43,021 nucleotides of DNA from Planctomycetota bacterium (lineage in GTDB: Bacteria; Planctomycetota; UBA8742; JACQVU01; JANLHZ01). The position numbers and the translations under genes were made by a program. Positions within the stretch are counted from its first letter, which is position 1; every line of letters starts with the position of its first letter. The notes below the pieces were generated by a model. The model was not told where the DNA came from, searched no databases, and saw only the letters and a program-made list of their open reading frames with translations. Where the stretch lies: assembly GCA_024653775.1 (NCBI GenBank), contig JANLHZ010000233.1, forward strand, positions 1 to 43,021. Direction: 5' to 3'. Positions 1 through 43,021 of the stretch are shown here, piece after piece.

Positions 1-128
1 TGAGAAATCTGGCATTTTTGACGGTTCGCTAGTACTCCCACGTTCGGTTTTGCCTACCATTGAAGGAATTTGTATCGCTTTCATTTATGCAACAAAGCCA
101 CAAACGACTAAAAAATGCACCCTCATCC

Positions 129-163
129 GGCGCTTCGCGCCACCTTCTCCCGGAGGGAGAAGG
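129..163. repeat. Paired-hairpin REP-like palindrome
   Basis: Two perfect inverted repeats lie side by side. GGCGC-TTC-GCGCC is at 129-141, and CCTTCTCCC-GGA-GGGAGAAGG is at 143-163. They sit in the gene-free first 438 bp of the window, where I see no convincing coding region; short ORFs crossing this stretch are low-complexity readings of the repeat. The pair looks like an intergenic palindromic repeat of the REP class. Any function (terminator, mRNA stabiliser, protein site) is inference. Confidence 0.6.
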
Positions 164-357
164 ATTTCACCATCACGCATTTGTGCAACAACGCCGCAAT
201 TATCCCCCACACTTTGGACCAGTCGGGACGTTCCGGCCTAGCGTGGTTCACCAAACAGATACCTATTTCTACTGAATCATCGAAAAAAAGTCAGTCAACT
301 TGAGGAATTCCAAATTCCTAATTCCATTTAAGGAGTGAGAGTATTCACACCCAAGTT

Positions 358-431
358 CCGTGTTTTTATTAACAATGGAAGTTAGAATTATTGTGCATTA
401 AATGCACAGGTTCGATGCGATAAAAACACGG
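358..431 (+). promoter_or_regulatory. Nested inverted-repeat leader before the giant gene
   Basis: A perfect 12-bp inverted repeat (CCGTGTTTTTAT at 358-369, ATAAAAACACGG at 420-431) encloses a second perfect palindrome, TGTGCAT-TAA-ATGCACA, at 392-408. The outer right arm ends 7 bp before the ATG at 439. The placement suggests a structured 5' leader or an operator for the giant secreted protein. The inner TGTGCAT palindrome could be a dimeric regulator site, and the outer arms could form a stem that presents or hides the start region. No strong Shine-Dalgarno precedes the ATG. The function is inferred from position only. Confidence 0.45.
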
Positions 432-438
432 ATCAGAG

Positions 439-3400
439 ATGAATATAATTGTTAGGCTGATTTCATTTTCAATCGCGACGTTCGCATTCGGGGCGTGTGC
501 TTACCCCCTCGCGTATTACGCCGCGGATCAGGGGATCAAGAACGCGCTCGACAGCGGGAATAGCGCGCCGGGCGGGACGGTAGTTCTTTCCGCGGAAGCG
601 ACTGTCACCACCACCGCGGCGTCGCTGACGAACTCGGGCGCGACCGCGATCAACCTTCGGCTCATCGACGGCGATTCGGACGTTCTGAAAATCGTCCCGG
701 AATTCTGCATCAACGGACTCGCGGCGCAGGAGTCGAGGACGTGGCAGCTCGCGACTTTGATGGACGAGACCGACATGATGAAGCCGTCTTCTCCGACAGG
801 GATCGACTACACTCTCCGGTGGGACACGCTAAGCGACCTTGGTCTGACGTTCAATCCGCAGGTGCGGTTCCGCGTGAATATCGAAGGCGCCGAGGAGAAC
901 TACGCGCCGACGGGAATATTCGTCGTCGACAACAACGCGCAGCCCGTGGCGACGATCACGTCCCCGTCGGGCGCCATCACGGGAGACGTGACGATTGCGT
1001 ACACACTCTCGGACGACGAATCGAATCCCTGCTCTATCCTTGCTGAATTCAGCACGGACGGCGGACTCAATTATCAGCGCGCGACGCCGGGAGCGCCAAA
1101 CGCGGAGGGCGTCACGGGGGTCAATGCGAGTCAGGACGGCGTGGCGCATACCTTCGTCTGGAACTCAGGGAGCGTCGATGACATAGGGCACACGACTCAG
1201 AACGTGGTTTTCCGCATTACTCCTGACGACACCGCTACGGACGACAGCCGCGTAGGTATCGGCGCGTCGACGGAGATATTCACCGTCGCGAACAACGATC
1301 CTCCGGTCGTGACGCTGGAGCCGCTCGTAGAGACGCTTTCCGGAGACGTCACGCTGACGCTTTACATCATGGACACCACGGAGTCCACGGCGTCGCATAC
1401 GCTGACGGTCGAATACTCGACAAACGGCGGCACCACGTACCAGGAGGCTTCTCAGCGACATGGCGCGACTTCCAGGCTGCTGTACGACGCGGTTTCGAAC
1501 GAGCCGGGCGCGCTTGCGGTCTTCGTGTGGGACTCGCTCCAGGATCTCGGTCAGTCCTATAGCGCTGACGTCAAGCTTCGGGTCTTCTCTAACGACGGTA
1601 CCGACGACGGCGCAAGGGTGAACTTCGTCCGGGAAGACGACGATGCGCTGAGCACGTTCATCGTCGACAATAACGAGGCGCCTGCGATCGTCGTGGAGCT
1701 TATCGGTAACGACGAAAATTTTTCTCCGCCCACCGCGTCCGGAGGATCTCTCGGAAAGACGTTCAGCGACGATGTGATCGTTCGGTACAGACTAATCGAT
1801 TCGAATCAGGACCCGGCAAATCTTTATTTCTCGTACTCTCTCGACGGCGTCAACTTTTCGAAGTGCACGGAGAGTTCGTCCGCGAGTTCCCTCGGCTCGG
1901 AGAGCCTCCTGAGCCTCGAAGGCTACGGCGCCCGCGGAGTATACGTGTGGGAATCCCACGTGGACATAACTTCGAGGTCGTCCTCGGTGGCGCTCCGCGT
2001 CCTGCCGACCGATTCCGTGGACGGTAAGGACGGAAAGGCGATAACCACCAGCGTCTTCGCCATCGACAACAGTTCGCCGCCGACCGCGAGCGTCGGAACG
2101 CCGACGAGTCCGACGCCGGGGTACTACGACGTCCCGGTGACGATTTTCGACACCGAGAGCGACTCCGCGACTCTGCTCGTCGAATTCGCAACGCCGAACG
2201 ACGCCGCGGCGGGCAACTGGACCGCATGCACGCAGGCTGAAGACAGTGCAAGCGCGGGATCGAACGTCCTCGACATCGGGGAGGCCGCGTCTACCTCGCC
2301 ATCGGGGACTACAAGCACGTTTCGCTGGTTCGCGGCGGAAGCGACAACCGGCTCCGGAAGCTACAACATCCGCGTAAGACCGTCGGACACCCGTCAGGGC
2401 GGCTACTACACCGGTCCGACTATAACCATCGACAACAGCTCCCTCTCGCAGCCGAATCAACCCGCATTCTTCTTTCTCGACCCGCTGCCAGACCCGATCT
2501 CTGGAAATACCCAAATCGCGTACAGCTTAGGCGATCAGAACAGCGACGCGGTGAGTCTCGCGGTCGAATACAGCACCTCCTCAGGAAACTGGACTTCGAT
2601 CACGTTCGAGAGCGGTTCCGACGGCTCGTTCGGCGCGGCTCTTCCTACCTCCGGACCCGCGGGCGCGCTGACTTCGAGTCCGATAACCTCGAGTTCCAGC
2701 GGCACGAACCACACTCTTGTATGGGCGAGCGCCACCGATATCCCGACTGTCACCGGAGGAGTGCGCCTTCGGTTCACGACCACCGATAATGACGGCTCGG
2801 GCACGCCTTTCGTTACAAGTCCTTTCCAGGTCGGGGTCAACACCAAGCCGAGCGTCGCGATCGATCCGTTCAGCGCGGCGAGCGACGTCGTCAGCGTTGT
2901 CTATTCCATCATCGACGACGAGGCCCAGAGCATTCAGATCGATCCCGAGTACAGCGTCGACGGAGGCGCCAACTGGAGTCCCGCGTCTTCCGCCGCGAAT
3001 CAGGGCGACGGAATCGCGAATCTGACTTCCTCGTCATCTCCAGGGACGCAGCACCTTTTCGCATGGGACTCCCGCGCGGACGTCGGCGCGGGCACGTTCT
3101 CGAACGCGAAGTTCCGCATCACTCCGTTCGACGGCATCGAGAACGGAACCGCGGTCAGCACGAACGTTTTCACGCTGATCAATAACGACGCGCCGCAGAT
3201 AACGAACGTCGCGATCACAGGTAACTCTGGAGACGTCAGCGTCACATACACGCTTGCGGATTCGACGAGCGACGTTTCGAGCATCGTCATCGAGTATTCC
3301 TCGGACGGCGGAACGACCTGGACCGCGGCGACAAGAAAATCCGGCGCGGGAGAGCCGACCACCGGACTTACGACTTCGCCGTCGGGAGTTACGCATCTTT

Positions 3401-6400
3401 TCGTCTGGAAGACCTCGGTCGATCTTCCCGGCGGTCCGCATACAGGCATTCGCGGACGGATCACGCCGAGCGATGCGAGCGCGACTGGTTCGCCAAGCGT
3501 CTCATCGCCTTTCACGATCGACAACACCACCGCGCCCACCGCCACGAACGTCGCGCCGGTAAGCAGCACGGGGGGGACGACCGCTCCGCCTGTGTACACC
3601 GGAGATGTCACGATTTCGTTCACGATTGTCGATCCGGAAAGTCAAAGCTGCACGATTCTCGCGGAATACTCCGCGGATAACGGTAGCACATGGCACAGCG
3701 CGTCTCCGGGCGCGGGAGGGGACGCGGGCGCGTCGTACCAGAGTTCGCCCACGGGAACCGCGGGAAGCTTCGTATGGAACTCGACCGACATCGGAACCGT
3801 GCTGAACACCCAGGTCAGGTTCCGCGTGAGGCCCACGGACACGAAAGTCGGAACCGCTGGAGTCAGCGCGACCTTCACCGTCGATAACAACAGCCTCGCG
3901 AACACTCCGCCGCAGATTTCGAATCTGAATCCTTCGGGCGGCTCGGTGAAGTCAGGCGACATTACGATTTCGTTCACGCTCAGCGACTCCGAGGGGCAAA
4001 GCTGCTCCATTCTCGTCGAGTATTTCGCGCCAGGTCCAAACGGTAGCGTCGGTATCTGGTACACGATCGCAGCGTCCGATATTTCAGGCGATCTCTCGTC
4101 CCTCGCGCCCGGCTCCGGACTGAGCTTCGTATGGAAGAGCAAGACCACCCTTCCTTCCGTTGACGGCTCCGGCTACAAACTCCGGCTTACTCCCACCGAC
4201 TCCGCGGGCGCGACAGGCGCGACAGTCGCAAGTAATGCGTTTGCCATCGATAACGCTCCGCCAGTGGTGAATATCACCAGCCTCGTCGGTGGCGAAATCC
4301 TCGCGGGAGGAAGCACTCACACCCTCACATGGACGAGCCAGGAATCGAACCCGAACTTTGTCGGCGTTTCGTACTCCACCGACGACTTCGCAACGTATAC
4401 CGCCATCGTCAACCCCACCAACGACGACGGCTCCTATTCCTTCACGCTCCCGAGTCTCGACAGCTCGAACGTCAAGATCGCGCTCGCGGGAACCGACGGC
4501 CTCGGAAACACCGGCAGCGCGTCGATCACACCTGCTTTCACAATAGATTCCACTCCTCCCGCTGTGACGCTCACCTACCCCGTGGGAGGCGAAAACATGC
4601 AAGGCGGAAGCTCGCAAACCATCGCGTGGACAACGAGCGACGCGAACGTAAACGCTGTCTACATCGACTACACCACGAACCTGAGCGCAAATCCCCCCAC
4701 CTGGACGACAATTGCCACAAGCGCGACAGACACAGGCTCATACCCCTGGTCCCCTCCCATCACCGCGGCGGGTACAGACACAGGCATCAGAATCCGCGCA
4801 ACGGATCAGGCGGGCAACGTCGGATCTTACGCGATCATCCCAGCGCCCTTCACAATCTCCGACCGCGTCCGCAACCGCTGGATGCATCAGAATCCCTATC
4901 CGACGGGGAATGATCTCCTCGGCGTATGGGGAGACACAACAGGAACAGTTTACGCAGTAGGTCTTAATGGTGTTATATTGAAGAAGTCAGGTTCATCCTG
5001 GTCCTCAGAATCCTCAGGAACAGTGAATCGTTTAATGGATGTCGGGAGTGATGGAGCTGGCACTATCTACGCAGTAGGTGATTTGGGAACAATTCTTAAA
5101 AAATCCGGTTCAAGTTGGATATCCGAATCCTCCGGGACCACGCAACAGTTCCGAGGGGTGCGCGGAAGCGGCACTGGAACTGTTTACGCAGTGGGAAATG
5201 GTGGCATGATCTTGAAGAAATCTGGTACTGCTTGGTCTGCGGAATCATCGGGGACTACTAAAGATCTTTGGGGGGTGTGGGATAACGGAGTTGGCACAGT
5301 CTACGCAGTTGGTAATAACGGTACTATCCTTAAAAAGTCCGGTGGTACTTGGTCCATCGAAAGCTCTGGAACTACGCAGCATTTTCGGGATGTCTGGGGT
5401 GACGGCTCTTCAGTTTGGGCTGTAGGAGATTCCGGTACTATTTTGCGTCTTTCGGGAGGCACGTGGTCGAGCGAAACCTCGGGAACAACGCAGGTGCTCA
5501 TAGGCGTCTGGGGGGATGGCACTGGCACTGTTTATGCGGTTGGTTATAATGGCACGATCCTCAAAAACACCGGATCGTCTTGGTCGACTGAATCCTCCGG
5601 GACGTCACATGTAATCGAGGGGGTCTGGGGGGATAGCGCGGGGTCGGTTTACGCTGTCGGATTCAGCGGCACCATCCTAAAGAACACCGGCGGGGGATGG
5701 GTTTCGGATGCGCCGTCCGCGACCTCGGAACATCTTTACGACTTCAACCTGAACCTCTCGAACGAACTTCGCGCGGTTGGAGATAACGGAACGACCACGC
5801 AACTTATCGGTCCGCCCTGGTACCCGATCAACTCGGGGACAGTAGAACACTTCCGCGGAATTAATAACGACTCTTCCGGAGTCATGCGCGCGGTTGGTGC
5901 GAATGGGACGATTCGCGTCAATTCGGGTGGCGGATGGACTACCTCTGAAACATCGGGGACCACCTCGAACCTTGAGGATATTTTTGAGGATTCATCGGGA
6001 ACTCTATGGATTGTAGGCGACGGTGGGACTATCAAATACTATAACGGTTCCGCGTGGACCACGTCCGCCTCTGGGACCACGCAGCATCTGTACGCGATCG
6101 GGGAAGACAGCGCGGGAAACCTTTATGCTGTGGGAAACTCGGGCACGATCAGGAAGAAACCTGTAGGCGGATCATGGGGGACGCAATCCTCGGGAACCAC
6201 CCAGAACCTCCATGACGTGTGGGGGGACAGTTCCGGAAACGTGTATGTAGTTGGATGGGGTGGAACGATCCTTAGAAACTCGGGTGGAACATGGACCGCG
6301 CAGACTTCAGGCACCACGACCCATCTATATAGTATCTGTGGAGACGATTCGGGCACGCTTTTCGTCTGCGGCGATGCGGGTGTCGTTCTGAAGAACACCG

Positions 6401-7344
6401 GGTCTGGCTGGACCACGGTAGCTTCCGGGACGGGGAGATCGCTATACAGTCTCCGCGGCGATTCGAAAAACAACCTTTTCGCGGTGGGAACCTACGGGAC
6501 GATCCTTCACTACGGGCCGTTCCTCGACGTGGGCACCAGCACGGACGGCGCGTTCGATTCCGCTACTTACACGTCCGGATCGATACCCGCGATTACAAAA
6601 AGCGGGACCACTATCACCATCAATACTTCGACGCAAAGCGAGTTCGATTTCACCTCGTTCACGCTCGCAGCCGGGGTCACGCTCGTCGCGACGGGTCCGA
6701 ACCCGATAAGGATTCACACCTCGGGGGACTGCACGATTGACGGCGTGATCGATCTATCGGGTGGAAACGCGAGCGGTAACAGCCGCGGCATCGGTTCCGT
6801 GGGCGGCTTTAACGGAGGCGAAGGCGGCGCGTCGCTTGGAGGTAACGGTACGAACGGCGGCGGTCCAGGCGCAGGGAATCGCGGATCCTCCGGAGGCGGA
6901 GGCGGCTTCGGAACCGCTGGAGGCGGGAACAATGGCGGTGGGACCTACAATAACGAATCTCTGACGAACACCGACATTCAGGGCGGCTCCGGAGGTGGCG
7001 GCGAAGACGGCGGAACCCTCAGCTCAGGCGGAGGCGGAGGCGCGGGCGGAGGCGCGATAAACATTCACTGCGCCGGGACTCTGACCATCGGTAGCGGTGG
7101 AAGCATAGACGTCAGCGGCGGAAACGGCTCGGGCGGCGGCGGAGGCGGCGCAGGTGGCGCGATCAAGTTACAGGCGAGCGCGATCGACATTCAAAGCACT
7201 TCGAGTTCCGCGCTCGACGCGACCGGCGGCTCCGGAGGCAACCCCGGTGGCGACGGACGCATCCGCCTGCACGACGACGACGGCGCAGTTACCGGATTCG
7301 ACACCAGATGCGCTCCCGACGCGAGCGTTTCGCGGAACTGGTGA
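439..7344 (+). CDS. Giant secreted repeat protein (Ig-like modules, beta-propeller repeats, Gly-rich tail)
   Basis: This is a 2301-residue exported protein, probably at the cell surface. The N-terminus is hydrophobic and ends FGAC at about residues 18-21, which could be a weak lipobox or an ordinary signal peptide. Residues about 45-1300 hold about ten modules of 110-130 residues, each with a [I/V]xYTLxDxE strand, an EYSxDGG turn and an FVW...RF/LRITPxD ending, a bacterial Ig/fibronectin-like pattern. Two shorter modules containing GGE-x5-GGS follow. Residues about 1480-2025 carry 13-14 copies of a 39-residue repeat (VYAVGxxGTILKxSG...W...SSGT). This is BNR/propeller-like, and fourteen copies would suit two seven-bladed propellers. 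Residues about 2030-2301 are extremely Gly-rich (GGSGGGG runs) around short beta segments. There is no sorting motif. The first propeller repeats (about 4920-5650) use more A/T-ending codons than the flanks. The C-terminal residues RNW and the stop codon are encoded inside a REP repeat. A role in adhesion or matrix is plausible; no enzyme motif is visible. Confidence 0.85.
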   Translation: MNIIVRLISFSIATFAFGACAYPLAYYAADQGIKNALDSGNSAPGGTVVLSAEATVTTTAASLTNSGATAINLRLIDGDSDVLKIVPEFCINGLAAQESRTWQLATLMDETDMMKPSSPTGIDYTLRWDTLSDLGLTFNPQVRFRVNIEGAEENYAPTGIFVVDNNAQPVATITSPSGAITGDVTIAYTLSDDESNPCSILAEFSTDGGLNYQRATPGAPNAEGVTGVNASQDGVAHTFVWNSGSVDDIGHTTQNVVFRITPDDTATDDSRVGIGASTEIFTVANNDPPVVTLEPLVETLSGDVTLTLYIMDTTESTASHTLTVEYSTNGGTTYQEASQRHGATSRLLYDAVSNEPGALAVFVWDSLQDLGQSYSADVKLRVFSNDGTDDGARVNFVREDDDALSTFIVDNNEAPAIVVELIGNDENFSPPTASGGSLGKTFSDDVIVRYRLIDSNQDPANLYFSYSLDGVNFSKCTESSSASSLGSESLLSLEGYGARGVYVWESHVDITSRSSSVALRVLPTDSVDGKDGKAITTSVFAIDNSSPPTASVGTPTSPTPGYYDVPVTIFDTESDSATLLVEFATPNDAAAGNWTACTQAEDSASAGSNVLDIGEAASTSPSGTTSTFRWFAAEATTGSGSYNIRVRPSDTRQGGYYTGPTITIDNSSLSQPNQPAFFFLDPLPDPISGNTQIAYSLGDQNSDAVSLAVEYSTSSGNWTSITFESGSDGSFGAALPTSGPAGALTSSPITSSSSGTNHTLVWASATDIPTVTGGVRLRFTTTDNDGSGTPFVTSPFQVGVNTKPSVAIDPFSAASDVVSVVYSIIDDEAQSIQIDPEYSVDGGANWSPASSAANQGDGIANLTSSSSPGTQHLFAWDSRADVGAGTFSNAKFRITPFDGIENGTAVSTNVFTLINNDAPQITNVAITGNSGDVSVTYTLADSTSDVSSIVIEYSSDGGTTWTAATRKSGAGEPTTGLTTSPSGVTHLFVWKTSVDLPGGPHTGIRGRITPSDASATGSPSVSSPFTIDNTTAPTATNVAPVSSTGGTTAPPVYTGDVTISFTIVDPESQSCTILAEYSADNGSTWHSASPGAGGDAGASYQSSPTGTAGSFVWNSTDIGTVLNTQVRFRVRPTDTKVGTAGVSATFTVDNNSLANTPPQISNLNPSGGSVKSGDITISFTLSDSEGQSCSILVEYFAPGPNGSVGIWYTIAASDISGDLSSLAPGSGLSFVWKSKTTLPSVDGSGYKLRLTPTDSAGATGATVASNAFAIDNAPPVVNITSLVGGEILAGGSTHTLTWTSQESNPNFVGVSYSTDDFATYTAIVNPTNDDGSYSFTLPSLDSSNVKIALAGTDGLGNTGSASITPAFTIDSTPPAVTLTYPVGGENMQGGSSQTIAWTTSDANVNAVYIDYTTNLSANPPTWTTIATSATDTGSYPWSPPITAAGTDTGIRIRATDQAGNVGSYAIIPAPFTISDRVRNRWMHQNPYPTGNDLLGVWGDTTGTVYAVGLNGVILKKSGSSWSSESSGTVNRLMDVGSDGAGTIYAVGDLGTILKKSGSSWISESSGTTQQFRGVRGSGTGTVYAVGNGGMILKKSGTAWSAESSGTTKDLWGVWDNGVGTVYAVGNNGTILKKSGGTWSIESSGTTQHFRDVWGDGSSVWAVGDSGTILRLSGGTWSSETSGTTQVLIGVWGDGTGTVYAVGYNGTILKNTGSSWSTESSGTSHVIEGVWGDSAGSVYAVGFSGTILKNTGGGWVSDAPSATSEHLYDFNLNLSNELRAVGDNGTTTQLIGPPWYPINSGTVEHFRGINNDSSGVMRAVGANGTIRVNSGGGWTTSETSGTTSNLEDIFEDSSGTLWIVGDGGTIKYYNGSAWTTSASGTTQHLYAIGEDSAGNLYAVGNSGTIRKKPVGGSWGTQSSGTTQNLHDVWGDSSGNVYVVGWGGTILRNSGGTWTAQTSGTTTHLYSICGDDSGTLFVCGDAGVVLKNTGSGWTTVASGTGRSLYSLRGDSKNNLFAVGTYGTILHYGPFLDVGTSTDGAFDSATYTSGSIPAITKSGTTITINTSTQSEFDFTSFTLAAGVTLVATGPNPIRIHTSGDCTIDGVIDLSGGNASGNSRGIGSVGGFNGGEGGASLGGNGTNGGGPGAGNRGSSGGGGGFGTAGGGNNGGGTYNNESLTNTDIQGGSGGGGEDGGTLSSGGGGGAGGGAINIHCAGTLTIGSGGSIDVSGGNGSGGGGGGAGGAIKLQASAIDIQSTSSSALDATGGSGGNPGGDGRIRLHDDDGAVTGFDTRCAPDASVSRNW

Positions 7345-7595
7345 CGTGCCAGTCACCTCCAAGGTGCCTGGCACGTGGGTTGTTCGCGGAACTGGTGACG
7401 TGCCAGTCACCTCCAAGGGTGCCTGGCACGTGGGTTGTGCGCGGAACTGGTGACGTGCCAGTCACCTCCAAGGTGCCTGGCACGTGGGTTGTTCGCGGAA
7501 CTGGCGACATGCCAGTCACCTCCAAGGTGCCTGGCACGTGGGTTGTGCGCGGAACTGGCGACGTGCTAGTCACCTCCAAGGTGCCTGGCATGTGC
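7332..7595. repeat. Array of five 54-bp REP-type palindromic repeats
   Basis: Five units start at 7332, 7386, 7441, 7495 and 7549. The period is 54 bp, except for unit 2, which is 55 bp because of an extra G. Each unit holds a 33-bp imperfect palindrome: ACGTGCCAGTCACCT, loop CCA, AGGTGCCTGGCACGT, with one mismatched pair per stem. A constant spacer, GCGGAACTGG...GTGGGTTGT, joins the units. Units 4 and 5 carry point changes. The array starts inside the last codons of the giant gene and ends a few bases from the 3' end of the transposase gene. Because 54 is divisible by three, the array reads as false ORFs. REP arrays beside a RAYT gene are a known association. Confidence 0.9.
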
Positions 7596-7598
7596 GAT

Positions 7599-8180
7599 TC
7601 AATCCAGGAGATATTGATCCATTTCCCCCGGTATCCGATGATGTTTGGAAAAGTAGTCATCGGCGAATTGCACGTATCTGTCTCTATCGCCAAAATAAGC
7701 ATCGACGAATTCATGATCCACCAAAGTTCCGTCACGCGACTTTGTCCATTCGTGATAGTTCGAGAATTCCCAATTTTGAAGGTCTGCCACAAGGCCATCT
7801 TTCCTTGGATTAGCGTGAATGTATCTGCACAACTGCAGTAGATAAGCCTCCCGATCTACGAGGATAGACTTGAATCGTCCTTCGAATACTCCGCCTGAAA
7901 TTTCGTACTTCGCAGCGTATGCCTTTGAATAACTGTTGAAGAGTCTTTGAATAAGCGAGCTGATCGACGATTCGGAATTCTGTCGAAGGAGTAAATGATA
8001 ATGGTTCGGCATCAGGCAATAAGCGATAACCGAAATATCCAGTTCATCGGAGTATTGTTTGAGTCGTTTCAGAAGGAACAAATAGTTATCGCGCTCCCTG
8101 AAGATAAGATTCTTGTACGCTCCACGATTGTAAACGTGATAATAGCATCCTGCTGAGAATATAGTTTTTCTCTTTGCCAT
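7599..8180 (-). CDS. REP-associated tyrosine transposase (RAYT, Y1/HUH family)
   Basis: This 193-residue protein matches the IS200-like Y1 transposase fold. It has an N-terminal YYHVYNRG motif and the metal-binding HUH motif NHYHLLLR (His60, His62). It also has the RYIHANP signature near residues 119-125, where Tyr120 is the candidate nucleophile. Such enzymes act on single-stranded DNA hairpins. The RAYT subgroup is usually a single-copy resident gene linked to REP palindromes, which it is thought to cut and disperse. Here five REP palindromes lie just beyond its 3' end, and one inverted copy (8195-8227) lies just upstream of its start. GGAG seven bases before the ATG (minus strand) supports the start. 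The frame is intact and all motifs are present, so activity is plausible. Confidence 0.9.
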   Translation of the reverse strand: MAKRKTIFSAGCYYHVYNRGAYKNLIFRERDNYLFLLKRLKQYSDELDISVIAYCLMPNHYHLLLRQNSESSISSLIQRLFNSYSKAYAAKYEISGGVFEGRFKSILVDREAYLLQLCRYIHANPRKDGLVADLQNWEFSNYHEWTKSRDGTLVDHEFVDAYFGDRDRYVQFADDYFSKHHRIPGEMDQYLLD

Positions 8181-8194
8181 AGTCTCCAGGTTTT

Positions 8195-8227
8195 ACGTGC
8201 CAGGCACCCTGAAGGTGACTGGCACGT
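8195..8227 (-). repeat. Inverted single copy of the REP palindrome
   Basis: Read on the minus strand, this 33-bp sequence is ACGTGCCAGTCACCT, loop TCA, GGGTGCCTGGCACGT, the same palindrome as in the 7332-7595 array but in the opposite orientation. It lies between the RAYT start codon and the stop codon of the 2Fe-2S gene, one base after that stop. With the array it brackets the transposase gene. It could also serve as a 3' stem-loop for the 8229-9414 transcript. Confidence 0.88.
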
Positions 8228-8228
8228 C

Positions 8229-8687
8229 TCAAACCCCCGCGGCTTCTTCGATCGCCTTGACGATCTTGACGTAGCCCGTGCAGCGGCAGATGTTAGACGA
8301 GATCGCCTCCTTGATTTCGTCGCGGGTCGGGTGCGGGTTCTCATTAAGCAGCGCGCTACTCGTCATCAGGAACCCCGGCGTGCAGAACCCGCACTGCGAT
8401 CCACCGGCGTGCTCGAACGCGGCCTGCACCGGGTGGAGTCTGTCCGCGTCCTTCAGTCCCTCGATTGTCGTAACCTCGTGCCCGATCGCTTCGTGCGCAA
8501 GCGTGAGGCAGCTAAGCCTCGCGACTCCGTCGATCTGTACCGTGCACGCGCCGCAGGAGCCGATGTCGCAGCCGCGCTTGGTGCCGGTGAGATTCGCGTT
8601 TTCGCGGATCACGTCGAGCAGGACGTCGTGATCGCGGATAATCACCTTCCTTTTCGTCCCGTTGATGCTGAGTTCAACTATCCTCAT
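8229..8687 (-). CDS. (2Fe-2S)-binding small subunit of a xanthine dehydrogenase-type molybdenum hydroxylase
   Basis: This 152-residue protein has the usual length for the CoxS/XdhC/HcrC small-subunit family, which passes electrons from a molybdopterin subunit through two 2Fe-2S clusters. A plant-type ferredoxin cluster site is formed by Cys40, Cys45, Cys48 and Cys60 (GCDIGSCGACTV). The family-specific second cluster is formed by Cys99, Cys102, Cys134 and Cys136 (CGFCTPGF, ICRCTGY). Its start overlaps the 3' end of the epimerase gene by 14 bp, which suggests translational coupling. No molybdopterin or FAD subunit gene lies in the window, so it is an orphan here. It may serve a complex encoded elsewhere. 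The family call is firm; the substrate is unknown. Confidence 0.93.
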   Translation of the reverse strand: MRIVELSINGTKRKVIIRDHDVLLDVIRENANLTGTKRGCDIGSCGACTVQIDGVARLSCLTLAHEAIGHEVTTIEGLKDADRLHPVQAAFEHAGGSQCGFCTPGFLMTSSALLNENPHPTRDEIKEAISSNICRCTGYVKIVKAIEEAAGV

Positions 8688-9414
8688 CGCTTTGCCCTTT
8701 TTTCGAAAGCGCCTCGTTATTCAGCGCGCGGTCGACGAGATCCCGCGGCAGGCTTATATCTACCCAGTGTACCTCGCCTGAAAGGTCGGCGCCTTCTTCT
8801 TCGAACAGTCCTTTCTTCGGAAGTCCGAGGCAGATCGTCATTTCCATCTGCGCGCATGCGCCGAGGACTTTCCCCGTGTTCGCGCAGAGTCCGGAGGGCA
8901 CGTCCACCGCAAGCTTAGGCGTCTTCGTTCTCGATAGTTCCCGCACGATTTCAAGCGCGGTCCCTTCAAGCGGCTTCGTAAGGCCGGTGCCGAAAAGCGC
9001 GTCCACGATTATCACGTCGTCCGGAACGTGATCGTAGATGAACGCGGAGGCGGAGACTCCTTCCTCGATTATCGAAATCAGGCCGTCCATGTTTTCATAG
9101 ATGCGCCTGTTCGTATCCAGATCCGCGGTGCCTCCCGAACTTCCCGCAAGGTGGCAGACGAGGGTTTCGTAGCCGGAATTCATCAGATGCCGCGCTACGA
9201 CGAAGCCGTCGCCGCCGTTGTTTCCCGGTCCCGCGAATATGACCGCGCGGCTCTTCTCCGTCCGGGTCATCAGTTCGATCGCGGCGCGGGTGCAGCCTAT
9301 CCCGGCGTTCTCCATCAGGATCAGCCCTGGAATGCCGTACTCCTCTATCGCGATGCGATCGAGTTCGCGCATCGTTTCTCTTGTAACGGCAATGTCTCGC
9401 AGTGTTCCAGCCAT
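8674..9414 (-). CDS. nnrE: NAD(P)H-hydrate epimerase (YjeF N-terminal domain)
   Basis: The 246-residue protein carries the YjeF_N signature: ELDRIAIEEYGIPGLILMEN near the N-terminus, the phosphate-binding loop GPGNNGGDGFVVARHL, and VDALFGTGL followed by VDVPSGL. The enzyme interconverts the R and S epimers of damaged, hydrated NAD(P)H so that the S-specific dehydratase can repair it. The partner dehydratase domain (NnrD), often fused at the C-terminus, is absent here and must be encoded elsewhere. The gene overlaps the downstream 2Fe-2S gene by 14 bp and is probably cotranscribed with it. The ATG at 9412-9414 is chosen; an upstream spacer of about 258 bp separates it from the divergent CAP-domain gene. 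Confidence 0.93.
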   Translation of the reverse strand: MAGTLRDIAVTRETMRELDRIAIEEYGIPGLILMENAGIGCTRAAIELMTRTEKSRAVIFAGPGNNGGDGFVVARHLMNSGYETLVCHLAGSSGGTADLDTNRRIYENMDGLISIIEEGVSASAFIYDHVPDDVIIVDALFGTGLTKPLEGTALEIVRELSRTKTPKLAVDVPSGLCANTGKVLGACAQMEMTICLGLPKKGLFEEEGADLSGEVHWVDISLPRDLVDRALNNEALSKKGQSDEDS

Positions 9415-9502
9415 AAGTCTCCGCTCGTTTCGACGTCCGATATTTATCAGATTCTACACTCGATTTTAAGATTTTCCGCAGAATTAGGGAACGTCGAATT
9501 GC

Positions 9503-9563
9503 AAATTACGAATTACGAATGCGATCCTCACCAACAACTATCCGCTACCAACTATTCGCTACC
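9503..9563. repeat. Heptamer-based microrepeats in divergent spacer
   Basis: Two short tandem strings lie in the spacer between nnrE and the CAP-domain gene. AAATTACGAATTACGAAT is at 9503-9520. CAACTATCCGCTAC, repeated once with one change, is at about 9533-9563. Both have periods of 7 or 14 bp, like other strings in the window (28870-28901, 32560-32582). They carry no recognisable gene. Confidence 0.6.
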
Positions 9564-9597
9564 CAAGATTAAATCTCAGTAAATCCGGGTTCATCAG

Positions 9598-9626
9598 TGG
9601 ATAAACTCACCGCGAATTTTTATAAT
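9598..9626 (+). promoter_or_regulatory. Putative sigma-70-type promoter for the CAP-domain gene
   Basis: TGGATA (9598-9603), a 17-bp spacer and a perfect TATAAT (9621-9626) precede the ATG at 9673, predicting a leader of about 40 nt. GAGG lies seven bases before the start codon. This is judged by eye only; the -35 box matches the consensus at four of six positions. Confidence 0.4.
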
Positions 9627-9672
9627 CGGCCTCAAGTTTCAAAAGGGTTTCACGAATTCGAACGAGGTCTGT

Positions 9673-11115
9673 ATGTTTGCAAGGTCGATTCTGATCGCTC
9701 TTTCCGTGATCGTGATCGCGTCTCACGGGAGCTTCGCCGATACCGTCATCTTAAGGAACCAGGAACGGATCAGGGGAGTAATCGAATCTGACGAGCCGTC
9801 CGGAGTCGTCATTCTCACCACCCGCGGGCAGCGGCGCGAAATCACCCGTAACGACATCCTTCGGGTAGAAAAGGACACACTTACCATCAATCAGGGACTT
9901 CGCGCGGTGTACGAACGGAATCACGCCAGCGATGACGCTGCGCAGAGCGCGGGCGCCGGAAGTTCCGGAAATGTCGCGCAGGACGTCGAACGCTACCTTC
10001 GCACGGACAACCCGAACGAAAGATCGACCCTCTCGCGCTCGATTCGCTCATCTGGGGCGGACGGAAGAACGATCGTTCGGGATAAGCTCGATAAAGCCTT
10101 CGCGGACCTGAACTCAGCGCTGCTGACGGGCGGTCTCTTCGAGCGCATTTTCCGGAGCGAAGTAGAGCAGGCCGCGGAGAAACGCCGGGAACTCGTCGGT
10201 CTGATCCGCGACGGCGTGCAGTATCCCGACGACAAACGCAGGCCGTATCCGGAGACGCAGCAGAAGATCGACGATCTGACCCGCGATCTCCGAAGCTGGC
10301 TGAATTCGCTCGACGCGGAGGCGTCGCTTTCGAATTCTTCGGAACTCGCGGAGGAGATGCGCGAGATTAGCCTGCTCGAAGCTCTCGTCGGCTCGGACCA
10401 GCAGGAGCGCGCGAGCTTTTTCTCCTCGCTTGGCAGGGAGATCAAACGCAAATTCCCGCACGTTCCCGCTGCGGACGAACTTCCCGCGTTTCCCCGCGAC
10501 TCGACCGCGACCGACGGCGAGAGGATCATCGTCAACCTTGTGAACGAGTACCGGATGATGCTCGGAATCCATCCTCTGATGCCGAATGAGCAGCTCACAC
10601 AGAGCGCCCGCGGTCACAGCGGAGATATGAGTCGGCTCGGGTTTTTCGATCACACGTCGCCCGTTCGCGGCAAGGAGTCGATGAGCGATCGCATAAGGCT
10701 CGCGGGGTACACATTCCGAACTATCGGCGAGAATATCGCGATGAATCCCCGCGGCCCGACTGCGGCGTTCGAGGCGTGGCTGCATTCGCCGCCGCACCAC
10801 AGGAACATCATTAATAGCGGCTTCCTCGACATCGGCGTGGGCGAAGCGGTTCCGTATTACACGCAGAACTTCGGCTCTACTCCGACGGGCGAGGTGAGCG
10901 AGGATTTCGATACTCAGGACGCCGCGTCAGCGCCGCGGGACGCGCAGGCCGGACAGAACGACGCGAACGGAAATCAGCAGCGCCAAAGCGAAGGCGCGGC
11001 GAACAGAGGAACCCTGCGCGACGTAGTCGACGACAACGAGAACGTTGAAGGCGAGAATCTTTCGAATTCCCGCCGGAGGAATCAGGACAATCGGAACGAA
11101 AACCGCGACAGGTAA
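9673..11115 (+). CDS. Exported CAP (SCP/PR-1-like) domain protein
   Basis: The 480-residue protein begins with a classical signal peptide ending SFADT near residue 23. Next comes a small beta-rich segment (TVILRNQERIRGVIES..., residues 23-70), of the kind seen before TPR or CAP regions in exported proteins. Residues about 80-280 are charged and helical. Residues about 285-410 form a CAP domain with NEYRMMLGIHPL, GHSGDMSRLGFFDH, GENIA and WLHSPPHHRNI, so the conserved His/Glu pairs of the family are present. The last about 70 residues are Asp/Asn/Gln/Arg-rich and probably disordered. Bacterial CAP proteins are extracytoplasmic, and their biochemical role is mostly unknown. GAGG before the ATG and the -10 box upstream support this start. 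No partner is evident nearby. Confidence 0.88.
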   Translation: MFARSILIALSVIVIASHGSFADTVILRNQERIRGVIESDEPSGVVILTTRGQRREITRNDILRVEKDTLTINQGLRAVYERNHASDDAAQSAGAGSSGNVAQDVERYLRTDNPNERSTLSRSIRSSGADGRTIVRDKLDKAFADLNSALLTGGLFERIFRSEVEQAAEKRRELVGLIRDGVQYPDDKRRPYPETQQKIDDLTRDLRSWLNSLDAEASLSNSSELAEEMREISLLEALVGSDQQERASFFSSLGREIKRKFPHVPAADELPAFPRDSTATDGERIIVNLVNEYRMMLGIHPLMPNEQLTQSARGHSGDMSRLGFFDHTSPVRGKESMSDRIRLAGYTFRTIGENIAMNPRGPTAAFEAWLHSPPHHRNIINSGFLDIGVGEAVPYYTQNFGSTPTGEVSEDFDTQDAASAPRDAQAGQNDANGNQQRQSEGAANRGTLRDVVDDNENVEGENLSNSRRRNQDNRNENRDR

Positions 11116-11158
11116 ATATCGTCGCGGTGTAAATTCGTCGCAAACAAGATGGTGATAA

Positions 11159-11416
11159 ATGACAAACAAGGCATCGAAAAAGAAAATAGAAAACGCAGAG
11201 AAGAACCTGCACGTCAAAGGCTTCACGCCTGCGCAGATTTACGAGCTTATGAAGGTTCTCGAGAACTACGCCGAACGGATCTTCGATCGGATCGATCAGC
11301 TTACGGACGAGGTCAAGAATCTGAAGGCCGCGCTCAAAGGGAAGTCCGGAAAGCCCGCGGCGAAAAAAAGCGCGGCCTCCAGAAAGGCCCCTAAAGGCCG
11401 GGCGAAGAAATCGTGA
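11159..11416 (+). CDS. Small coiled-coil protein with Lys/Ala-rich tail
   Basis: This 85-residue protein has no family I recognise. Residues about 8-57 form a charged amphipathic helix (FTPAQIYELMKVLENYAERIFDRIDQLTDEVKNL), probably a dimeric coiled coil. Residues about 58-85 are a basic Lys/Ala/Ser tail like that of histone-like or phasin-like proteins, which suggests binding to nucleic acid or another polyanion. Its stop codon overlaps the GTG start of the next gene (GTGA), so the two are very likely translated together. The ribosome site is weak (GGTGA before ATG). Confidence 0.65.
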   Translation: MTNKASKKKIENAEKNLHVKGFTPAQIYELMKVLENYAERIFDRIDQLTDEVKNLKAALKGKSGKPAAKKSAASRKAPKGRAKKS

Positions 11417-11967
11417 AGATTCGAATCGCTGTTCGGGACTATTTCTTCGCTGTTTTTATCGCGATCGTTCTATGCTGCGTTTTCGGGATGCTTCATAATC
11501 AGATGAGTTACAGCGTCTCCGCCGAGTATTTCACGAAGTTCAAGTTCATACAGTTCCGACTCGCAGATTCCGAAAGTTCGGAAAGATGGCGCGCCGCTAT
11601 CGTTGGATTACTCGCTTCGTGGTGGATGGGAATCCCTATCGGACTTGTCATGTCCTCAGCAGCGAGATCGCGCAGAGAACCTTCACGCACATTCGTTATC
11701 GCGGCGAAGATGATGATCGCCACCCTTGTCGTAACCGTTTGCTTCAGCCTTACTGGACTCTTGATCGGCTTTTTTGTCGCAGGTCCGGAACGCCCGGCGT
11801 GGTTTCATTTTGACGAAGTCGAAGACGCCCGGAGTTTCCTTCGCGCAGGATGGATGCACAACTTCTCCTACCTCGGCGGCGTCGTGATGATGATAGTCTG
11901 GGTGGTTTACGCAATCGTTTGGGGCCGAAGGAGTAAACGCGCAACGTCAGGAACGCATCTCGTGTGA
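11413..11967 (+). CDS. Conserved-type integral membrane protein
   Basis: This is a 184-residue protein with four predicted membrane segments (about residues 8-28, 60-82, 95-120 and 150-168). A soluble loop of about 30 residues after the first segment contains SAEYFTKFKFIQF, a phrase I have seen in uncharacterised membrane proteins of many bacteria. No catalytic motif is visible. It starts at GTG 11413, overlapping the previous gene by 4 bp. Its 3' end overlaps the convergent purL end by 21 bp, so there is no terminator between the two transcripts. The function is unknown. Confidence 0.75.
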   Translation: MKIRIAVRDYFFAVFIAIVLCCVFGMLHNQMSYSVSAEYFTKFKFIQFRLADSESSERWRAAIVGLLASWWMGIPIGLVMSSAARSRREPSRTFVIAAKMMIATLVVTVCFSLTGLLIGFFVAGPERPAWFHFDEVEDARSFLRAGWMHNFSYLGGVVMMIVWVVYAIVWGRRSKRATSGTHLV

Positions 11968-14943
11968 GAAGTCCAGCGGCGCGAGCCACACGGCCTTTAG
12001 TTCGTCCACTGATTCGCGGAGGATTTCTTTCCCTTCGCTTGTGATGACGAGCTTCCTGTCTTCGTAGACTTCCGCTACTTTCGCCGCTGGGAGATTTGAG
12101 AGCGCTTCAAGAAACGCGCTTTCATCTTCGGAGCGAACTTCAACGAGGAACCGACTGCACGATTCGCTGAATAGTTTTTCGAGGTCGGTCAGATCGCCTT
12201 CGCAGGGAACGTTATCGAGATTCAGTACGACTCCGCAGTCGCCGCCGAAACACATTTCGCTGACGGCCACCGCGAGTCCGCCTTCCGAGAGATCGTGGAC
12301 AGCGAGCACGCATTCGAGCTTCAGCGCCTCGTGAATTTTCGCAAAGTAGCTTGAATCCACTAATGACTCGGGAGCACGACTCGCCCCTCGCCGCTCGTCC
12401 CTCGATCCTTCATAGACGCTTCCCGCAAGCTCGTCCTTCGTCACGCCGAGAATGAAGACGCTTGAACCGACCTGTTTGAAATCGCTGGTGCGCGCTTTCC
12501 TTATGTCGGGCACGATTCCGAGCGCGCTTATGAGCAGCGTTCCTGGGATGGAGATCGTCTCGCCCTCTTCGGTCACGAATTCGTTGTTCAGCGAATCTTT
12601 GCCGCTGATGAACGGAAGCCCGAGCCTTACCGCCGCGTCGTGGCATCCTTTCGACGCCATCACGAGGTCGCCCAGCGCGTCCGGACGCTTCGAGCTACCC
12701 CAGCAGAAGTTGTCGAGGATCGCGACGCGCGACGGATCGGCGCCGAGCGCGACGACGTTCGAAAGCGCCTCGTCGATCGCCACCGTGGCCATCTTGTATG
12801 CGTCGAAATCCGTGATCGAAGGCCGCATCCCGCAGCCTATCGCGACGCCGCGGAAACTCCCCGTCTCTGGCCGCGGATACAGAACCGCCCCGTCCGTCGG
12901 CGAGTCGCGGTGAACGCCGGTAAACGGCTTGACGACGCTCATCCCCTGCACCTCGTGGTCGTACTGCCTGGTGATCCAGTGCTTCGACGCGACGCTCGGG
13001 TTCGAGAGGACCGCGCGGAGCACTTCGCTGGGACCGCGGACGTCGCCGTCCGCATGAGGGCGCACGCCGTGCGCCCCTACAACTTTGTCTGTTCCCTGCT
13101 CCCTGTCCCCCGCCCCCTTGCGAGTGACGGCGACGCGGTGACTCTTCGGAAGACCTTCGTGCAGGAACTCCATCGAAAGATCGCAGACCTTCGCGCCGCG
13201 GTAGCTTAGCGTCAGCCTTCCGTCGCCAGAGAATGTGCCGATGGCGCGCGCCTCGACGTCCTCCGCGGCGCAGATCGAAAGCACGCGCTCGACGTTCTCC
13301 GCCGGAACCGCGAGCACCATCCGCTCCTGGGCCTCGCTGAGCCAGATTTCGTTGTACAAAAGCCCCTCGTATTTTAGCGGCACCAGCGACAGTTCGACGT
13401 CGACGCCGAGTTCCGCGCCCATCTCGCCGCAGGCGCTCGAAAGCCCGCCCGCGCCGCAGTCCGTGACGGCGCTGTAGAGATTTTCATCCCGAAGCTGCAT
13501 CAGAACGTCGGTCACCTTTTTTTCCGTGATCGCGTTGCCGATCTGCACCGCGCCGCTGCTCGCGACCTCGCTTTCGGAGTCGAGTTCGATGCTCGAAAAC
13601 GTCGCGCCGCCTATGCCGTCGCGTCCCGTGCGTCCGCCGACGACTACAATAACGTCGTCCTTCCTCGCGGCTTTTTCGCTTTTTCCCTTGGGGATGAGAC
13701 CGACGACGCCGCAGAACACAAGCGGATTCCCCACGTACCGAGGGTCGAAAAACAGCGCACCGTTCACCGTCGGGATACCCATGCGGTTGCCGTAGTCGCG
13801 AACGCCGCGGACGACGCCGTCCATCAGAATGCGCGGATGGATCGTTCCCCGCGGTACTTCCGCGTCGCTCATCGAAGGCGAAGCGAAGCAGAAGACGTCG
13901 GTGTTCGCTATAGGGAACGCGCCGAGTCCGGTGCCGAGTATGTCGCGGATGCAGCCGCCGATGCCCGTGCCGGCGCCTCCGTATGGTTCGATCGCGGACG
14001 GGTGGTTGTGAGTCTCGACCTTGAAGCAGAGATCGAATTCGTCGTCGAATTCGACGATCCCCGCGTTGTCCTTGAAGACGCTGACGCACCAGCTCTTGTT
14101 CAAAGTCTCCGTTGCGCGTTTGATCGTCTCCTTGAAAAGGTTGTCGATCTTTTCCCTGCCGTCGACGATGTACGCGGAGTTGAACGTCTTGTGGACGCAG
14201 TGCTCGCTCCAGGTCTGCGCGATGGTCTCGAGTTCCACGTCCGTCGGCTCCTCTCCGGGGCGCGTTTCGCGGAAATGGCTCTGTATCGCGCGCATTTCGG
14301 CGAGATCGAGCGAAAGGCGGTGGTCCTTCGATATCCTGAGTAGTTCATCGTCGGACGCTTTCGACAGCCTGACGTGGTTCAACTTGAATTCAGCAGCGAG
14401 GGGCGAGAGGCGAGGGGCGAGCGTTACTTCCCCATCACTCCTGGAGATGGGCACACTTCCAAGGTGCAGACTTGAAATGCTTATATCCTCGATCACCTCG
14501 TTTGCGAGCAGTTTCGACGCGATGGTCCGCAGGTCCTCCTCGCGGACATCTCCGGCAAAAAGAACGTGGAACGACGTTGTCGCGCCCGTGAGGTCGATCC
14601 CGATGTTCGACGCGGCGCGGACGATGCTCTCCGCTACGGGATTCATCACGCCTTTCTTCTTCGAGATCGTGACGACGCTCGAAAACGATCCCCCCTCGCA
14701 ATAATCGAACGCGCCCGCGCTACGAACTTTGCAGTAAGATACGACGGAATCGACGACGACCTCGCTTGCGAAGCGTTCCGCGTCTTCCAGCGTAATGTCT
14801 CCCTCGACGCGGTAGGTATCGACGAACGCGACGGACTCGACGCTGTTCGCATCGATCTCGCGAATTCTTGCGATAAGACCCTTCGCCCGAGAATCGAAAT
14901 CCTGTGACTTCGGATACACGTCAACGTCAAAGAAGTTCGCCAT
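11947..14943 (-). CDS. purL: Phosphoribosylformylglycinamidine synthase, PurS-PurL fusion
   Basis: At 998 residues this is longer than the common small PurL (about 740) and shorter than the three-domain form (about 1290). Residues 1-220 contain PurS-like and linker segments. Residues about 220-980 are the duplicated synthetase, with VETHNHPSAIEPYGGAGTG (about 307-325), GGRTGRDGIGGATF, IRQYDHEVQG-like TRQYDHEVQGMSVVKP, and FISGKDSLNNEF. It catalyses ATP- and glutamine-dependent conversion of FGAR to FGAM in purine synthesis. The glutaminase (PurQ) must be separate and is not in this window. Three stretches at residues about 169-184, 603-634 and 843-862 are encoded by repeat-like DNA that reads in frame; they fall in linkers or loops rather than the core motifs. 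The gene is convergent with the membrane protein gene and overlaps it by 21 bp. Confidence 0.95.
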   Translation of the reverse strand: MANFFDVDVYPKSQDFDSRAKGLIARIREIDANSVESVAFVDTYRVEGDITLEDAERFASEVVVDSVVSYCKVRSAGAFDYCEGGSFSSVVTISKKKGVMNPVAESIVRAASNIGIDLTGATTSFHVLFAGDVREEDLRTIASKLLANEVIEDISISSLHLGSVPISRSDGEVTLAPRLSPLAAEFKLNHVRLSKASDDELLRISKDHRLSLDLAEMRAIQSHFRETRPGEEPTDVELETIAQTWSEHCVHKTFNSAYIVDGREKIDNLFKETIKRATETLNKSWCVSVFKDNAGIVEFDDEFDLCFKVETHNHPSAIEPYGGAGTGIGGCIRDILGTGLGAFPIANTDVFCFASPSMSDAEVPRGTIHPRILMDGVVRGVRDYGNRMGIPTVNGALFFDPRYVGNPLVFCGVVGLIPKGKSEKAARKDDVIVVVGGRTGRDGIGGATFSSIELDSESEVASSGAVQIGNAITEKKVTDVLMQLRDENLYSAVTDCGAGGLSSACGEMGAELGVDVELSLVPLKYEGLLYNEIWLSEAQERMVLAVPAENVERVLSICAAEDVEARAIGTFSGDGRLTLSYRGAKVCDLSMEFLHEGLPKSHRVAVTRKGAGDREQGTDKVVGAHGVRPHADGDVRGPSEVLRAVLSNPSVASKHWITRQYDHEVQGMSVVKPFTGVHRDSPTDGAVLYPRPETGSFRGVAIGCGMRPSITDFDAYKMATVAIDEALSNVVALGADPSRVAILDNFCWGSSKRPDALGDLVMASKGCHDAAVRLGLPFISGKDSLNNEFVTEEGETISIPGTLLISALGIVPDIRKARTSDFKQVGSSVFILGVTKDELAGSVYEGSRDERRGASRAPESLVDSSYFAKIHEALKLECVLAVHDLSEGGLAVAVSEMCFGGDCGVVLNLDNVPCEGDLTDLEKLFSESCSRFLVEVRSEDESAFLEALSNLPAAKVAEVYEDRKLVITSEGKEILRESVDELKAVWLAPLDFSHEMRS
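12380..12404 (-). repeat. Purine-rich GAGGG/CGAG microrepeat inside purL
   Basis: On the minus strand this reads CGAGGGACGAGCGGCGAGGG followed by GCGAG, encoding part of SRDERRGAS (residues about 847-855). The same motif recurs, on the opposite strand, at 14396-14421 in the same gene. It resembles intergenic low-complexity strings more than a conserved PurL segment. Confidence 0.6.
13058..13076. repeat. Palindrome within a repeat-like insertion in purL
   Basis: A perfect hairpin, GGGCGCAC-GCC-GTGCGCCC, lies in a longer non-coding-like stretch (about 13052-13128) that also holds a pyrimidine-rich microrepeat (TTCCCTGCTCCCTGTCCCC). It is translated as residues about 605-630 (GDREQGTDKVVGAHGVRPHA) in the linker between the two PurL halves. 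It looks like an intergenic palindromic repeat that inserted in frame. Confidence 0.65.
14396..14421 (+). repeat. Purine-rich GCGAGGGGCGAG microrepeat inside purL
   Basis: GCGAGGGGCGAG occurs twice, separated by two bases, and is translated on the minus strand as LAPRLSPLA (residues about 175-183). It is the inverted counterpart of 12380-12404. Its position is in the N-terminal linker after the PurS-like part, where an insertion could be tolerated. Confidence 0.6.
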
Positions 14944-15080
14944 CGGAAGAAATCTATTTCCCCAAACATGATTTTAGACTTCAAAAATTTCTTTTTTGAT
15001 TCTAAATTTTAGTAGCCGGGAGTCTGAAGGCAAATCGCAAAAATTGGCCGGTAGCGTTTGTGAGCGTGGTGAGCAAATAG

Positions 15081-18000
15081 ATGCCCAAAAATGGTCGACC
15101 AAGAAAAGGCGCTCCTCGAAAAACAAAATCCAGGAACGAAACCTCACCTCCGGCGGACAAGGTAGCGATAGTCGTCGCGGGAATGCATCGCAGCGGGACT
15201 TCCGCGCTTAGCCGGGTCGTCAGCCTGCTTGGGGCGGATCTGCCGAAGTTCGTAATGCCCGGCGACGCGAACAACGAAGCGGGCTACTGGGAATCCGTGG
15301 AGGTGAACCGTCTGAACGACGCTATACTCGAGTCCGCGGGCACGTTCTGGCACGATTTCCGCGAGTTCAACTCCGGCTGGTACGGAAGCTCCATCGCAAG
15401 GCAGTTCCGAAAGAAGGCGCTTGAAGCGCTCGATCGGGAATATTCGGACTCTAGTTTTTTTGTTCTGAAAGATCCAAGGTTCTGCCGAATCCTGCCTTTC
15501 TGGCTTGACGCGCTGAAGGAATTCGGCGCCGCGCCGCATCTGATCGTTTGCCTTCGAAATCCACTGGAAATCGCGGAGTCCATCAGAAAACGCGACGGCT
15601 TCGACACGCACCACGTTCTGCTGATATGGCTGCGACACCTGCTCGACATCGAATACGCTTCAAGAGGCATCCCACGGGCGTTCAGCCTCTATAGCAGTCT
15701 CCTCGAATCCTGGGAGGAAGCGACCAACGCCATCGCAAAGAAGCTCGGAATATCCTGGCCTGGGAAAAGCAGTTTCAAGAGCATCGAAATCGAGAAGTTT
15801 CTGTCTAAGGAGTACAAACACCACAATCAGAGCACAAACGGCGTCCTTCGCGGCGCAGGAGTGCACCACTGGGTTTCAACGGTCTTCGATTGTTTATCGC
15901 GCTTGTCGAACGGAACCGCGTTGGGCATACACACTTTCGAACTCGACACCGTCAGAAGGGAGTTTGCAGACGCGGAGTTGGCGTTTTCGAAGCCTCTTGC
16001 GGTAGGAGAGAGCCTAAGAACCGAGTATCTTAAAATCAAATCCGAACTTGCCGCGACCACAGCCAGGCTCAAGGAGTTCGAAACTTCGGTTGCTGAGAAA
16101 CTGAAGGACGCGGAAGAGCTAAGGCGCGACTGCGAAAACAAATCCGCGCGCGTTTCGGAACTCGAGCGCGTGATGGAAGAGAAGGTTGGCGAAATCAACC
16201 GTCTTTGGACGGAGATCGAGAAACGCGACGCCGAGGTAGTTCGCCTTCGAAGCGAGATCGACAGTCGACCGAAGGAAGATGAAGCGAAAAAGATAGACGC
16301 GCTTACGTCGGAACTCGACGTAAGCGAACGCCGGATTTCGGAGATGGAGACCGCGCTCAAGGCTGGAGCCGTCGAAATCGATCGCATAGCGGACGATTCG
16401 AACCGCGCGGCGGATGAAATTGAAAGGCTGCGGAACGAACTTGCGGAATCGAAATCGTTTGCAGAAAAAATATCCGCGCTGAAGATGGAGGCGGAGTTCA
16501 ACGCTGCCGCGGTCCAGGCGACACTCGACTCGAGCGTAGAGGATTACGAAAAGCTGCGCGCGAAGGTCGAGTCGGCGATTAATCGCGCGCGGAATTCCGA
16601 GTCGTCTCTGTTCGAACGCGACGACGAGCTTCGGAAAATCGGGCAGAAACTACACGACGCGGAATCGAAGGTGAGCGAGTTGTCGCAGATAGTCGAACGT
16701 ATTTCGGTGGAGTCTGAGAGAATCCGCGCGAGGACAGAGGCAAGCGACGCCCGGAAAAAAGGTATCGAACGCGCACTCTCGGACAAGCGAAAGGCGTTCG
16801 AAAGAATCGAGCGCGAGGCAGGGCTACTCGAAGCCAGACTTCTGGAATTAGAGAGCGAGTTTCGTAGCGAGATCGCCAGGCGCGACGCTCGAATCGATGA
16901 TCTCCAGCGCCGCGAAGGTGAGCTGCAGTCGGATCGAGACAGATTCAAAAAAGCGCTCGACGGAGTCCTCGGCAGCAAAAGCTGGAAATTCACCAGACCA
17001 CTCCGCAGGTTGATGGCGGTTGCTTCCGGAGAACCCGCGGAGCCTAAGACTAAGCTACCGTGGGACGGGGTTACGGAGGCTCCCGCGGAACTTCGTGCGG
17101 AACCGGCTCCGGTGGAAGCGCCCGCGCCGCAGATCGACGAGGATGCTCTGAGCGACATCCGATCGAGTCCGCTTTTCGACTCAGCGTATTATCTTTCACA
17201 GCTAGGCGAACACTCCGCGGAGGCCGTCGATCCGGCGGCGCACTATCTCTTGAACGGCGCTCGGAGTTGTCTCGATCCCCATCCGCTTTTCGACTCGTTC
17301 TACTACATCGAGAGAAACGACGACGTGCAGGCCGCGAGCCATAATCCGCTTTTGCACTACCTCCGTCACGGCGCGTCGGAGCTGCGAAACCCTCATCCGC
17401 TCTTTGACGCGAAATATTACGTCGCGCAGCTCGATAGCTTCGATCCCGAAAGTCTGAACCCGCTGGTCCATTACATCGAGGTCGGCGCGCGCGAACAGAG
17501 AAAGTCGCACCCGCTATTCGACACCGCGTTCTATCTGCAAAGCAATCCCGACGTCTTCGCGTCGGGGGATAATCCGCTCAGGCATTTCGTCGTAATGGGC
17601 GTGTTTGAAGACCGTGATCCGAATCCGCTGTTTTCGACCCGGTACTATCTTGGTCAGTACCCCGATGTTTCGGAGCGGGGATCGAATCCGCTAGTGCATT
17701 ACTCGGAAACCGGATGGATGGAGGATAGAGATCCGTGCCCGCTGTTCAACACCCGGTACTACGTCGAGCACAATCAGGACGTCGACTTCAGCGCAATGAA
17801 TCCGCTCGCGCACTACTTCGAAATCGGCTCGATTTCAGGGAAGGATCCCTGCGCGCTGTTCGACTCCTCGTTCTACCTGAGCGAAAACCCGGACGTTGCG
17901 AAATCCGGTACGAACCCGCTACAACATTACATCGAAGCCGGTGCGTACGAGGGCCGAAATCCCCACCCGATGTTCGAGTCCGCGTACTACCTGAAATGGA

Positions 18001-20204
18001 ATCCGGACGTTGCGGGCGAGCGGAAGAACCCGCTCCAGCACTTCATCGAAGCCGGCGCGTACGAAGGACGAAGACCGAATCCGCTGTTCTACCCGGATTT
18101 CTATCTGGAGCAGAACCCGGACGTCGCGGAGCGCGGAATGAATCCTCTCCAGCACTATGCCGAATCGGGGGAGAAAGAAAACCGCCAGCCCTGCCCGGAC
18201 CACGTCCTCGGAGACCGCGACTGGCTCGTCTATCCGAAACTGAAGGCGGACATCGAAAACGTCCGCAGAAAGCGTATAGACTCGTTCGAACCGACTCCGC
18301 CGCAACTTTTAAGCTTCAGGGACCGCGATCTTTCGGAGGTGGCGCGCAGTCTGCATTTCGACGAGGTCGTAAATCCGAAGGTTTCGATCGTGATGCCGCT
18401 GTACAGCCGCGGGGAAGATCAGATAAGACTGACGCTCGAATGCCTTTACACTCTCGATCGAGGGACGCAGGGCATTCCGTACGAAGTCGTCATAGGTGAC
18501 GACGGCTCATGCGAGAAAACGAAGGAAATAATATCCGAGGTTTTCGGGATCAACTTTTACGCTAGCGATAAAAACCTCGGATTCCTGCGTGCCGTGAACC
18601 GCGCGGCGAACTTCGCGAAAGGCGAGTTCATAGTCCTTCTGAACAACGACGTCCAGCTTATGCCTGGATGGCTCGAACCGCTGCTGGATACTTTCGAAAA
18701 AATCGAAAACGTTGGAGCGGTCGGACCGAAGATGCTTTTCCCGAACGGTCGCCTTCAGGAGGCGGGCTGTAGAATCGAGACGGACTTCTGCACGAAAATG
18801 ATCGGCGTTTTCGACGATCCGGACGCTCCTTGCTACAACTACATCCGCGAAGTCGACTACGTTTCCGGCGCGGTCCTCGCGTTCAAGAGGTCCGACTGGC
18901 TCGAAATAGGCGGTTTTGACGACAACCTCGCTCCAGCGTTCTACGAAGACGTGGACCTTTGTCTCGCGCTGAAAGCCCGCGGGAAGAAGATCATCTACAA
19001 CCCGAAGTCCGTCATCGTTCATCACCTGAGCGTCACTTGGGAATCCATCGGACAATCGAAAAAGATGGATATGATCGTCACGAACCGCCAGAAGATGGCC
19101 GAAAAGTGGCAGGAGGATGTGGATAAAAATAATGACGTAAAAGTCATCGCGCTTTACTTCCCGCAGTTCCATCCGAACGCCGAGAACGATTACTGGTGGG
19201 GGAAGGGATTTACAGAGTGGACCAACGTCACGAAGGCTAAACCGAACTTCGAGGGGCACCTTCAGCCGAGGTATCCTGGCGACCTCGGCTTCTGCGATAT
19301 CCGTCTCGAGGAAACCATGGACGAGCAATTCGCACTCGCGAAAAGATACGGAATTCACGGCTTCTGCTATTTTTATTATTGGTTCGACGGAACGAGACTG
19401 CTCCATCGCGCGGTTGAGCGGATGCTCCAGCGGGAAAAGGTTTTGCCTTTCTGCCTTTCATGGGCAAACGAGAACTGGACCCGTCGCTGGGACGGCGAGC
19501 ACAAAGGCGTAATGATCGAACAGAAACATTCGGACGACGACGACCGCAAAGTGATAAGAGATATGATCCGCTATATGCGTCATCCGGAATATATAAAAGT
19601 GAACGGCAAGCCTCTGCTTTTCGTGTATCGCATCAATTTGTTTCCAGACATCCGCCGCACCGTAAACATCTGGCGCGAAACTTGCCATAACGAGGGCATA
19701 GGAGACATCTACCTCGGTTTTGTTGAAAGTTTCGAACACGCGCTGCTGGGCGAGGACCCGAAGATTTACGGATTCGACGCTTCGATGGAATACCCGCCAC
19801 ACCACGCGATGGTTCCTATCGACGTAAGCGAGAAGATCGTCAATCCGGAATTCAAGGGGATCGTGGGGGATTATCCTTCCGTGGTCCTGAAATACGCAGG
19901 CAAACCGTTAACCGGATTCACCCGGTTCCGAGGGACGATGACCGCCTGGGATAACACCGCTCGCAGACAGAACGACAGCGTGATCTATCATAATTGTTCC
20001 CCGGGAGCCTACCAGGCATGGCTCGAAATGGCTCTGAATGACACGCTCGATCAGAACTACGGCGACGAAAGATTGGTTTTCGTGAACGCGTGGAACGAGT
20101 GGGCGGAGGGAACTTATCTCGAGCCTGACAGCATTTGGGGTCACGGCTTTTTGCATTCGACGAAAAGCGCCATAGATCGGGTAAAATTCAACCGCGGAAT
20201 TTAA
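15081..20204 (+). CDS. Multidomain glycan-modifying protein: sulfotransferase, coiled coil, repeats, GT2, WbsX-like
   Basis: This 1707-residue protein joins several activities. Residues about 27-230 form a sulfotransferase domain with the PAPS-binding loop GMHRSGTSALSR (34-45), then LKDPRFCR and CLRNPLEIAESI. Residues about 310-620 are a long Glu/Arg/Lys coiled coil. Residues about 694-1040 hold nine tandem 37-38-residue repeats (PLFD..YYL..NPDV....NPL.HY...G..EGR.P), known from large glycosyltransferases. Residues about 1100-1330 are a family 2 glycosyltransferase (VSIVMPLYSRGED, GDDGS, LLNNDVQ, GAVGPKML, YEDVDLC). Residues about 1353-1700 are a WbsX/GH99-like domain (IALYFPQFHPNAEND, GFTEWTN, FCLSWANENWTRRW, NAWNEWAEGTYLEP). 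It probably builds and sulfates a surface polysaccharide. The GT4 gene follows with no gap. The start ATG has only a weak ribosome site. Confidence 0.9.
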   Translation: MPKNGRPRKGAPRKTKSRNETSPPADKVAIVVAGMHRSGTSALSRVVSLLGADLPKFVMPGDANNEAGYWESVEVNRLNDAILESAGTFWHDFREFNSGWYGSSIARQFRKKALEALDREYSDSSFFVLKDPRFCRILPFWLDALKEFGAAPHLIVCLRNPLEIAESIRKRDGFDTHHVLLIWLRHLLDIEYASRGIPRAFSLYSSLLESWEEATNAIAKKLGISWPGKSSFKSIEIEKFLSKEYKHHNQSTNGVLRGAGVHHWVSTVFDCLSRLSNGTALGIHTFELDTVRREFADAELAFSKPLAVGESLRTEYLKIKSELAATTARLKEFETSVAEKLKDAEELRRDCENKSARVSELERVMEEKVGEINRLWTEIEKRDAEVVRLRSEIDSRPKEDEAKKIDALTSELDVSERRISEMETALKAGAVEIDRIADDSNRAADEIERLRNELAESKSFAEKISALKMEAEFNAAAVQATLDSSVEDYEKLRAKVESAINRARNSESSLFERDDELRKIGQKLHDAESKVSELSQIVERISVESERIRARTEASDARKKGIERALSDKRKAFERIEREAGLLEARLLELESEFRSEIARRDARIDDLQRREGELQSDRDRFKKALDGVLGSKSWKFTRPLRRLMAVASGEPAEPKTKLPWDGVTEAPAELRAEPAPVEAPAPQIDEDALSDIRSSPLFDSAYYLSQLGEHSAEAVDPAAHYLLNGARSCLDPHPLFDSFYYIERNDDVQAASHNPLLHYLRHGASELRNPHPLFDAKYYVAQLDSFDPESLNPLVHYIEVGAREQRKSHPLFDTAFYLQSNPDVFASGDNPLRHFVVMGVFEDRDPNPLFSTRYYLGQYPDVSERGSNPLVHYSETGWMEDRDPCPLFNTRYYVEHNQDVDFSAMNPLAHYFEIGSISGKDPCALFDSSFYLSENPDVAKSGTNPLQHYIEAGAYEGRNPHPMFESAYYLKWNPDVAGERKNPLQHFIEAGAYEGRRPNPLFYPDFYLEQNPDVAERGMNPLQHYAESGEKENRQPCPDHVLGDRDWLVYPKLKADIENVRRKRIDSFEPTPPQLLSFRDRDLSEVARSLHFDEVVNPKVSIVMPLYSRGEDQIRLTLECLYTLDRGTQGIPYEVVIGDDGSCEKTKEIISEVFGINFYASDKNLGFLRAVNRAANFAKGEFIVLLNNDVQLMPGWLEPLLDTFEKIENVGAVGPKMLFPNGRLQEAGCRIETDFCTKMIGVFDDPDAPCYNYIREVDYVSGAVLAFKRSDWLEIGGFDDNLAPAFYEDVDLCLALKARGKKIIYNPKSVIVHHLSVTWESIGQSKKMDMIVTNRQKMAEKWQEDVDKNNDVKVIALYFPQFHPNAENDYWWGKGFTEWTNVTKAKPNFEGHLQPRYPGDLGFCDIRLEETMDEQFALAKRYGIHGFCYFYYWFDGTRLLHRAVERMLQREKVLPFCLSWANENWTRRWDGEHKGVMIEQKHSDDDDRKVIRDMIRYMRHPEYIKVNGKPLLFVYRINLFPDIRRTVNIWRETCHNEGIGDIYLGFVESFEHALLGEDPKIYGFDASMEYPPHHAMVPIDVSEKIVNPEFKGIVGDYPSVVLKYAGKPLTGFTRFRGTMTAWDNTARRQNDSVIYHNCSPGAYQAWLEMALNDTLDQNYGDERLVFVNAWNEWAEGTYLEPDSIWGHGFLHSTKSAIDRVKFNRGI

Positions 20205-21356
20205 ATGGGCAAATTCGAGAAAGACGTGGTTCTGGTCGGCCATCCCTTTATTTCAACCGGGATGGGGGAACATCTTCGTGTCTTCTATCGTTCGATGAAG
20301 GCCGCGTGGATGAAAGTAGGCGTGCTGAATATTTTCGATCACTATCGAGGGACTGACGATAAGCTATATCTCGAATTCCACGACGACCTTGTGGGAGACC
20401 TTCACGACAACGTGAACGTGTTCTTCATCAACGGCGACGAGATCGAACCCCATTTTGCTCACCGTAAGTTCACCCCGCCTACGGGAGCGCACAATATCAT
20501 TGCGCCGGCGTGGGAGCTTTCTAACTATCCGGCCGTGTGGGCGAGACAACTCGAAGCCTTCGACGAAGTCTGGGCATTGTCGACCTTCACCGCGGACTCC
20601 ATAAGAAAAGCCGTTTCTATTCCGGTCAAGGCGATTCCGGACGCGGTCGAACCTAAAATATCGAACTATGTCAGCAGGAGATATTTCGGGATTCAGGAGA
20701 GCAGTTTCGTTTTCATGTTCAGCTTCGATTTCACGTCGTACATAGAGAGAAAGAACCCGTACGCGGTGCTCGACGCGTTCAAGATCGCGGCGCGTGAGCT
20801 TGGATTTGCGGACATACGACTTGTTATCAAGCTGAACGGCACCGCCCAACGTCCCGATGATTTCATTAGGTTCACCGACGCGATAAGCGAATACAAAGAA
20901 CGTGTAACAATCATCGACAAGGTGCTGTCCGCGAATGAGATGAAAAATCTCATAAGAGTCTGCGACTGCTATGTTTCGCTTCACAGGAGCGAAGGCTTCG
21001 GATTCGGCATGGCGGAGGCGATGTATTTTGGAAAACCTGTCATCGGAACGGGTTATTCAGGCAATCTCGATTTCATGAACGATGAAAACTCGCTTCTCGT
21101 TCCATACAAACTTGTTGACGTTCCAGATGGCGCGTACCCGTATTCTGCCAACCAGCAGTGGGCCGAACCAGATGTCCACGCCGCGGCGGAATATATGATC
21201 TCGCTCGCAACGGAACCGTCACTCGTCCGCGAAGTTGGTGAACGGGCCAGCAGATTCATGCGCGTACACTTCAGTTACCGCACGAAAGGGATCGAATGCC
21301 GCGACGCGTTTTCGGAGGTCGGTCGGCTACCCAAATCCGTCACGTCAATGAAGTGA
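20205..21356 (+). CDS. Glycosyltransferase family 4/1-type
   Basis: A 383-residue GT-B glycosyltransferase. The C-terminal donor-binding half (about 170-360) carries HRSEGFGFGMAEAMYFGKPV, giving the E-x7-E motif (Glu263 and Glu271), followed by GTGYSGNLDFM. The N-terminal half contains AWELSNYPAVWARQLEAFDEVW and STFTADSIRKA, typical of enzymes that act after WbsX-like or GT2 proteins. The ATG follows the TAA of the 1707-residue gene with no intervening base, so it is cotranscribed and probably acts on the same surface glycan. It ends 6 bp from the convergent methyltransferase gene. Donor and acceptor are unknown. Confidence 0.92.
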   Translation: MGKFEKDVVLVGHPFISTGMGEHLRVFYRSMKAAWMKVGVLNIFDHYRGTDDKLYLEFHDDLVGDLHDNVNVFFINGDEIEPHFAHRKFTPPTGAHNIIAPAWELSNYPAVWARQLEAFDEVWALSTFTADSIRKAVSIPVKAIPDAVEPKISNYVSRRYFGIQESSFVFMFSFDFTSYIERKNPYAVLDAFKIAARELGFADIRLVIKLNGTAQRPDDFIRFTDAISEYKERVTIIDKVLSANEMKNLIRVCDCYVSLHRSEGFGFGMAEAMYFGKPVIGTGYSGNLDFMNDENSLLVPYKLVDVPDGAYPYSANQQWAEPDVHAAAEYMISLATEPSLVREVGERASRFMRVHFSYRTKGIECRDAFSEVGRLPKSVTSMK

Positions 21357-21362
21357 CGGCTG

Positions 21363-22226
21363 TCATTTCCAAGCCCTGAAGACGATAGGCCACATGTGTC
21401 CTTCCGGAGTCGGATTGTTATTTGAAACAAACCCCTGGAATGGGTCGTAATTGAATCCGATCTCTGCCTTAACGAACCCTGAATCCAAAATGTCGTCAAG
21501 TAATGGACGTCCGTGCTGCATGAAGACAAGGCTGCCCTTTTCTGAAATCGGATTTCCGTGATAAACCGCGGGAAGAATTTCCAGAATCGATCCGTCCGCG
21601 TTCATCCTGGCTCTCTCGATATGCGCCGGAATATCGAAATATGGAACGGTGAAAACCAGAACCCCGCCTTTCCGGAGCACGCGCGCGCACTCACGGAGCG
21701 CCTTACGATAGTCCGGCACGTGTTCGAGCACGTCGCCATGGAAAACCAAGTCGAACGTTTCGTCCTGGAATGACAACGCGAGGAGGTTCTCGTGTCTCAC
21801 GTCCGCGCCTTGAAATTCGTACGTTCCGCCCGGCGTTCGATCCCCGCCAAGATATTCGCATCCGGTAAGACGTTCCATGAAGCGGTTATATAGAACCTTA
21901 TAGAAATGTGTGAGTCGCTCAATTGCCAGCACTCTTGGATTTTGTCCCTGCCCCAGACTTTCGGTTATAGCCTCGACGGAAATTCTGTTCCTTCCCGTAG
22001 CAAAGCATTCACAAATAAACCCCTCGCGAAGGTTGATCCAAACTCGCTCCGTGCGCTGCGAGACTGGAATTTGCGATACCTTCATTGTCCGAACGTTTTC
22101 GCAAACGTTGCAATAACCGAGAACGGAATCCAGCCTTTCGAGGTGTTTCTCGATTTTCGCGGATGATCGTTTGTATCTTTCCGCGCAGGAATGAAATTCC
22201 GCGGGGCTATCGAACCAAAGGAACAT
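21363..22226 (-). CDS. Class I SAM-dependent methyltransferase with N-terminal Cys motif
   Basis: The 287-residue protein has an N-terminal segment with GYCNVCENV and a later Cys pair (ICECF), a zinc-ribbon-like cap seen before sugar or glycan methyltransferases. The Methyltransf_11 core lies at about residues 90-230, with LGGDRTPGG, VRHENLLALSFQDETFDLVFHGDVLEHVPD, and RECARVLRKGGVLVFTVPY. The end of the protein (YDPFQGF...MWPIVFRAWK) is typical of this subgroup. The neighbours suggest methylation of a glycan or sugar nucleotide. It is on the minus strand between glycosyltransferase and sulfotransferase genes and diverges from the latter across 83 bp. Confidence 0.88.
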   Translation of the reverse strand: MFLWFDSPAEFHSCAERYKRSSAKIEKHLERLDSVLGYCNVCENVRTMKVSQIPVSQRTERVWINLREGFICECFATGRNRISVEAITESLGQGQNPRVLAIERLTHFYKVLYNRFMERLTGCEYLGGDRTPGGTYEFQGADVRHENLLALSFQDETFDLVFHGDVLEHVPDYRKALRECARVLRKGGVLVFTVPYFDIPAHIERARMNADGSILEILPAVYHGNPISEKGSLVFMQHGRPLLDDILDSGFVKAEIGFNYDPFQGFVSNNNPTPEGHMWPIVFRAWK

Positions 22227-22309
22227 AAATCTTCGTTGTTTTCCGGTGAAGACCTATCTTAGTATTCTAACGAAATAAGTTCAATCCGCATCCGCTTTGA
22301 TAGTCCCAC

Positions 22310-23545
22310 ATGGTAAAATTATACTTCATCCATATTCCGAAAACCGCCGGTAACAGCACGATTTCAGAGATGCAGCGGAGTTTCGGAGCGGGACAATACA
22401 AAAGATTCGATCCTTGGGTCGGAAGCGAATCCAGAGCTTTGATGGCTGCGACGATCGATAACTATGGCTTCGTTTCAAGCCACGCTCCATTTGCCGAAGT
22501 CCACGATCTAGTCAAAGACAGGACTGTTTTTACGTTTCTAAGACATCCGGTGGACAGAGTCACATCTCTATACAATTTTTATCGCTCATTTGTCACAGAT
22601 ACCACCGTCGATGATATCCTTGTCAAGCACAAGCTCGCCAGGACGCTCTCGCTGAAGGATTTCGCGCGGTGCACACATCCCGCAATAGCTTTTGAGCCGA
22701 ACAACGGAATGTCGCGGGTGCTTTGCAGAAAGCAACGTTACGGGAAGAATCTTTCGATTTCCGACCTATCCGAGGAAGCGATGTCGGTGATCGAGACGAT
22801 CGAGTTCGGTCTGCTGGAGCGCTTCCGCGATTCGCTTGGCTACCTGGAACAACAGCTCGGGCTTTACCCGTCATTCTCCGATCCTTGGGAAAACAAGACG
22901 GTGGTTTCCGGAAACACCTCTACAACCGTTAATGAAGCGACTGACGCTATTATTGAGAGTAATGAAGCGGACCTGAGACTATACAATCATGCGAAAAAAC
23001 TCTTCATAAAACGCTTGTCGATTTCATTGGTAGACCGATTTATTCGCAGGCGGGGCATCTCATCGTTGCCTGCGTTTGCGAAGACCGGTTCGAGTATCGC
23101 AAAATACTCCTGGTCGGTTTCAGACAAGACTCTTGCGGAAAATCTATATTTCTTGGAAAAACTGGGCCAGGATGGATCGGAGTACAGGTTTACCGGACCG
23201 GGAACGAGAGCCACGCTTTATTTCAAGTTCCCGGAGGATATTAAGTGCGCCGGTCTAAGAGTTTACGTTCTTCCATTCATTGATGGAGATTTTCGCTCAA
23301 GCAGGATTTTCATCGCTGATCGCGAAAAAGCCACAAAGTTCATCGAAGATGAATTGACCAGGGAGATTTTTTTTGAAGTATCGGTTACGCAAGAGGACAT
23401 AAGACAAGACGGCCTGCTGGAAGTATGCCTCGATACCGTCTTCGTTTTGAAACCGCGGTACATCGATTCCGCTTCTCTCGATGACCGTAGCCTGGGAGTT
23501 GCGATAACGCGAGTAGAACTTGTCGAGCTAGTAGCAGATTCATGA
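22310..23545 (+). CDS. Sulfotransferase family 2-like protein with extra C-terminal domain
   Basis: The 411-residue protein starts with the 5'-phosphosulfate loop FIHIPKTAGNS (residues 6-16). It has the 3'-phosphate motif FLRHPVDRVTSLYNFY (76-91), both diagnostic of PAPS-dependent carbohydrate sulfotransferases. The fold ends near residue 240. Residues about 250-411 form a beta-rich extension (RFTGPGTRATLYFKFPEDIKC...) that I do not recognise; it may bind glycan. Codon use is more A/T-rich than in the neighbouring 1707-residue gene, which suggests separate acquisition. The stop overlaps the next ATG (ATGA), so the two genes are coupled. The role is likely sulfation of a surface glycan. Confidence 0.88.
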   Translation: MVKLYFIHIPKTAGNSTISEMQRSFGAGQYKRFDPWVGSESRALMAATIDNYGFVSSHAPFAEVHDLVKDRTVFTFLRHPVDRVTSLYNFYRSFVTDTTVDDILVKHKLARTLSLKDFARCTHPAIAFEPNNGMSRVLCRKQRYGKNLSISDLSEEAMSVIETIEFGLLERFRDSLGYLEQQLGLYPSFSDPWENKTVVSGNTSTTVNEATDAIIESNEADLRLYNHAKKLFIKRLSISLVDRFIRRRGISSLPAFAKTGSSIAKYSWSVSDKTLAENLYFLEKLGQDGSEYRFTGPGTRATLYFKFPEDIKCAGLRVYVLPFIDGDFRSSRIFIADREKATKFIEDELTREIFFEVSVTQEDIRQDGLLEVCLDTVFVLKPRYIDSASLDDRSLGVAITRVELVELVADS

Positions 23546-24249
23546 GTCGCATTCTTCTTTTATCAAAGTGTTCGAAGAGCAAACTTGATACGATGCCGAC
23601 CGCGATTTCACTAGGGCAGCTTGTCGAGCATTCCAAAGAACTTTGCGGAATCCCTAAAGTATTCAATCTCAGAACAACCACAGCCGCGACGCTTTACACG
23701 GGCAGGAATCACAACCTGATTCGCCTTGCGGTCGAAACCGCGAGAACCTCCGGGAACGAAAGCGATCTGAAAATCATCAGCGCGGGATTCGGCGTAGTGG
23801 ATGAGAACGACAAACTCCCGAATTACGACGCGACGTTCAGCGATATGAAATCGAAAAAGTTTCGCCGGGAGTGGGCGGACAAGCTCGGGATTCCGGGGGA
23901 CGTGCGCGCGCTGCTTACCGCAGACTACGACGTCGGGATTGTGCAGATCTCCGAGCGCTATATCGAGGCCTGTAATTTCGCACACGACTTCAATCCAGCG
24001 TTTCCGACCCTTTTCTTCGTGGCCGGACGCAGTAAACGGTTCGTGCCGGAATCGCCAAACGCGCACGTAATCGAACTCCGGCAGAGCGACACGAAAATCT
24101 TTCGCGAAGCCGCGGTGAATCTCGGCGGAAAGGTCGTGCTGGAGCTTGCGAAGGAAGTCGCAAAGGGAGAAGAAACTCGCGAAACGTTTTCTAAAGATCC
24201 CGCGGGATTCGCGCGAAGCTTCATCGAGCGCAAACGCGAAGGTTTGTAG
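23542..24249 (+). CDS. YaaA/DUF6884-like protein of unknown function
   Basis: This is a 235-residue protein. The N-terminal pattern is ILLLSKCSKSK, then LYTGRNHNLIRLAVETAR, then LKIISAGFGVVDENDKLPNYDATF. It follows the order of motifs (SC.KRK, LYTG, ILSA..GL, Y) in DUF6884/YaaA-type proteins linked to nucleotide or deazaguanine chemistry and DNA damage. Here the usual K/HG after ISA is replaced by FG. I assign only family resemblance. The ATG overlaps the sulfotransferase stop by 4 bp. The stop codon lies in the first unit of a triple terminator-like repeat. A link to glycan synthesis is not obvious. Confidence 0.6.
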   Translation: MSRILLLSKCSKSKLDTMPTAISLGQLVEHSKELCGIPKVFNLRTTTAATLYTGRNHNLIRLAVETARTSGNESDLKIISAGFGVVDENDKLPNYDATFSDMKSKKFRREWADKLGIPGDVRALLTADYDVGIVQISERYIEACNFAHDFNPAFPTLFFVAGRSKRFVPESPNAHVIELRQSDTKIFREAAVNLGGKVVLELAKEVAKGEETRETFSKDPAGFARSFIERKREGL

Positions 24250-24316
24250 TGTGCCCGTCAGGGCATTTTTTGTAGTGTGTCCGTCAGGGCATTTGTAGTG
24301 TGCATGTCAGAGCATT
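24246..24316 (+). repeat. Three tandem degenerate terminator-like units
   Basis: Units of 22-26 bp begin GTAGTGTG and contain (C/T)CGTCAGGGCA or a degenerate form; they start at about 24246, 24272 and 24295. Unit 1 includes the stop codon of the upstream gene. Stems weaken along the array: TGCCC/GGGCA in unit 1, then TGTCC/GGGCA, then TGCAT/GAGCA. Confidence 0.75.
24252..24271 (+). terminator. Rho-independent terminator after the DUF6884-like gene
   Basis: TGCCC-GTCA-GGGCA is followed directly by six T residues, two bases after the stop codon. The stem is short, so termination may be partial. The second unit (24279-24294) could act as backup. Confidence 0.6.
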
Positions 24317-24348
24317 CGATTAAACGCCTCACGGCGTCATTACGAACT

Positions 24349-25005
24349 TCAAATCAGATCGATTGTCGCCTTGACCGCTTTCTCGATGCCCACCGCGGCT
24401 TCCGCAATGCTCTTCGCAAGCATATACGCAGGCGTCGTGACCATTTTGTTATCCGCGTCGACGACGAATTCGCTCACGGGGCAGTTGACGTGGGTTGCGC
24501 CGGTTTTCTCGACGTTCGCCGCTGTGCCCGCGTCGGTGCCGATCGTGACCTTGACCCCGCCGCCCGACGCTTTCGCGAGCATTGCGGGCGCGATGCAGAT
24601 CGCGCATATCGGCTTTTTCGCCGCGCGCATTTCCGCGATCAGGCGCGAAACCTCTGGATTGACGTCGCAGTCGGCGCCGTCCACCGCAAAGGTGCTGAGA
24701 TTCTTCGCCGCGCCAAAGCCGCCCGGGAATACAACCGCGTCGATGTCCTTCGCGTGGACTTTGGCGATGTCCTGAATCTCGCCCCTCGCGATGCGCGCGC
24801 TTTCGACGAGGACGTTCCTGCTTTCACCTTCCGCGGGCTTTCCGGTCAGATGGTTGACGACGTGCATCTGCGGAACGTCAGGCGCCATGCACACCGCGCG
24901 GTGTCCGAGCTTCGAGATCGTGAGCAGTGTGAGAACGGACTCGTGGATTTCCGCGCCGTCGTAGACTCCGCAGCCGGAGAGAACAACACCGATCTTCTTC
25001 GCCAT
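24349..25005 (-). CDS. elbB: ElbB-type DJ-1/PfpI family glyoxalase
   Basis: Starting at the ATG at 25003-25005 gives 218 residues, very close to E. coli ElbB. The family features are KIGVVLSGCGVYDGAEIHES at the N-terminus, DVPQMHVVNHLTG, VFPGGFGAAKNLS, and the nucleophile-elbow segment PICAICIAPAMLAK with its cysteine. ElbB (formerly linked to isoprenoid synthesis) belongs to the DJ-1 superfamily and has glyoxalase activity in vitro; its cellular role is unsettled. A start 12 bases further upstream is possible, but there the GGAGG would lie inside the coding sequence. It faces the 23542 gene, with the terminator-like repeats between them. Confidence 0.93.
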   Translation of the reverse strand: MAKKIGVVLSGCGVYDGAEIHESVLTLLTISKLGHRAVCMAPDVPQMHVVNHLTGKPAEGESRNVLVESARIARGEIQDIAKVHAKDIDAVVFPGGFGAAKNLSTFAVDGADCDVNPEVSRLIAEMRAAKKPICAICIAPAMLAKASGGGVKVTIGTDAGTAANVEKTGATHVNCPVSEFVVDADNKMVTTPAYMLAKSIAEAAVGIEKAVKATIDLI

Positions 25006-25010
25006 AACAG

Positions 25011-25015
25011 CCTCC
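25011..25015 (-). promoter_or_regulatory. Shine-Dalgarno that fixes the elbB start
   Basis: GGAGG on the minus strand lies five bases before the ATG at 25003-25005. An in-frame ATG at 25015-25017 overlaps this site, so it is unlikely to be the true start. Confidence 0.75.
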
Positions 25016-25243
25016 ATGTTTTGTGACCGCGGACATTTCCGACCGCAAAATTTGGCGAGTCGGCAATCAGCCGCTCGCTATTTGCCCCTCTCCCCAAGGG
25101 TGGGCAGTTTCGACCATCCAACTTAAAGCTTTACTTTAAGTTTCTTACACAATTTTTTCAATTTTTCTCAAGTTGAAATTCGATTCCGCCGAAAAAGTGA
25201 ACGATCACGCAGTTTTACGCTCGGAACAGCGCAGGGAACAAAC

Positions 25244-25525
25244 GTGAACGAACAAATGAGAAACTGGAAACGGCCGACGTACAACCTCGGGCAGAGGCAG
25301 GCATATATCGCCATCGAGCGCGTTCTGACGTCCCACCTCGGAAAAGACACCGGCGGGAAATATCAGGGCGTATTCCCGCTCGGGATTTATATGTACAAAA
25401 TGAAGGTGGACCAGCAGAACGTCACGATCACGCGGTTCTCCGACAACGCCTCGAGCTACGACGCGCTTTACTACAAAAGCTCCGAAAAGGCGAAGCAGGC
25501 CTTCGAGAACCTGGGATACATCTGA
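25244..25525 (+). CDS. Small hypothetical protein
   Basis: This 93-residue protein starts at GTG, with AGGGA about seven bases upstream. I do not recognise a family. It has a basic N-terminus (RNWKRPTYNLGQRQAYIAIERVL), a central GVFPLGIYMYKMKVDQQNVTITRF that looks like paired beta strands, and a helical end (KSSEKAKQAFENLGYI). It is probably a soluble alpha/beta protein. The preceding 226 bp contain a hairpin, CTTAAAG...CTTTAAG (25122-25140), and no other gene. Its codon use matches the chromosomal style, so it is likely real. The function is unknown. Confidence 0.6.
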   Translation: MNEQMRNWKRPTYNLGQRQAYIAIERVLTSHLGKDTGGKYQGVFPLGIYMYKMKVDQQNVTITRFSDNASSYDALYYKSSEKAKQAFENLGYI

Positions 25526-25660
25526 TTTTTGAAGTCGGATTTTTGATTCTTGAAGTAAAATTCAATTACGAATAATTCAGATCATCACGAATTAAAGTCG
25601 ATCCCAATGGCTGTCAATTACGGCGGAACGGTTTCAGCATTTCAAAATTCTTCGGCAAGA

Positions 25661-25701
25661 AATAAAAAGGGCGCCCGAACGGACGCCCTTCGTTGTTTTT
25701 G
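25661..25701 (+). terminator. Terminator-like 41-bp repeat, copy 1
   Basis: The stem AAGGGCGCCC / GGACGCCCTT has one mismatch and loop GAAC, and is followed by CGTTGTTTTTG. It is nearly identical (one base differs) to 26707-26747. It lies about 136 bp after the 93-residue gene and 117 bp before the two-gene cassette. It could terminate transcription in either direction, because A-rich sequence precedes the stem. Confidence 0.7.
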
Positions 25702-25817
25702 TGGTTTACTGACAACTGACTTTTCCTGTTCGTCGTATTCGCCTGATTTGGATATGGAACGTGCTTTTTCGATCGTTCGGCGTTACAATTCTTCTGTAAC
25801 TCTTCGAAAGGCGCCGA

Positions 25818-26300
25818 ATGGAACTCGATCAACTGTTTTTTGAAGCCGTGGCGCTTCCTGACGATGAAAAGCTGGATCTTCTAGATGCAATAGTGCGAAG
25901 TTTGAATCAGCGATCGACGGCGACTGTCGCGTTCGGGCATCTTGCGGGAGCTATCGGGCAGCTTCGGAACGAGTGTTCGGAAAGAGATTGGGACGGATAC
26001 GATGCGCAGCCCGTTAATGCCGAAGCGGTGAAGAGCGCGATAAAGTTCGCTCATCTGTTTTCGATATTCCAGTTCGAGCGAAGGATCGCTACCCCGGAGA
26101 TTTCGGCCACTCCGACTGGAGGAATTATATTTCAATGGCATTCAAACGACTCTGACCTGATTGTTGGAGTCAACAGCGGAAGTTCGCTAACTTTTTCTAT
26201 AGTCGGCTCAGAAGGACGGGTGAAAGGTAGCGAGCGTTTTGCAAATAAAATTCCAGAGTCGGTCCAGACGCTATTATCTCACTTCGAACTTCGGGTATAG
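25818..26300 (+). CDS. Hypothetical protein, first gene of a two-gene cassette
   Basis: A 160-residue protein. Residues 1-30 form an acidic helix (FFEAVALPDDEKLDLLDAIVRSL) like the N-termini of some small antitoxin-like proteins. The middle has WDGYDAQPVNAEAVKSAIKFAHL and PEISATPTGGIIFQW, a pattern I associate with an uncharacterised family that is usually paired with a second small gene. AAGG precedes the ATG. The next gene starts 12 bp downstream. The pair lies between two nearly identical terminator-like repeats. A toxin-antitoxin or other accessory role is possible but unproved. Confidence 0.6.
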   Translation: MELDQLFFEAVALPDDEKLDLLDAIVRSLNQRSTATVAFGHLAGAIGQLRNECSERDWDGYDAQPVNAEAVKSAIKFAHLFSIFQFERRIATPEISATPTGGIIFQWHSNDSDLIVGVNSGSSLTFSIVGSEGRVKGSERFANKIPESVQTLLSHFELRV

Positions 26301-26312
26301 AACGCATTTCCG

Positions 26313-26711
26313 ATGACCGCGACCAATCCCGAGATAGTAAGATTCGTCATTGATCGAAAACAATTCCGCAGGCAGCCTCTCGAACCTCTTCCGAAGGTTT
26401 TTCTTCCTCGATACAGTCCTACCGGCAGACTTGAAACTTCGGTTGCCGAGGTCAAAGGACTTGAATGGAATGAAATCTGGGAACTTGCGTTCAAATACGT
26501 TTTACCGGCGGGACGAACTCTCAAGGGCGGCGCAGTATGTTCCGTAGAATCAATTTTTAGGTTGGGACTCGGACTCGAGTCGGATGGAAAATGGGACGGA
26601 CAGCACATGAACATAATCGGCTGGCCGGAAGATGAGGAATCCAGATTCGAGCTTGCGATAGATATTGCGAGGAATTCCGCGATGGCGCTTTACGAACCCG
26701 ATAGTCAATAA
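26313..26711 (+). CDS. Hypothetical protein, second gene of a two-gene cassette
   Basis: A 132-residue protein without a family I can name. It has FVIDRKQFRRQPLEPLPKVFLPRYSP, then AEVKGLEWNEIWELAFKYVLPAGRTLKGGAV and a C-terminal helix. There are no catalytic motifs, signal peptide or membrane segments. No clear ribosome site is visible, which fits translation coupled to the gene 12 bp upstream. Its TAA stop forms the first bases of the second terminator-like repeat, so the repeat abuts the coding sequence exactly. It is probably the partner of the 160-residue protein. Confidence 0.58.
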   Translation: MTATNPEIVRFVIDRKQFRRQPLEPLPKVFLPRYSPTGRLETSVAEVKGLEWNEIWELAFKYVLPAGRTLKGGAVCSVESIFRLGLGLESDGKWDGQHMNIIGWPEDEESRFELAIDIARNSAMALYEPDSQ

Positions 26712-26747
26712 AAAGGGCGCCCGAATGGACGCCCTTCGTTGTTTTTG
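26707..26747 (+). terminator. Terminator-like 41-bp repeat, copy 2
   Basis: It has the same sequence as copy 1 except C to T in the loop. Stem AAGGGCGCCC / GGACGCCCTT, then CGTTGTTTTTG. It begins in the stop codon of the 132-residue gene and ends about 35 bp before the convergent protease gene. It may end both transcripts. Confidence 0.8.
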
Positions 26748-26782
26748 GATGGTGCGGACGAGGACGTCCGCGGTCCTATGGA

Positions 26783-28849
26783 TCACGGCCTCGCGCTGAG
26801 GGTGGCTTCGATCTCGATCTCCTCGCCGTCGCGGTCGATGGTGATGGTGACTTTGTCTCCGGCTTTGTAGTTCTGGAGAGTGACCACAAGATCGTCAACG
26901 GTCGAAATCTCGGTGTCGTCGATCTTCCTGATGACGTCTCCCGCCTGAAGTCCCGCGTCCGCCGCGGCGAAACCTTCCTGCACGCCGAGGACGCTGACGC
27001 CGTCCTGGCTGTTCGGGTCGATCTGCACGCCGAGATAAGCGCTTCCCGCTGGCGGGGGAGTGGGCGCTCCGGGACCTCCCTGTCCGCCGCCTCCGCCGAA
27101 GAGTTGGTTCAGCATGTCCTGTAGCTGTTGCATCGGGTTGCCGCCGCCTTCGCCGCCCTGGCCGCCTCCGAAGAGTTGCTCGAATGGATTCGAGCTGTCT
27201 CCGCCGGAATACGGGGGATGTGCGACGTTCACGCCTTCGCGGAGTTTTCCGAGGATAGCCTGGATTTCACTTCCCGGCACCGCGTAGGACGTCCCGCGAT
27301 AGAAGCTGCCGACGTTGATTCCGACGAGTCTTCCCTCGTGGTCGAAAACCGGGGAGCCGAACATGTCGGCCTTCATTTTCGTGTCGTGCTGGAAAACGTG
27401 TTTGTACGGACGGATCGGGCTTGAGTTCGGTTTCGCACCGCCGAGCATTCCGAGCAGACCCATGGTCGGGATCATCCGTCCATCTTCGATTTCGCGGCCT
27501 AGCGCGCTCACAACTCCGACATCGAGGGGGGACTCGCCAAGACCTCCGCCGGAGATGAGCCACTCGCCGAGTTCGAGTTCGTCCGAATCACCCCACGCGG
27601 CGGGAGTGAGGTCTTTGTCGGTCAGCGCTTCGACGAGCGCGATTTCAGTCTCTCCCTGTCTTCCGACGATTGCGACTTCGCAGGTGCTTCCGTCCGGGAG
27701 GACGCAGGTGACAGCAAGGTTCTGCTCGTGCTCTCCGAGAACGCGATCGCAGGTCAGGATTTCTCCTTCCGCGCTGATGATTACGCCGTAGCCGAGAAGC
27801 TTGCCGGAGGCGTCGGTGAATTTAACCGTCGATTCGTTCGCGAGCGCGCCCAGCGTGGTGAAGGTCTTCTTCAGGATGTGCGGACGTGCGCGGCTGTCCC
27901 TCTCGGCGAGGTAGGCGCGGTCTTCTTCGGTCTGCTCGCCGCCCTGCTGCATTCCGCCGAACATGCGGAGAAGGGGATTGTCGCCCATCATGTTCTGCAT
28001 ATCTTCGGGTGACATTTCGCGCTGGAGCTGCATCATGAGTTCCTGCGGATTCTCGGGAGCGACTCCGGCGATTTCCTCGCCCGCCTTGAGCTGCGCGAGT
28101 TCCGCGTCGATCTGATTGATCGGCGTCGCGTAGGCGTTGTCGTTCGCAAGAAGGATCGCGCCGTTGATTCCGATAAGTTCGCCCGCGAGGTTGACAAGCG
28201 GCCCGCCCGAATTTCCGCTGAAAATCGGCGCGTCGTGCTGGATCGCGTTGTTGTAGAACTTCATTTCTCCCATACCGGGCATTCCGCCGCCGATGGGGAT
28301 TTGCTTGTGGAGATCGGTCACGCGACCGACGGCGACCGCGGGCATCTGATCCTTGTACGGTCCGCCCGGCTGTCCGAGCCCGATGACCCACTGGCGCAGG
28401 TTCACTTCGTCGCTGTCTCCGAAGGTGTAGTGTGGAAGCTGACGACCCGCGTCGATCTTGATGAGGCAATAGTCGTTCTGGCTGTTGATGCCGATCTTCT
28501 CCGCGGGGTAGGTGTCGAATTCCCAGCCGGTGGTGGTCTTGCGGGGAACGATGACGTCCCAGCCTGTACCCGGCTCGATGACGTGGGCGCATGTCATAAT
28601 GTAGCCATCCGCGCTGATGATCGCGCCGGAGCCCCAGCCTTCGCCCGTGCGGCCGCCCTGGCTTACGTGGATGCGGATCGCGACGGTCTTCGGTATGGAA
28701 TCGAGCACGACCTTGTTGACCGTCTCGCTAAGACCCACGAGCATCTGCTCGCCGCGGGATAGTTCCGTGGGAGTCGCGAATACGGTCTGAGCCGAAACCG
28801 CGATTACCATCAGGAACATACACATTGCTGCTTTCAAACTTCGAATCAT
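26783..28849 (-). CDS. Exported HtrA-like serine protease with a second, degenerate protease domain and PDZ
   Basis: This 688-residue protein has a signal peptide (residues 1-25, cleavage near VFA-TP). Residues about 45-255 are a trypsin-like S1C domain with the full triad: His89 (MTCAHVIE), Asp126 (NDYCLIKID) and Ser214 (SGNSGGPLV). Residues about 325-540 repeat the fold, but the aligned positions are Arg369 (LTCDRVL), Glu402 and Phe497 (DMFGSPVFD), so this copy is catalytically dead. A Gly/Pro-rich linker (about 550-595) leads to one C-terminal PDZ domain (about 597-688). It should act in the periplasm in protein quality control or signalling. The dead domain may regulate the first domain or bind substrate. 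It is transcribed alone and is convergent with the cassette. Confidence 0.92.
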   Translation of the reverse strand: MIRSLKAAMCMFLMVIAVSAQTVFATPTELSRGEQMLVGLSETVNKVVLDSIPKTVAIRIHVSQGGRTGEGWGSGAIISADGYIMTCAHVIEPGTGWDVIVPRKTTTGWEFDTYPAEKIGINSQNDYCLIKIDAGRQLPHYTFGDSDEVNLRQWVIGLGQPGGPYKDQMPAVAVGRVTDLHKQIPIGGGMPGMGEMKFYNNAIQHDAPIFSGNSGGPLVNLAGELIGINGAILLANDNAYATPINQIDAELAQLKAGEEIAGVAPENPQELMMQLQREMSPEDMQNMMGDNPLLRMFGGMQQGGEQTEEDRAYLAERDSRARPHILKKTFTTLGALANESTVKFTDASGKLLGYGVIISAEGEILTCDRVLGEHEQNLAVTCVLPDGSTCEVAIVGRQGETEIALVEALTDKDLTPAAWGDSDELELGEWLISGGGLGESPLDVGVVSALGREIEDGRMIPTMGLLGMLGGAKPNSSPIRPYKHVFQHDTKMKADMFGSPVFDHEGRLVGINVGSFYRGTSYAVPGSEIQAILGKLREGVNVAHPPYSGGDSSNPFEQLFGGGQGGEGGGNPMQQLQDMLNQLFGGGGGQGGPGAPTPPPAGSAYLGVQIDPNSQDGVSVLGVQEGFAAADAGLQAGDVIRKIDDTEISTVDDLVVTLQNYKAGDKVTITIDRDGEEIEIEATLSARP

Positions 28850-28869
28850 CGTTACTCCTTGAATTGAAC

Positions 28870-28901
28870 AGTAGTCAGTAGTCAGTAGTCAGTAGTCAGT
28901 A
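28870..28901. repeat. AGTAGTC heptamer tandem repeat
   Basis: Four full copies and a partial copy of AGTAGTC lie 20 bp upstream of the HtrA-like gene, inside the gene-free stretch 28850-29375. That stretch otherwise holds the structured element at 28992-29171 and no gene that I can support. Confidence 0.8.
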
Positions 28902-28991
28902 TAAAGCAGAGTTCAGAATTCCCAATTAAACCTTGAATCTTCTCACTCCGGACAAAATCCATCAGACGTCAAGTTCGATGTAAAGGCTTTG

Positions 28992-29171
28992 GGAGGCGCG
29001 AAACAATAAGTAATCCATCTCGCATCACATCTTCACGGCACTTTCACATCGCGCTCAATCGTCAAATCCTCATCGGAACAATAGCTACGACTCCGGTTTG
29101 ACTCAATTGCGCGATGCGAACCTGACGCAAATCTGAGCGCGATTTTGAATGACTTATTATTTCGCGCCTCC
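28992..29171. mobile_element. Structured MITE-like element, copy A
   Basis: A 180-bp non-coding unit. Its ends are inverted repeats of 20 bp with one mismatch: GGAGGCGCGAAACAATAAGT at 28992-29011, and the complementary arm at 29152-29171. A second stem pairs ATCGCGCTCA (29048-29057) with TGAGCGCGAT (29134-29143). A third pairs GTCAAA-T-CC (29061-29069) with GGTTTGAC (29095-29102). The unpaired core CGAACCTGACGCAAATC is identical in copy B. No ORF and no clear target-site duplication are seen. The type label is a best guess; a structured RNA is the main alternative. Confidence 0.7.
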
Positions 29172-29375
29172 TTCACCAATACTAAAAGCTTCATCACCGT
29201 TCGAGCAAATGAATTACGACAACTTTACGGTCGAGAACCTTAAATTGTTTGGAAAATAAGTTAGTCCGTGTGGCGTTGACTTTTGACGCTTGCGATTTAG
29301 GATTGAAATCCGGAATCAACGTTCCGTACCTTCAGAGAGAGCGCGAATCCCGCTCTCCAGCGCCACCGGGGACTT

Positions 29376-31007
29376 ATGCGACAAATATCTGAAATGAAAT
29401 CTACCGTCATCAACTGTCATTACTGCGGAACGAAGCTCCGCCTCGTCATTCCGAAGGCCAGCCGCCAGCGGAGGTTCGAATGCCCGAACTGCAACGCGGT
29501 TTCTAAAATTGCGAATTACGGTCCGAAAAGCGCCGCTGATGGAATCGAATCTCGAATTGCGAGTTCCGATGCCGACAGGACGAGTCTGCTTCCCGAAGAC
29601 GATCTGGCGAAATCGGAACCGGGTTCGATTGTCGTTTCGCCGGAAAACGAACTCGAGGAAGCGCCGGTGGTGCTGATCGGATTTCCGAGGCGCAAGGATG
29701 CGAACGAAGAGAACGTTCTCGATGAGCCGGGAAACGGCAAAGAGGCGATCGAGGACGTCACGCACGAGGAAGCTCCGGACGCCGAGGAAGATGACGCGGA
29801 AGCTCAGAATACGGAGCCTGAAGTCGATGTGCCGCTGGATGCTGCGACCCTCGTCGTTCACCAGCCGATGCCGCACGGCGAAGAAAACGGCGTTTTCCCG
29901 CGTGGCGACTTCATCTACCAGAGTTCGCTATTCAGCTTCAAGACCGTCGAGGACATGATAGACGTGATGGCCCAGAAGAAGCCGGGGTATTCGTACACGC
30001 GCTCTGGAAATCCGAACTTCCGCGCGGTCGAGAAAACCCTAGCGAAGCTCGATAAAACCGAAGAAGCGCTCGTTTTCGCAAGCGGACTCGCCGCGATCGC
30101 GACGACGATATTCGCGACGGTAAGACCCGGCGAGCGGATGGTCATCGGGAGCCACCTCTACGGCGGGACGGTGCAGTTCTTCAACCGCGTCGGCAAGGAT
30201 CAGGGATTCGAGCTTGTGCCCGTGGACTACCGCGATCCGGATGCGCTCGCGGAGGCGCTGACGACGGAAACGAAAGCCGCGTACTTCGAAACGCCGACGA
30301 ATCCGCACAATCACATCGTGGACCTCGATATGGTGTCGCGGCTGTGCCGGGAACGCGGGATCGTTTCGATAATCGACAACACCTTTGCGACTCCGATATT
30401 CCAGCGTCCCGCGGAATACGGAATCGACATCATCGTGCATTCGGGCACGAAATACTTCGGCGGGCATTCCGACCTTATGTGCGGCGCGGTCTGCGGAAGC
30501 GAAGACCGGCTGAAATCCATCCGCTCGTACCGTCTGAACCTCGGCGGCGTGCTGAACGGTTTCGACGCGTGGCTGATGCAGCGCGGGATCAAGACGCTCG
30601 CTCTAAGGATGGAGCGGCACGGGCTGAATTCGCTTTTCATCGCGCGGGAGCTTTCGAAGCACCCGAAAGTCCGCGCCGCGTACTATCCGTTCCTCGAGTC
30701 GAACCCGGGATACTCTCTCGCGCGGAAGCAAATGTCCGGAGGCGGCGCGATAGTGAGTTTCGAATTGGACGGAGGCTTCGACGAAGCGAAGAGATTCGTC
30801 AACGCGCTGAAGCTCTTCGCCCGCGGGCCGTCGCTCGGTGGAGTGGAGAGTCTTGCGAGCATCCCCGCGTTCGGCGCCCACAGGTTCATAACCCAGGACC
30901 AGCGGGACGCAATGGGCGTCGCGGACAACCTCATCCGGCTTTCCATCGGAATCGAGTCGAAGGAAGACCTCTGGCGGGACCTCGCAAACGCTCTCAGGCT
31001 GGTTTGA
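29376..31007 (+). CDS. Zinc-ribbon / Cys-Met metabolism PLP enzyme fusion (cystathionine gamma-synthase/lyase family)
   Basis: A 543-residue protein. Residues 14-39 form a zinc-ribbon motif, CHYC...CPNC (Cys14, 17, 36, 39), similar to the MJ0042-type ribbon. Residues about 45-160 are an acidic, low-complexity linker. Residues about 160-543 are a complete Cys/Met-metabolism PLP enzyme of fold type I, with YSYTRSGNPNFRAVEKTLA, FASGLAAI, FETPTNPHN, DNTFATPIFQRP, and the PLP lysine Lys359 in SGTKYFGGHSD. This family includes cystathionine gamma-synthase, beta- and gamma-lyases and methionine gamma-lyase, and I cannot say which reaction applies. The ATG at 29376 has GGGGA upstream; ATG 29394 would keep the ribbon but lacks a ribosome site. 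The fused ribbon and linker are unusual for this family. Confidence 0.88.
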   Translation: MRQISEMKSTVINCHYCGTKLRLVIPKASRQRRFECPNCNAVSKIANYGPKSAADGIESRIASSDADRTSLLPEDDLAKSEPGSIVVSPENELEEAPVVLIGFPRRKDANEENVLDEPGNGKEAIEDVTHEEAPDAEEDDAEAQNTEPEVDVPLDAATLVVHQPMPHGEENGVFPRGDFIYQSSLFSFKTVEDMIDVMAQKKPGYSYTRSGNPNFRAVEKTLAKLDKTEEALVFASGLAAIATTIFATVRPGERMVIGSHLYGGTVQFFNRVGKDQGFELVPVDYRDPDALAEALTTETKAAYFETPTNPHNHIVDLDMVSRLCRERGIVSIIDNTFATPIFQRPAEYGIDIIVHSGTKYFGGHSDLMCGAVCGSEDRLKSIRSYRLNLGGVLNGFDAWLMQRGIKTLALRMERHGLNSLFIARELSKHPKVRAAYYPFLESNPGYSLARKQMSGGGAIVSFELDGGFDEAKRFVNALKLFARGPSLGGVESLASIPAFGAHRFITQDQRDAMGVADNLIRLSIGIESKEDLWRDLANALRLV

Positions 31008-31093
31008 ATACGCCGAGCTTATTCGCGATTCCGCTTCAAATTTGCCCATATCCGGTATAAATTAGCCGGATACGTGGGACCTGGAGCAAGGAA

Positions 31094-32581
31094 GTGGATC
31101 ACTTCGAGTACAAAGAGCCGCTGGACGATCTGATCGAGCGCGCGAGGGAGCTTGACGCGAGAGGCGAGGATTTCTGCGGCGACGCGATGTTTTCGGACGC
31201 GGAAGGGCTTCACCGTGAGGCGATCGCTCTTCTCGACGAGGCGCTTAGGATCGATCCCGCGAGTCTCGACGCGCGCAAGGAACGTGGCGAAGCGCGTCAG
31301 GACCTCGGCGACGCGCTTTCCGGCCAGGGAAGGTTCAGCGACGCGGAGCGGGCTTACGTTCAGGCAATCGTCGATTTCGACGTGGCGATCAAAATGAATC
31401 CCGCGGATTTCGAAAGCCAGCTCGGAAGGGCCTGGGCCAAGGACGGCCTCGTAAGCGTCTACGCGGAGGAGATGCGCGACAGCGAGGTCGAAACGATCGC
31501 GCTCGATGCCATCGACGATTTCACCCGCGCGAGCGTCCTCAATCCGGAGATGGCGGAGGCGTACGTCGGAAGGGCGTCGTGCTATTCGAACCTCGCCTTC
31601 CGCGACTACTTCGAGCATCGCTACGAGCACGCCATCGACAGGCTGATACTTTCCATCGCGGATTACGAGAAGGCTTCGATGGTCGAGTTCGAGTATCCGC
31701 TCGATCGTTTCGACGTCGGCTACGCGAAGCATCTTCTCGGCGAGTCCCATCTCTACCTCGGAAACTACGAGCTGTGCATCGACTGGCTCGTAAAGGCGAT
31801 CGCGGATTTCCGCGAGGCGATCAAGGCGCGGCCGGACGACGAGCACAGTCACTACGAACTCGCGGGCGCGCTCCATCTTTTCGGGCAGGCGCTCCAGCGT
31901 CTCGAGGACGACGAGGCCGCGCTTCCGTACCTCGGCGCGGCAGTGACCGCCTACGGCGTCGCGATCGAAATCGAGCCGGACATCGCGGACAACTACATCC
32001 GCCTTGGAGACGCGCATCTAGATCGCTGCAAGTCGCTCGCGACACTCGGAAAGTACAAGGACGCGGAAGAAGCGTGCGCGTCCGCGATCTCGGAGTTCCG
32101 CAAAGCGATCGAGCTGGACCCGGAAAGCGAATTCGCCCTCACGAACCTCGGATTCGCGTTTCAGGAACTCGGGAGGATTTTTGCGGAACTCGGGCAGTTC
32201 ACCACGGCGTGCGAACATCTACGCGAGTCGCTAACCTGGTTCGAGAAACAGCGGGACCTCGTCCCCGCTTCGCCTCTTACATACGAGGATCTAGTGTATG
32301 CGCGGTTCGACCTTGGTGACTGCTTCGCGCAGATGAACCTACTGGACGAAGCCGAGCAATGCTACCTTAAAGGCGCGGAGGAGGCTAGAAAGGCGCTCGA
32401 ACTCGGATCGACCGCGGGGATTCTGAAAGAACTTTCGGAAAGCGCGGCGCGAATCATCGAGGACCTTCGGAAGGTGAAAACCCGAAAGCTTTCACTAATC
32501 GACAAAGTCAAGATCCTGATCGGCATCGTTGCGCTCGTTCTCGGCATCGCCGCGGCGATATTCGTAATTCGTAATTCGTAA
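31094..32581 (+). CDS. Tail-anchored TPR-repeat protein
   Basis: A 495-residue protein starting at GTG, with AAGGAAG just upstream. Residues about 25-450 are tetratricopeptide-like helical pairs (GRFSDAERAYVQAIVDFDVAIKMNP, YLGNYELCIDWLVKAIADFREAI, GKYKDAEEACASAISEFRKAI...), about eight to ten repeats. A basic segment (KVKTRKLSLIDKVK) is followed by one membrane span at about residues 474-490. The protein is probably anchored at the C-terminus with the TPR domain in the cytoplasm. It may be a scaffold; its partner is unknown. The last codons and the stop lie in an ATTCGTA microrepeat. It is 9 bp upstream of glnE and probably cotranscribed with it. Confidence 0.82.
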   Translation: MDHFEYKEPLDDLIERARELDARGEDFCGDAMFSDAEGLHREAIALLDEALRIDPASLDARKERGEARQDLGDALSGQGRFSDAERAYVQAIVDFDVAIKMNPADFESQLGRAWAKDGLVSVYAEEMRDSEVETIALDAIDDFTRASVLNPEMAEAYVGRASCYSNLAFRDYFEHRYEHAIDRLILSIADYEKASMVEFEYPLDRFDVGYAKHLLGESHLYLGNYELCIDWLVKAIADFREAIKARPDDEHSHYELAGALHLFGQALQRLEDDEAALPYLGAAVTAYGVAIEIEPDIADNYIRLGDAHLDRCKSLATLGKYKDAEEACASAISEFRKAIELDPESEFALTNLGFAFQELGRIFAELGQFTTACEHLRESLTWFEKQRDLVPASPLTYEDLVYARFDLGDCFAQMNLLDEAEQCYLKGAEEARKALELGSTAGILKELSESAARIIEDLRKVKTRKLSLIDKVKILIGIVALVLGIAAAIFVIRNS

Positions 32582-32582
32582 T
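32560..32582. repeat. ATTCGTA microrepeat at a gene end
   Basis: Three tandem copies of ATTCGTA (plus AT) encode the last residues FVIRNS and the stop of the TPR gene. The string resembles AATTACG at 9503-9520 in reverse complement. It appears to have replaced or extended the native 3' end. Confidence 0.6.
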
Positions 32583-32589
32583 CGCCTCT

Positions 32590-35505
32590 GTGATGTTCTT
32601 CGATTCTACATTCGCGCGGCCTGAACTTACTTCCGCGAACGTCCTCAAGTTCGCAGAGGCCTGCGCGGATACGATCGAAGCGATTCCGGAGGACGCGCGG
32701 GAGGCGCGGCTCGCGAAGGTCGCGAAGCTGTTCGCGGGCAGTTTCTATCTTGTCGACGTCGCGTTCAGGTTTCCGGAGTGCCACGGGTTTCTTCTCGGCG
32801 TCGCGGAGAGTCCTGACGTCGGTTCGCTTATTGCCCGGGATTCGCTCAGGGGGCTTTCGATTCCGGACGCGCAGAGGTCTCTTAGAAAGTTTCGCGCTCT
32901 CGAGTATCTGCGGATCGGGATGCTCGATCTTGCGGAGGAGCGGGAACTCGAAGTGGTTGCGACGGGCATAAGCGAAGTCGCGGACAGGGTTGTCGAAGCG
33001 GCTTTCGATCTCGCGCTCGAAAAAATCAGGTCGCAGTTCGGAGCGTGCCGCGATTCCGCTGGAAACGAGGTGACGGCTTCCGTCCTCGCGCTCGGAAAGC
33101 TCGGCGGCTCGGAACTGAACTACTCGAGCGACGTAGACCTCGTTTTCGTCCACTCCTCACACGGATTCGCCGAGAAGGACGACGGCGGGCGGATCCGGAA
33201 GATCGACGCGGAACGATATTTCGCGCGGGTCGTCGAGTTGTTCGTGAAGGTCGTCAGCGAGGTCACCGAGGACGGCTTCTGCTTCCGCGTCGATACACGC
33301 CTTCGTCCGGGCGGAAATCAGGGAGCCGCGAGCTGCGCGCTCGCGCCGGCGCTTTCGTACTTCTTCGATTCGGGGGCGACGTGGGAGCGCCAGGCGTACC
33401 TGAAGTGCAGGTGCGTGGCGGGCGACCTCGAACTTGGCGCGAAGTTCCTCTCGGGCATCGAAAAGTTCGTGTACCGCAAATACCTCACCTTGGGCGAGAT
33501 CCAGGAAATCAAAAGCCTGAAACTCAGGATGGAAAGGCAGAGCGAGCGGGAGTCCCCGAACAGCTTCGAATTCAAAGCCGGAACGGGCGGCATCCGCGAC
33601 ATCGAATACGTCGTGCAGTTCTTGCAGCTCTTCCTCGGCGGGAAGACTCCGGAGATTCGTTCGCGTTCGACCCTCGAAGGACTCGGTAAGCTCTGCGCGC
33701 TCGGATTCGTCAGCGAAGAAGAGGCGCGAATCCTGGGTGAGAGTTACAGGTTCCTGCGCAAGGCGGAGCACCGCGTTATGCTCGTGCATCTTCACAAGGC
33801 TCATCATATGCCGAAGGACAGAACCGAGCAGATCGCGCTTGCGAGGAGGATGGGCTACAGACAGAACGAGGACGAAGCGGCCCTCGCGGCGTTTCTGCGC
33901 GATCTTGAAAAGCATCGCGAAGGCGCGCGCGGGATTCATCTGCGCAAGTTCGCGAATCTGTTCCCGGACGACAGGGACGCTCCGGACAGGATCGCGGCGC
34001 TGCTTCTCGATCCGGACATTACGGAGGAAGAAGCCGCGAAGCTGCTCGCTCCCTACGGAGTGAAGGACCCGAGAGCCGCGATGACGAACCTGCGCAGCAT
34101 CGCGACGCAGCGCGGACTATTCGCATACACGAACGCGCGGACGGAAGGTCTTCTCGTTTCGCTGCTGCCGTCCTTGTTTCGAAGGCTCGCGGAGACGCCT
34201 GACCCCGACCGCGGCCTTTCGAACTTCGAGCGCATCACGATGAGCTGCGGCGCGAAGATGACCTTCTTCGAGCTGATGAGCGAAAATCCTGACACGCTCG
34301 AACTCTTTCTCGACATTAGCTCCTGGAGTCAGTTTCTCGCGGACATCCTGACGTCGTTCCCGGGGCTGATCGACGAATTCGTCGACCTTCTGATGACAAG
34401 GAGCCAGGCCCAGAGGCGCGATATGCGCGCTGAACTTCGCGCCAGGATGGAGTTCGCGCCCGAGGCGAAGTTTGCGTTCTACGATTACAAGAACCTCGAA
34501 ACGCTTTACATCGGCGCGAGGGACATCAGCCGGAAATCGAACGTCCGGAACACGCTCACCGAGCTTTCGAATCTCGCTACAGGCGTTCTCGCGGAATCGA
34601 TCGAATTCGTCTCTCGGCAGTTAGGCGCGGACCCGGCGGAACTCGAACTCGTAGTCCTCGCGCTTGGCAAGTTCGGAGGCCGCGAACTTAGCTACGCGAG
34701 CGATCTCGACCTGATGTTCCTTCACGGCCCGGGGAGTCCGGACGAAGAGTCGAGCGCGTCCGAATTCTACACGCGACTGATGAAACTCGTCCTCGCTCAC
34801 CTCTCCGAGCAGACCGAGCACGGCTTTCTTTACAAGGTCGACGCGCGGCTTAGGCCGATGGGGGGGCACAATCCGCTCGCGGTGTCGATTCCATATTTCG
34901 AGAACTATTTCGCCGAGCAGGGCGCGGAACTCTGGGAAAAGCTCGCGCTTTCCAGGGCCTTCGTCGTTTACGGCCCTCCGTCGCTGTCTAAACGCGTTGA
35001 TGAATTCATCGACGATACGCTCAAAGCGACGAGGATCGACGCGGGTGCGCTCGCGGAAATCCGCGCGATGAGAATTCGCCTTCAGGAAACCGCGCGGGGG
35101 AGCGACATAAAGCTCGCCGCGGGAGGACTGCTCGATATCGAATTCCTCGCGCAGACGCTGATGATCCGCGGGGTGAACGAAGGCGCGATCGCCCGAAGAC
35201 TGACGAATACTATCGACACACTCGACGCGCTCGGCGATTCGATGCTGCTTTCGAAAGAGCATTTCGACCATCTTCGCACTGCGTACGGCTTTCTGAGGTT
35301 CCTCGAACTCCGGATGCAGATCGTCGCGCGGGCGGAATGGAAATCGATTCCGGAGGACGAAATCGAAGGCGCGCAGCTCGCAAAACGCCTTGGCTACCAG
35401 GATACAGACGAAGGGACCGCGTTCGCGCTTCTGGTTGAGGAGTGCAGGTACGTGATGTCGAAAACCAGGAAGGTGTTCGACGCGCACTTTCCGCGAAGCG
35501 AGTGA
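32590..35505 (+). CDS. glnE: Bifunctional glutamine synthetase adenylyltransferase/deadenylase
   Basis: A 971-residue protein with the duplicated nucleotidyltransferase architecture of GlnE. The first catalytic segment, LGKLGGSELNYSSDVDLVF (about 168-186), belongs to the deadenylylase half. The second, LGKFGGRELSYASDLDLMF (about 692-710), belongs to the adenylylase half. Each is followed by a helical domain (GTGGIRDIEYVVQFLQL; AAGGLLDIEFLAQTLM). The metal-binding DxD residues are present in both. It adjusts glutamine synthetase activity to nitrogen status by adding or removing AMP, usually with PII. No glnA or glnB lies in the window. The start is GTG 32590 or ATG 32593; neither has a strong ribosome site, which suggests coupling to the TPR gene 9 bp upstream. 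Confidence 0.95.
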   Translation: MMFFDSTFARPELTSANVLKFAEACADTIEAIPEDAREARLAKVAKLFAGSFYLVDVAFRFPECHGFLLGVAESPDVGSLIARDSLRGLSIPDAQRSLRKFRALEYLRIGMLDLAEERELEVVATGISEVADRVVEAAFDLALEKIRSQFGACRDSAGNEVTASVLALGKLGGSELNYSSDVDLVFVHSSHGFAEKDDGGRIRKIDAERYFARVVELFVKVVSEVTEDGFCFRVDTRLRPGGNQGAASCALAPALSYFFDSGATWERQAYLKCRCVAGDLELGAKFLSGIEKFVYRKYLTLGEIQEIKSLKLRMERQSERESPNSFEFKAGTGGIRDIEYVVQFLQLFLGGKTPEIRSRSTLEGLGKLCALGFVSEEEARILGESYRFLRKAEHRVMLVHLHKAHHMPKDRTEQIALARRMGYRQNEDEAALAAFLRDLEKHREGARGIHLRKFANLFPDDRDAPDRIAALLLDPDITEEEAAKLLAPYGVKDPRAAMTNLRSIATQRGLFAYTNARTEGLLVSLLPSLFRRLAETPDPDRGLSNFERITMSCGAKMTFFELMSENPDTLELFLDISSWSQFLADILTSFPGLIDEFVDLLMTRSQAQRRDMRAELRARMEFAPEAKFAFYDYKNLETLYIGARDISRKSNVRNTLTELSNLATGVLAESIEFVSRQLGADPAELELVVLALGKFGGRELSYASDLDLMFLHGPGSPDEESSASEFYTRLMKLVLAHLSEQTEHGFLYKVDARLRPMGGHNPLAVSIPYFENYFAEQGAELWEKLALSRAFVVYGPPSLSKRVDEFIDDTLKATRIDAGALAEIRAMRIRLQETARGSDIKLAAGGLLDIEFLAQTLMIRGVNEGAIARRLTNTIDTLDALGDSMLLSKEHFDHLRTAYGFLRFLELRMQIVARAEWKSIPEDEIEGAQLAKRLGYQDTDEGTAFALLVEECRYVMSKTRKVFDAHFPRSE

Positions 35506-35589
35506 ACAGTTACAGTGAGAGCAGCCGCGAGGCTCCGCCCCCCGGAGTTCAAAAATCGAAATTCGAGGTCGAAAATCACCGTTTGACTG

Positions 35590-35595
35590 TATAAT
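35590..35595 (+). promoter_or_regulatory. Putative -10 box for miaB
   Basis: A perfect TATAAT lies 27 bp before the GTG start. No good -35 box is seen at normal spacing (TTGACT is adjacent and too close), so this is tentative. AGGAG at 35611-35615, seven bases before GTG, is a good ribosome site that supports the start. Confidence 0.35.
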
Positions 35596-35622
35596 TCGAA
35601 CGTCTTCAGAAGGAGCGTAACT

Positions 35623-36984
35623 GTGGTCACGGTACTCGAATCGAAGCAGAAAGAGAAATTTTTCATCGCAACTCATGGTTGCCAGATGAACGTTCTCGAT
35701 TCCGAAATCGTTCTCGGATCCCTTGCAAACATAGGGTTCGAGCAGACCCAGGTCGTGGGCGATGCCGACGTCGTGCTGATAAATACGTGCAGCGTCCGCG
35801 AGAAAGCCGAGGAGAAGGTCCACACGCGCCTTTCCCAGCTCCGGAACCTGAAGCGCGAAAAGCCAGACGTCGTTATCGGCGTCCTCGGCTGTATGGCGCA
35901 GAAGGAGCGGCAGACGTTTTTCAAACTGTATCCGCACGTGGACCTCGTCGTCGGGACGGATCAGTTCGTTAAAGTGCCGGAGTTCGTCCGGAGCGTCCGC
36001 GAGTCGAGGGAACGGATTCTCGCGATCGACCGCGACCCGGACTTCAAATACGAACGCCTCCCCGGCGCGCGCCAGTCGAAGGCGCAGGCGTTCATCCGCG
36101 TGATGCGCGGCTGCGACCATGTCTGCTCGTTTTGCGTCGTTCCAAGAACCCGCGGCCCGGAGGTTTCGATGGCCCCTGGTGAAATCGCCAGCGAGGCTAA
36201 AGTCCTCGCGGACGACGGCGTCAAAGAGATTACCCTCCTCGGTCAGACCGTCAACGCCTACGGCGACAAATTCGACCCCCCGGTAAGCCTCGTCCGCGTG
36301 ATCGAGATGCTGCACGAAGTCCCCGGCATCGAGCGGATCAAGTTCATCACGAGTCACCCGGAGCATCGGACGGACGAACTGATCGACGCGTTCGCGGGTC
36401 TCCCTAAGCTTTGCGAATACTTCCACCTGCCCGTGCAGTCCGGCTCGACGCGAATACTCGAAAACATGCGCCGCGGCTACACCCGCGAGCAGTACATCGA
36501 GATCGTGGATCGTCTTCGCGAGCGCGCGCCGAACGTAATGCTCGCGACGGATTTCATCGTCGGCTATCCGTCCGAGACCGCGGAGGATTTCGAGGAAACG
36601 ATGTCGCTGTTGGAGTACGCGAAGTTCGGAGCGAGCTTCGTGTTCAAGTATTCGCCCCGCGAGAACACCCGCGCGATGCGCCTCGATGACGACGTCCCGC
36701 GGGAGGAGAAGCGCGCGCGGAACCTCGCGCTTCTTAATCTTCAGGAGGAAATATCGCTCCGCCAGCACCTCGAACTCGTCGGTACTATCCAGGAAGTCCT
36801 CGTTGAAGGCCCGTCCCGTAAACCCGGCATAGCGACCGGCCGCACAAGGCAGCACCGCATCGTCCACTTCCCTGCGGATGACTCGACCTACGGAACTCTG
36901 CGAAACGTCACGATAGAAGACGCAACCCCGCTGACGATGTCGGGCACCTTGTTAGGGGACAGGGAGGAGCCGCGCACGAAGTAA
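35623..36984 (+). CDS. miaB: tRNA-2-methylthio-N6-dimethylallyladenosine synthase
   Basis: A 453-residue methylthiotransferase. The N-terminal UPF0004 domain supplies three cysteines for the auxiliary cluster: Cys20 (THGCQMN), Cys56 (NTCSVREKAEEKV) and Cys90 (GCMAQ). The radical SAM cluster is Cys164, Cys168 and Cys171 (RGCDHVCSFCVVPRTRG). A C-terminal TRAM domain (about 380-450) binds tRNA. It adds the 2-methylthio group to i6A37 of tRNAs that read UNN codons. The RGCDHVCSFC...PRTRG form and the length favour MiaB over RimO or MtaB. The GTG start is supported by AGGAG. The ATPase gene begins 15 bp after its stop. Confidence 0.95.
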   Translation: MVTVLESKQKEKFFIATHGCQMNVLDSEIVLGSLANIGFEQTQVVGDADVVLINTCSVREKAEEKVHTRLSQLRNLKREKPDVVIGVLGCMAQKERQTFFKLYPHVDLVVGTDQFVKVPEFVRSVRESRERILAIDRDPDFKYERLPGARQSKAQAFIRVMRGCDHVCSFCVVPRTRGPEVSMAPGEIASEAKVLADDGVKEITLLGQTVNAYGDKFDPPVSLVRVIEMLHEVPGIERIKFITSHPEHRTDELIDAFAGLPKLCEYFHLPVQSGSTRILENMRRGYTREQYIEIVDRLRERAPNVMLATDFIVGYPSETAEDFEETMSLLEYAKFGASFVFKYSPRENTRAMRLDDDVPREEKRARNLALLNLQEEISLRQHLELVGTIQEVLVEGPSRKPGIATGRTRQHRIVHFPADDSTYGTLRNVTIEDATPLTMSGTLLGDREEPRTK

Positions 36985-36999
36985 GCGGACAGAAAAGCG

Positions 37000-38214
37000 A
37001 TGAATAGGCCTTTCCTTAAATGCATCGAGATAAAGAACCTGCTTTCCTTCGGTCCGGATAGCGCGCCGGTGGAGCTTGGTTCGCTTAATGTTCTTATCGG
37101 TCCAAATGGATCGGGGAAGTCGAACTTCTTCGACATATTAAATTTGCTCAGGTCTTCTACGGGTCAATTCGTTCGACCGATGCATTCTTGCGGAGGTATC
37201 GAAAACTGGTTCTGGAAAGGCAAGAAGGATCCGGAAGCGCTTATCCGCGTTGTAGTGGAGAACCCTGACGATCGTAACACGCTGATCGCTCACGAAATTG
37301 AATTTCTGAACCGGCGAGACAAGTGGATAGAAATTACTCGCGAATCCATCAACGAGGTGGTGAGAGCGGAAAGCGATCCGTTTCTGCCGGTTACTCGTCG
37401 AACAGACCCCGTTGCAAGTCTATACGTAAATGAGAACAACGAGGCGTTGCTGAGCGCAGGCGGAGATACGAATGGTCAAAGGGAGTTCAGACAACTTAAG
37501 GCTGGCGAATTTCAGACTCACGAGTCGATACTGTCACAAATAAAGGACCCGAAACTTTATCCGGAGTTGATGTATCTGATTGGCGAATACGAAAAAATAA
37601 GAATATTCAATGACTGGCATATTAGTCGAAACTCGAAGGTGCGCCGTTCATCCGCTCACGACATCAGCGGAGGGTTTCTGCTTGAATCCTGCGAGAATCT
37701 GGCGCTGGTTCTGAATCGTTTCCCCAGAAACGAGAAGCGCGAACTACTTGATGCGTTATCCGCTCTTTATCAAGGAATCGAGGACTACAGAACCGATATC
37801 AAAGCCGGTACGGTTGAGTTATTGGTGGATGAAGAAAAGTGGTCGATACCCGCATCGATGCTTTCGGACGGAACCATCCGCTATCTTTGCTTACTAGCCA
37901 TTCTTTGTCATCTCGATCCGCCCCCGGTGGTGTGCATCGAAGAACCTGAGCTTGGACTGCATCCTGATGTGCTTCCGGGGCTTGTAAGGCTGATGAAGAA
38001 AGCATCGGAGAGGTGTCAGCTTATAGTCACGACACATTCAGATATAATCGTCGACGCGCTTACCGATACTCCTGAAAGCGTTATTGTCTGCGAAAAAGAA
38101 AACTCTCAGACGCAAATGAGGAGACTCAAAAAGGAAGACCTTGAAGTCTGGCTTGAAAAATACAGGCTTGGCGAATACTGGCTTAGAGGTGGTATCGGAG
38201 GTACGAGATATTGA
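37000..38214 (+). CDS. AAA ATPase (AAA_21/OLD-like), partner of DUF4276 protein
   Basis: A 404-residue ABC/SMC-class ATPase. The N-terminal FLKCIEIKNLLSFGP is the usual start of RecF-like ATPases. Walker A is GPNGSGKS (34-41). The signature and Walker B region near the C-terminus includes LSDGTIRYLCLLAILCH and VVCIEEPELGLHPD (about 310-323). It is followed by the switch histidine in TTHSDIIVDAL (344-354). It lacks a fused TOPRIM domain; the partner gene overlaps by 4 bp and is probably the effector. Pairs of this ATPase with DUF4276 are widespread in accessory regions and resemble anti-phage ATPase-nuclease systems. Codons are more A/T-ending than in miaB, which fits horizontal gain. Confidence 0.88.
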   Translation: MNRPFLKCIEIKNLLSFGPDSAPVELGSLNVLIGPNGSGKSNFFDILNLLRSSTGQFVRPMHSCGGIENWFWKGKKDPEALIRVVVENPDDRNTLIAHEIEFLNRRDKWIEITRESINEVVRAESDPFLPVTRRTDPVASLYVNENNEALLSAGGDTNGQREFRQLKAGEFQTHESILSQIKDPKLYPELMYLIGEYEKIRIFNDWHISRNSKVRRSSAHDISGGFLLESCENLALVLNRFPRNEKRELLDALSALYQGIEDYRTDIKAGTVELLVDEEKWSIPASMLSDGTIRYLCLLAILCHLDPPPVVCIEEPELGLHPDVLPGLVRLMKKASERCQLIVTTHSDIIVDALTDTPESVIVCEKENSQTQMRRLKKEDLEVWLEKYRLGEYWLRGGIGGTRY

Positions 38215-38825
38215 GTGCCGTGATTTACATAGAAGGCGGCGGCGATGGCAAAGACGGTCAGGTTTCCTGCCGCGCAGGTTTCAGGAGTCTTCTCGAAAAT
38301 TCAGGATTCGTAGGGAAAATGCCAAGGCTTTTTGCATCCGGAAAACGCAAGTCTGCCTATGATGACTTTCGGCATGAGCATGAAGCCAATCAATCTGATT
38401 ACGTCGCGTTACTCGTCGACAGCGAGGATCCAGTAATAGATATCGAGAAGCCCTGGGATCATCTAAAGAACCGGAAAGACGATAAATGGGAAAAACCTCA
38501 AAACGCGACGGACGATCAGGTTTTCTTGATGGCTACGTGTATGGAAACCTGGATTGCCAGTGACCGCGATACACTAAAAAAGCACTATAAAAAAGGATTC
38601 AAGGAAAACGCGCTTCCTTCTCTTAACGACATCGAAAAGAAAAATCACCACGACGTGCAAAAAAGTCTGGCAAAGGCGACGAAGGATTGTTGGAACGCTT
38701 ATCGAAAAGGAGAACGTTCGTTCGAAATCCTTGGGAAGCTGAATCCCGCGGCGCTTGAAACACAGCTTAGCGCGTTCCGCAGAATGAAGCGGATTCTGCT
38801 CGAAAAGCTTGCCGTCGAAACTTGA
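38211..38825 (+). CDS. DUF4276 family protein (TOPRIM-like), partner of AAA ATPase
   Basis: A 204-residue protein with the DUF4276 pattern: VIYIEGGGDGKDGQVSCRAGFRSLL at the N-terminus, LLVDSEDPV in the middle, then NATDDQVFLMATCMETWIASDR. The acidic EGGG and VDSED motifs have the layout of a TOPRIM-type metal site, so nuclease activity is possible, though I have only sequence resemblance. The start is TTG 38211, overlapping the ATPase stop (TTGA), with GGAGG nine bases before it. An alternative GTG at 38220 is too far from that site. The stop is 3 bp from the convergent anti-sigma gene. With the ATPase it forms a candidate defence module. Confidence 0.87.
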   Translation: MSAVIYIEGGGDGKDGQVSCRAGFRSLLENSGFVGKMPRLFASGKRKSAYDDFRHEHEANQSDYVALLVDSEDPVIDIEKPWDHLKNRKDDKWEKPQNATDDQVFLMATCMETWIASDRDTLKKHYKKGFKENALPSLNDIEKKNHHDVQKSLAKATKDCWNAYRKGERSFEILGKLNPAALETQLSAFRRMKRILLEKLAVET

Positions 38826-38828
38826 GCG

Positions 38829-39854
38829 TCAGAACGAGCGGGCCGGAGCTTCGCCAGTCTCGTCCGAGGGGTAAGTCTCGTCCGCGGGGACGGCGCTTTC
38901 AGGCAGGATGAATTGCTGTTCGGCCTGCGGGCGAGCGCGCGGCGCCGGCTCGGCGGAATCCTGATCCTCCGTGCTATCCGACTGGTTCGGCTGATCGATG
39001 TCCTCCATCACGCCTTCGAGCAGGCGGAAGATGCCGCTGAAGTTGCGCTCCGGGTTCGAACTTCCTTCGCCGAGGCGGAATGGGGCTTCCTCGCTCGGCG
39101 CGGTCACCGGAATGACCTCGACTTCGCCTGACGGAACGACTTCGTCCTCCGCGATAGTTTCCGGCGAAGTCGTCGTCTCTACTTCTCCGCCGAGGAGTCC
39201 GCGGTCTTTCGCCACGTTATAGAACAGCGCGCCGAGGACGACGACCATCGCCACCGCGGCGGCCCGGGTCGCGACCTTGCTAGAAACCGACAGCAGCGTT
39301 ACGATCCGTCCCGCCCGCCCGCGATCCGCGCCGGCGACCCCGCGATCCGCATCGATAGCTATGAGCACGGGTTCGCTCTCGATCCTTGCCTTGATTCCAG
39401 CCCAGAGATTCTTTTCGATATGCGCCGGAATTTCAGGGTTCCGCAGCGTTTTGAGCGCGTTCCGGCTTTCGTGGTATTCCTCGTAAAGTTGCCCGCAGCC
39501 TTCGCATTCCGCGGTGTGAGCCTCGACCGCCTCGCGCGTCTTTGCGGGGACGTCCTTCCCGACGACGAGCGGAATCAGCCGCGTGACACGCTGGCAGACT
39601 GTCTCGTTGATTCCGCCCCCGATCTTTCCAGCTATGCGGACCTTCACAAGTTCCCACATTTCATCGAGGAGGTAAGGCGGGATTTCCGGGTGGGCGAGGC
39701 CGCGAAGATCGTGGTACGCCTGCTGGTACTTCACGACCTGTTCGTGGCATTTCGGACAGGACGAGACGTGTGCCCACACGTCGATTTCGACCTTACGAGC
39801 GAGGTCGCCTCCGACAAACAGCGGGATCATATCCTGAACTTCGTCACATCGCAT
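38829..39854 (-). CDS. Membrane anti-sigma-like protein with two zinc fingers
   Basis: A 341-residue protein with two tandem zf-HC2 modules. The first has Cys3 and the HxxxCxxC motif His29-Cys33-Cys36 (AHVSSCPKC). The second, at about residues 85-125, has Cys and HTAECEGC. A membrane span follows at about residues 195-213 (AAAVAMVVVLGALFYNVA). The rest is an acidic, Pro/Glu-rich extracytoplasmic tail (about 215-341) with no known sensor. Anti-sigma factors of this type hold an ECF sigma factor at the membrane. No sigma factor gene is next to it in this window, which is unusual. There is no clear ribosome site before the ATG. The gene upstream encodes a GIY-YIG-like protein. Confidence 0.82.
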   Translation of the reverse strand: MRCDEVQDMIPLFVGGDLARKVEIDVWAHVSSCPKCHEQVVKYQQAYHDLRGLAHPEIPPYLLDEMWELVKVRIAGKIGGGINETVCQRVTRLIPLVVGKDVPAKTREAVEAHTAECEGCGQLYEEYHESRNALKTLRNPEIPAHIEKNLWAGIKARIESEPVLIAIDADRGVAGADRGRAGRIVTLLSVSSKVATRAAAVAMVVVLGALFYNVAKDRGLLGGEVETTTSPETIAEDEVVPSGEVEVIPVTAPSEEAPFRLGEGSSNPERNFSGIFRLLEGVMEDIDQPNQSDSTEDQDSAEPAPRARPQAEQQFILPESAVPADETYPSDETGEAPARSF

Positions 39855-39980
39855 GGTTGCACCACGATTTCAGGCACGCGTCATTGCGTACCCACTATTT
39901 ACTACCAGCCCGCGGATGTGTTTGAAATTCTCTCGAAATTTTCGACGGTGCTCACCAGAAGTTCGCAGACGATAAGGAGG

Positions 39981-40301
39981 TTATTCCTCCCCGGAGTCCG
40001 ACTTTTTCTCGCCCGGCTGGTCCATTTCCTTGGGCATCCTTCCGTTCTCCTTGACGAACGCCTTGATCCGCTTGTGCGCCTTGATGCCGTGGGTGTTCGT
40101 GATGAAATACCGGAAATACTCGGCGGTGGGCAGGCCGACCTCGAATATCGGCGGGAGACGCTTTTTAAGGTTGTCCGTGGAGCCGATGAAAAGAACTTCC
40201 TTCCCGCCGTCCGCTATGTCGAACACTCCAGATTTTTCGGGAGCGCTGTCCTTCTGACTTTTCGGAATCCAGTCAGTCCATATTTCGTCGGCTTGGTACA
40301 T
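39981..40301 (-). CDS. Small GIY-YIG-like protein
   Basis: A 106-residue protein. SGVFDIADGGKEVLFIGSTDNLKKRL resembles the first two motifs of GIY-YIG nucleases (GIY...YIG.T.NL..RL), but GIY is replaced by GVF and YIG by FIG. The later region, EYFRYFITNTHGIKAHKRIKAFVKENGRMPKEMD, lacks an obvious catalytic glutamate. It may be a degenerate or non-nuclease member. GGGAGAG lies just before the ATG (minus strand). Its upstream side borders the structured element at 40334-40515. Confidence 0.6.
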   Translation of the reverse strand: MYQADEIWTDWIPKSQKDSAPEKSGVFDIADGGKEVLFIGSTDNLKKRLPPIFEVGLPTAEYFRYFITNTHGIKAHKRIKAFVKENGRMPKEMDQPGEKKSDSGEE

Positions 40302-40333
40302 TTCTCTCCCTTTCCGATGTCCCGGGTTTCTTT

Positions 40334-40515
40334 AGGAGTCGTGTCAAAATAAGTTGACGTTTTCACATCACATCTTCACATCATCTTCGTATTGCGCTCG
40401 GTCGCCCAATCCTCACCGGAACTACAGCTACGCCTCCGGTTGGGCTTCCTCTCGCAAAACGAACCTGACGCAAATCCGAGCGTGAAATTCGTAAACTTAT
40501 TTTGACACGACTCCT
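40334..40515. mobile_element. Structured MITE-like element, copy B
   Basis: A 182-bp homologue of 28992-29171. Its ends are perfect 22-bp inverted repeats (40334-40355 and 40494-40515), beginning AGGAGTCGTGTC. The stem extends inward with a few mismatches to TTTCAC/GTGAAA. A second stem pairs CGCTCGG (40395-40401) with CCGAGCG (40476-40482). A third pairs GCCCAA-T-CC (40404-40412) with GGTTGGGC (40438-40445). The arms differ from those of copy A in compensating positions. It lies between the GIY-YIG-like gene and a truncated response regulator. No ORF is visible. Confidence 0.72.
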
Positions 40516-40545
40516 TAGCGATTTTCGGACAACCTTGCGCGGACT

Positions 40546-40677
40546 TCAATCCTCGGCAGATGTTTTTGTCACTTTGCTTCGATCAGTTTGTACGACCTCG
40601 AACCCGGCTCTTTTTAACAGGAGGCCCGCAAGCTTCCCAATGTCGTCGTCATCCTCGACCATCAGGATTCTGGACAT
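40546..40677 (-). pseudogene. Truncated response-regulator receiver fragment
   Basis: A 43-codon ORF starting MSRILMVEDDDDIGKLAGLL and continuing LKRAGFEVVQTDRSKV. This is an exact match in style to the first strand, acidic pocket and first helix of a CheY-like receiver. An ideal GGAGGAAACG precedes the ATG. It then stops, before the phospho-acceptor aspartate and the rest of the domain. No continuation is seen in another frame; 31 bp beyond the stop begins element copy B. It looks like the 5' remnant of a response-regulator gene cut by deletion or insertion. No histidine kinase is near. It might still yield a short peptide. Confidence 0.75.
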
Positions 40678-40723
40678 CGTTTCCTCCGTTACGGGGCAGA
40701 GTGTATCAGACGCCCGCGTAAAC

Positions 40724-40776
40724 AGACTTCAAATTTTTGGCATCCTGACTCGCAATTTATTTTCATTGAACCATCC
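40724..40776 (+). repeat. 53-bp perfect direct repeat, copy 1
   Basis: It begins CAGACTTCAAATTTTTGGCA and ends TTGAACCATC. It is identical over 53 bp to 40847-40899. It lies upstream of the truncated response-regulator fragment, on its 5' side. It holds no ORF. Confidence 0.9.
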
Positions 40777-40846
40777 CCGCTGCGTTAGCAGCTAAACGTA
40801 ATCACTCCTTCGCTCCACGTATGAAGTCCGGTCCTCGCCATATATC

Positions 40847-40899
40847 CAGACTTCAAATTTTTGGCATCCTGACTCGCAATTTATTTTCATTGAACCATC
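40847..40899 (+). repeat. 53-bp perfect direct repeat, copy 2
   Basis: It is the second copy of the 53-bp repeat, ending 47 bp before the ATG at 40947. The 70-bp interval between copies contains a small hairpin, GCTGC-GTTA-GCAGC. The position suggests a duplicated promoter region or a remnant of a tandem duplication. Because the repeat is non-coding in copy 1, its translation from the ATG at 40821 is unlikely to be real. Confidence 0.9.
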
Positions 40900-40946
40900 A
40901 TGGTTGTCTAATATTCCCGCCGAACGGAGGAAGGATTTTTTTGGCA

Positions 40947-42416
40947 ATGCCCAAAGACGAAGGAATGCAAGTAAAAGAGGCAACCGCTAAAGTGGACGCG
41001 AAGGCGTTACCGGAGATCGCGGTGCCGCAGTTCCTGTACGGTTTCCACCCGGCTCTGCTGATAGCCATATATTTCGGGTTTCTGCTTTCATATCACGACG
41101 AGTCCGAATCCACGCAGGATTCTGTTCTGTCGACTGAGCAGACCGCGGAGGGGAAGGAGCTTCCGGAACTGAAGGAGTTCGGGCCGGAATCGACGATGTA
41201 CGTCATACGCGACGAGATCATAAGACTCGAAGGCGAACTTTCCGACGCGAGGTACACGGACGAGCAGCGCGATACGATCGCGGCCCACGCCCTGAAGCTC
41301 GTCAGCCTGATCGAAGACAAATTCAAGGATCCGAGAGACCTTTCGACCGCGCAGTATCACAGGGCGCTGATCTACAGAAGGATACCGAAGCTCGACGTTG
41401 CGCTTCGGGAATACGCGCGGTATCTGAAGAACTTCGCCGGGGTGAGCCGGAACACCGAGAGCACCGCGAGGAGCAAGTTCGACGAACTCGTGAACCTTAG
41501 CGGCCTCGGCGTAGGCGACGCGGAGAAGCTGCTTGAGAATCCGGACGCCGACGTGATCGCCGCGGGAGCGCCCGGGTTTTGGCTCGAGGCGAAGTATCAG
41601 ATCGTCATCCGGAACACGAAATCAGACGACGTGGAGCGCGTAAAACAGCTCGAGGCGCTTTTCGACGAGGCGCGGAAGTCCTTCGGCCTAGAACTAGACC
41701 TCGCGAAGCTGCTTGCTGACGAAAAGGTGCCCATGATGTCGATGGACATTATCGATCTCTATGCTGCGTCGCTTTCGAAGGAGTCGGTATCGAGGTACCA
41801 CGATTCGCTTTTCGTCTACGAAGCGATGCTCGAGACGGTGCGGGCGCACAAGAGCCAGGCGGACGGAATCGATCCGCTTTCCGAGGAGGTCGTCTACGTC
41901 GATTTCGGGGACGACAAATACGACCGGCTACCTAAAGTCGACGCGAAGTCCCTCGCGGCTCTCGAACCCGTGCTCGAAAGCAGGATCGAGCGGGTGAGCG
42001 TGCTCGTGTGGCGTCAGGACGTTTATCGACTGACGTTGCTCGTCGCGTGCGGGAGTCTGCTGATTCTCTGCCTTCTCATTCCGGCGCGGGGATACAAACT
42101 CGGGCATTTCGGATTCTCGATCAAGATGCTCGTTCCCTGGCTCATTATGTTCGGCGGGTTCTATTTCATACAGGCAGAGTACGTCGAACAGGGCGAGAAC
42201 TCCCTTTTCTTTCTCGATGATTTCAAAGACTTCAGCGTGTTTCTATTCTTCCCGATGCTGGTGCTTTTCTTCCTCTGCGCGGGACAGCGGCTGAAGGTGG
42301 AACAGGGCCGCGACCCGAACAGATTTCTTTCGACGTCGCTCATCCTGATGGTCACGATCGCGACGACGATCATGTACCTCTACCAGTTCGACAAGTTCCC
42401 GTTCTTCTTGGTCTGA
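40947..42416 (+). CDS. Hypothetical membrane protein with large soluble helical domain
   Basis: A 489-residue protein when started at ATG 40947. A TTG at 40941 is better spaced from GGAGGAAGG (40926-40934) and could be the real start. One membrane span lies near the N-terminus (LYGFHPALLIAIYFGFLLSY). A soluble, charged helical region follows (about 65-350; RDEIIRLEGELSDARYTDEQRDTIAAHALKL... YHRALIYRRIPKLDVALREYARYL), TPR-like in part. Four spans lie near the C-terminus (LTLLVACGSLLILCLLIPA, LVPWLIMFGGFYFIQ, VFLFFPMLVLFFLCAG, LILMVTIATTIMYLY). No enzymatic motif is seen. The next gene is a lipoprotein 271 bp downstream, with nothing recognisable between them. Confidence 0.75.
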   Translation: MPKDEGMQVKEATAKVDAKALPEIAVPQFLYGFHPALLIAIYFGFLLSYHDESESTQDSVLSTEQTAEGKELPELKEFGPESTMYVIRDEIIRLEGELSDARYTDEQRDTIAAHALKLVSLIEDKFKDPRDLSTAQYHRALIYRRIPKLDVALREYARYLKNFAGVSRNTESTARSKFDELVNLSGLGVGDAEKLLENPDADVIAAGAPGFWLEAKYQIVIRNTKSDDVERVKQLEALFDEARKSFGLELDLAKLLADEKVPMMSMDIIDLYAASLSKESVSRYHDSLFVYEAMLETVRAHKSQADGIDPLSEEVVYVDFGDDKYDRLPKVDAKSLAALEPVLESRIERVSVLVWRQDVYRLTLLVACGSLLILCLLIPARGYKLGHFGFSIKMLVPWLIMFGGFYFIQAEYVEQGENSLFFLDDFKDFSVFLFFPMLVLFFLCAGQRLKVEQGRDPNRFLSTSLILMVTIATTIMYLYQFDKFPFFLV

Positions 42417-42687
42417 CCGCGCTTTTCCCCGCTTCGATGATCTTCCGTAATACGTTGCTGTAAAGTCACTTATGTCTTTCCAATTCTCACTGATGAAAAT
42501 TACTGTAAATTTTCTGACAAATTTGGGCTGTAACCTCTTGTCTGTGGGACTCGTTTATTGTACCATCGTATTATCCACCCGGTAGGACAACTATCTATAC
42601 ATGAAACAAGCGGACACGACGTTTTTGTCCATGCCGTGGTTAGAATCAAGACAAAGATTCGGGAATCAGACAAAAGTTGGAGAGACG

Positions 42688-43021
42688 ATGATGAACTGGA
42701 AGATCGACGCTCGTTTGGCACTCGTGGCGGTTCTGATGACTTTGGGGCTGACCGGGTGTGATTCGCCGTCGTCGCTGAATCTTGCAAGTGCGCAAAAATC
42801 CGGGGTCACTGAAGATAACGGAATCGTCGCGTCGGTCGAGGCGTCGCGAAGTCAGGCGTCCGAACTTCGACATCGTGGGCGGGACGACGATCGCGGTAGA
42901 GGTAGACAAAACAGCAGGAACGGAAATCGCCTCGACGTGACCGTCAGGATTCCAGAGGGTTCGATCGACGAGGACGCGCGGATTACGTTGTCCTTTCCGG
43001 CTCGAAACACACTCCGCAAAG
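42688..43021 (+). CDS. Lipoprotein, partial (runs off the window)
   Basis: An open reading frame starts at ATG 42688 (a second ATG follows directly). GGAGAG lies a few bases upstream. The first residues are MMNWKIDARLALVAVLMTLG followed by LTGCDSP, a clean lipoprotein signal with lipobox LTGC (lipidated Cys near residue 23). The mature part begins SerPro-rich, then an Arg/Asp/Asn-rich stretch (RHRGRDDDRGRGRQNSRN), then LDVTVRIPEGSIDEDARITLSFPAR, which looks like the start of a beta-sandwich. About 111 residues are visible and there is no stop. It is likely an outer-membrane or periplasmic lipoprotein; its function is unknown. Confidence 0.78.
   Translation, partial: MMNWKIDARLALVAVLMTLGLTGCDSPSSLNLASAQKSGVTEDNGIVASVEASRSQASELRHRGRDDDRGRGRQNSRNGNRLDVTVRIPEGSIDEDARITLSFPARNTLRK

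Follow-up and report, generated by a model that had tools for sequence, protein, structure and literature searches.

In the Klebsiella O4 and O7 proteins described by Kelly and co-workers, a coiled-coil ruler bears a terminator at its far end, and the O7 protein, ORF6, combines a methyltransferase/kinase, a coiled coil, and two GT2 glycosyltransferase modules on one chain (PMC11231755). Coiled-coil rulers are described in WbdD and WbbB as well as in ORF6, and this terminator-ruler strategy is termed widespread in ABC transporter-dependent assembly (PMC11231755). The terminators named are methyl, methylphosphate, and Kdo groups; in the portion of the article available, a sulfate terminator is not mentioned (0 occurrences of "sulfo"). 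For the group 3 capsule clusters of Escherichia coli, the available part of PMC13171606 reports coiled-coil "putative methyltransferase" genes, and that of PMC10433991 lists modification genes including a methyltransferase and a sulfotransferase, the word "coiled" being absent from it. Here, we analyzed a 43,021-nucleotide stretch of DNA from a Planctomycetota bacterium (the window), which encodes a 1707-residue protein with a sulfotransferase-like domain at one end of a long coiled coil and glycan enzymes at the other.

Domain layout of the 1707-residue protein

The 1707-residue ORF is real and carries all five modules given in Table 1. Pfam matches, the AlphaFold fold, the heptad signal, and the repeat periodicity bear out both the list and the order of domains that an earlier sequence-only reading had assigned to this chain.

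Table 1. Features of the 1707-residue protein and adjoining genes (window positions).
Feature	Position	Strand	Basis or remark
Whole ORF	15081..20204	+	1707 aa, ATG start
N-terminal sulfotransferase domain (predicted), aa 21-292	15141..15956	+	local profile, AlphaFold model and PDB matches, sub-threshold Sulfotransfer_3
GMHRSGTSAL, aa 34-43, 5'-phosphosulfate-loop-like motif	15180..15209	+	sequence
RNPLEIAES, aa 159-167, 3'-phosphate-binding-like motif	15555..15581	+	alignment, 62 rows
Coiled coil, aa about 311-635	16011..16985	+	heptad periodicity; weak SMC and crescentin rod matches
SKSWKFTRPLR motif, aa 632-642, coil end	16974..17006	+	pattern match
Nine 38-residue repeats (REP), aa 697-1038	17169..18194	+	repeat periodicity, local profile
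GT2 domain, aa 1099-1317; DDGS, NND, and YEDVD motifs present	18375..19031	+	Pfam, profile
WbsX/GH99-like domain, aa 1353-1698; Glu pair E1673/E1676	19137..20174	+	Pfam, profile
GT4 glycosyltransferase, next gene	20205..21356	+	starts on the base right after the stop of the 1707-aa ORF
Second sulfotransferase gene nearby	22310..23545	+	Sulfotransfer_2, 23.5 bits (cut-off 22)

The N-terminal domain had been expected to match sulfotransferase profiles, and by sequence it falls short of the Pfam cut-off: Sulfotransfer_3 (PF13469) matched residues 30 to 226 with an E-value of 0.0028 and 18.4 bits, below the gathering score of 27 bits that the relatives L051 (30.9 bits) and L063 (28.4 bits) pass. 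Sequence-only searches of solved structures returned one chance-level row for the single sequence and a best E-value of 0.068 for a nine-row profile. Where such matching gave nothing convincing, structure search settled the fold. The AlphaFold model (pLDDT 91.2, from a 62-row alignment) had human TPST2 (3ap1_B) as its best solved-fold match in VIA-align (Z 15.4, 3.8 Å, 209 residues) and the CurM sulfotransferase (4gbm) as its top Foldseek match (E 7.8e-6); its structural neighbors were, in order, tyrosylprotein sulfotransferases, then closely those of bacterial polyketide pathways, and then mycobacterial and heparan sulfotransferases. As modeled, the domain belongs to the sulfotransferase fold superfamily, and we do not claim it for Pfam Sulfotransfer_3: it resembles Sulfotransfer_3 and the tyrosylprotein sulfotransferases in its fold and its PAPS-loop-like motifs but differs from the former in scoring below the cut-off.

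The alignment holds 61 of the 81 domain references plus the window sequence, with cut, short, and near-duplicate references dropped by eye. R159, S167, E71, and W90 are invariant in it (62/62 rows), and residues 34 to 43 look invariant partly because the scan pattern itself selected that motif. We take GMHRSGTSAL to be like the 5'-phosphosulfate loop; R159 and S167 would presumably hold the 3'-phosphate of PAPS, and E71 is a candidate catalytic base. PAPS can be made in the source genome, since an APS kinase is encoded there (E 5.5e-66), and this kinase may simply serve sulfate assimilation. In a tree of the domain (65 rows), the window protein fell in no supported group, and we therefore make no claim on lateral transfer or on the origin of the fusion.

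Over residues 311 to 640, the heptad-period power was 1.18 compared with 0.19 ± 0.07 in shuffles, and not one of 1000 shuffles reached it, which upholds the long coiled coil proposed from sequence; in four other regions tested, the signal was weak or none and was reached by 41 to 479 of 1000 shuffles. The coil weakly matches SMC and crescentin rods. Its terminal motif recurs, in that an SKSWKFTRPLR-type pattern was matched in 31 of the 89 ORFs examined in loci among the matches listed, and in these 31 the coil measured from domain end to motif spans 40 to 692 residues.

The repeat array was apparent by periodicity, with a self-identity of 46% at offset 38 and a maximum of 13% in 500 shuffles (offsets 20-59). 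The earlier count of nine tandem repeats was right, and the length of 37 to 38 residues can be sharpened, as all nine are exactly 38. Profile searches showed this repeat family to be absent from Pfam and NCBIfam. The model of the nine-copy array (pLDDT 90.3) shows, per copy, short helices with small bridges. Against the PDB, a single-sequence search gave no rows, the best Foldseek match reached only E 3.8, and VIA-align placed 0 of 20 chains at Z 2 or more, which means that Foldseek's candidates mismatch and does not itself make the fold novel. Among predicted viral structures (BFVD), one match lay under E 0.001, a glycosyltransferase of the giant virus Fadolivirus (E 2.2e-6); a predicted Hyperionvirus glycosyltransferase also resembles the repeat fold (E 1.7e-3). 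We consider the repeat the least understood part of the finding and also a concrete target: it is common in glycan-assembly proteins, in neither family database, confidently predicted, and without a solved counterpart found by Foldseek.

A plasmid search with the repeats gave 117 records. Six of the matches (H80, H81, H83, H84, H93, and H95) carry annotations of secreted-type proteins (M10 metallopeptidase C-terminal, calcium-binding, Hint, Ig-like, or hemolysin-type) and not of glycan enzymes, and plasmid annotations also put the 38-residue repeat in RTX-like proteins.

Beyond the repeats, GT2 (PF00535) matched residues 1102 to 1218 with an E-value of 8.5e-21 and 75 bits, above the gathering score of 23.3 bits, and the domain matches a solved chondroitin synthase (E 5.9e-16). 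WbsX (PF14307) matched residues 1355 to 1693 (E 3.3e-120, 402.1 bits, gathering score 25.1 bits). A single-sequence WbsX search of the PDB gave no rows; a 14-domain profile matched solved GH99 enzymes (5ngw, E 1.2e-6; 4acy, E 6.3e-4), and the NEWxEG Glu pair (E1673/E1676), which we equate with the GH99 catalytic pair, is kept in 13 of 14 WbsX rows. Because of this profile match and the kept Glu pair, both shared with the GH99 endo-alpha-mannosidases/mannanases, we regard WbsX as a GH99 relative, hydrolase or transferase, although it forms a separate Pfam family. We know of no activity for the WbsX family. In the literature available, "WbsX" mostly denotes an unrelated filarial antigen.

Elsewhere in the window, two adjacent genes (37000-38825, + strand) match both parts of the PADLOC candidate defense system HEC-01 (HEC-01A, E 1e-139; HEC-01B, E 7.8e-69; Pfam AAA_21 and DUF4276). 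A 2301-residue ORF (439-7344, +) has weak or tiny Pfam matches (Reelin subrepeat, BNR, Ig-like) and no NCBIfam match, a 998-residue FGAM synthase-like protein (11947-14943, −) has a PurS-like stretch in the same chain, and a DUF6884 protein (23542-24249, +) is encoded directly behind the Sulfotransfer_2 gene.

Fused and split forms among relatives

A scan of public genomes gave at least 589 pattern matches, of which at least 563 were confirmed as relatives of the N-terminal domain, and 79 loci were kept; in a survey of the same phylum, 29 of 392 genomes, the source genome included, held a relative at E 1e-8 or better. The 79 loci, which are among the matches listed and to which the counts in this section apply, hold 81 ORFs with the domain, 71 complete and 10 cut by the locus end. 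Among the complete ORFs, 40 have the domain without repeats, a glycan enzyme, or any other searched module, so the sulfotransferase domain also works in other settings. Repeats accompany the domain in 17, repeats and glycan enzymes in six, and glycan enzymes without repeats in eight, which places glycan enzymes on the same chain in 14 of 71.

The sequence-only reading knew no other case of this exact domain order. The layout recurs: in many relatives, these modules occur on one chain or in adjoining genes. The exact module set of the window protein, with no additions, was found in none of the 71 complete ORFs. The only case among them with the same order is L063, a 1743-residue protein from a Thiocapsa MAG (sulfotransferase-coil-REP3-GT2-GT4-WbsX), which has three repeats instead of nine and carries inside the chain the GT4 that in the window is the next gene. 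Pfam found this GT4 and our local GT4 profile missed it, so the module lists of other ORFs may likewise omit GT4. L087, from an Acidobacteriota MAG, is 32.6% identical over query residues 15 to 1347 and collinear through GT2, after which the contig end cuts it. In L091 (Thiospirillum jenense), 23 repeats are followed by WbsX and then GT2. The architecture is thus recurrent, and our literature search found no paper that characterizes a sulfotransferase version; a 2020 review of O-antigen chain-length control may mention sulfotransferases.

In the 17 ORFs with domain plus repeats, the C-terminal repeat usually lies at the very end of the chain (11 residues or fewer from it in 14 of 17), and in eight of the 17 the next gene starts with a repeat. 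Genes starting with a repeat follow sulfotransferase ORFs in 13 of 36 cases versus 14 of 230 after the remaining ORFs in these loci (Fisher p 3.3e-6; ORFs of at least 200 aa, overlapping ones dropped, 697 kept), a linkage within loci that were picked for the sulfotransferase and not a genome-wide one. By these counts, the window protein unites on one chain what is often encoded by a pair of genes, with the junction often inside the repeat array, and such a junction fits either docking through the repeats or frequent breakage and joining there.

A methyltransferase occurs on the same chassis. In L146 to L148, on plasmids of E. coli and Enterobacter, MTase-coil-REP2 and then REP1-GT2-GT2 come directly after genes for an ABC permease, an ABC ATPase, and a polysaccharide (sugar) transporter. 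In Azospirillum (L145), MTase-coil-REP9-GT2 comes after a Wzt with Wzt_C (E 3.3e-35) and before a GT and a permease gene. We infer that the MTase-coil genes of L146 to L148 are those meant in the available text of PMC13171606.

Proposed role of the sulfotransferase and alternatives

The modifying enzyme of the window protein lies across a long coil from the GT2, and the next gene encodes a GT4; for both glycosyltransferases a polymerizing role is putative. By analogy with the methyltransferase chassis and with the published terminator-ruler layout, we tentatively read the protein as a one-chain, terminator-ruler-polymerase-like glycan-assembly protein with the sulfotransferase in the terminator position, a reading that may well be correct but that we stop short of calling probable. 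At the C-terminal end, near the membrane, the GT2, with the GT4 and perhaps WbsX, would lengthen a chain linked to the membrane. The rigid coil, which would reach about 48 nm were it continuous (325 residues × 0.1485 nm rise), would keep the sulfotransferase off the growing end and so set a minimum chain length; sulfate from PAPS would go only to chains long enough to reach the sulfotransferase, capping them and setting their length. The repeats would link the coil with the polymerase modules, serving in the window protein as a fused scaffold and in the split forms perhaps as a docking surface. A coil that gauges chain length, as the sequence-only reading suggested, has a close precedent in WbdD, WbbB, and O7 ORF6, as described in the available part of PMC11231755; for the window protein, we infer length control, as we do capping, docking, the substrate, and the export route.

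Export is the weakest point of the terminator reading, because no Wzt C-terminal domain was detected in the source genome (completeness 96%) and no polysaccharide exporter was found among the window genes scanned. KpsT-type exporters do without Wzt_C. The source genome has four ABC2_membrane hits, one beside an ABC ATPase and none tied to a glycan locus, and three Poly_export hits. One of the latter lies on contig C108, where the APS kinase gene is located about 13 kb away. The ten proteins scanned there, from genes outside the 6.6-11.9 kb interval, do not make up a clear polysaccharide cluster: they are for betaine transport, methyltransferases, a deacetylase, a formyltransferase, a pterin-binding enzyme, and an HlyD protein. 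On the small contig C119 (L154), about 5 kb separates a Sulfotransfer_3 gene (4435-5322) from an ABC-2 permease-ATPase pair (10051-11771); the eight proteins scanned on it include a sugar kinase and a dynamin-like protein. In the examined flanks of the 79 loci (among the matches listed), a regular expression found a Wzt-like ATPase in 13 and none in 66.

It is quite possible that the protein is instead a synthase tethered to a sulfotransferase, which would sulfate residues all along the chain, the coil and repeats only tethering or oligomerizing the enzymes. This simpler version follows the earlier reading of a single enzyme that both lengthens a glycan and sulfates it. All the catalytic parts for this are present, a second sulfotransferase gene lies nearby, and sulfotransferase and GT modules are recurrently fused or adjacent; capping the chain and sulfating it along its length would call for one and the same set of parts. 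The layout, however, fits the published terminator-ruler proteins, a methyltransferase fills the same slot in transporter loci, and it is not obvious why decorating a nascent chain should take a rigid spacer of 325 residues. Of the two readings, we consider end-capping the more likely.

We judge it unlikely that the coil and repeats form a membrane or envelope scaffold and that the target of the sulfotransferase is a protein or lipid partner instead of the glycan that the GT2 makes. Among solved folds, a tyrosylprotein sulfotransferase is indeed the closest (Z 15.4), and the repeats also match RTX-like and M10-peptidase C-terminal proteins, by annotation only; a shared fold shows no substrate, however, and the neighborhood and partners are glycan enzymes. 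A slightly less likely course is that WbsX, as a hydrolase or transglycosylase of the GH99 kind, trims or transfers the glycan; the protein would then combine building, cutting, and sulfation, with length set by cutting and not by the coil. The profile match to solved GH99 (5ngw, 4acy) and the Glu pair in 13 of 14 rows favor cutting, but Pfam names the PF14307 family a glycosyltransferase and most sulfotransferase relatives (in loci among the matches listed) are without WbsX. That a misassembly joined unrelated genes into this ORF is very improbable even for a fragmented assembly of 331 contigs, as L087 is collinear over query residues 15 to 1347, which argues against a chimera, and L063 has the same module order.

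Beyond the window protein with its sulfotransferase in the terminator position, a wider proposal is, we believe, rather unlikely to hold in full: that sulfate is an unrecognized terminator of surface polysaccharides, that widespread coiled-coil sulfotransferases cap glycans of set length, and that the 38-residue repeat couples ruler to polymerase by docking or joining. If true, sulfate would extend the methyl, methylphosphate, and Kdo set of terminators by a charged cap and would account for a large group of proteins, with at least 563 relatives, whose annotation now goes no further than "sulfotransferase family protein" or "glycosyltransferase."

Comparison with known terminator-ruler systems

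From the available description (PMC11231755), Klebsiella pneumoniae O7 ORF6 is like the window protein in having an N-terminal modifying enzyme, a long coil, and a C-terminal GT2 module on one chain. The window protein differs in having a sulfotransferase instead of the methyltransferase-kinase, in adding nine 38-residue repeats and a WbsX/GH99-like domain, and in having no exporter seen beside it. In WbdD-WbdA of E. coli O9a and WbbB of Klebsiella O12, a coiled-coil ruler keeps the terminator off the polymerase, as the layout of the window protein would; their terminators are methyl/phosphomethyl or Kdo, and the available part of PMC11231755 describes no sulfotransferase there. The capsule-type loci L146 to L148 share the coil-repeat-GT chassis of the window protein, but there it carries a methyltransferase and is split into two genes.

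Follow-up and report, generated by a model that had tools for sequence, protein, structure and literature searches.

Copies A and B, the two elements of about 180 bp reported by a first-pass annotation of the window (the whole 43,021-nt stretch of DNA analysed here), represent a short mobile DNA element that, judged by its ends, constitutes a new family of MITEs. The interior of the element carries a one-strand fold, probably an RNA read from the minus strand, as judged from the substitutions among its copies. We suggest that A and B are non-autonomous elements of the IS5/IS1031 type that carry a conserved folded RNA payload, and we regard this reading as rather probable.

Both elements were found in the window sequence, copy A at positions 28992-29171 and copy B at 40335-40514, with the minus strand as the RNA-sense strand in each case. 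Their exact ends were set from the family alignment of copies. The first-pass annotation placed B correctly but gave its limits as 40334-40515, thereby taking in a target base at either end; the inverted-repeat call for B (40334-40359 with 40490-40515) exceeded the element by one base per side as well. The covariance model R1, built from the alignment A1 of 26 copies, scored A at 213.7 bits, with a full-length match at 28988-29174, and B at 205.5 bits. The terminal inverted repeat of A, to which no strand is assigned, consists of a left arm at 28992-29017 that is 88% complementary to the right arm at 29146-29171. That of B, likewise without strand, has its left arm at 40335-40359, 96% complementary to the right arm at 40490-40514. 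Copy B is bounded by the target duplication TTA on the left (40332-40334) and on the right (40515-40517), as follows from the window sequence and the flank statistics of the family, while the window sequence around A shows TTG on the left (28989-28991) and TTC on the right (29172-29174), a decayed target duplication. The conserved core CGAACCTGACGCAAATC, which had been described as shared, is identical on the plus strand of A (29117-29133) and B (40460-40476) and pairs on the minus strand via conserved G.U wobbles. The substitutions that distinguish stems 2 and 3 of the two copies also match the earlier description. The apical motif, common to elements in other genomes, reads CCGGAGTCGTAGCTATTGTTCCGATGAGGA on the minus strand of A (29067-29096) and CCGGAGGCGTAGCTGTAGTTCCGGTGAGGA on the minus strand of B (40410-40439).

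Copy A is flanked by divergent genes for an HtrA-like protease with a PDZ domain (26783-28849, minus strand) and a PLP enzyme of Cys/Met metabolism (29376-31007, plus strand), and B also lies between divergent genes (ORFs without names). Repeats of other kinds were observed in the window, namely a short tandem repeat of CAGTAGT units immediately upstream of the HtrA-like gene (28870-28901), a 53-bp perfect direct repeat with a spacing of 124 bp (40723-40775 and 40847-40899) flanking the start of the ORF at 40821, and tandem repeats of about 54 bp with ACGTGCCAGTCACCTCCAAGGTGCCTGGCACGT (7331-7635 and 8195-8228), where the copy at 8195-8228 is inverted.

A search for the core with up to 2 mismatches gave 137 occurrences in the assembly (5.4 Mb, 331 contigs) and 0 for the reversed control pattern, and R1 returned at least 150 matches in the genome, the 150 that were scored all having E<1e-25. 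At least 178 non-redundant copies are present in this MAG, 130 of them with both ends; the copies were extracted from ~1.9 Mb of overlapping loci, of which ~1.7 Mb is unique sequence. Contig ends frequently coincide with copies, as expected of repeats. The copies are 180-202 bp long, and no ORF of at least 80 aa was found inside any of them. When genes were called by a simple codon-based method, 161 of 168 copies were intergenic or located at contig edges. More copies lie in divergent than in convergent gaps (38 vs 14, compared with 195 vs 174 in the background), and there is a weak orientation bias relative to the neighbouring genes (in tandem contexts, 43 with vs 29 against).

The copies are mosaic, since a 15-nt near-apex insertion of the CCATnACATCGAGGTAATGG type, itself a small hairpin, occurs in some but not all copies within several subfamilies (A1 columns 78-92, e.g., in loci L013, L016, L021, L033 and L036). 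In locus L165 (6190-6627), a family copy is broken by two other hairpin-forming inserts, one of which has long inverted repeats GTGAACGTTCGGTGAA...TTCACCGAACGTTCAC, and this points to further hairpin element families in the genome. In locus L083, two adjacent copies have one common TAA (copy c083, right flank TAAGGACGCGCGTCA), as if the end of one copy had served as the target of the other.

The flanks and ends of the copies bear on mobility. In full copies, the left and right flanks agree at exactly three adjacent positions (identity of 92, 85 and 88%) and only near chance beyond them. The flank triplets were TTA/TTA in 58 cases and TAA/TAA in 31, with 8 discordant cases (Fisher p=1e-16), so that 89 of the 97 TWA-flanked copies have a concordant target duplication. 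The elements start with GG, end with CC and carry an inverted repeat of ~25 bp per end. Among 127 full copies, the outer 14 bp pair with their own partner at 12.6 positions, compared with 8.6 for permuted partners, and the outer 9-mers are of 57 different kinds. The nearest copies are ~96-97% alike and have unrelated flanks, which suggests that movement was fairly recent. Taken as a whole, the element has the features of a MITE, i.e., terminal inverted repeats, target duplication, many copies at unrelated sites and a length too short for a transposase; the hairpin-recognised MITE, one of the options offered in the first-pass annotation, is thus borne out as regards ends and insertion sites. 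The target duplication also led us to reject an attribution to attC-like recombination sites.

The IS1031 subgroup of IS5 duplicates a 3-bp TNA (PMC12016507), and the 3-bp TWA duplication of the window family follows this rule. Three sister elements (L251, L262 and L254) have ends that equal or resemble those of a Salinibacter IS5-family IS. The end of L251 (TTAGGCTCTGTCTGAGAATC) recurs over an exact 18/18 stretch in an intergenic region of two Salinibacter ruber plasmids, where it forms the CTAG-flanked end of a ~960-bp element with inverted ends. The gene beside this end is annotated as an IS5 family transposase in one record and as a transposase in the other. Judging from the L251 end match and the TNA rule, the IS5-type link can be considered well supported for the sister elements and the target rule.

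In ~1.7 Mb of the genome scanned, no long elements with the ends of the window family were found. Three PF01609 loci have ends that differ from those of the family, the PF13586 and PF13359 searches gave no partner transposase, and a PF07592 search, run without a positive control, gave no fitting partner. Ends without the core in loci L195 and L199 resembled IS ends and proved to be degraded or solo ends beside ordinary genes.

The pairing in A and B is far beyond chance, with fold z-scores of -7.1 and -8.4 for their plus strands and -10.3 and -10.4 for their minus strands. The first-pass annotation gave no strand assignment, and this has to be corrected, as the fold, a single long hairpin, belongs to the minus strand. 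The model R3, described below, scored A at 150.7 bits on the minus strand vs 37.5 on the plus strand, and B at 147.7 bits on the minus strand. When both strands of the 127 full copies were folded as RNA, the mean energy was -88.3 kcal/mol for the minus strand vs -61.9 for the plus strand, and the minus strand was lower in 127/127 copies. It should be noted that the copies are related to one another, so the strand argument is carried by column-wise and event-wise counts and not by the latter figure. On the plus strand, C.A mismatches are commoner than G.U pairs, and selection on a plus-strand RNA was rejected for this reason. The conserved C.A "mismatches" of the plus strand are G.U pairs on the minus strand, which accounts for its better folding, and the supposed internal loops close there by G.U pairs interchanging with A-U and G-C. 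In a fixed register, ~10 column pairs alternate between Watson-Crick and G.U pairing on the minus strand, where A.C is almost absent from them. Single wobble events in the inner helices produced G.U on the minus strand 85 times and A.C 39 times (p=4e-5), whereas the corresponding counts in the terminal helix were 60 and 55. Given this strand bias inside and none in the terminal helix, the terminal repeat looks like a sequence under DNA-level constraint and the interior like one under one-strand constraint. Compensatory changes combined with wobbles tolerated on one strand are characteristic of a structured RNA, so that the second option of the first-pass annotation probably applies to the interior too.

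Based on RNAalifold analysis of the 26 copies, 23 of 46 pairs have compensatory changes. Covariation was also assessed in 153 near-complete distinct copies against a substitution-preserving, tree-based null (our own R-scape-like implementation, in which a single tree is an approximation because the copies are mosaic). Five pairs of A1 columns were found at E<0.05 (13-193, 30-176, 77-129, 76-130 and 62-144), all of which lie on the hairpin diagonal, with three belonging to internal stems; the next best pairs are nearly all diagonal too. The covariation first claimed between A and B is real, as seen in these copies and in relatives elsewhere, but two copies alone were weak rather than strong evidence for it. 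Tree parsimony counted 114 Watson-Crick to Watson-Crick double changes, compared with 2-6 when partners were slid by 1-3 columns. Internal branches showed a 2.05-fold higher ratio of compensated to broken changes than terminal ones did (p=0.0008). We infer that the structure is kept during propagation and decays after landing; the contrast between internal branches and tips supports a role in propagation without proving it. The covariance-model search suggested in the first-pass annotation gave many copies, significant covarying pairs and defined boundaries, and the results named there as refuting (no more copies, unpaired arms without covariation or a known family) did not occur.

Among 40 relatives, R1 gave one weak match, in G002, a genome from another taxonomic family of the same class. 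The elements of G002 are 176 bp long, with the ends GTACAGCTCCCCAGAAGAAAGTGACCC and the flanks TTA/TTA or TAA/TAA. The model R2, built from six copies of the G002 element, matched more G002 subfamilies with other ends, elements in three further genomes (G005, G019 and G030) and the copies of the window genome, the latter always in the inferred sense orientation (~32-50 bits sense vs 14-25 antisense, both strands being scored). With the model R3, based on the combined alignment A5, elements were detected in 32 of 294 sampled genomes of the phylum, from 29 genera, at E<=1e-4 (E-values are rough owing to short calibration), often with several copies per genome, while 710 kb of viral DNA yielded no R3 match at E<=0.01. 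The elements linked by R3 are sequence-different hairpins of ~165-185 nt. In the alignment A6, compensatory changes across genomes were found in 67 of 68 pairs, and 87.8% of cells pair compared with ~37-43% in slid controls, although these figures lean toward structure, since A5 and A6 were fitted to the model. The constant sequence is apical and consists of CCG[CG]AG, a short variable covarying hairpin and then YGAGGA. In the newly found elements, this motif was present in 19/25 in the sense and 0/25 in the antisense orientation (2% in shuffles). At the ends of most superfamily elements, TTA/TAA or CTAG precedes an inverted repeat that is specific to the genome.

No Rfam 15 covariance model matched A or B at gathering or permissive thresholds, which agrees with the earlier remark that no named family with this core was known, and no Rfam match was obtained for seven superfamily loci from five genomes and subfamilies. 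The core pattern had 0 occurrences in 84,980 genomes (the home genome possibly being absent from them) and in viral contigs, and BLAST to plasmids and phages gave 0 matches. The apical-motif pattern was found in 106 stretches of viral contigs; 80 of them were checked by R3 and contained no element, and they were regarded as chance or coding matches.

For the assembly of these results into one explanation, we suggest the following. An IS5-superfamily transposase (IS1031-like, with a TNA target) would act in trans on matched ends, and for this reason one end could change only if the other followed. The constrained molecule would be an RNA transcribed from the minus strand, either by read-through or from its own promoter. 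This RNA may serve the propagation of the element rather than a host function at each site, since, in relative terms, the ancestral branches carry more compensated changes than the tips, along which copies decay. Against this explanation, the strict tree-based null leaves only five pairs, the examined parts of the MAG yielded no IS with the ends of the window family, G.T wobble and G.A pairs like those conserved here keep their stability in single-stranded DNA, so that the folded molecule may be ssDNA, and the orientation bias to neighbouring genes is weak. A broader proposal, which we offer only tentatively, is that the superfamily represents a phylum-wide class of mobile structured RNA, where a conserved RNA takes the inverted repeats of the available IS5-type transposase. 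With borrowed inverted repeats, the ends would vary by genome (and by type within a genome) and the apical motif would stay constant.

It is also conceivable, if rather doubtful, that the element acts as a cis-acting RNA hairpin, which is transcribed by read-through from its neighbours and causes the transcript to be cut, stabilised or attenuated, as in NEMIS, ERIC and bcr, with selection retaining harmless or useful insertions. The intergenic or contig-edge location of nearly all copies fits such a role, and there are precedents: transcripts of bacterial MITEs form long stem-loops, some of which are processed by RNase III (PMC2229807), and transcription as part of a UTR or an operon is described for about half of the bcr repeat copies (PMC3446304). 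However, the weak orientation bias to genes speaks against it, as does the relatively better preservation of the structure on ancestral branches compared with tips; moreover, A and B each have divergent genes as neighbours, an arrangement in which read-through would be least likely.

An ordinary hairpin MITE is an unlikely alternative. Its fold would act at the level of single-stranded DNA, with the minus strand extruded in replication or transposition and recognised by the transposition machinery. The target duplication, the inverted repeats and the terminal helix without strand bias are all consistent with it, and it gains some plausibility from the fact that G.T is the best tolerated DNA mismatch; tandem G.A pairs also form in DNA hairpins. 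On the other hand, we know of no need for an internal hairpin in IS5-type DDE transposases, and a one-strand preference together with an apical motif that is asymmetric between 5' and 3' across the phylum is more usual for RNA.

Correction from arm to arm, where template switching or conversion copies one arm to the other and no selection acts on the fold, is known for imperfect palindromes in bacteria, and both arms of our inverted repeats often change together in multi-base runs. Nevertheless, this process is strand-blind and predicts perfect Watson-Crick arms; it does not account for G.U pairs stable on a single strand, for internal loops with conserved purines or for a common apical motif in sequence-different families. 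For the interior it is disfavoured by the one-strand wobble pairs, and as the whole explanation we consider it very improbable. The only point in favour of chance, an assembly artefact or a decayed palindrome of the terminator type is that copies often lie at contig ends. This reading, which deserves practically no credence, is refuted by the concordant target duplications; matched 3-bp duplications occur at hundreds of flanks that are unrelated to one another, and the control gave 0 matches.

Several known repeats resemble the window family in part. ERIC, YPAL, Correia/NEMIS, RUP and bcr1 are also ~100-200 bp long, high-copy and intergenic, with inverted repeats, target duplication and a stem-loop over the whole length (PMC2229807, PMC3733652). 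Based on their descriptions alone, they are set apart by being limited to species or relatives, whereas our elements, from 29 genera of a phylum, have unrelated ends and yet the conserved apical motif and the strand-specific fold in common. The IS1031 subgroup of the IS5 family shares the 3-bp TNA duplication, but our elements lack coding capacity. In bcr10 and bcr18 of the Bacillus cereus group, which are intergenic, have a conserved secondary structure like ours and are transcribed in 5' UTRs (PMC3446304), no sequence relation to our elements is known, and IS5-type flanking duplications are absent from their descriptions. REP/REPIN sequences with the RAYT transposase are likewise palindromic, high-copy and intergenic; they consist of 20-40 bp units with GTAG/CGTC tags and use a Y1 transposase (PMC3733652), so an element of ~180 bp with 3-bp duplications was not assigned to them.

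In a limited literature search, we found no description of a phylum-wide apical motif with one-strand wobbles in elements with unrelated ends. The usual view of bacterial MITEs is that they are IS remnants limited to a species. Here, a strand-specific fold links elements with unrelated ends in 29 genera, and no catalogued RNA family covers this fold. If the fold is that of an RNA, it would represent a new RNA class with >100 copies in some genomes, and it would become possible to test directly whether a non-autonomous transposon requires an RNA of its own.
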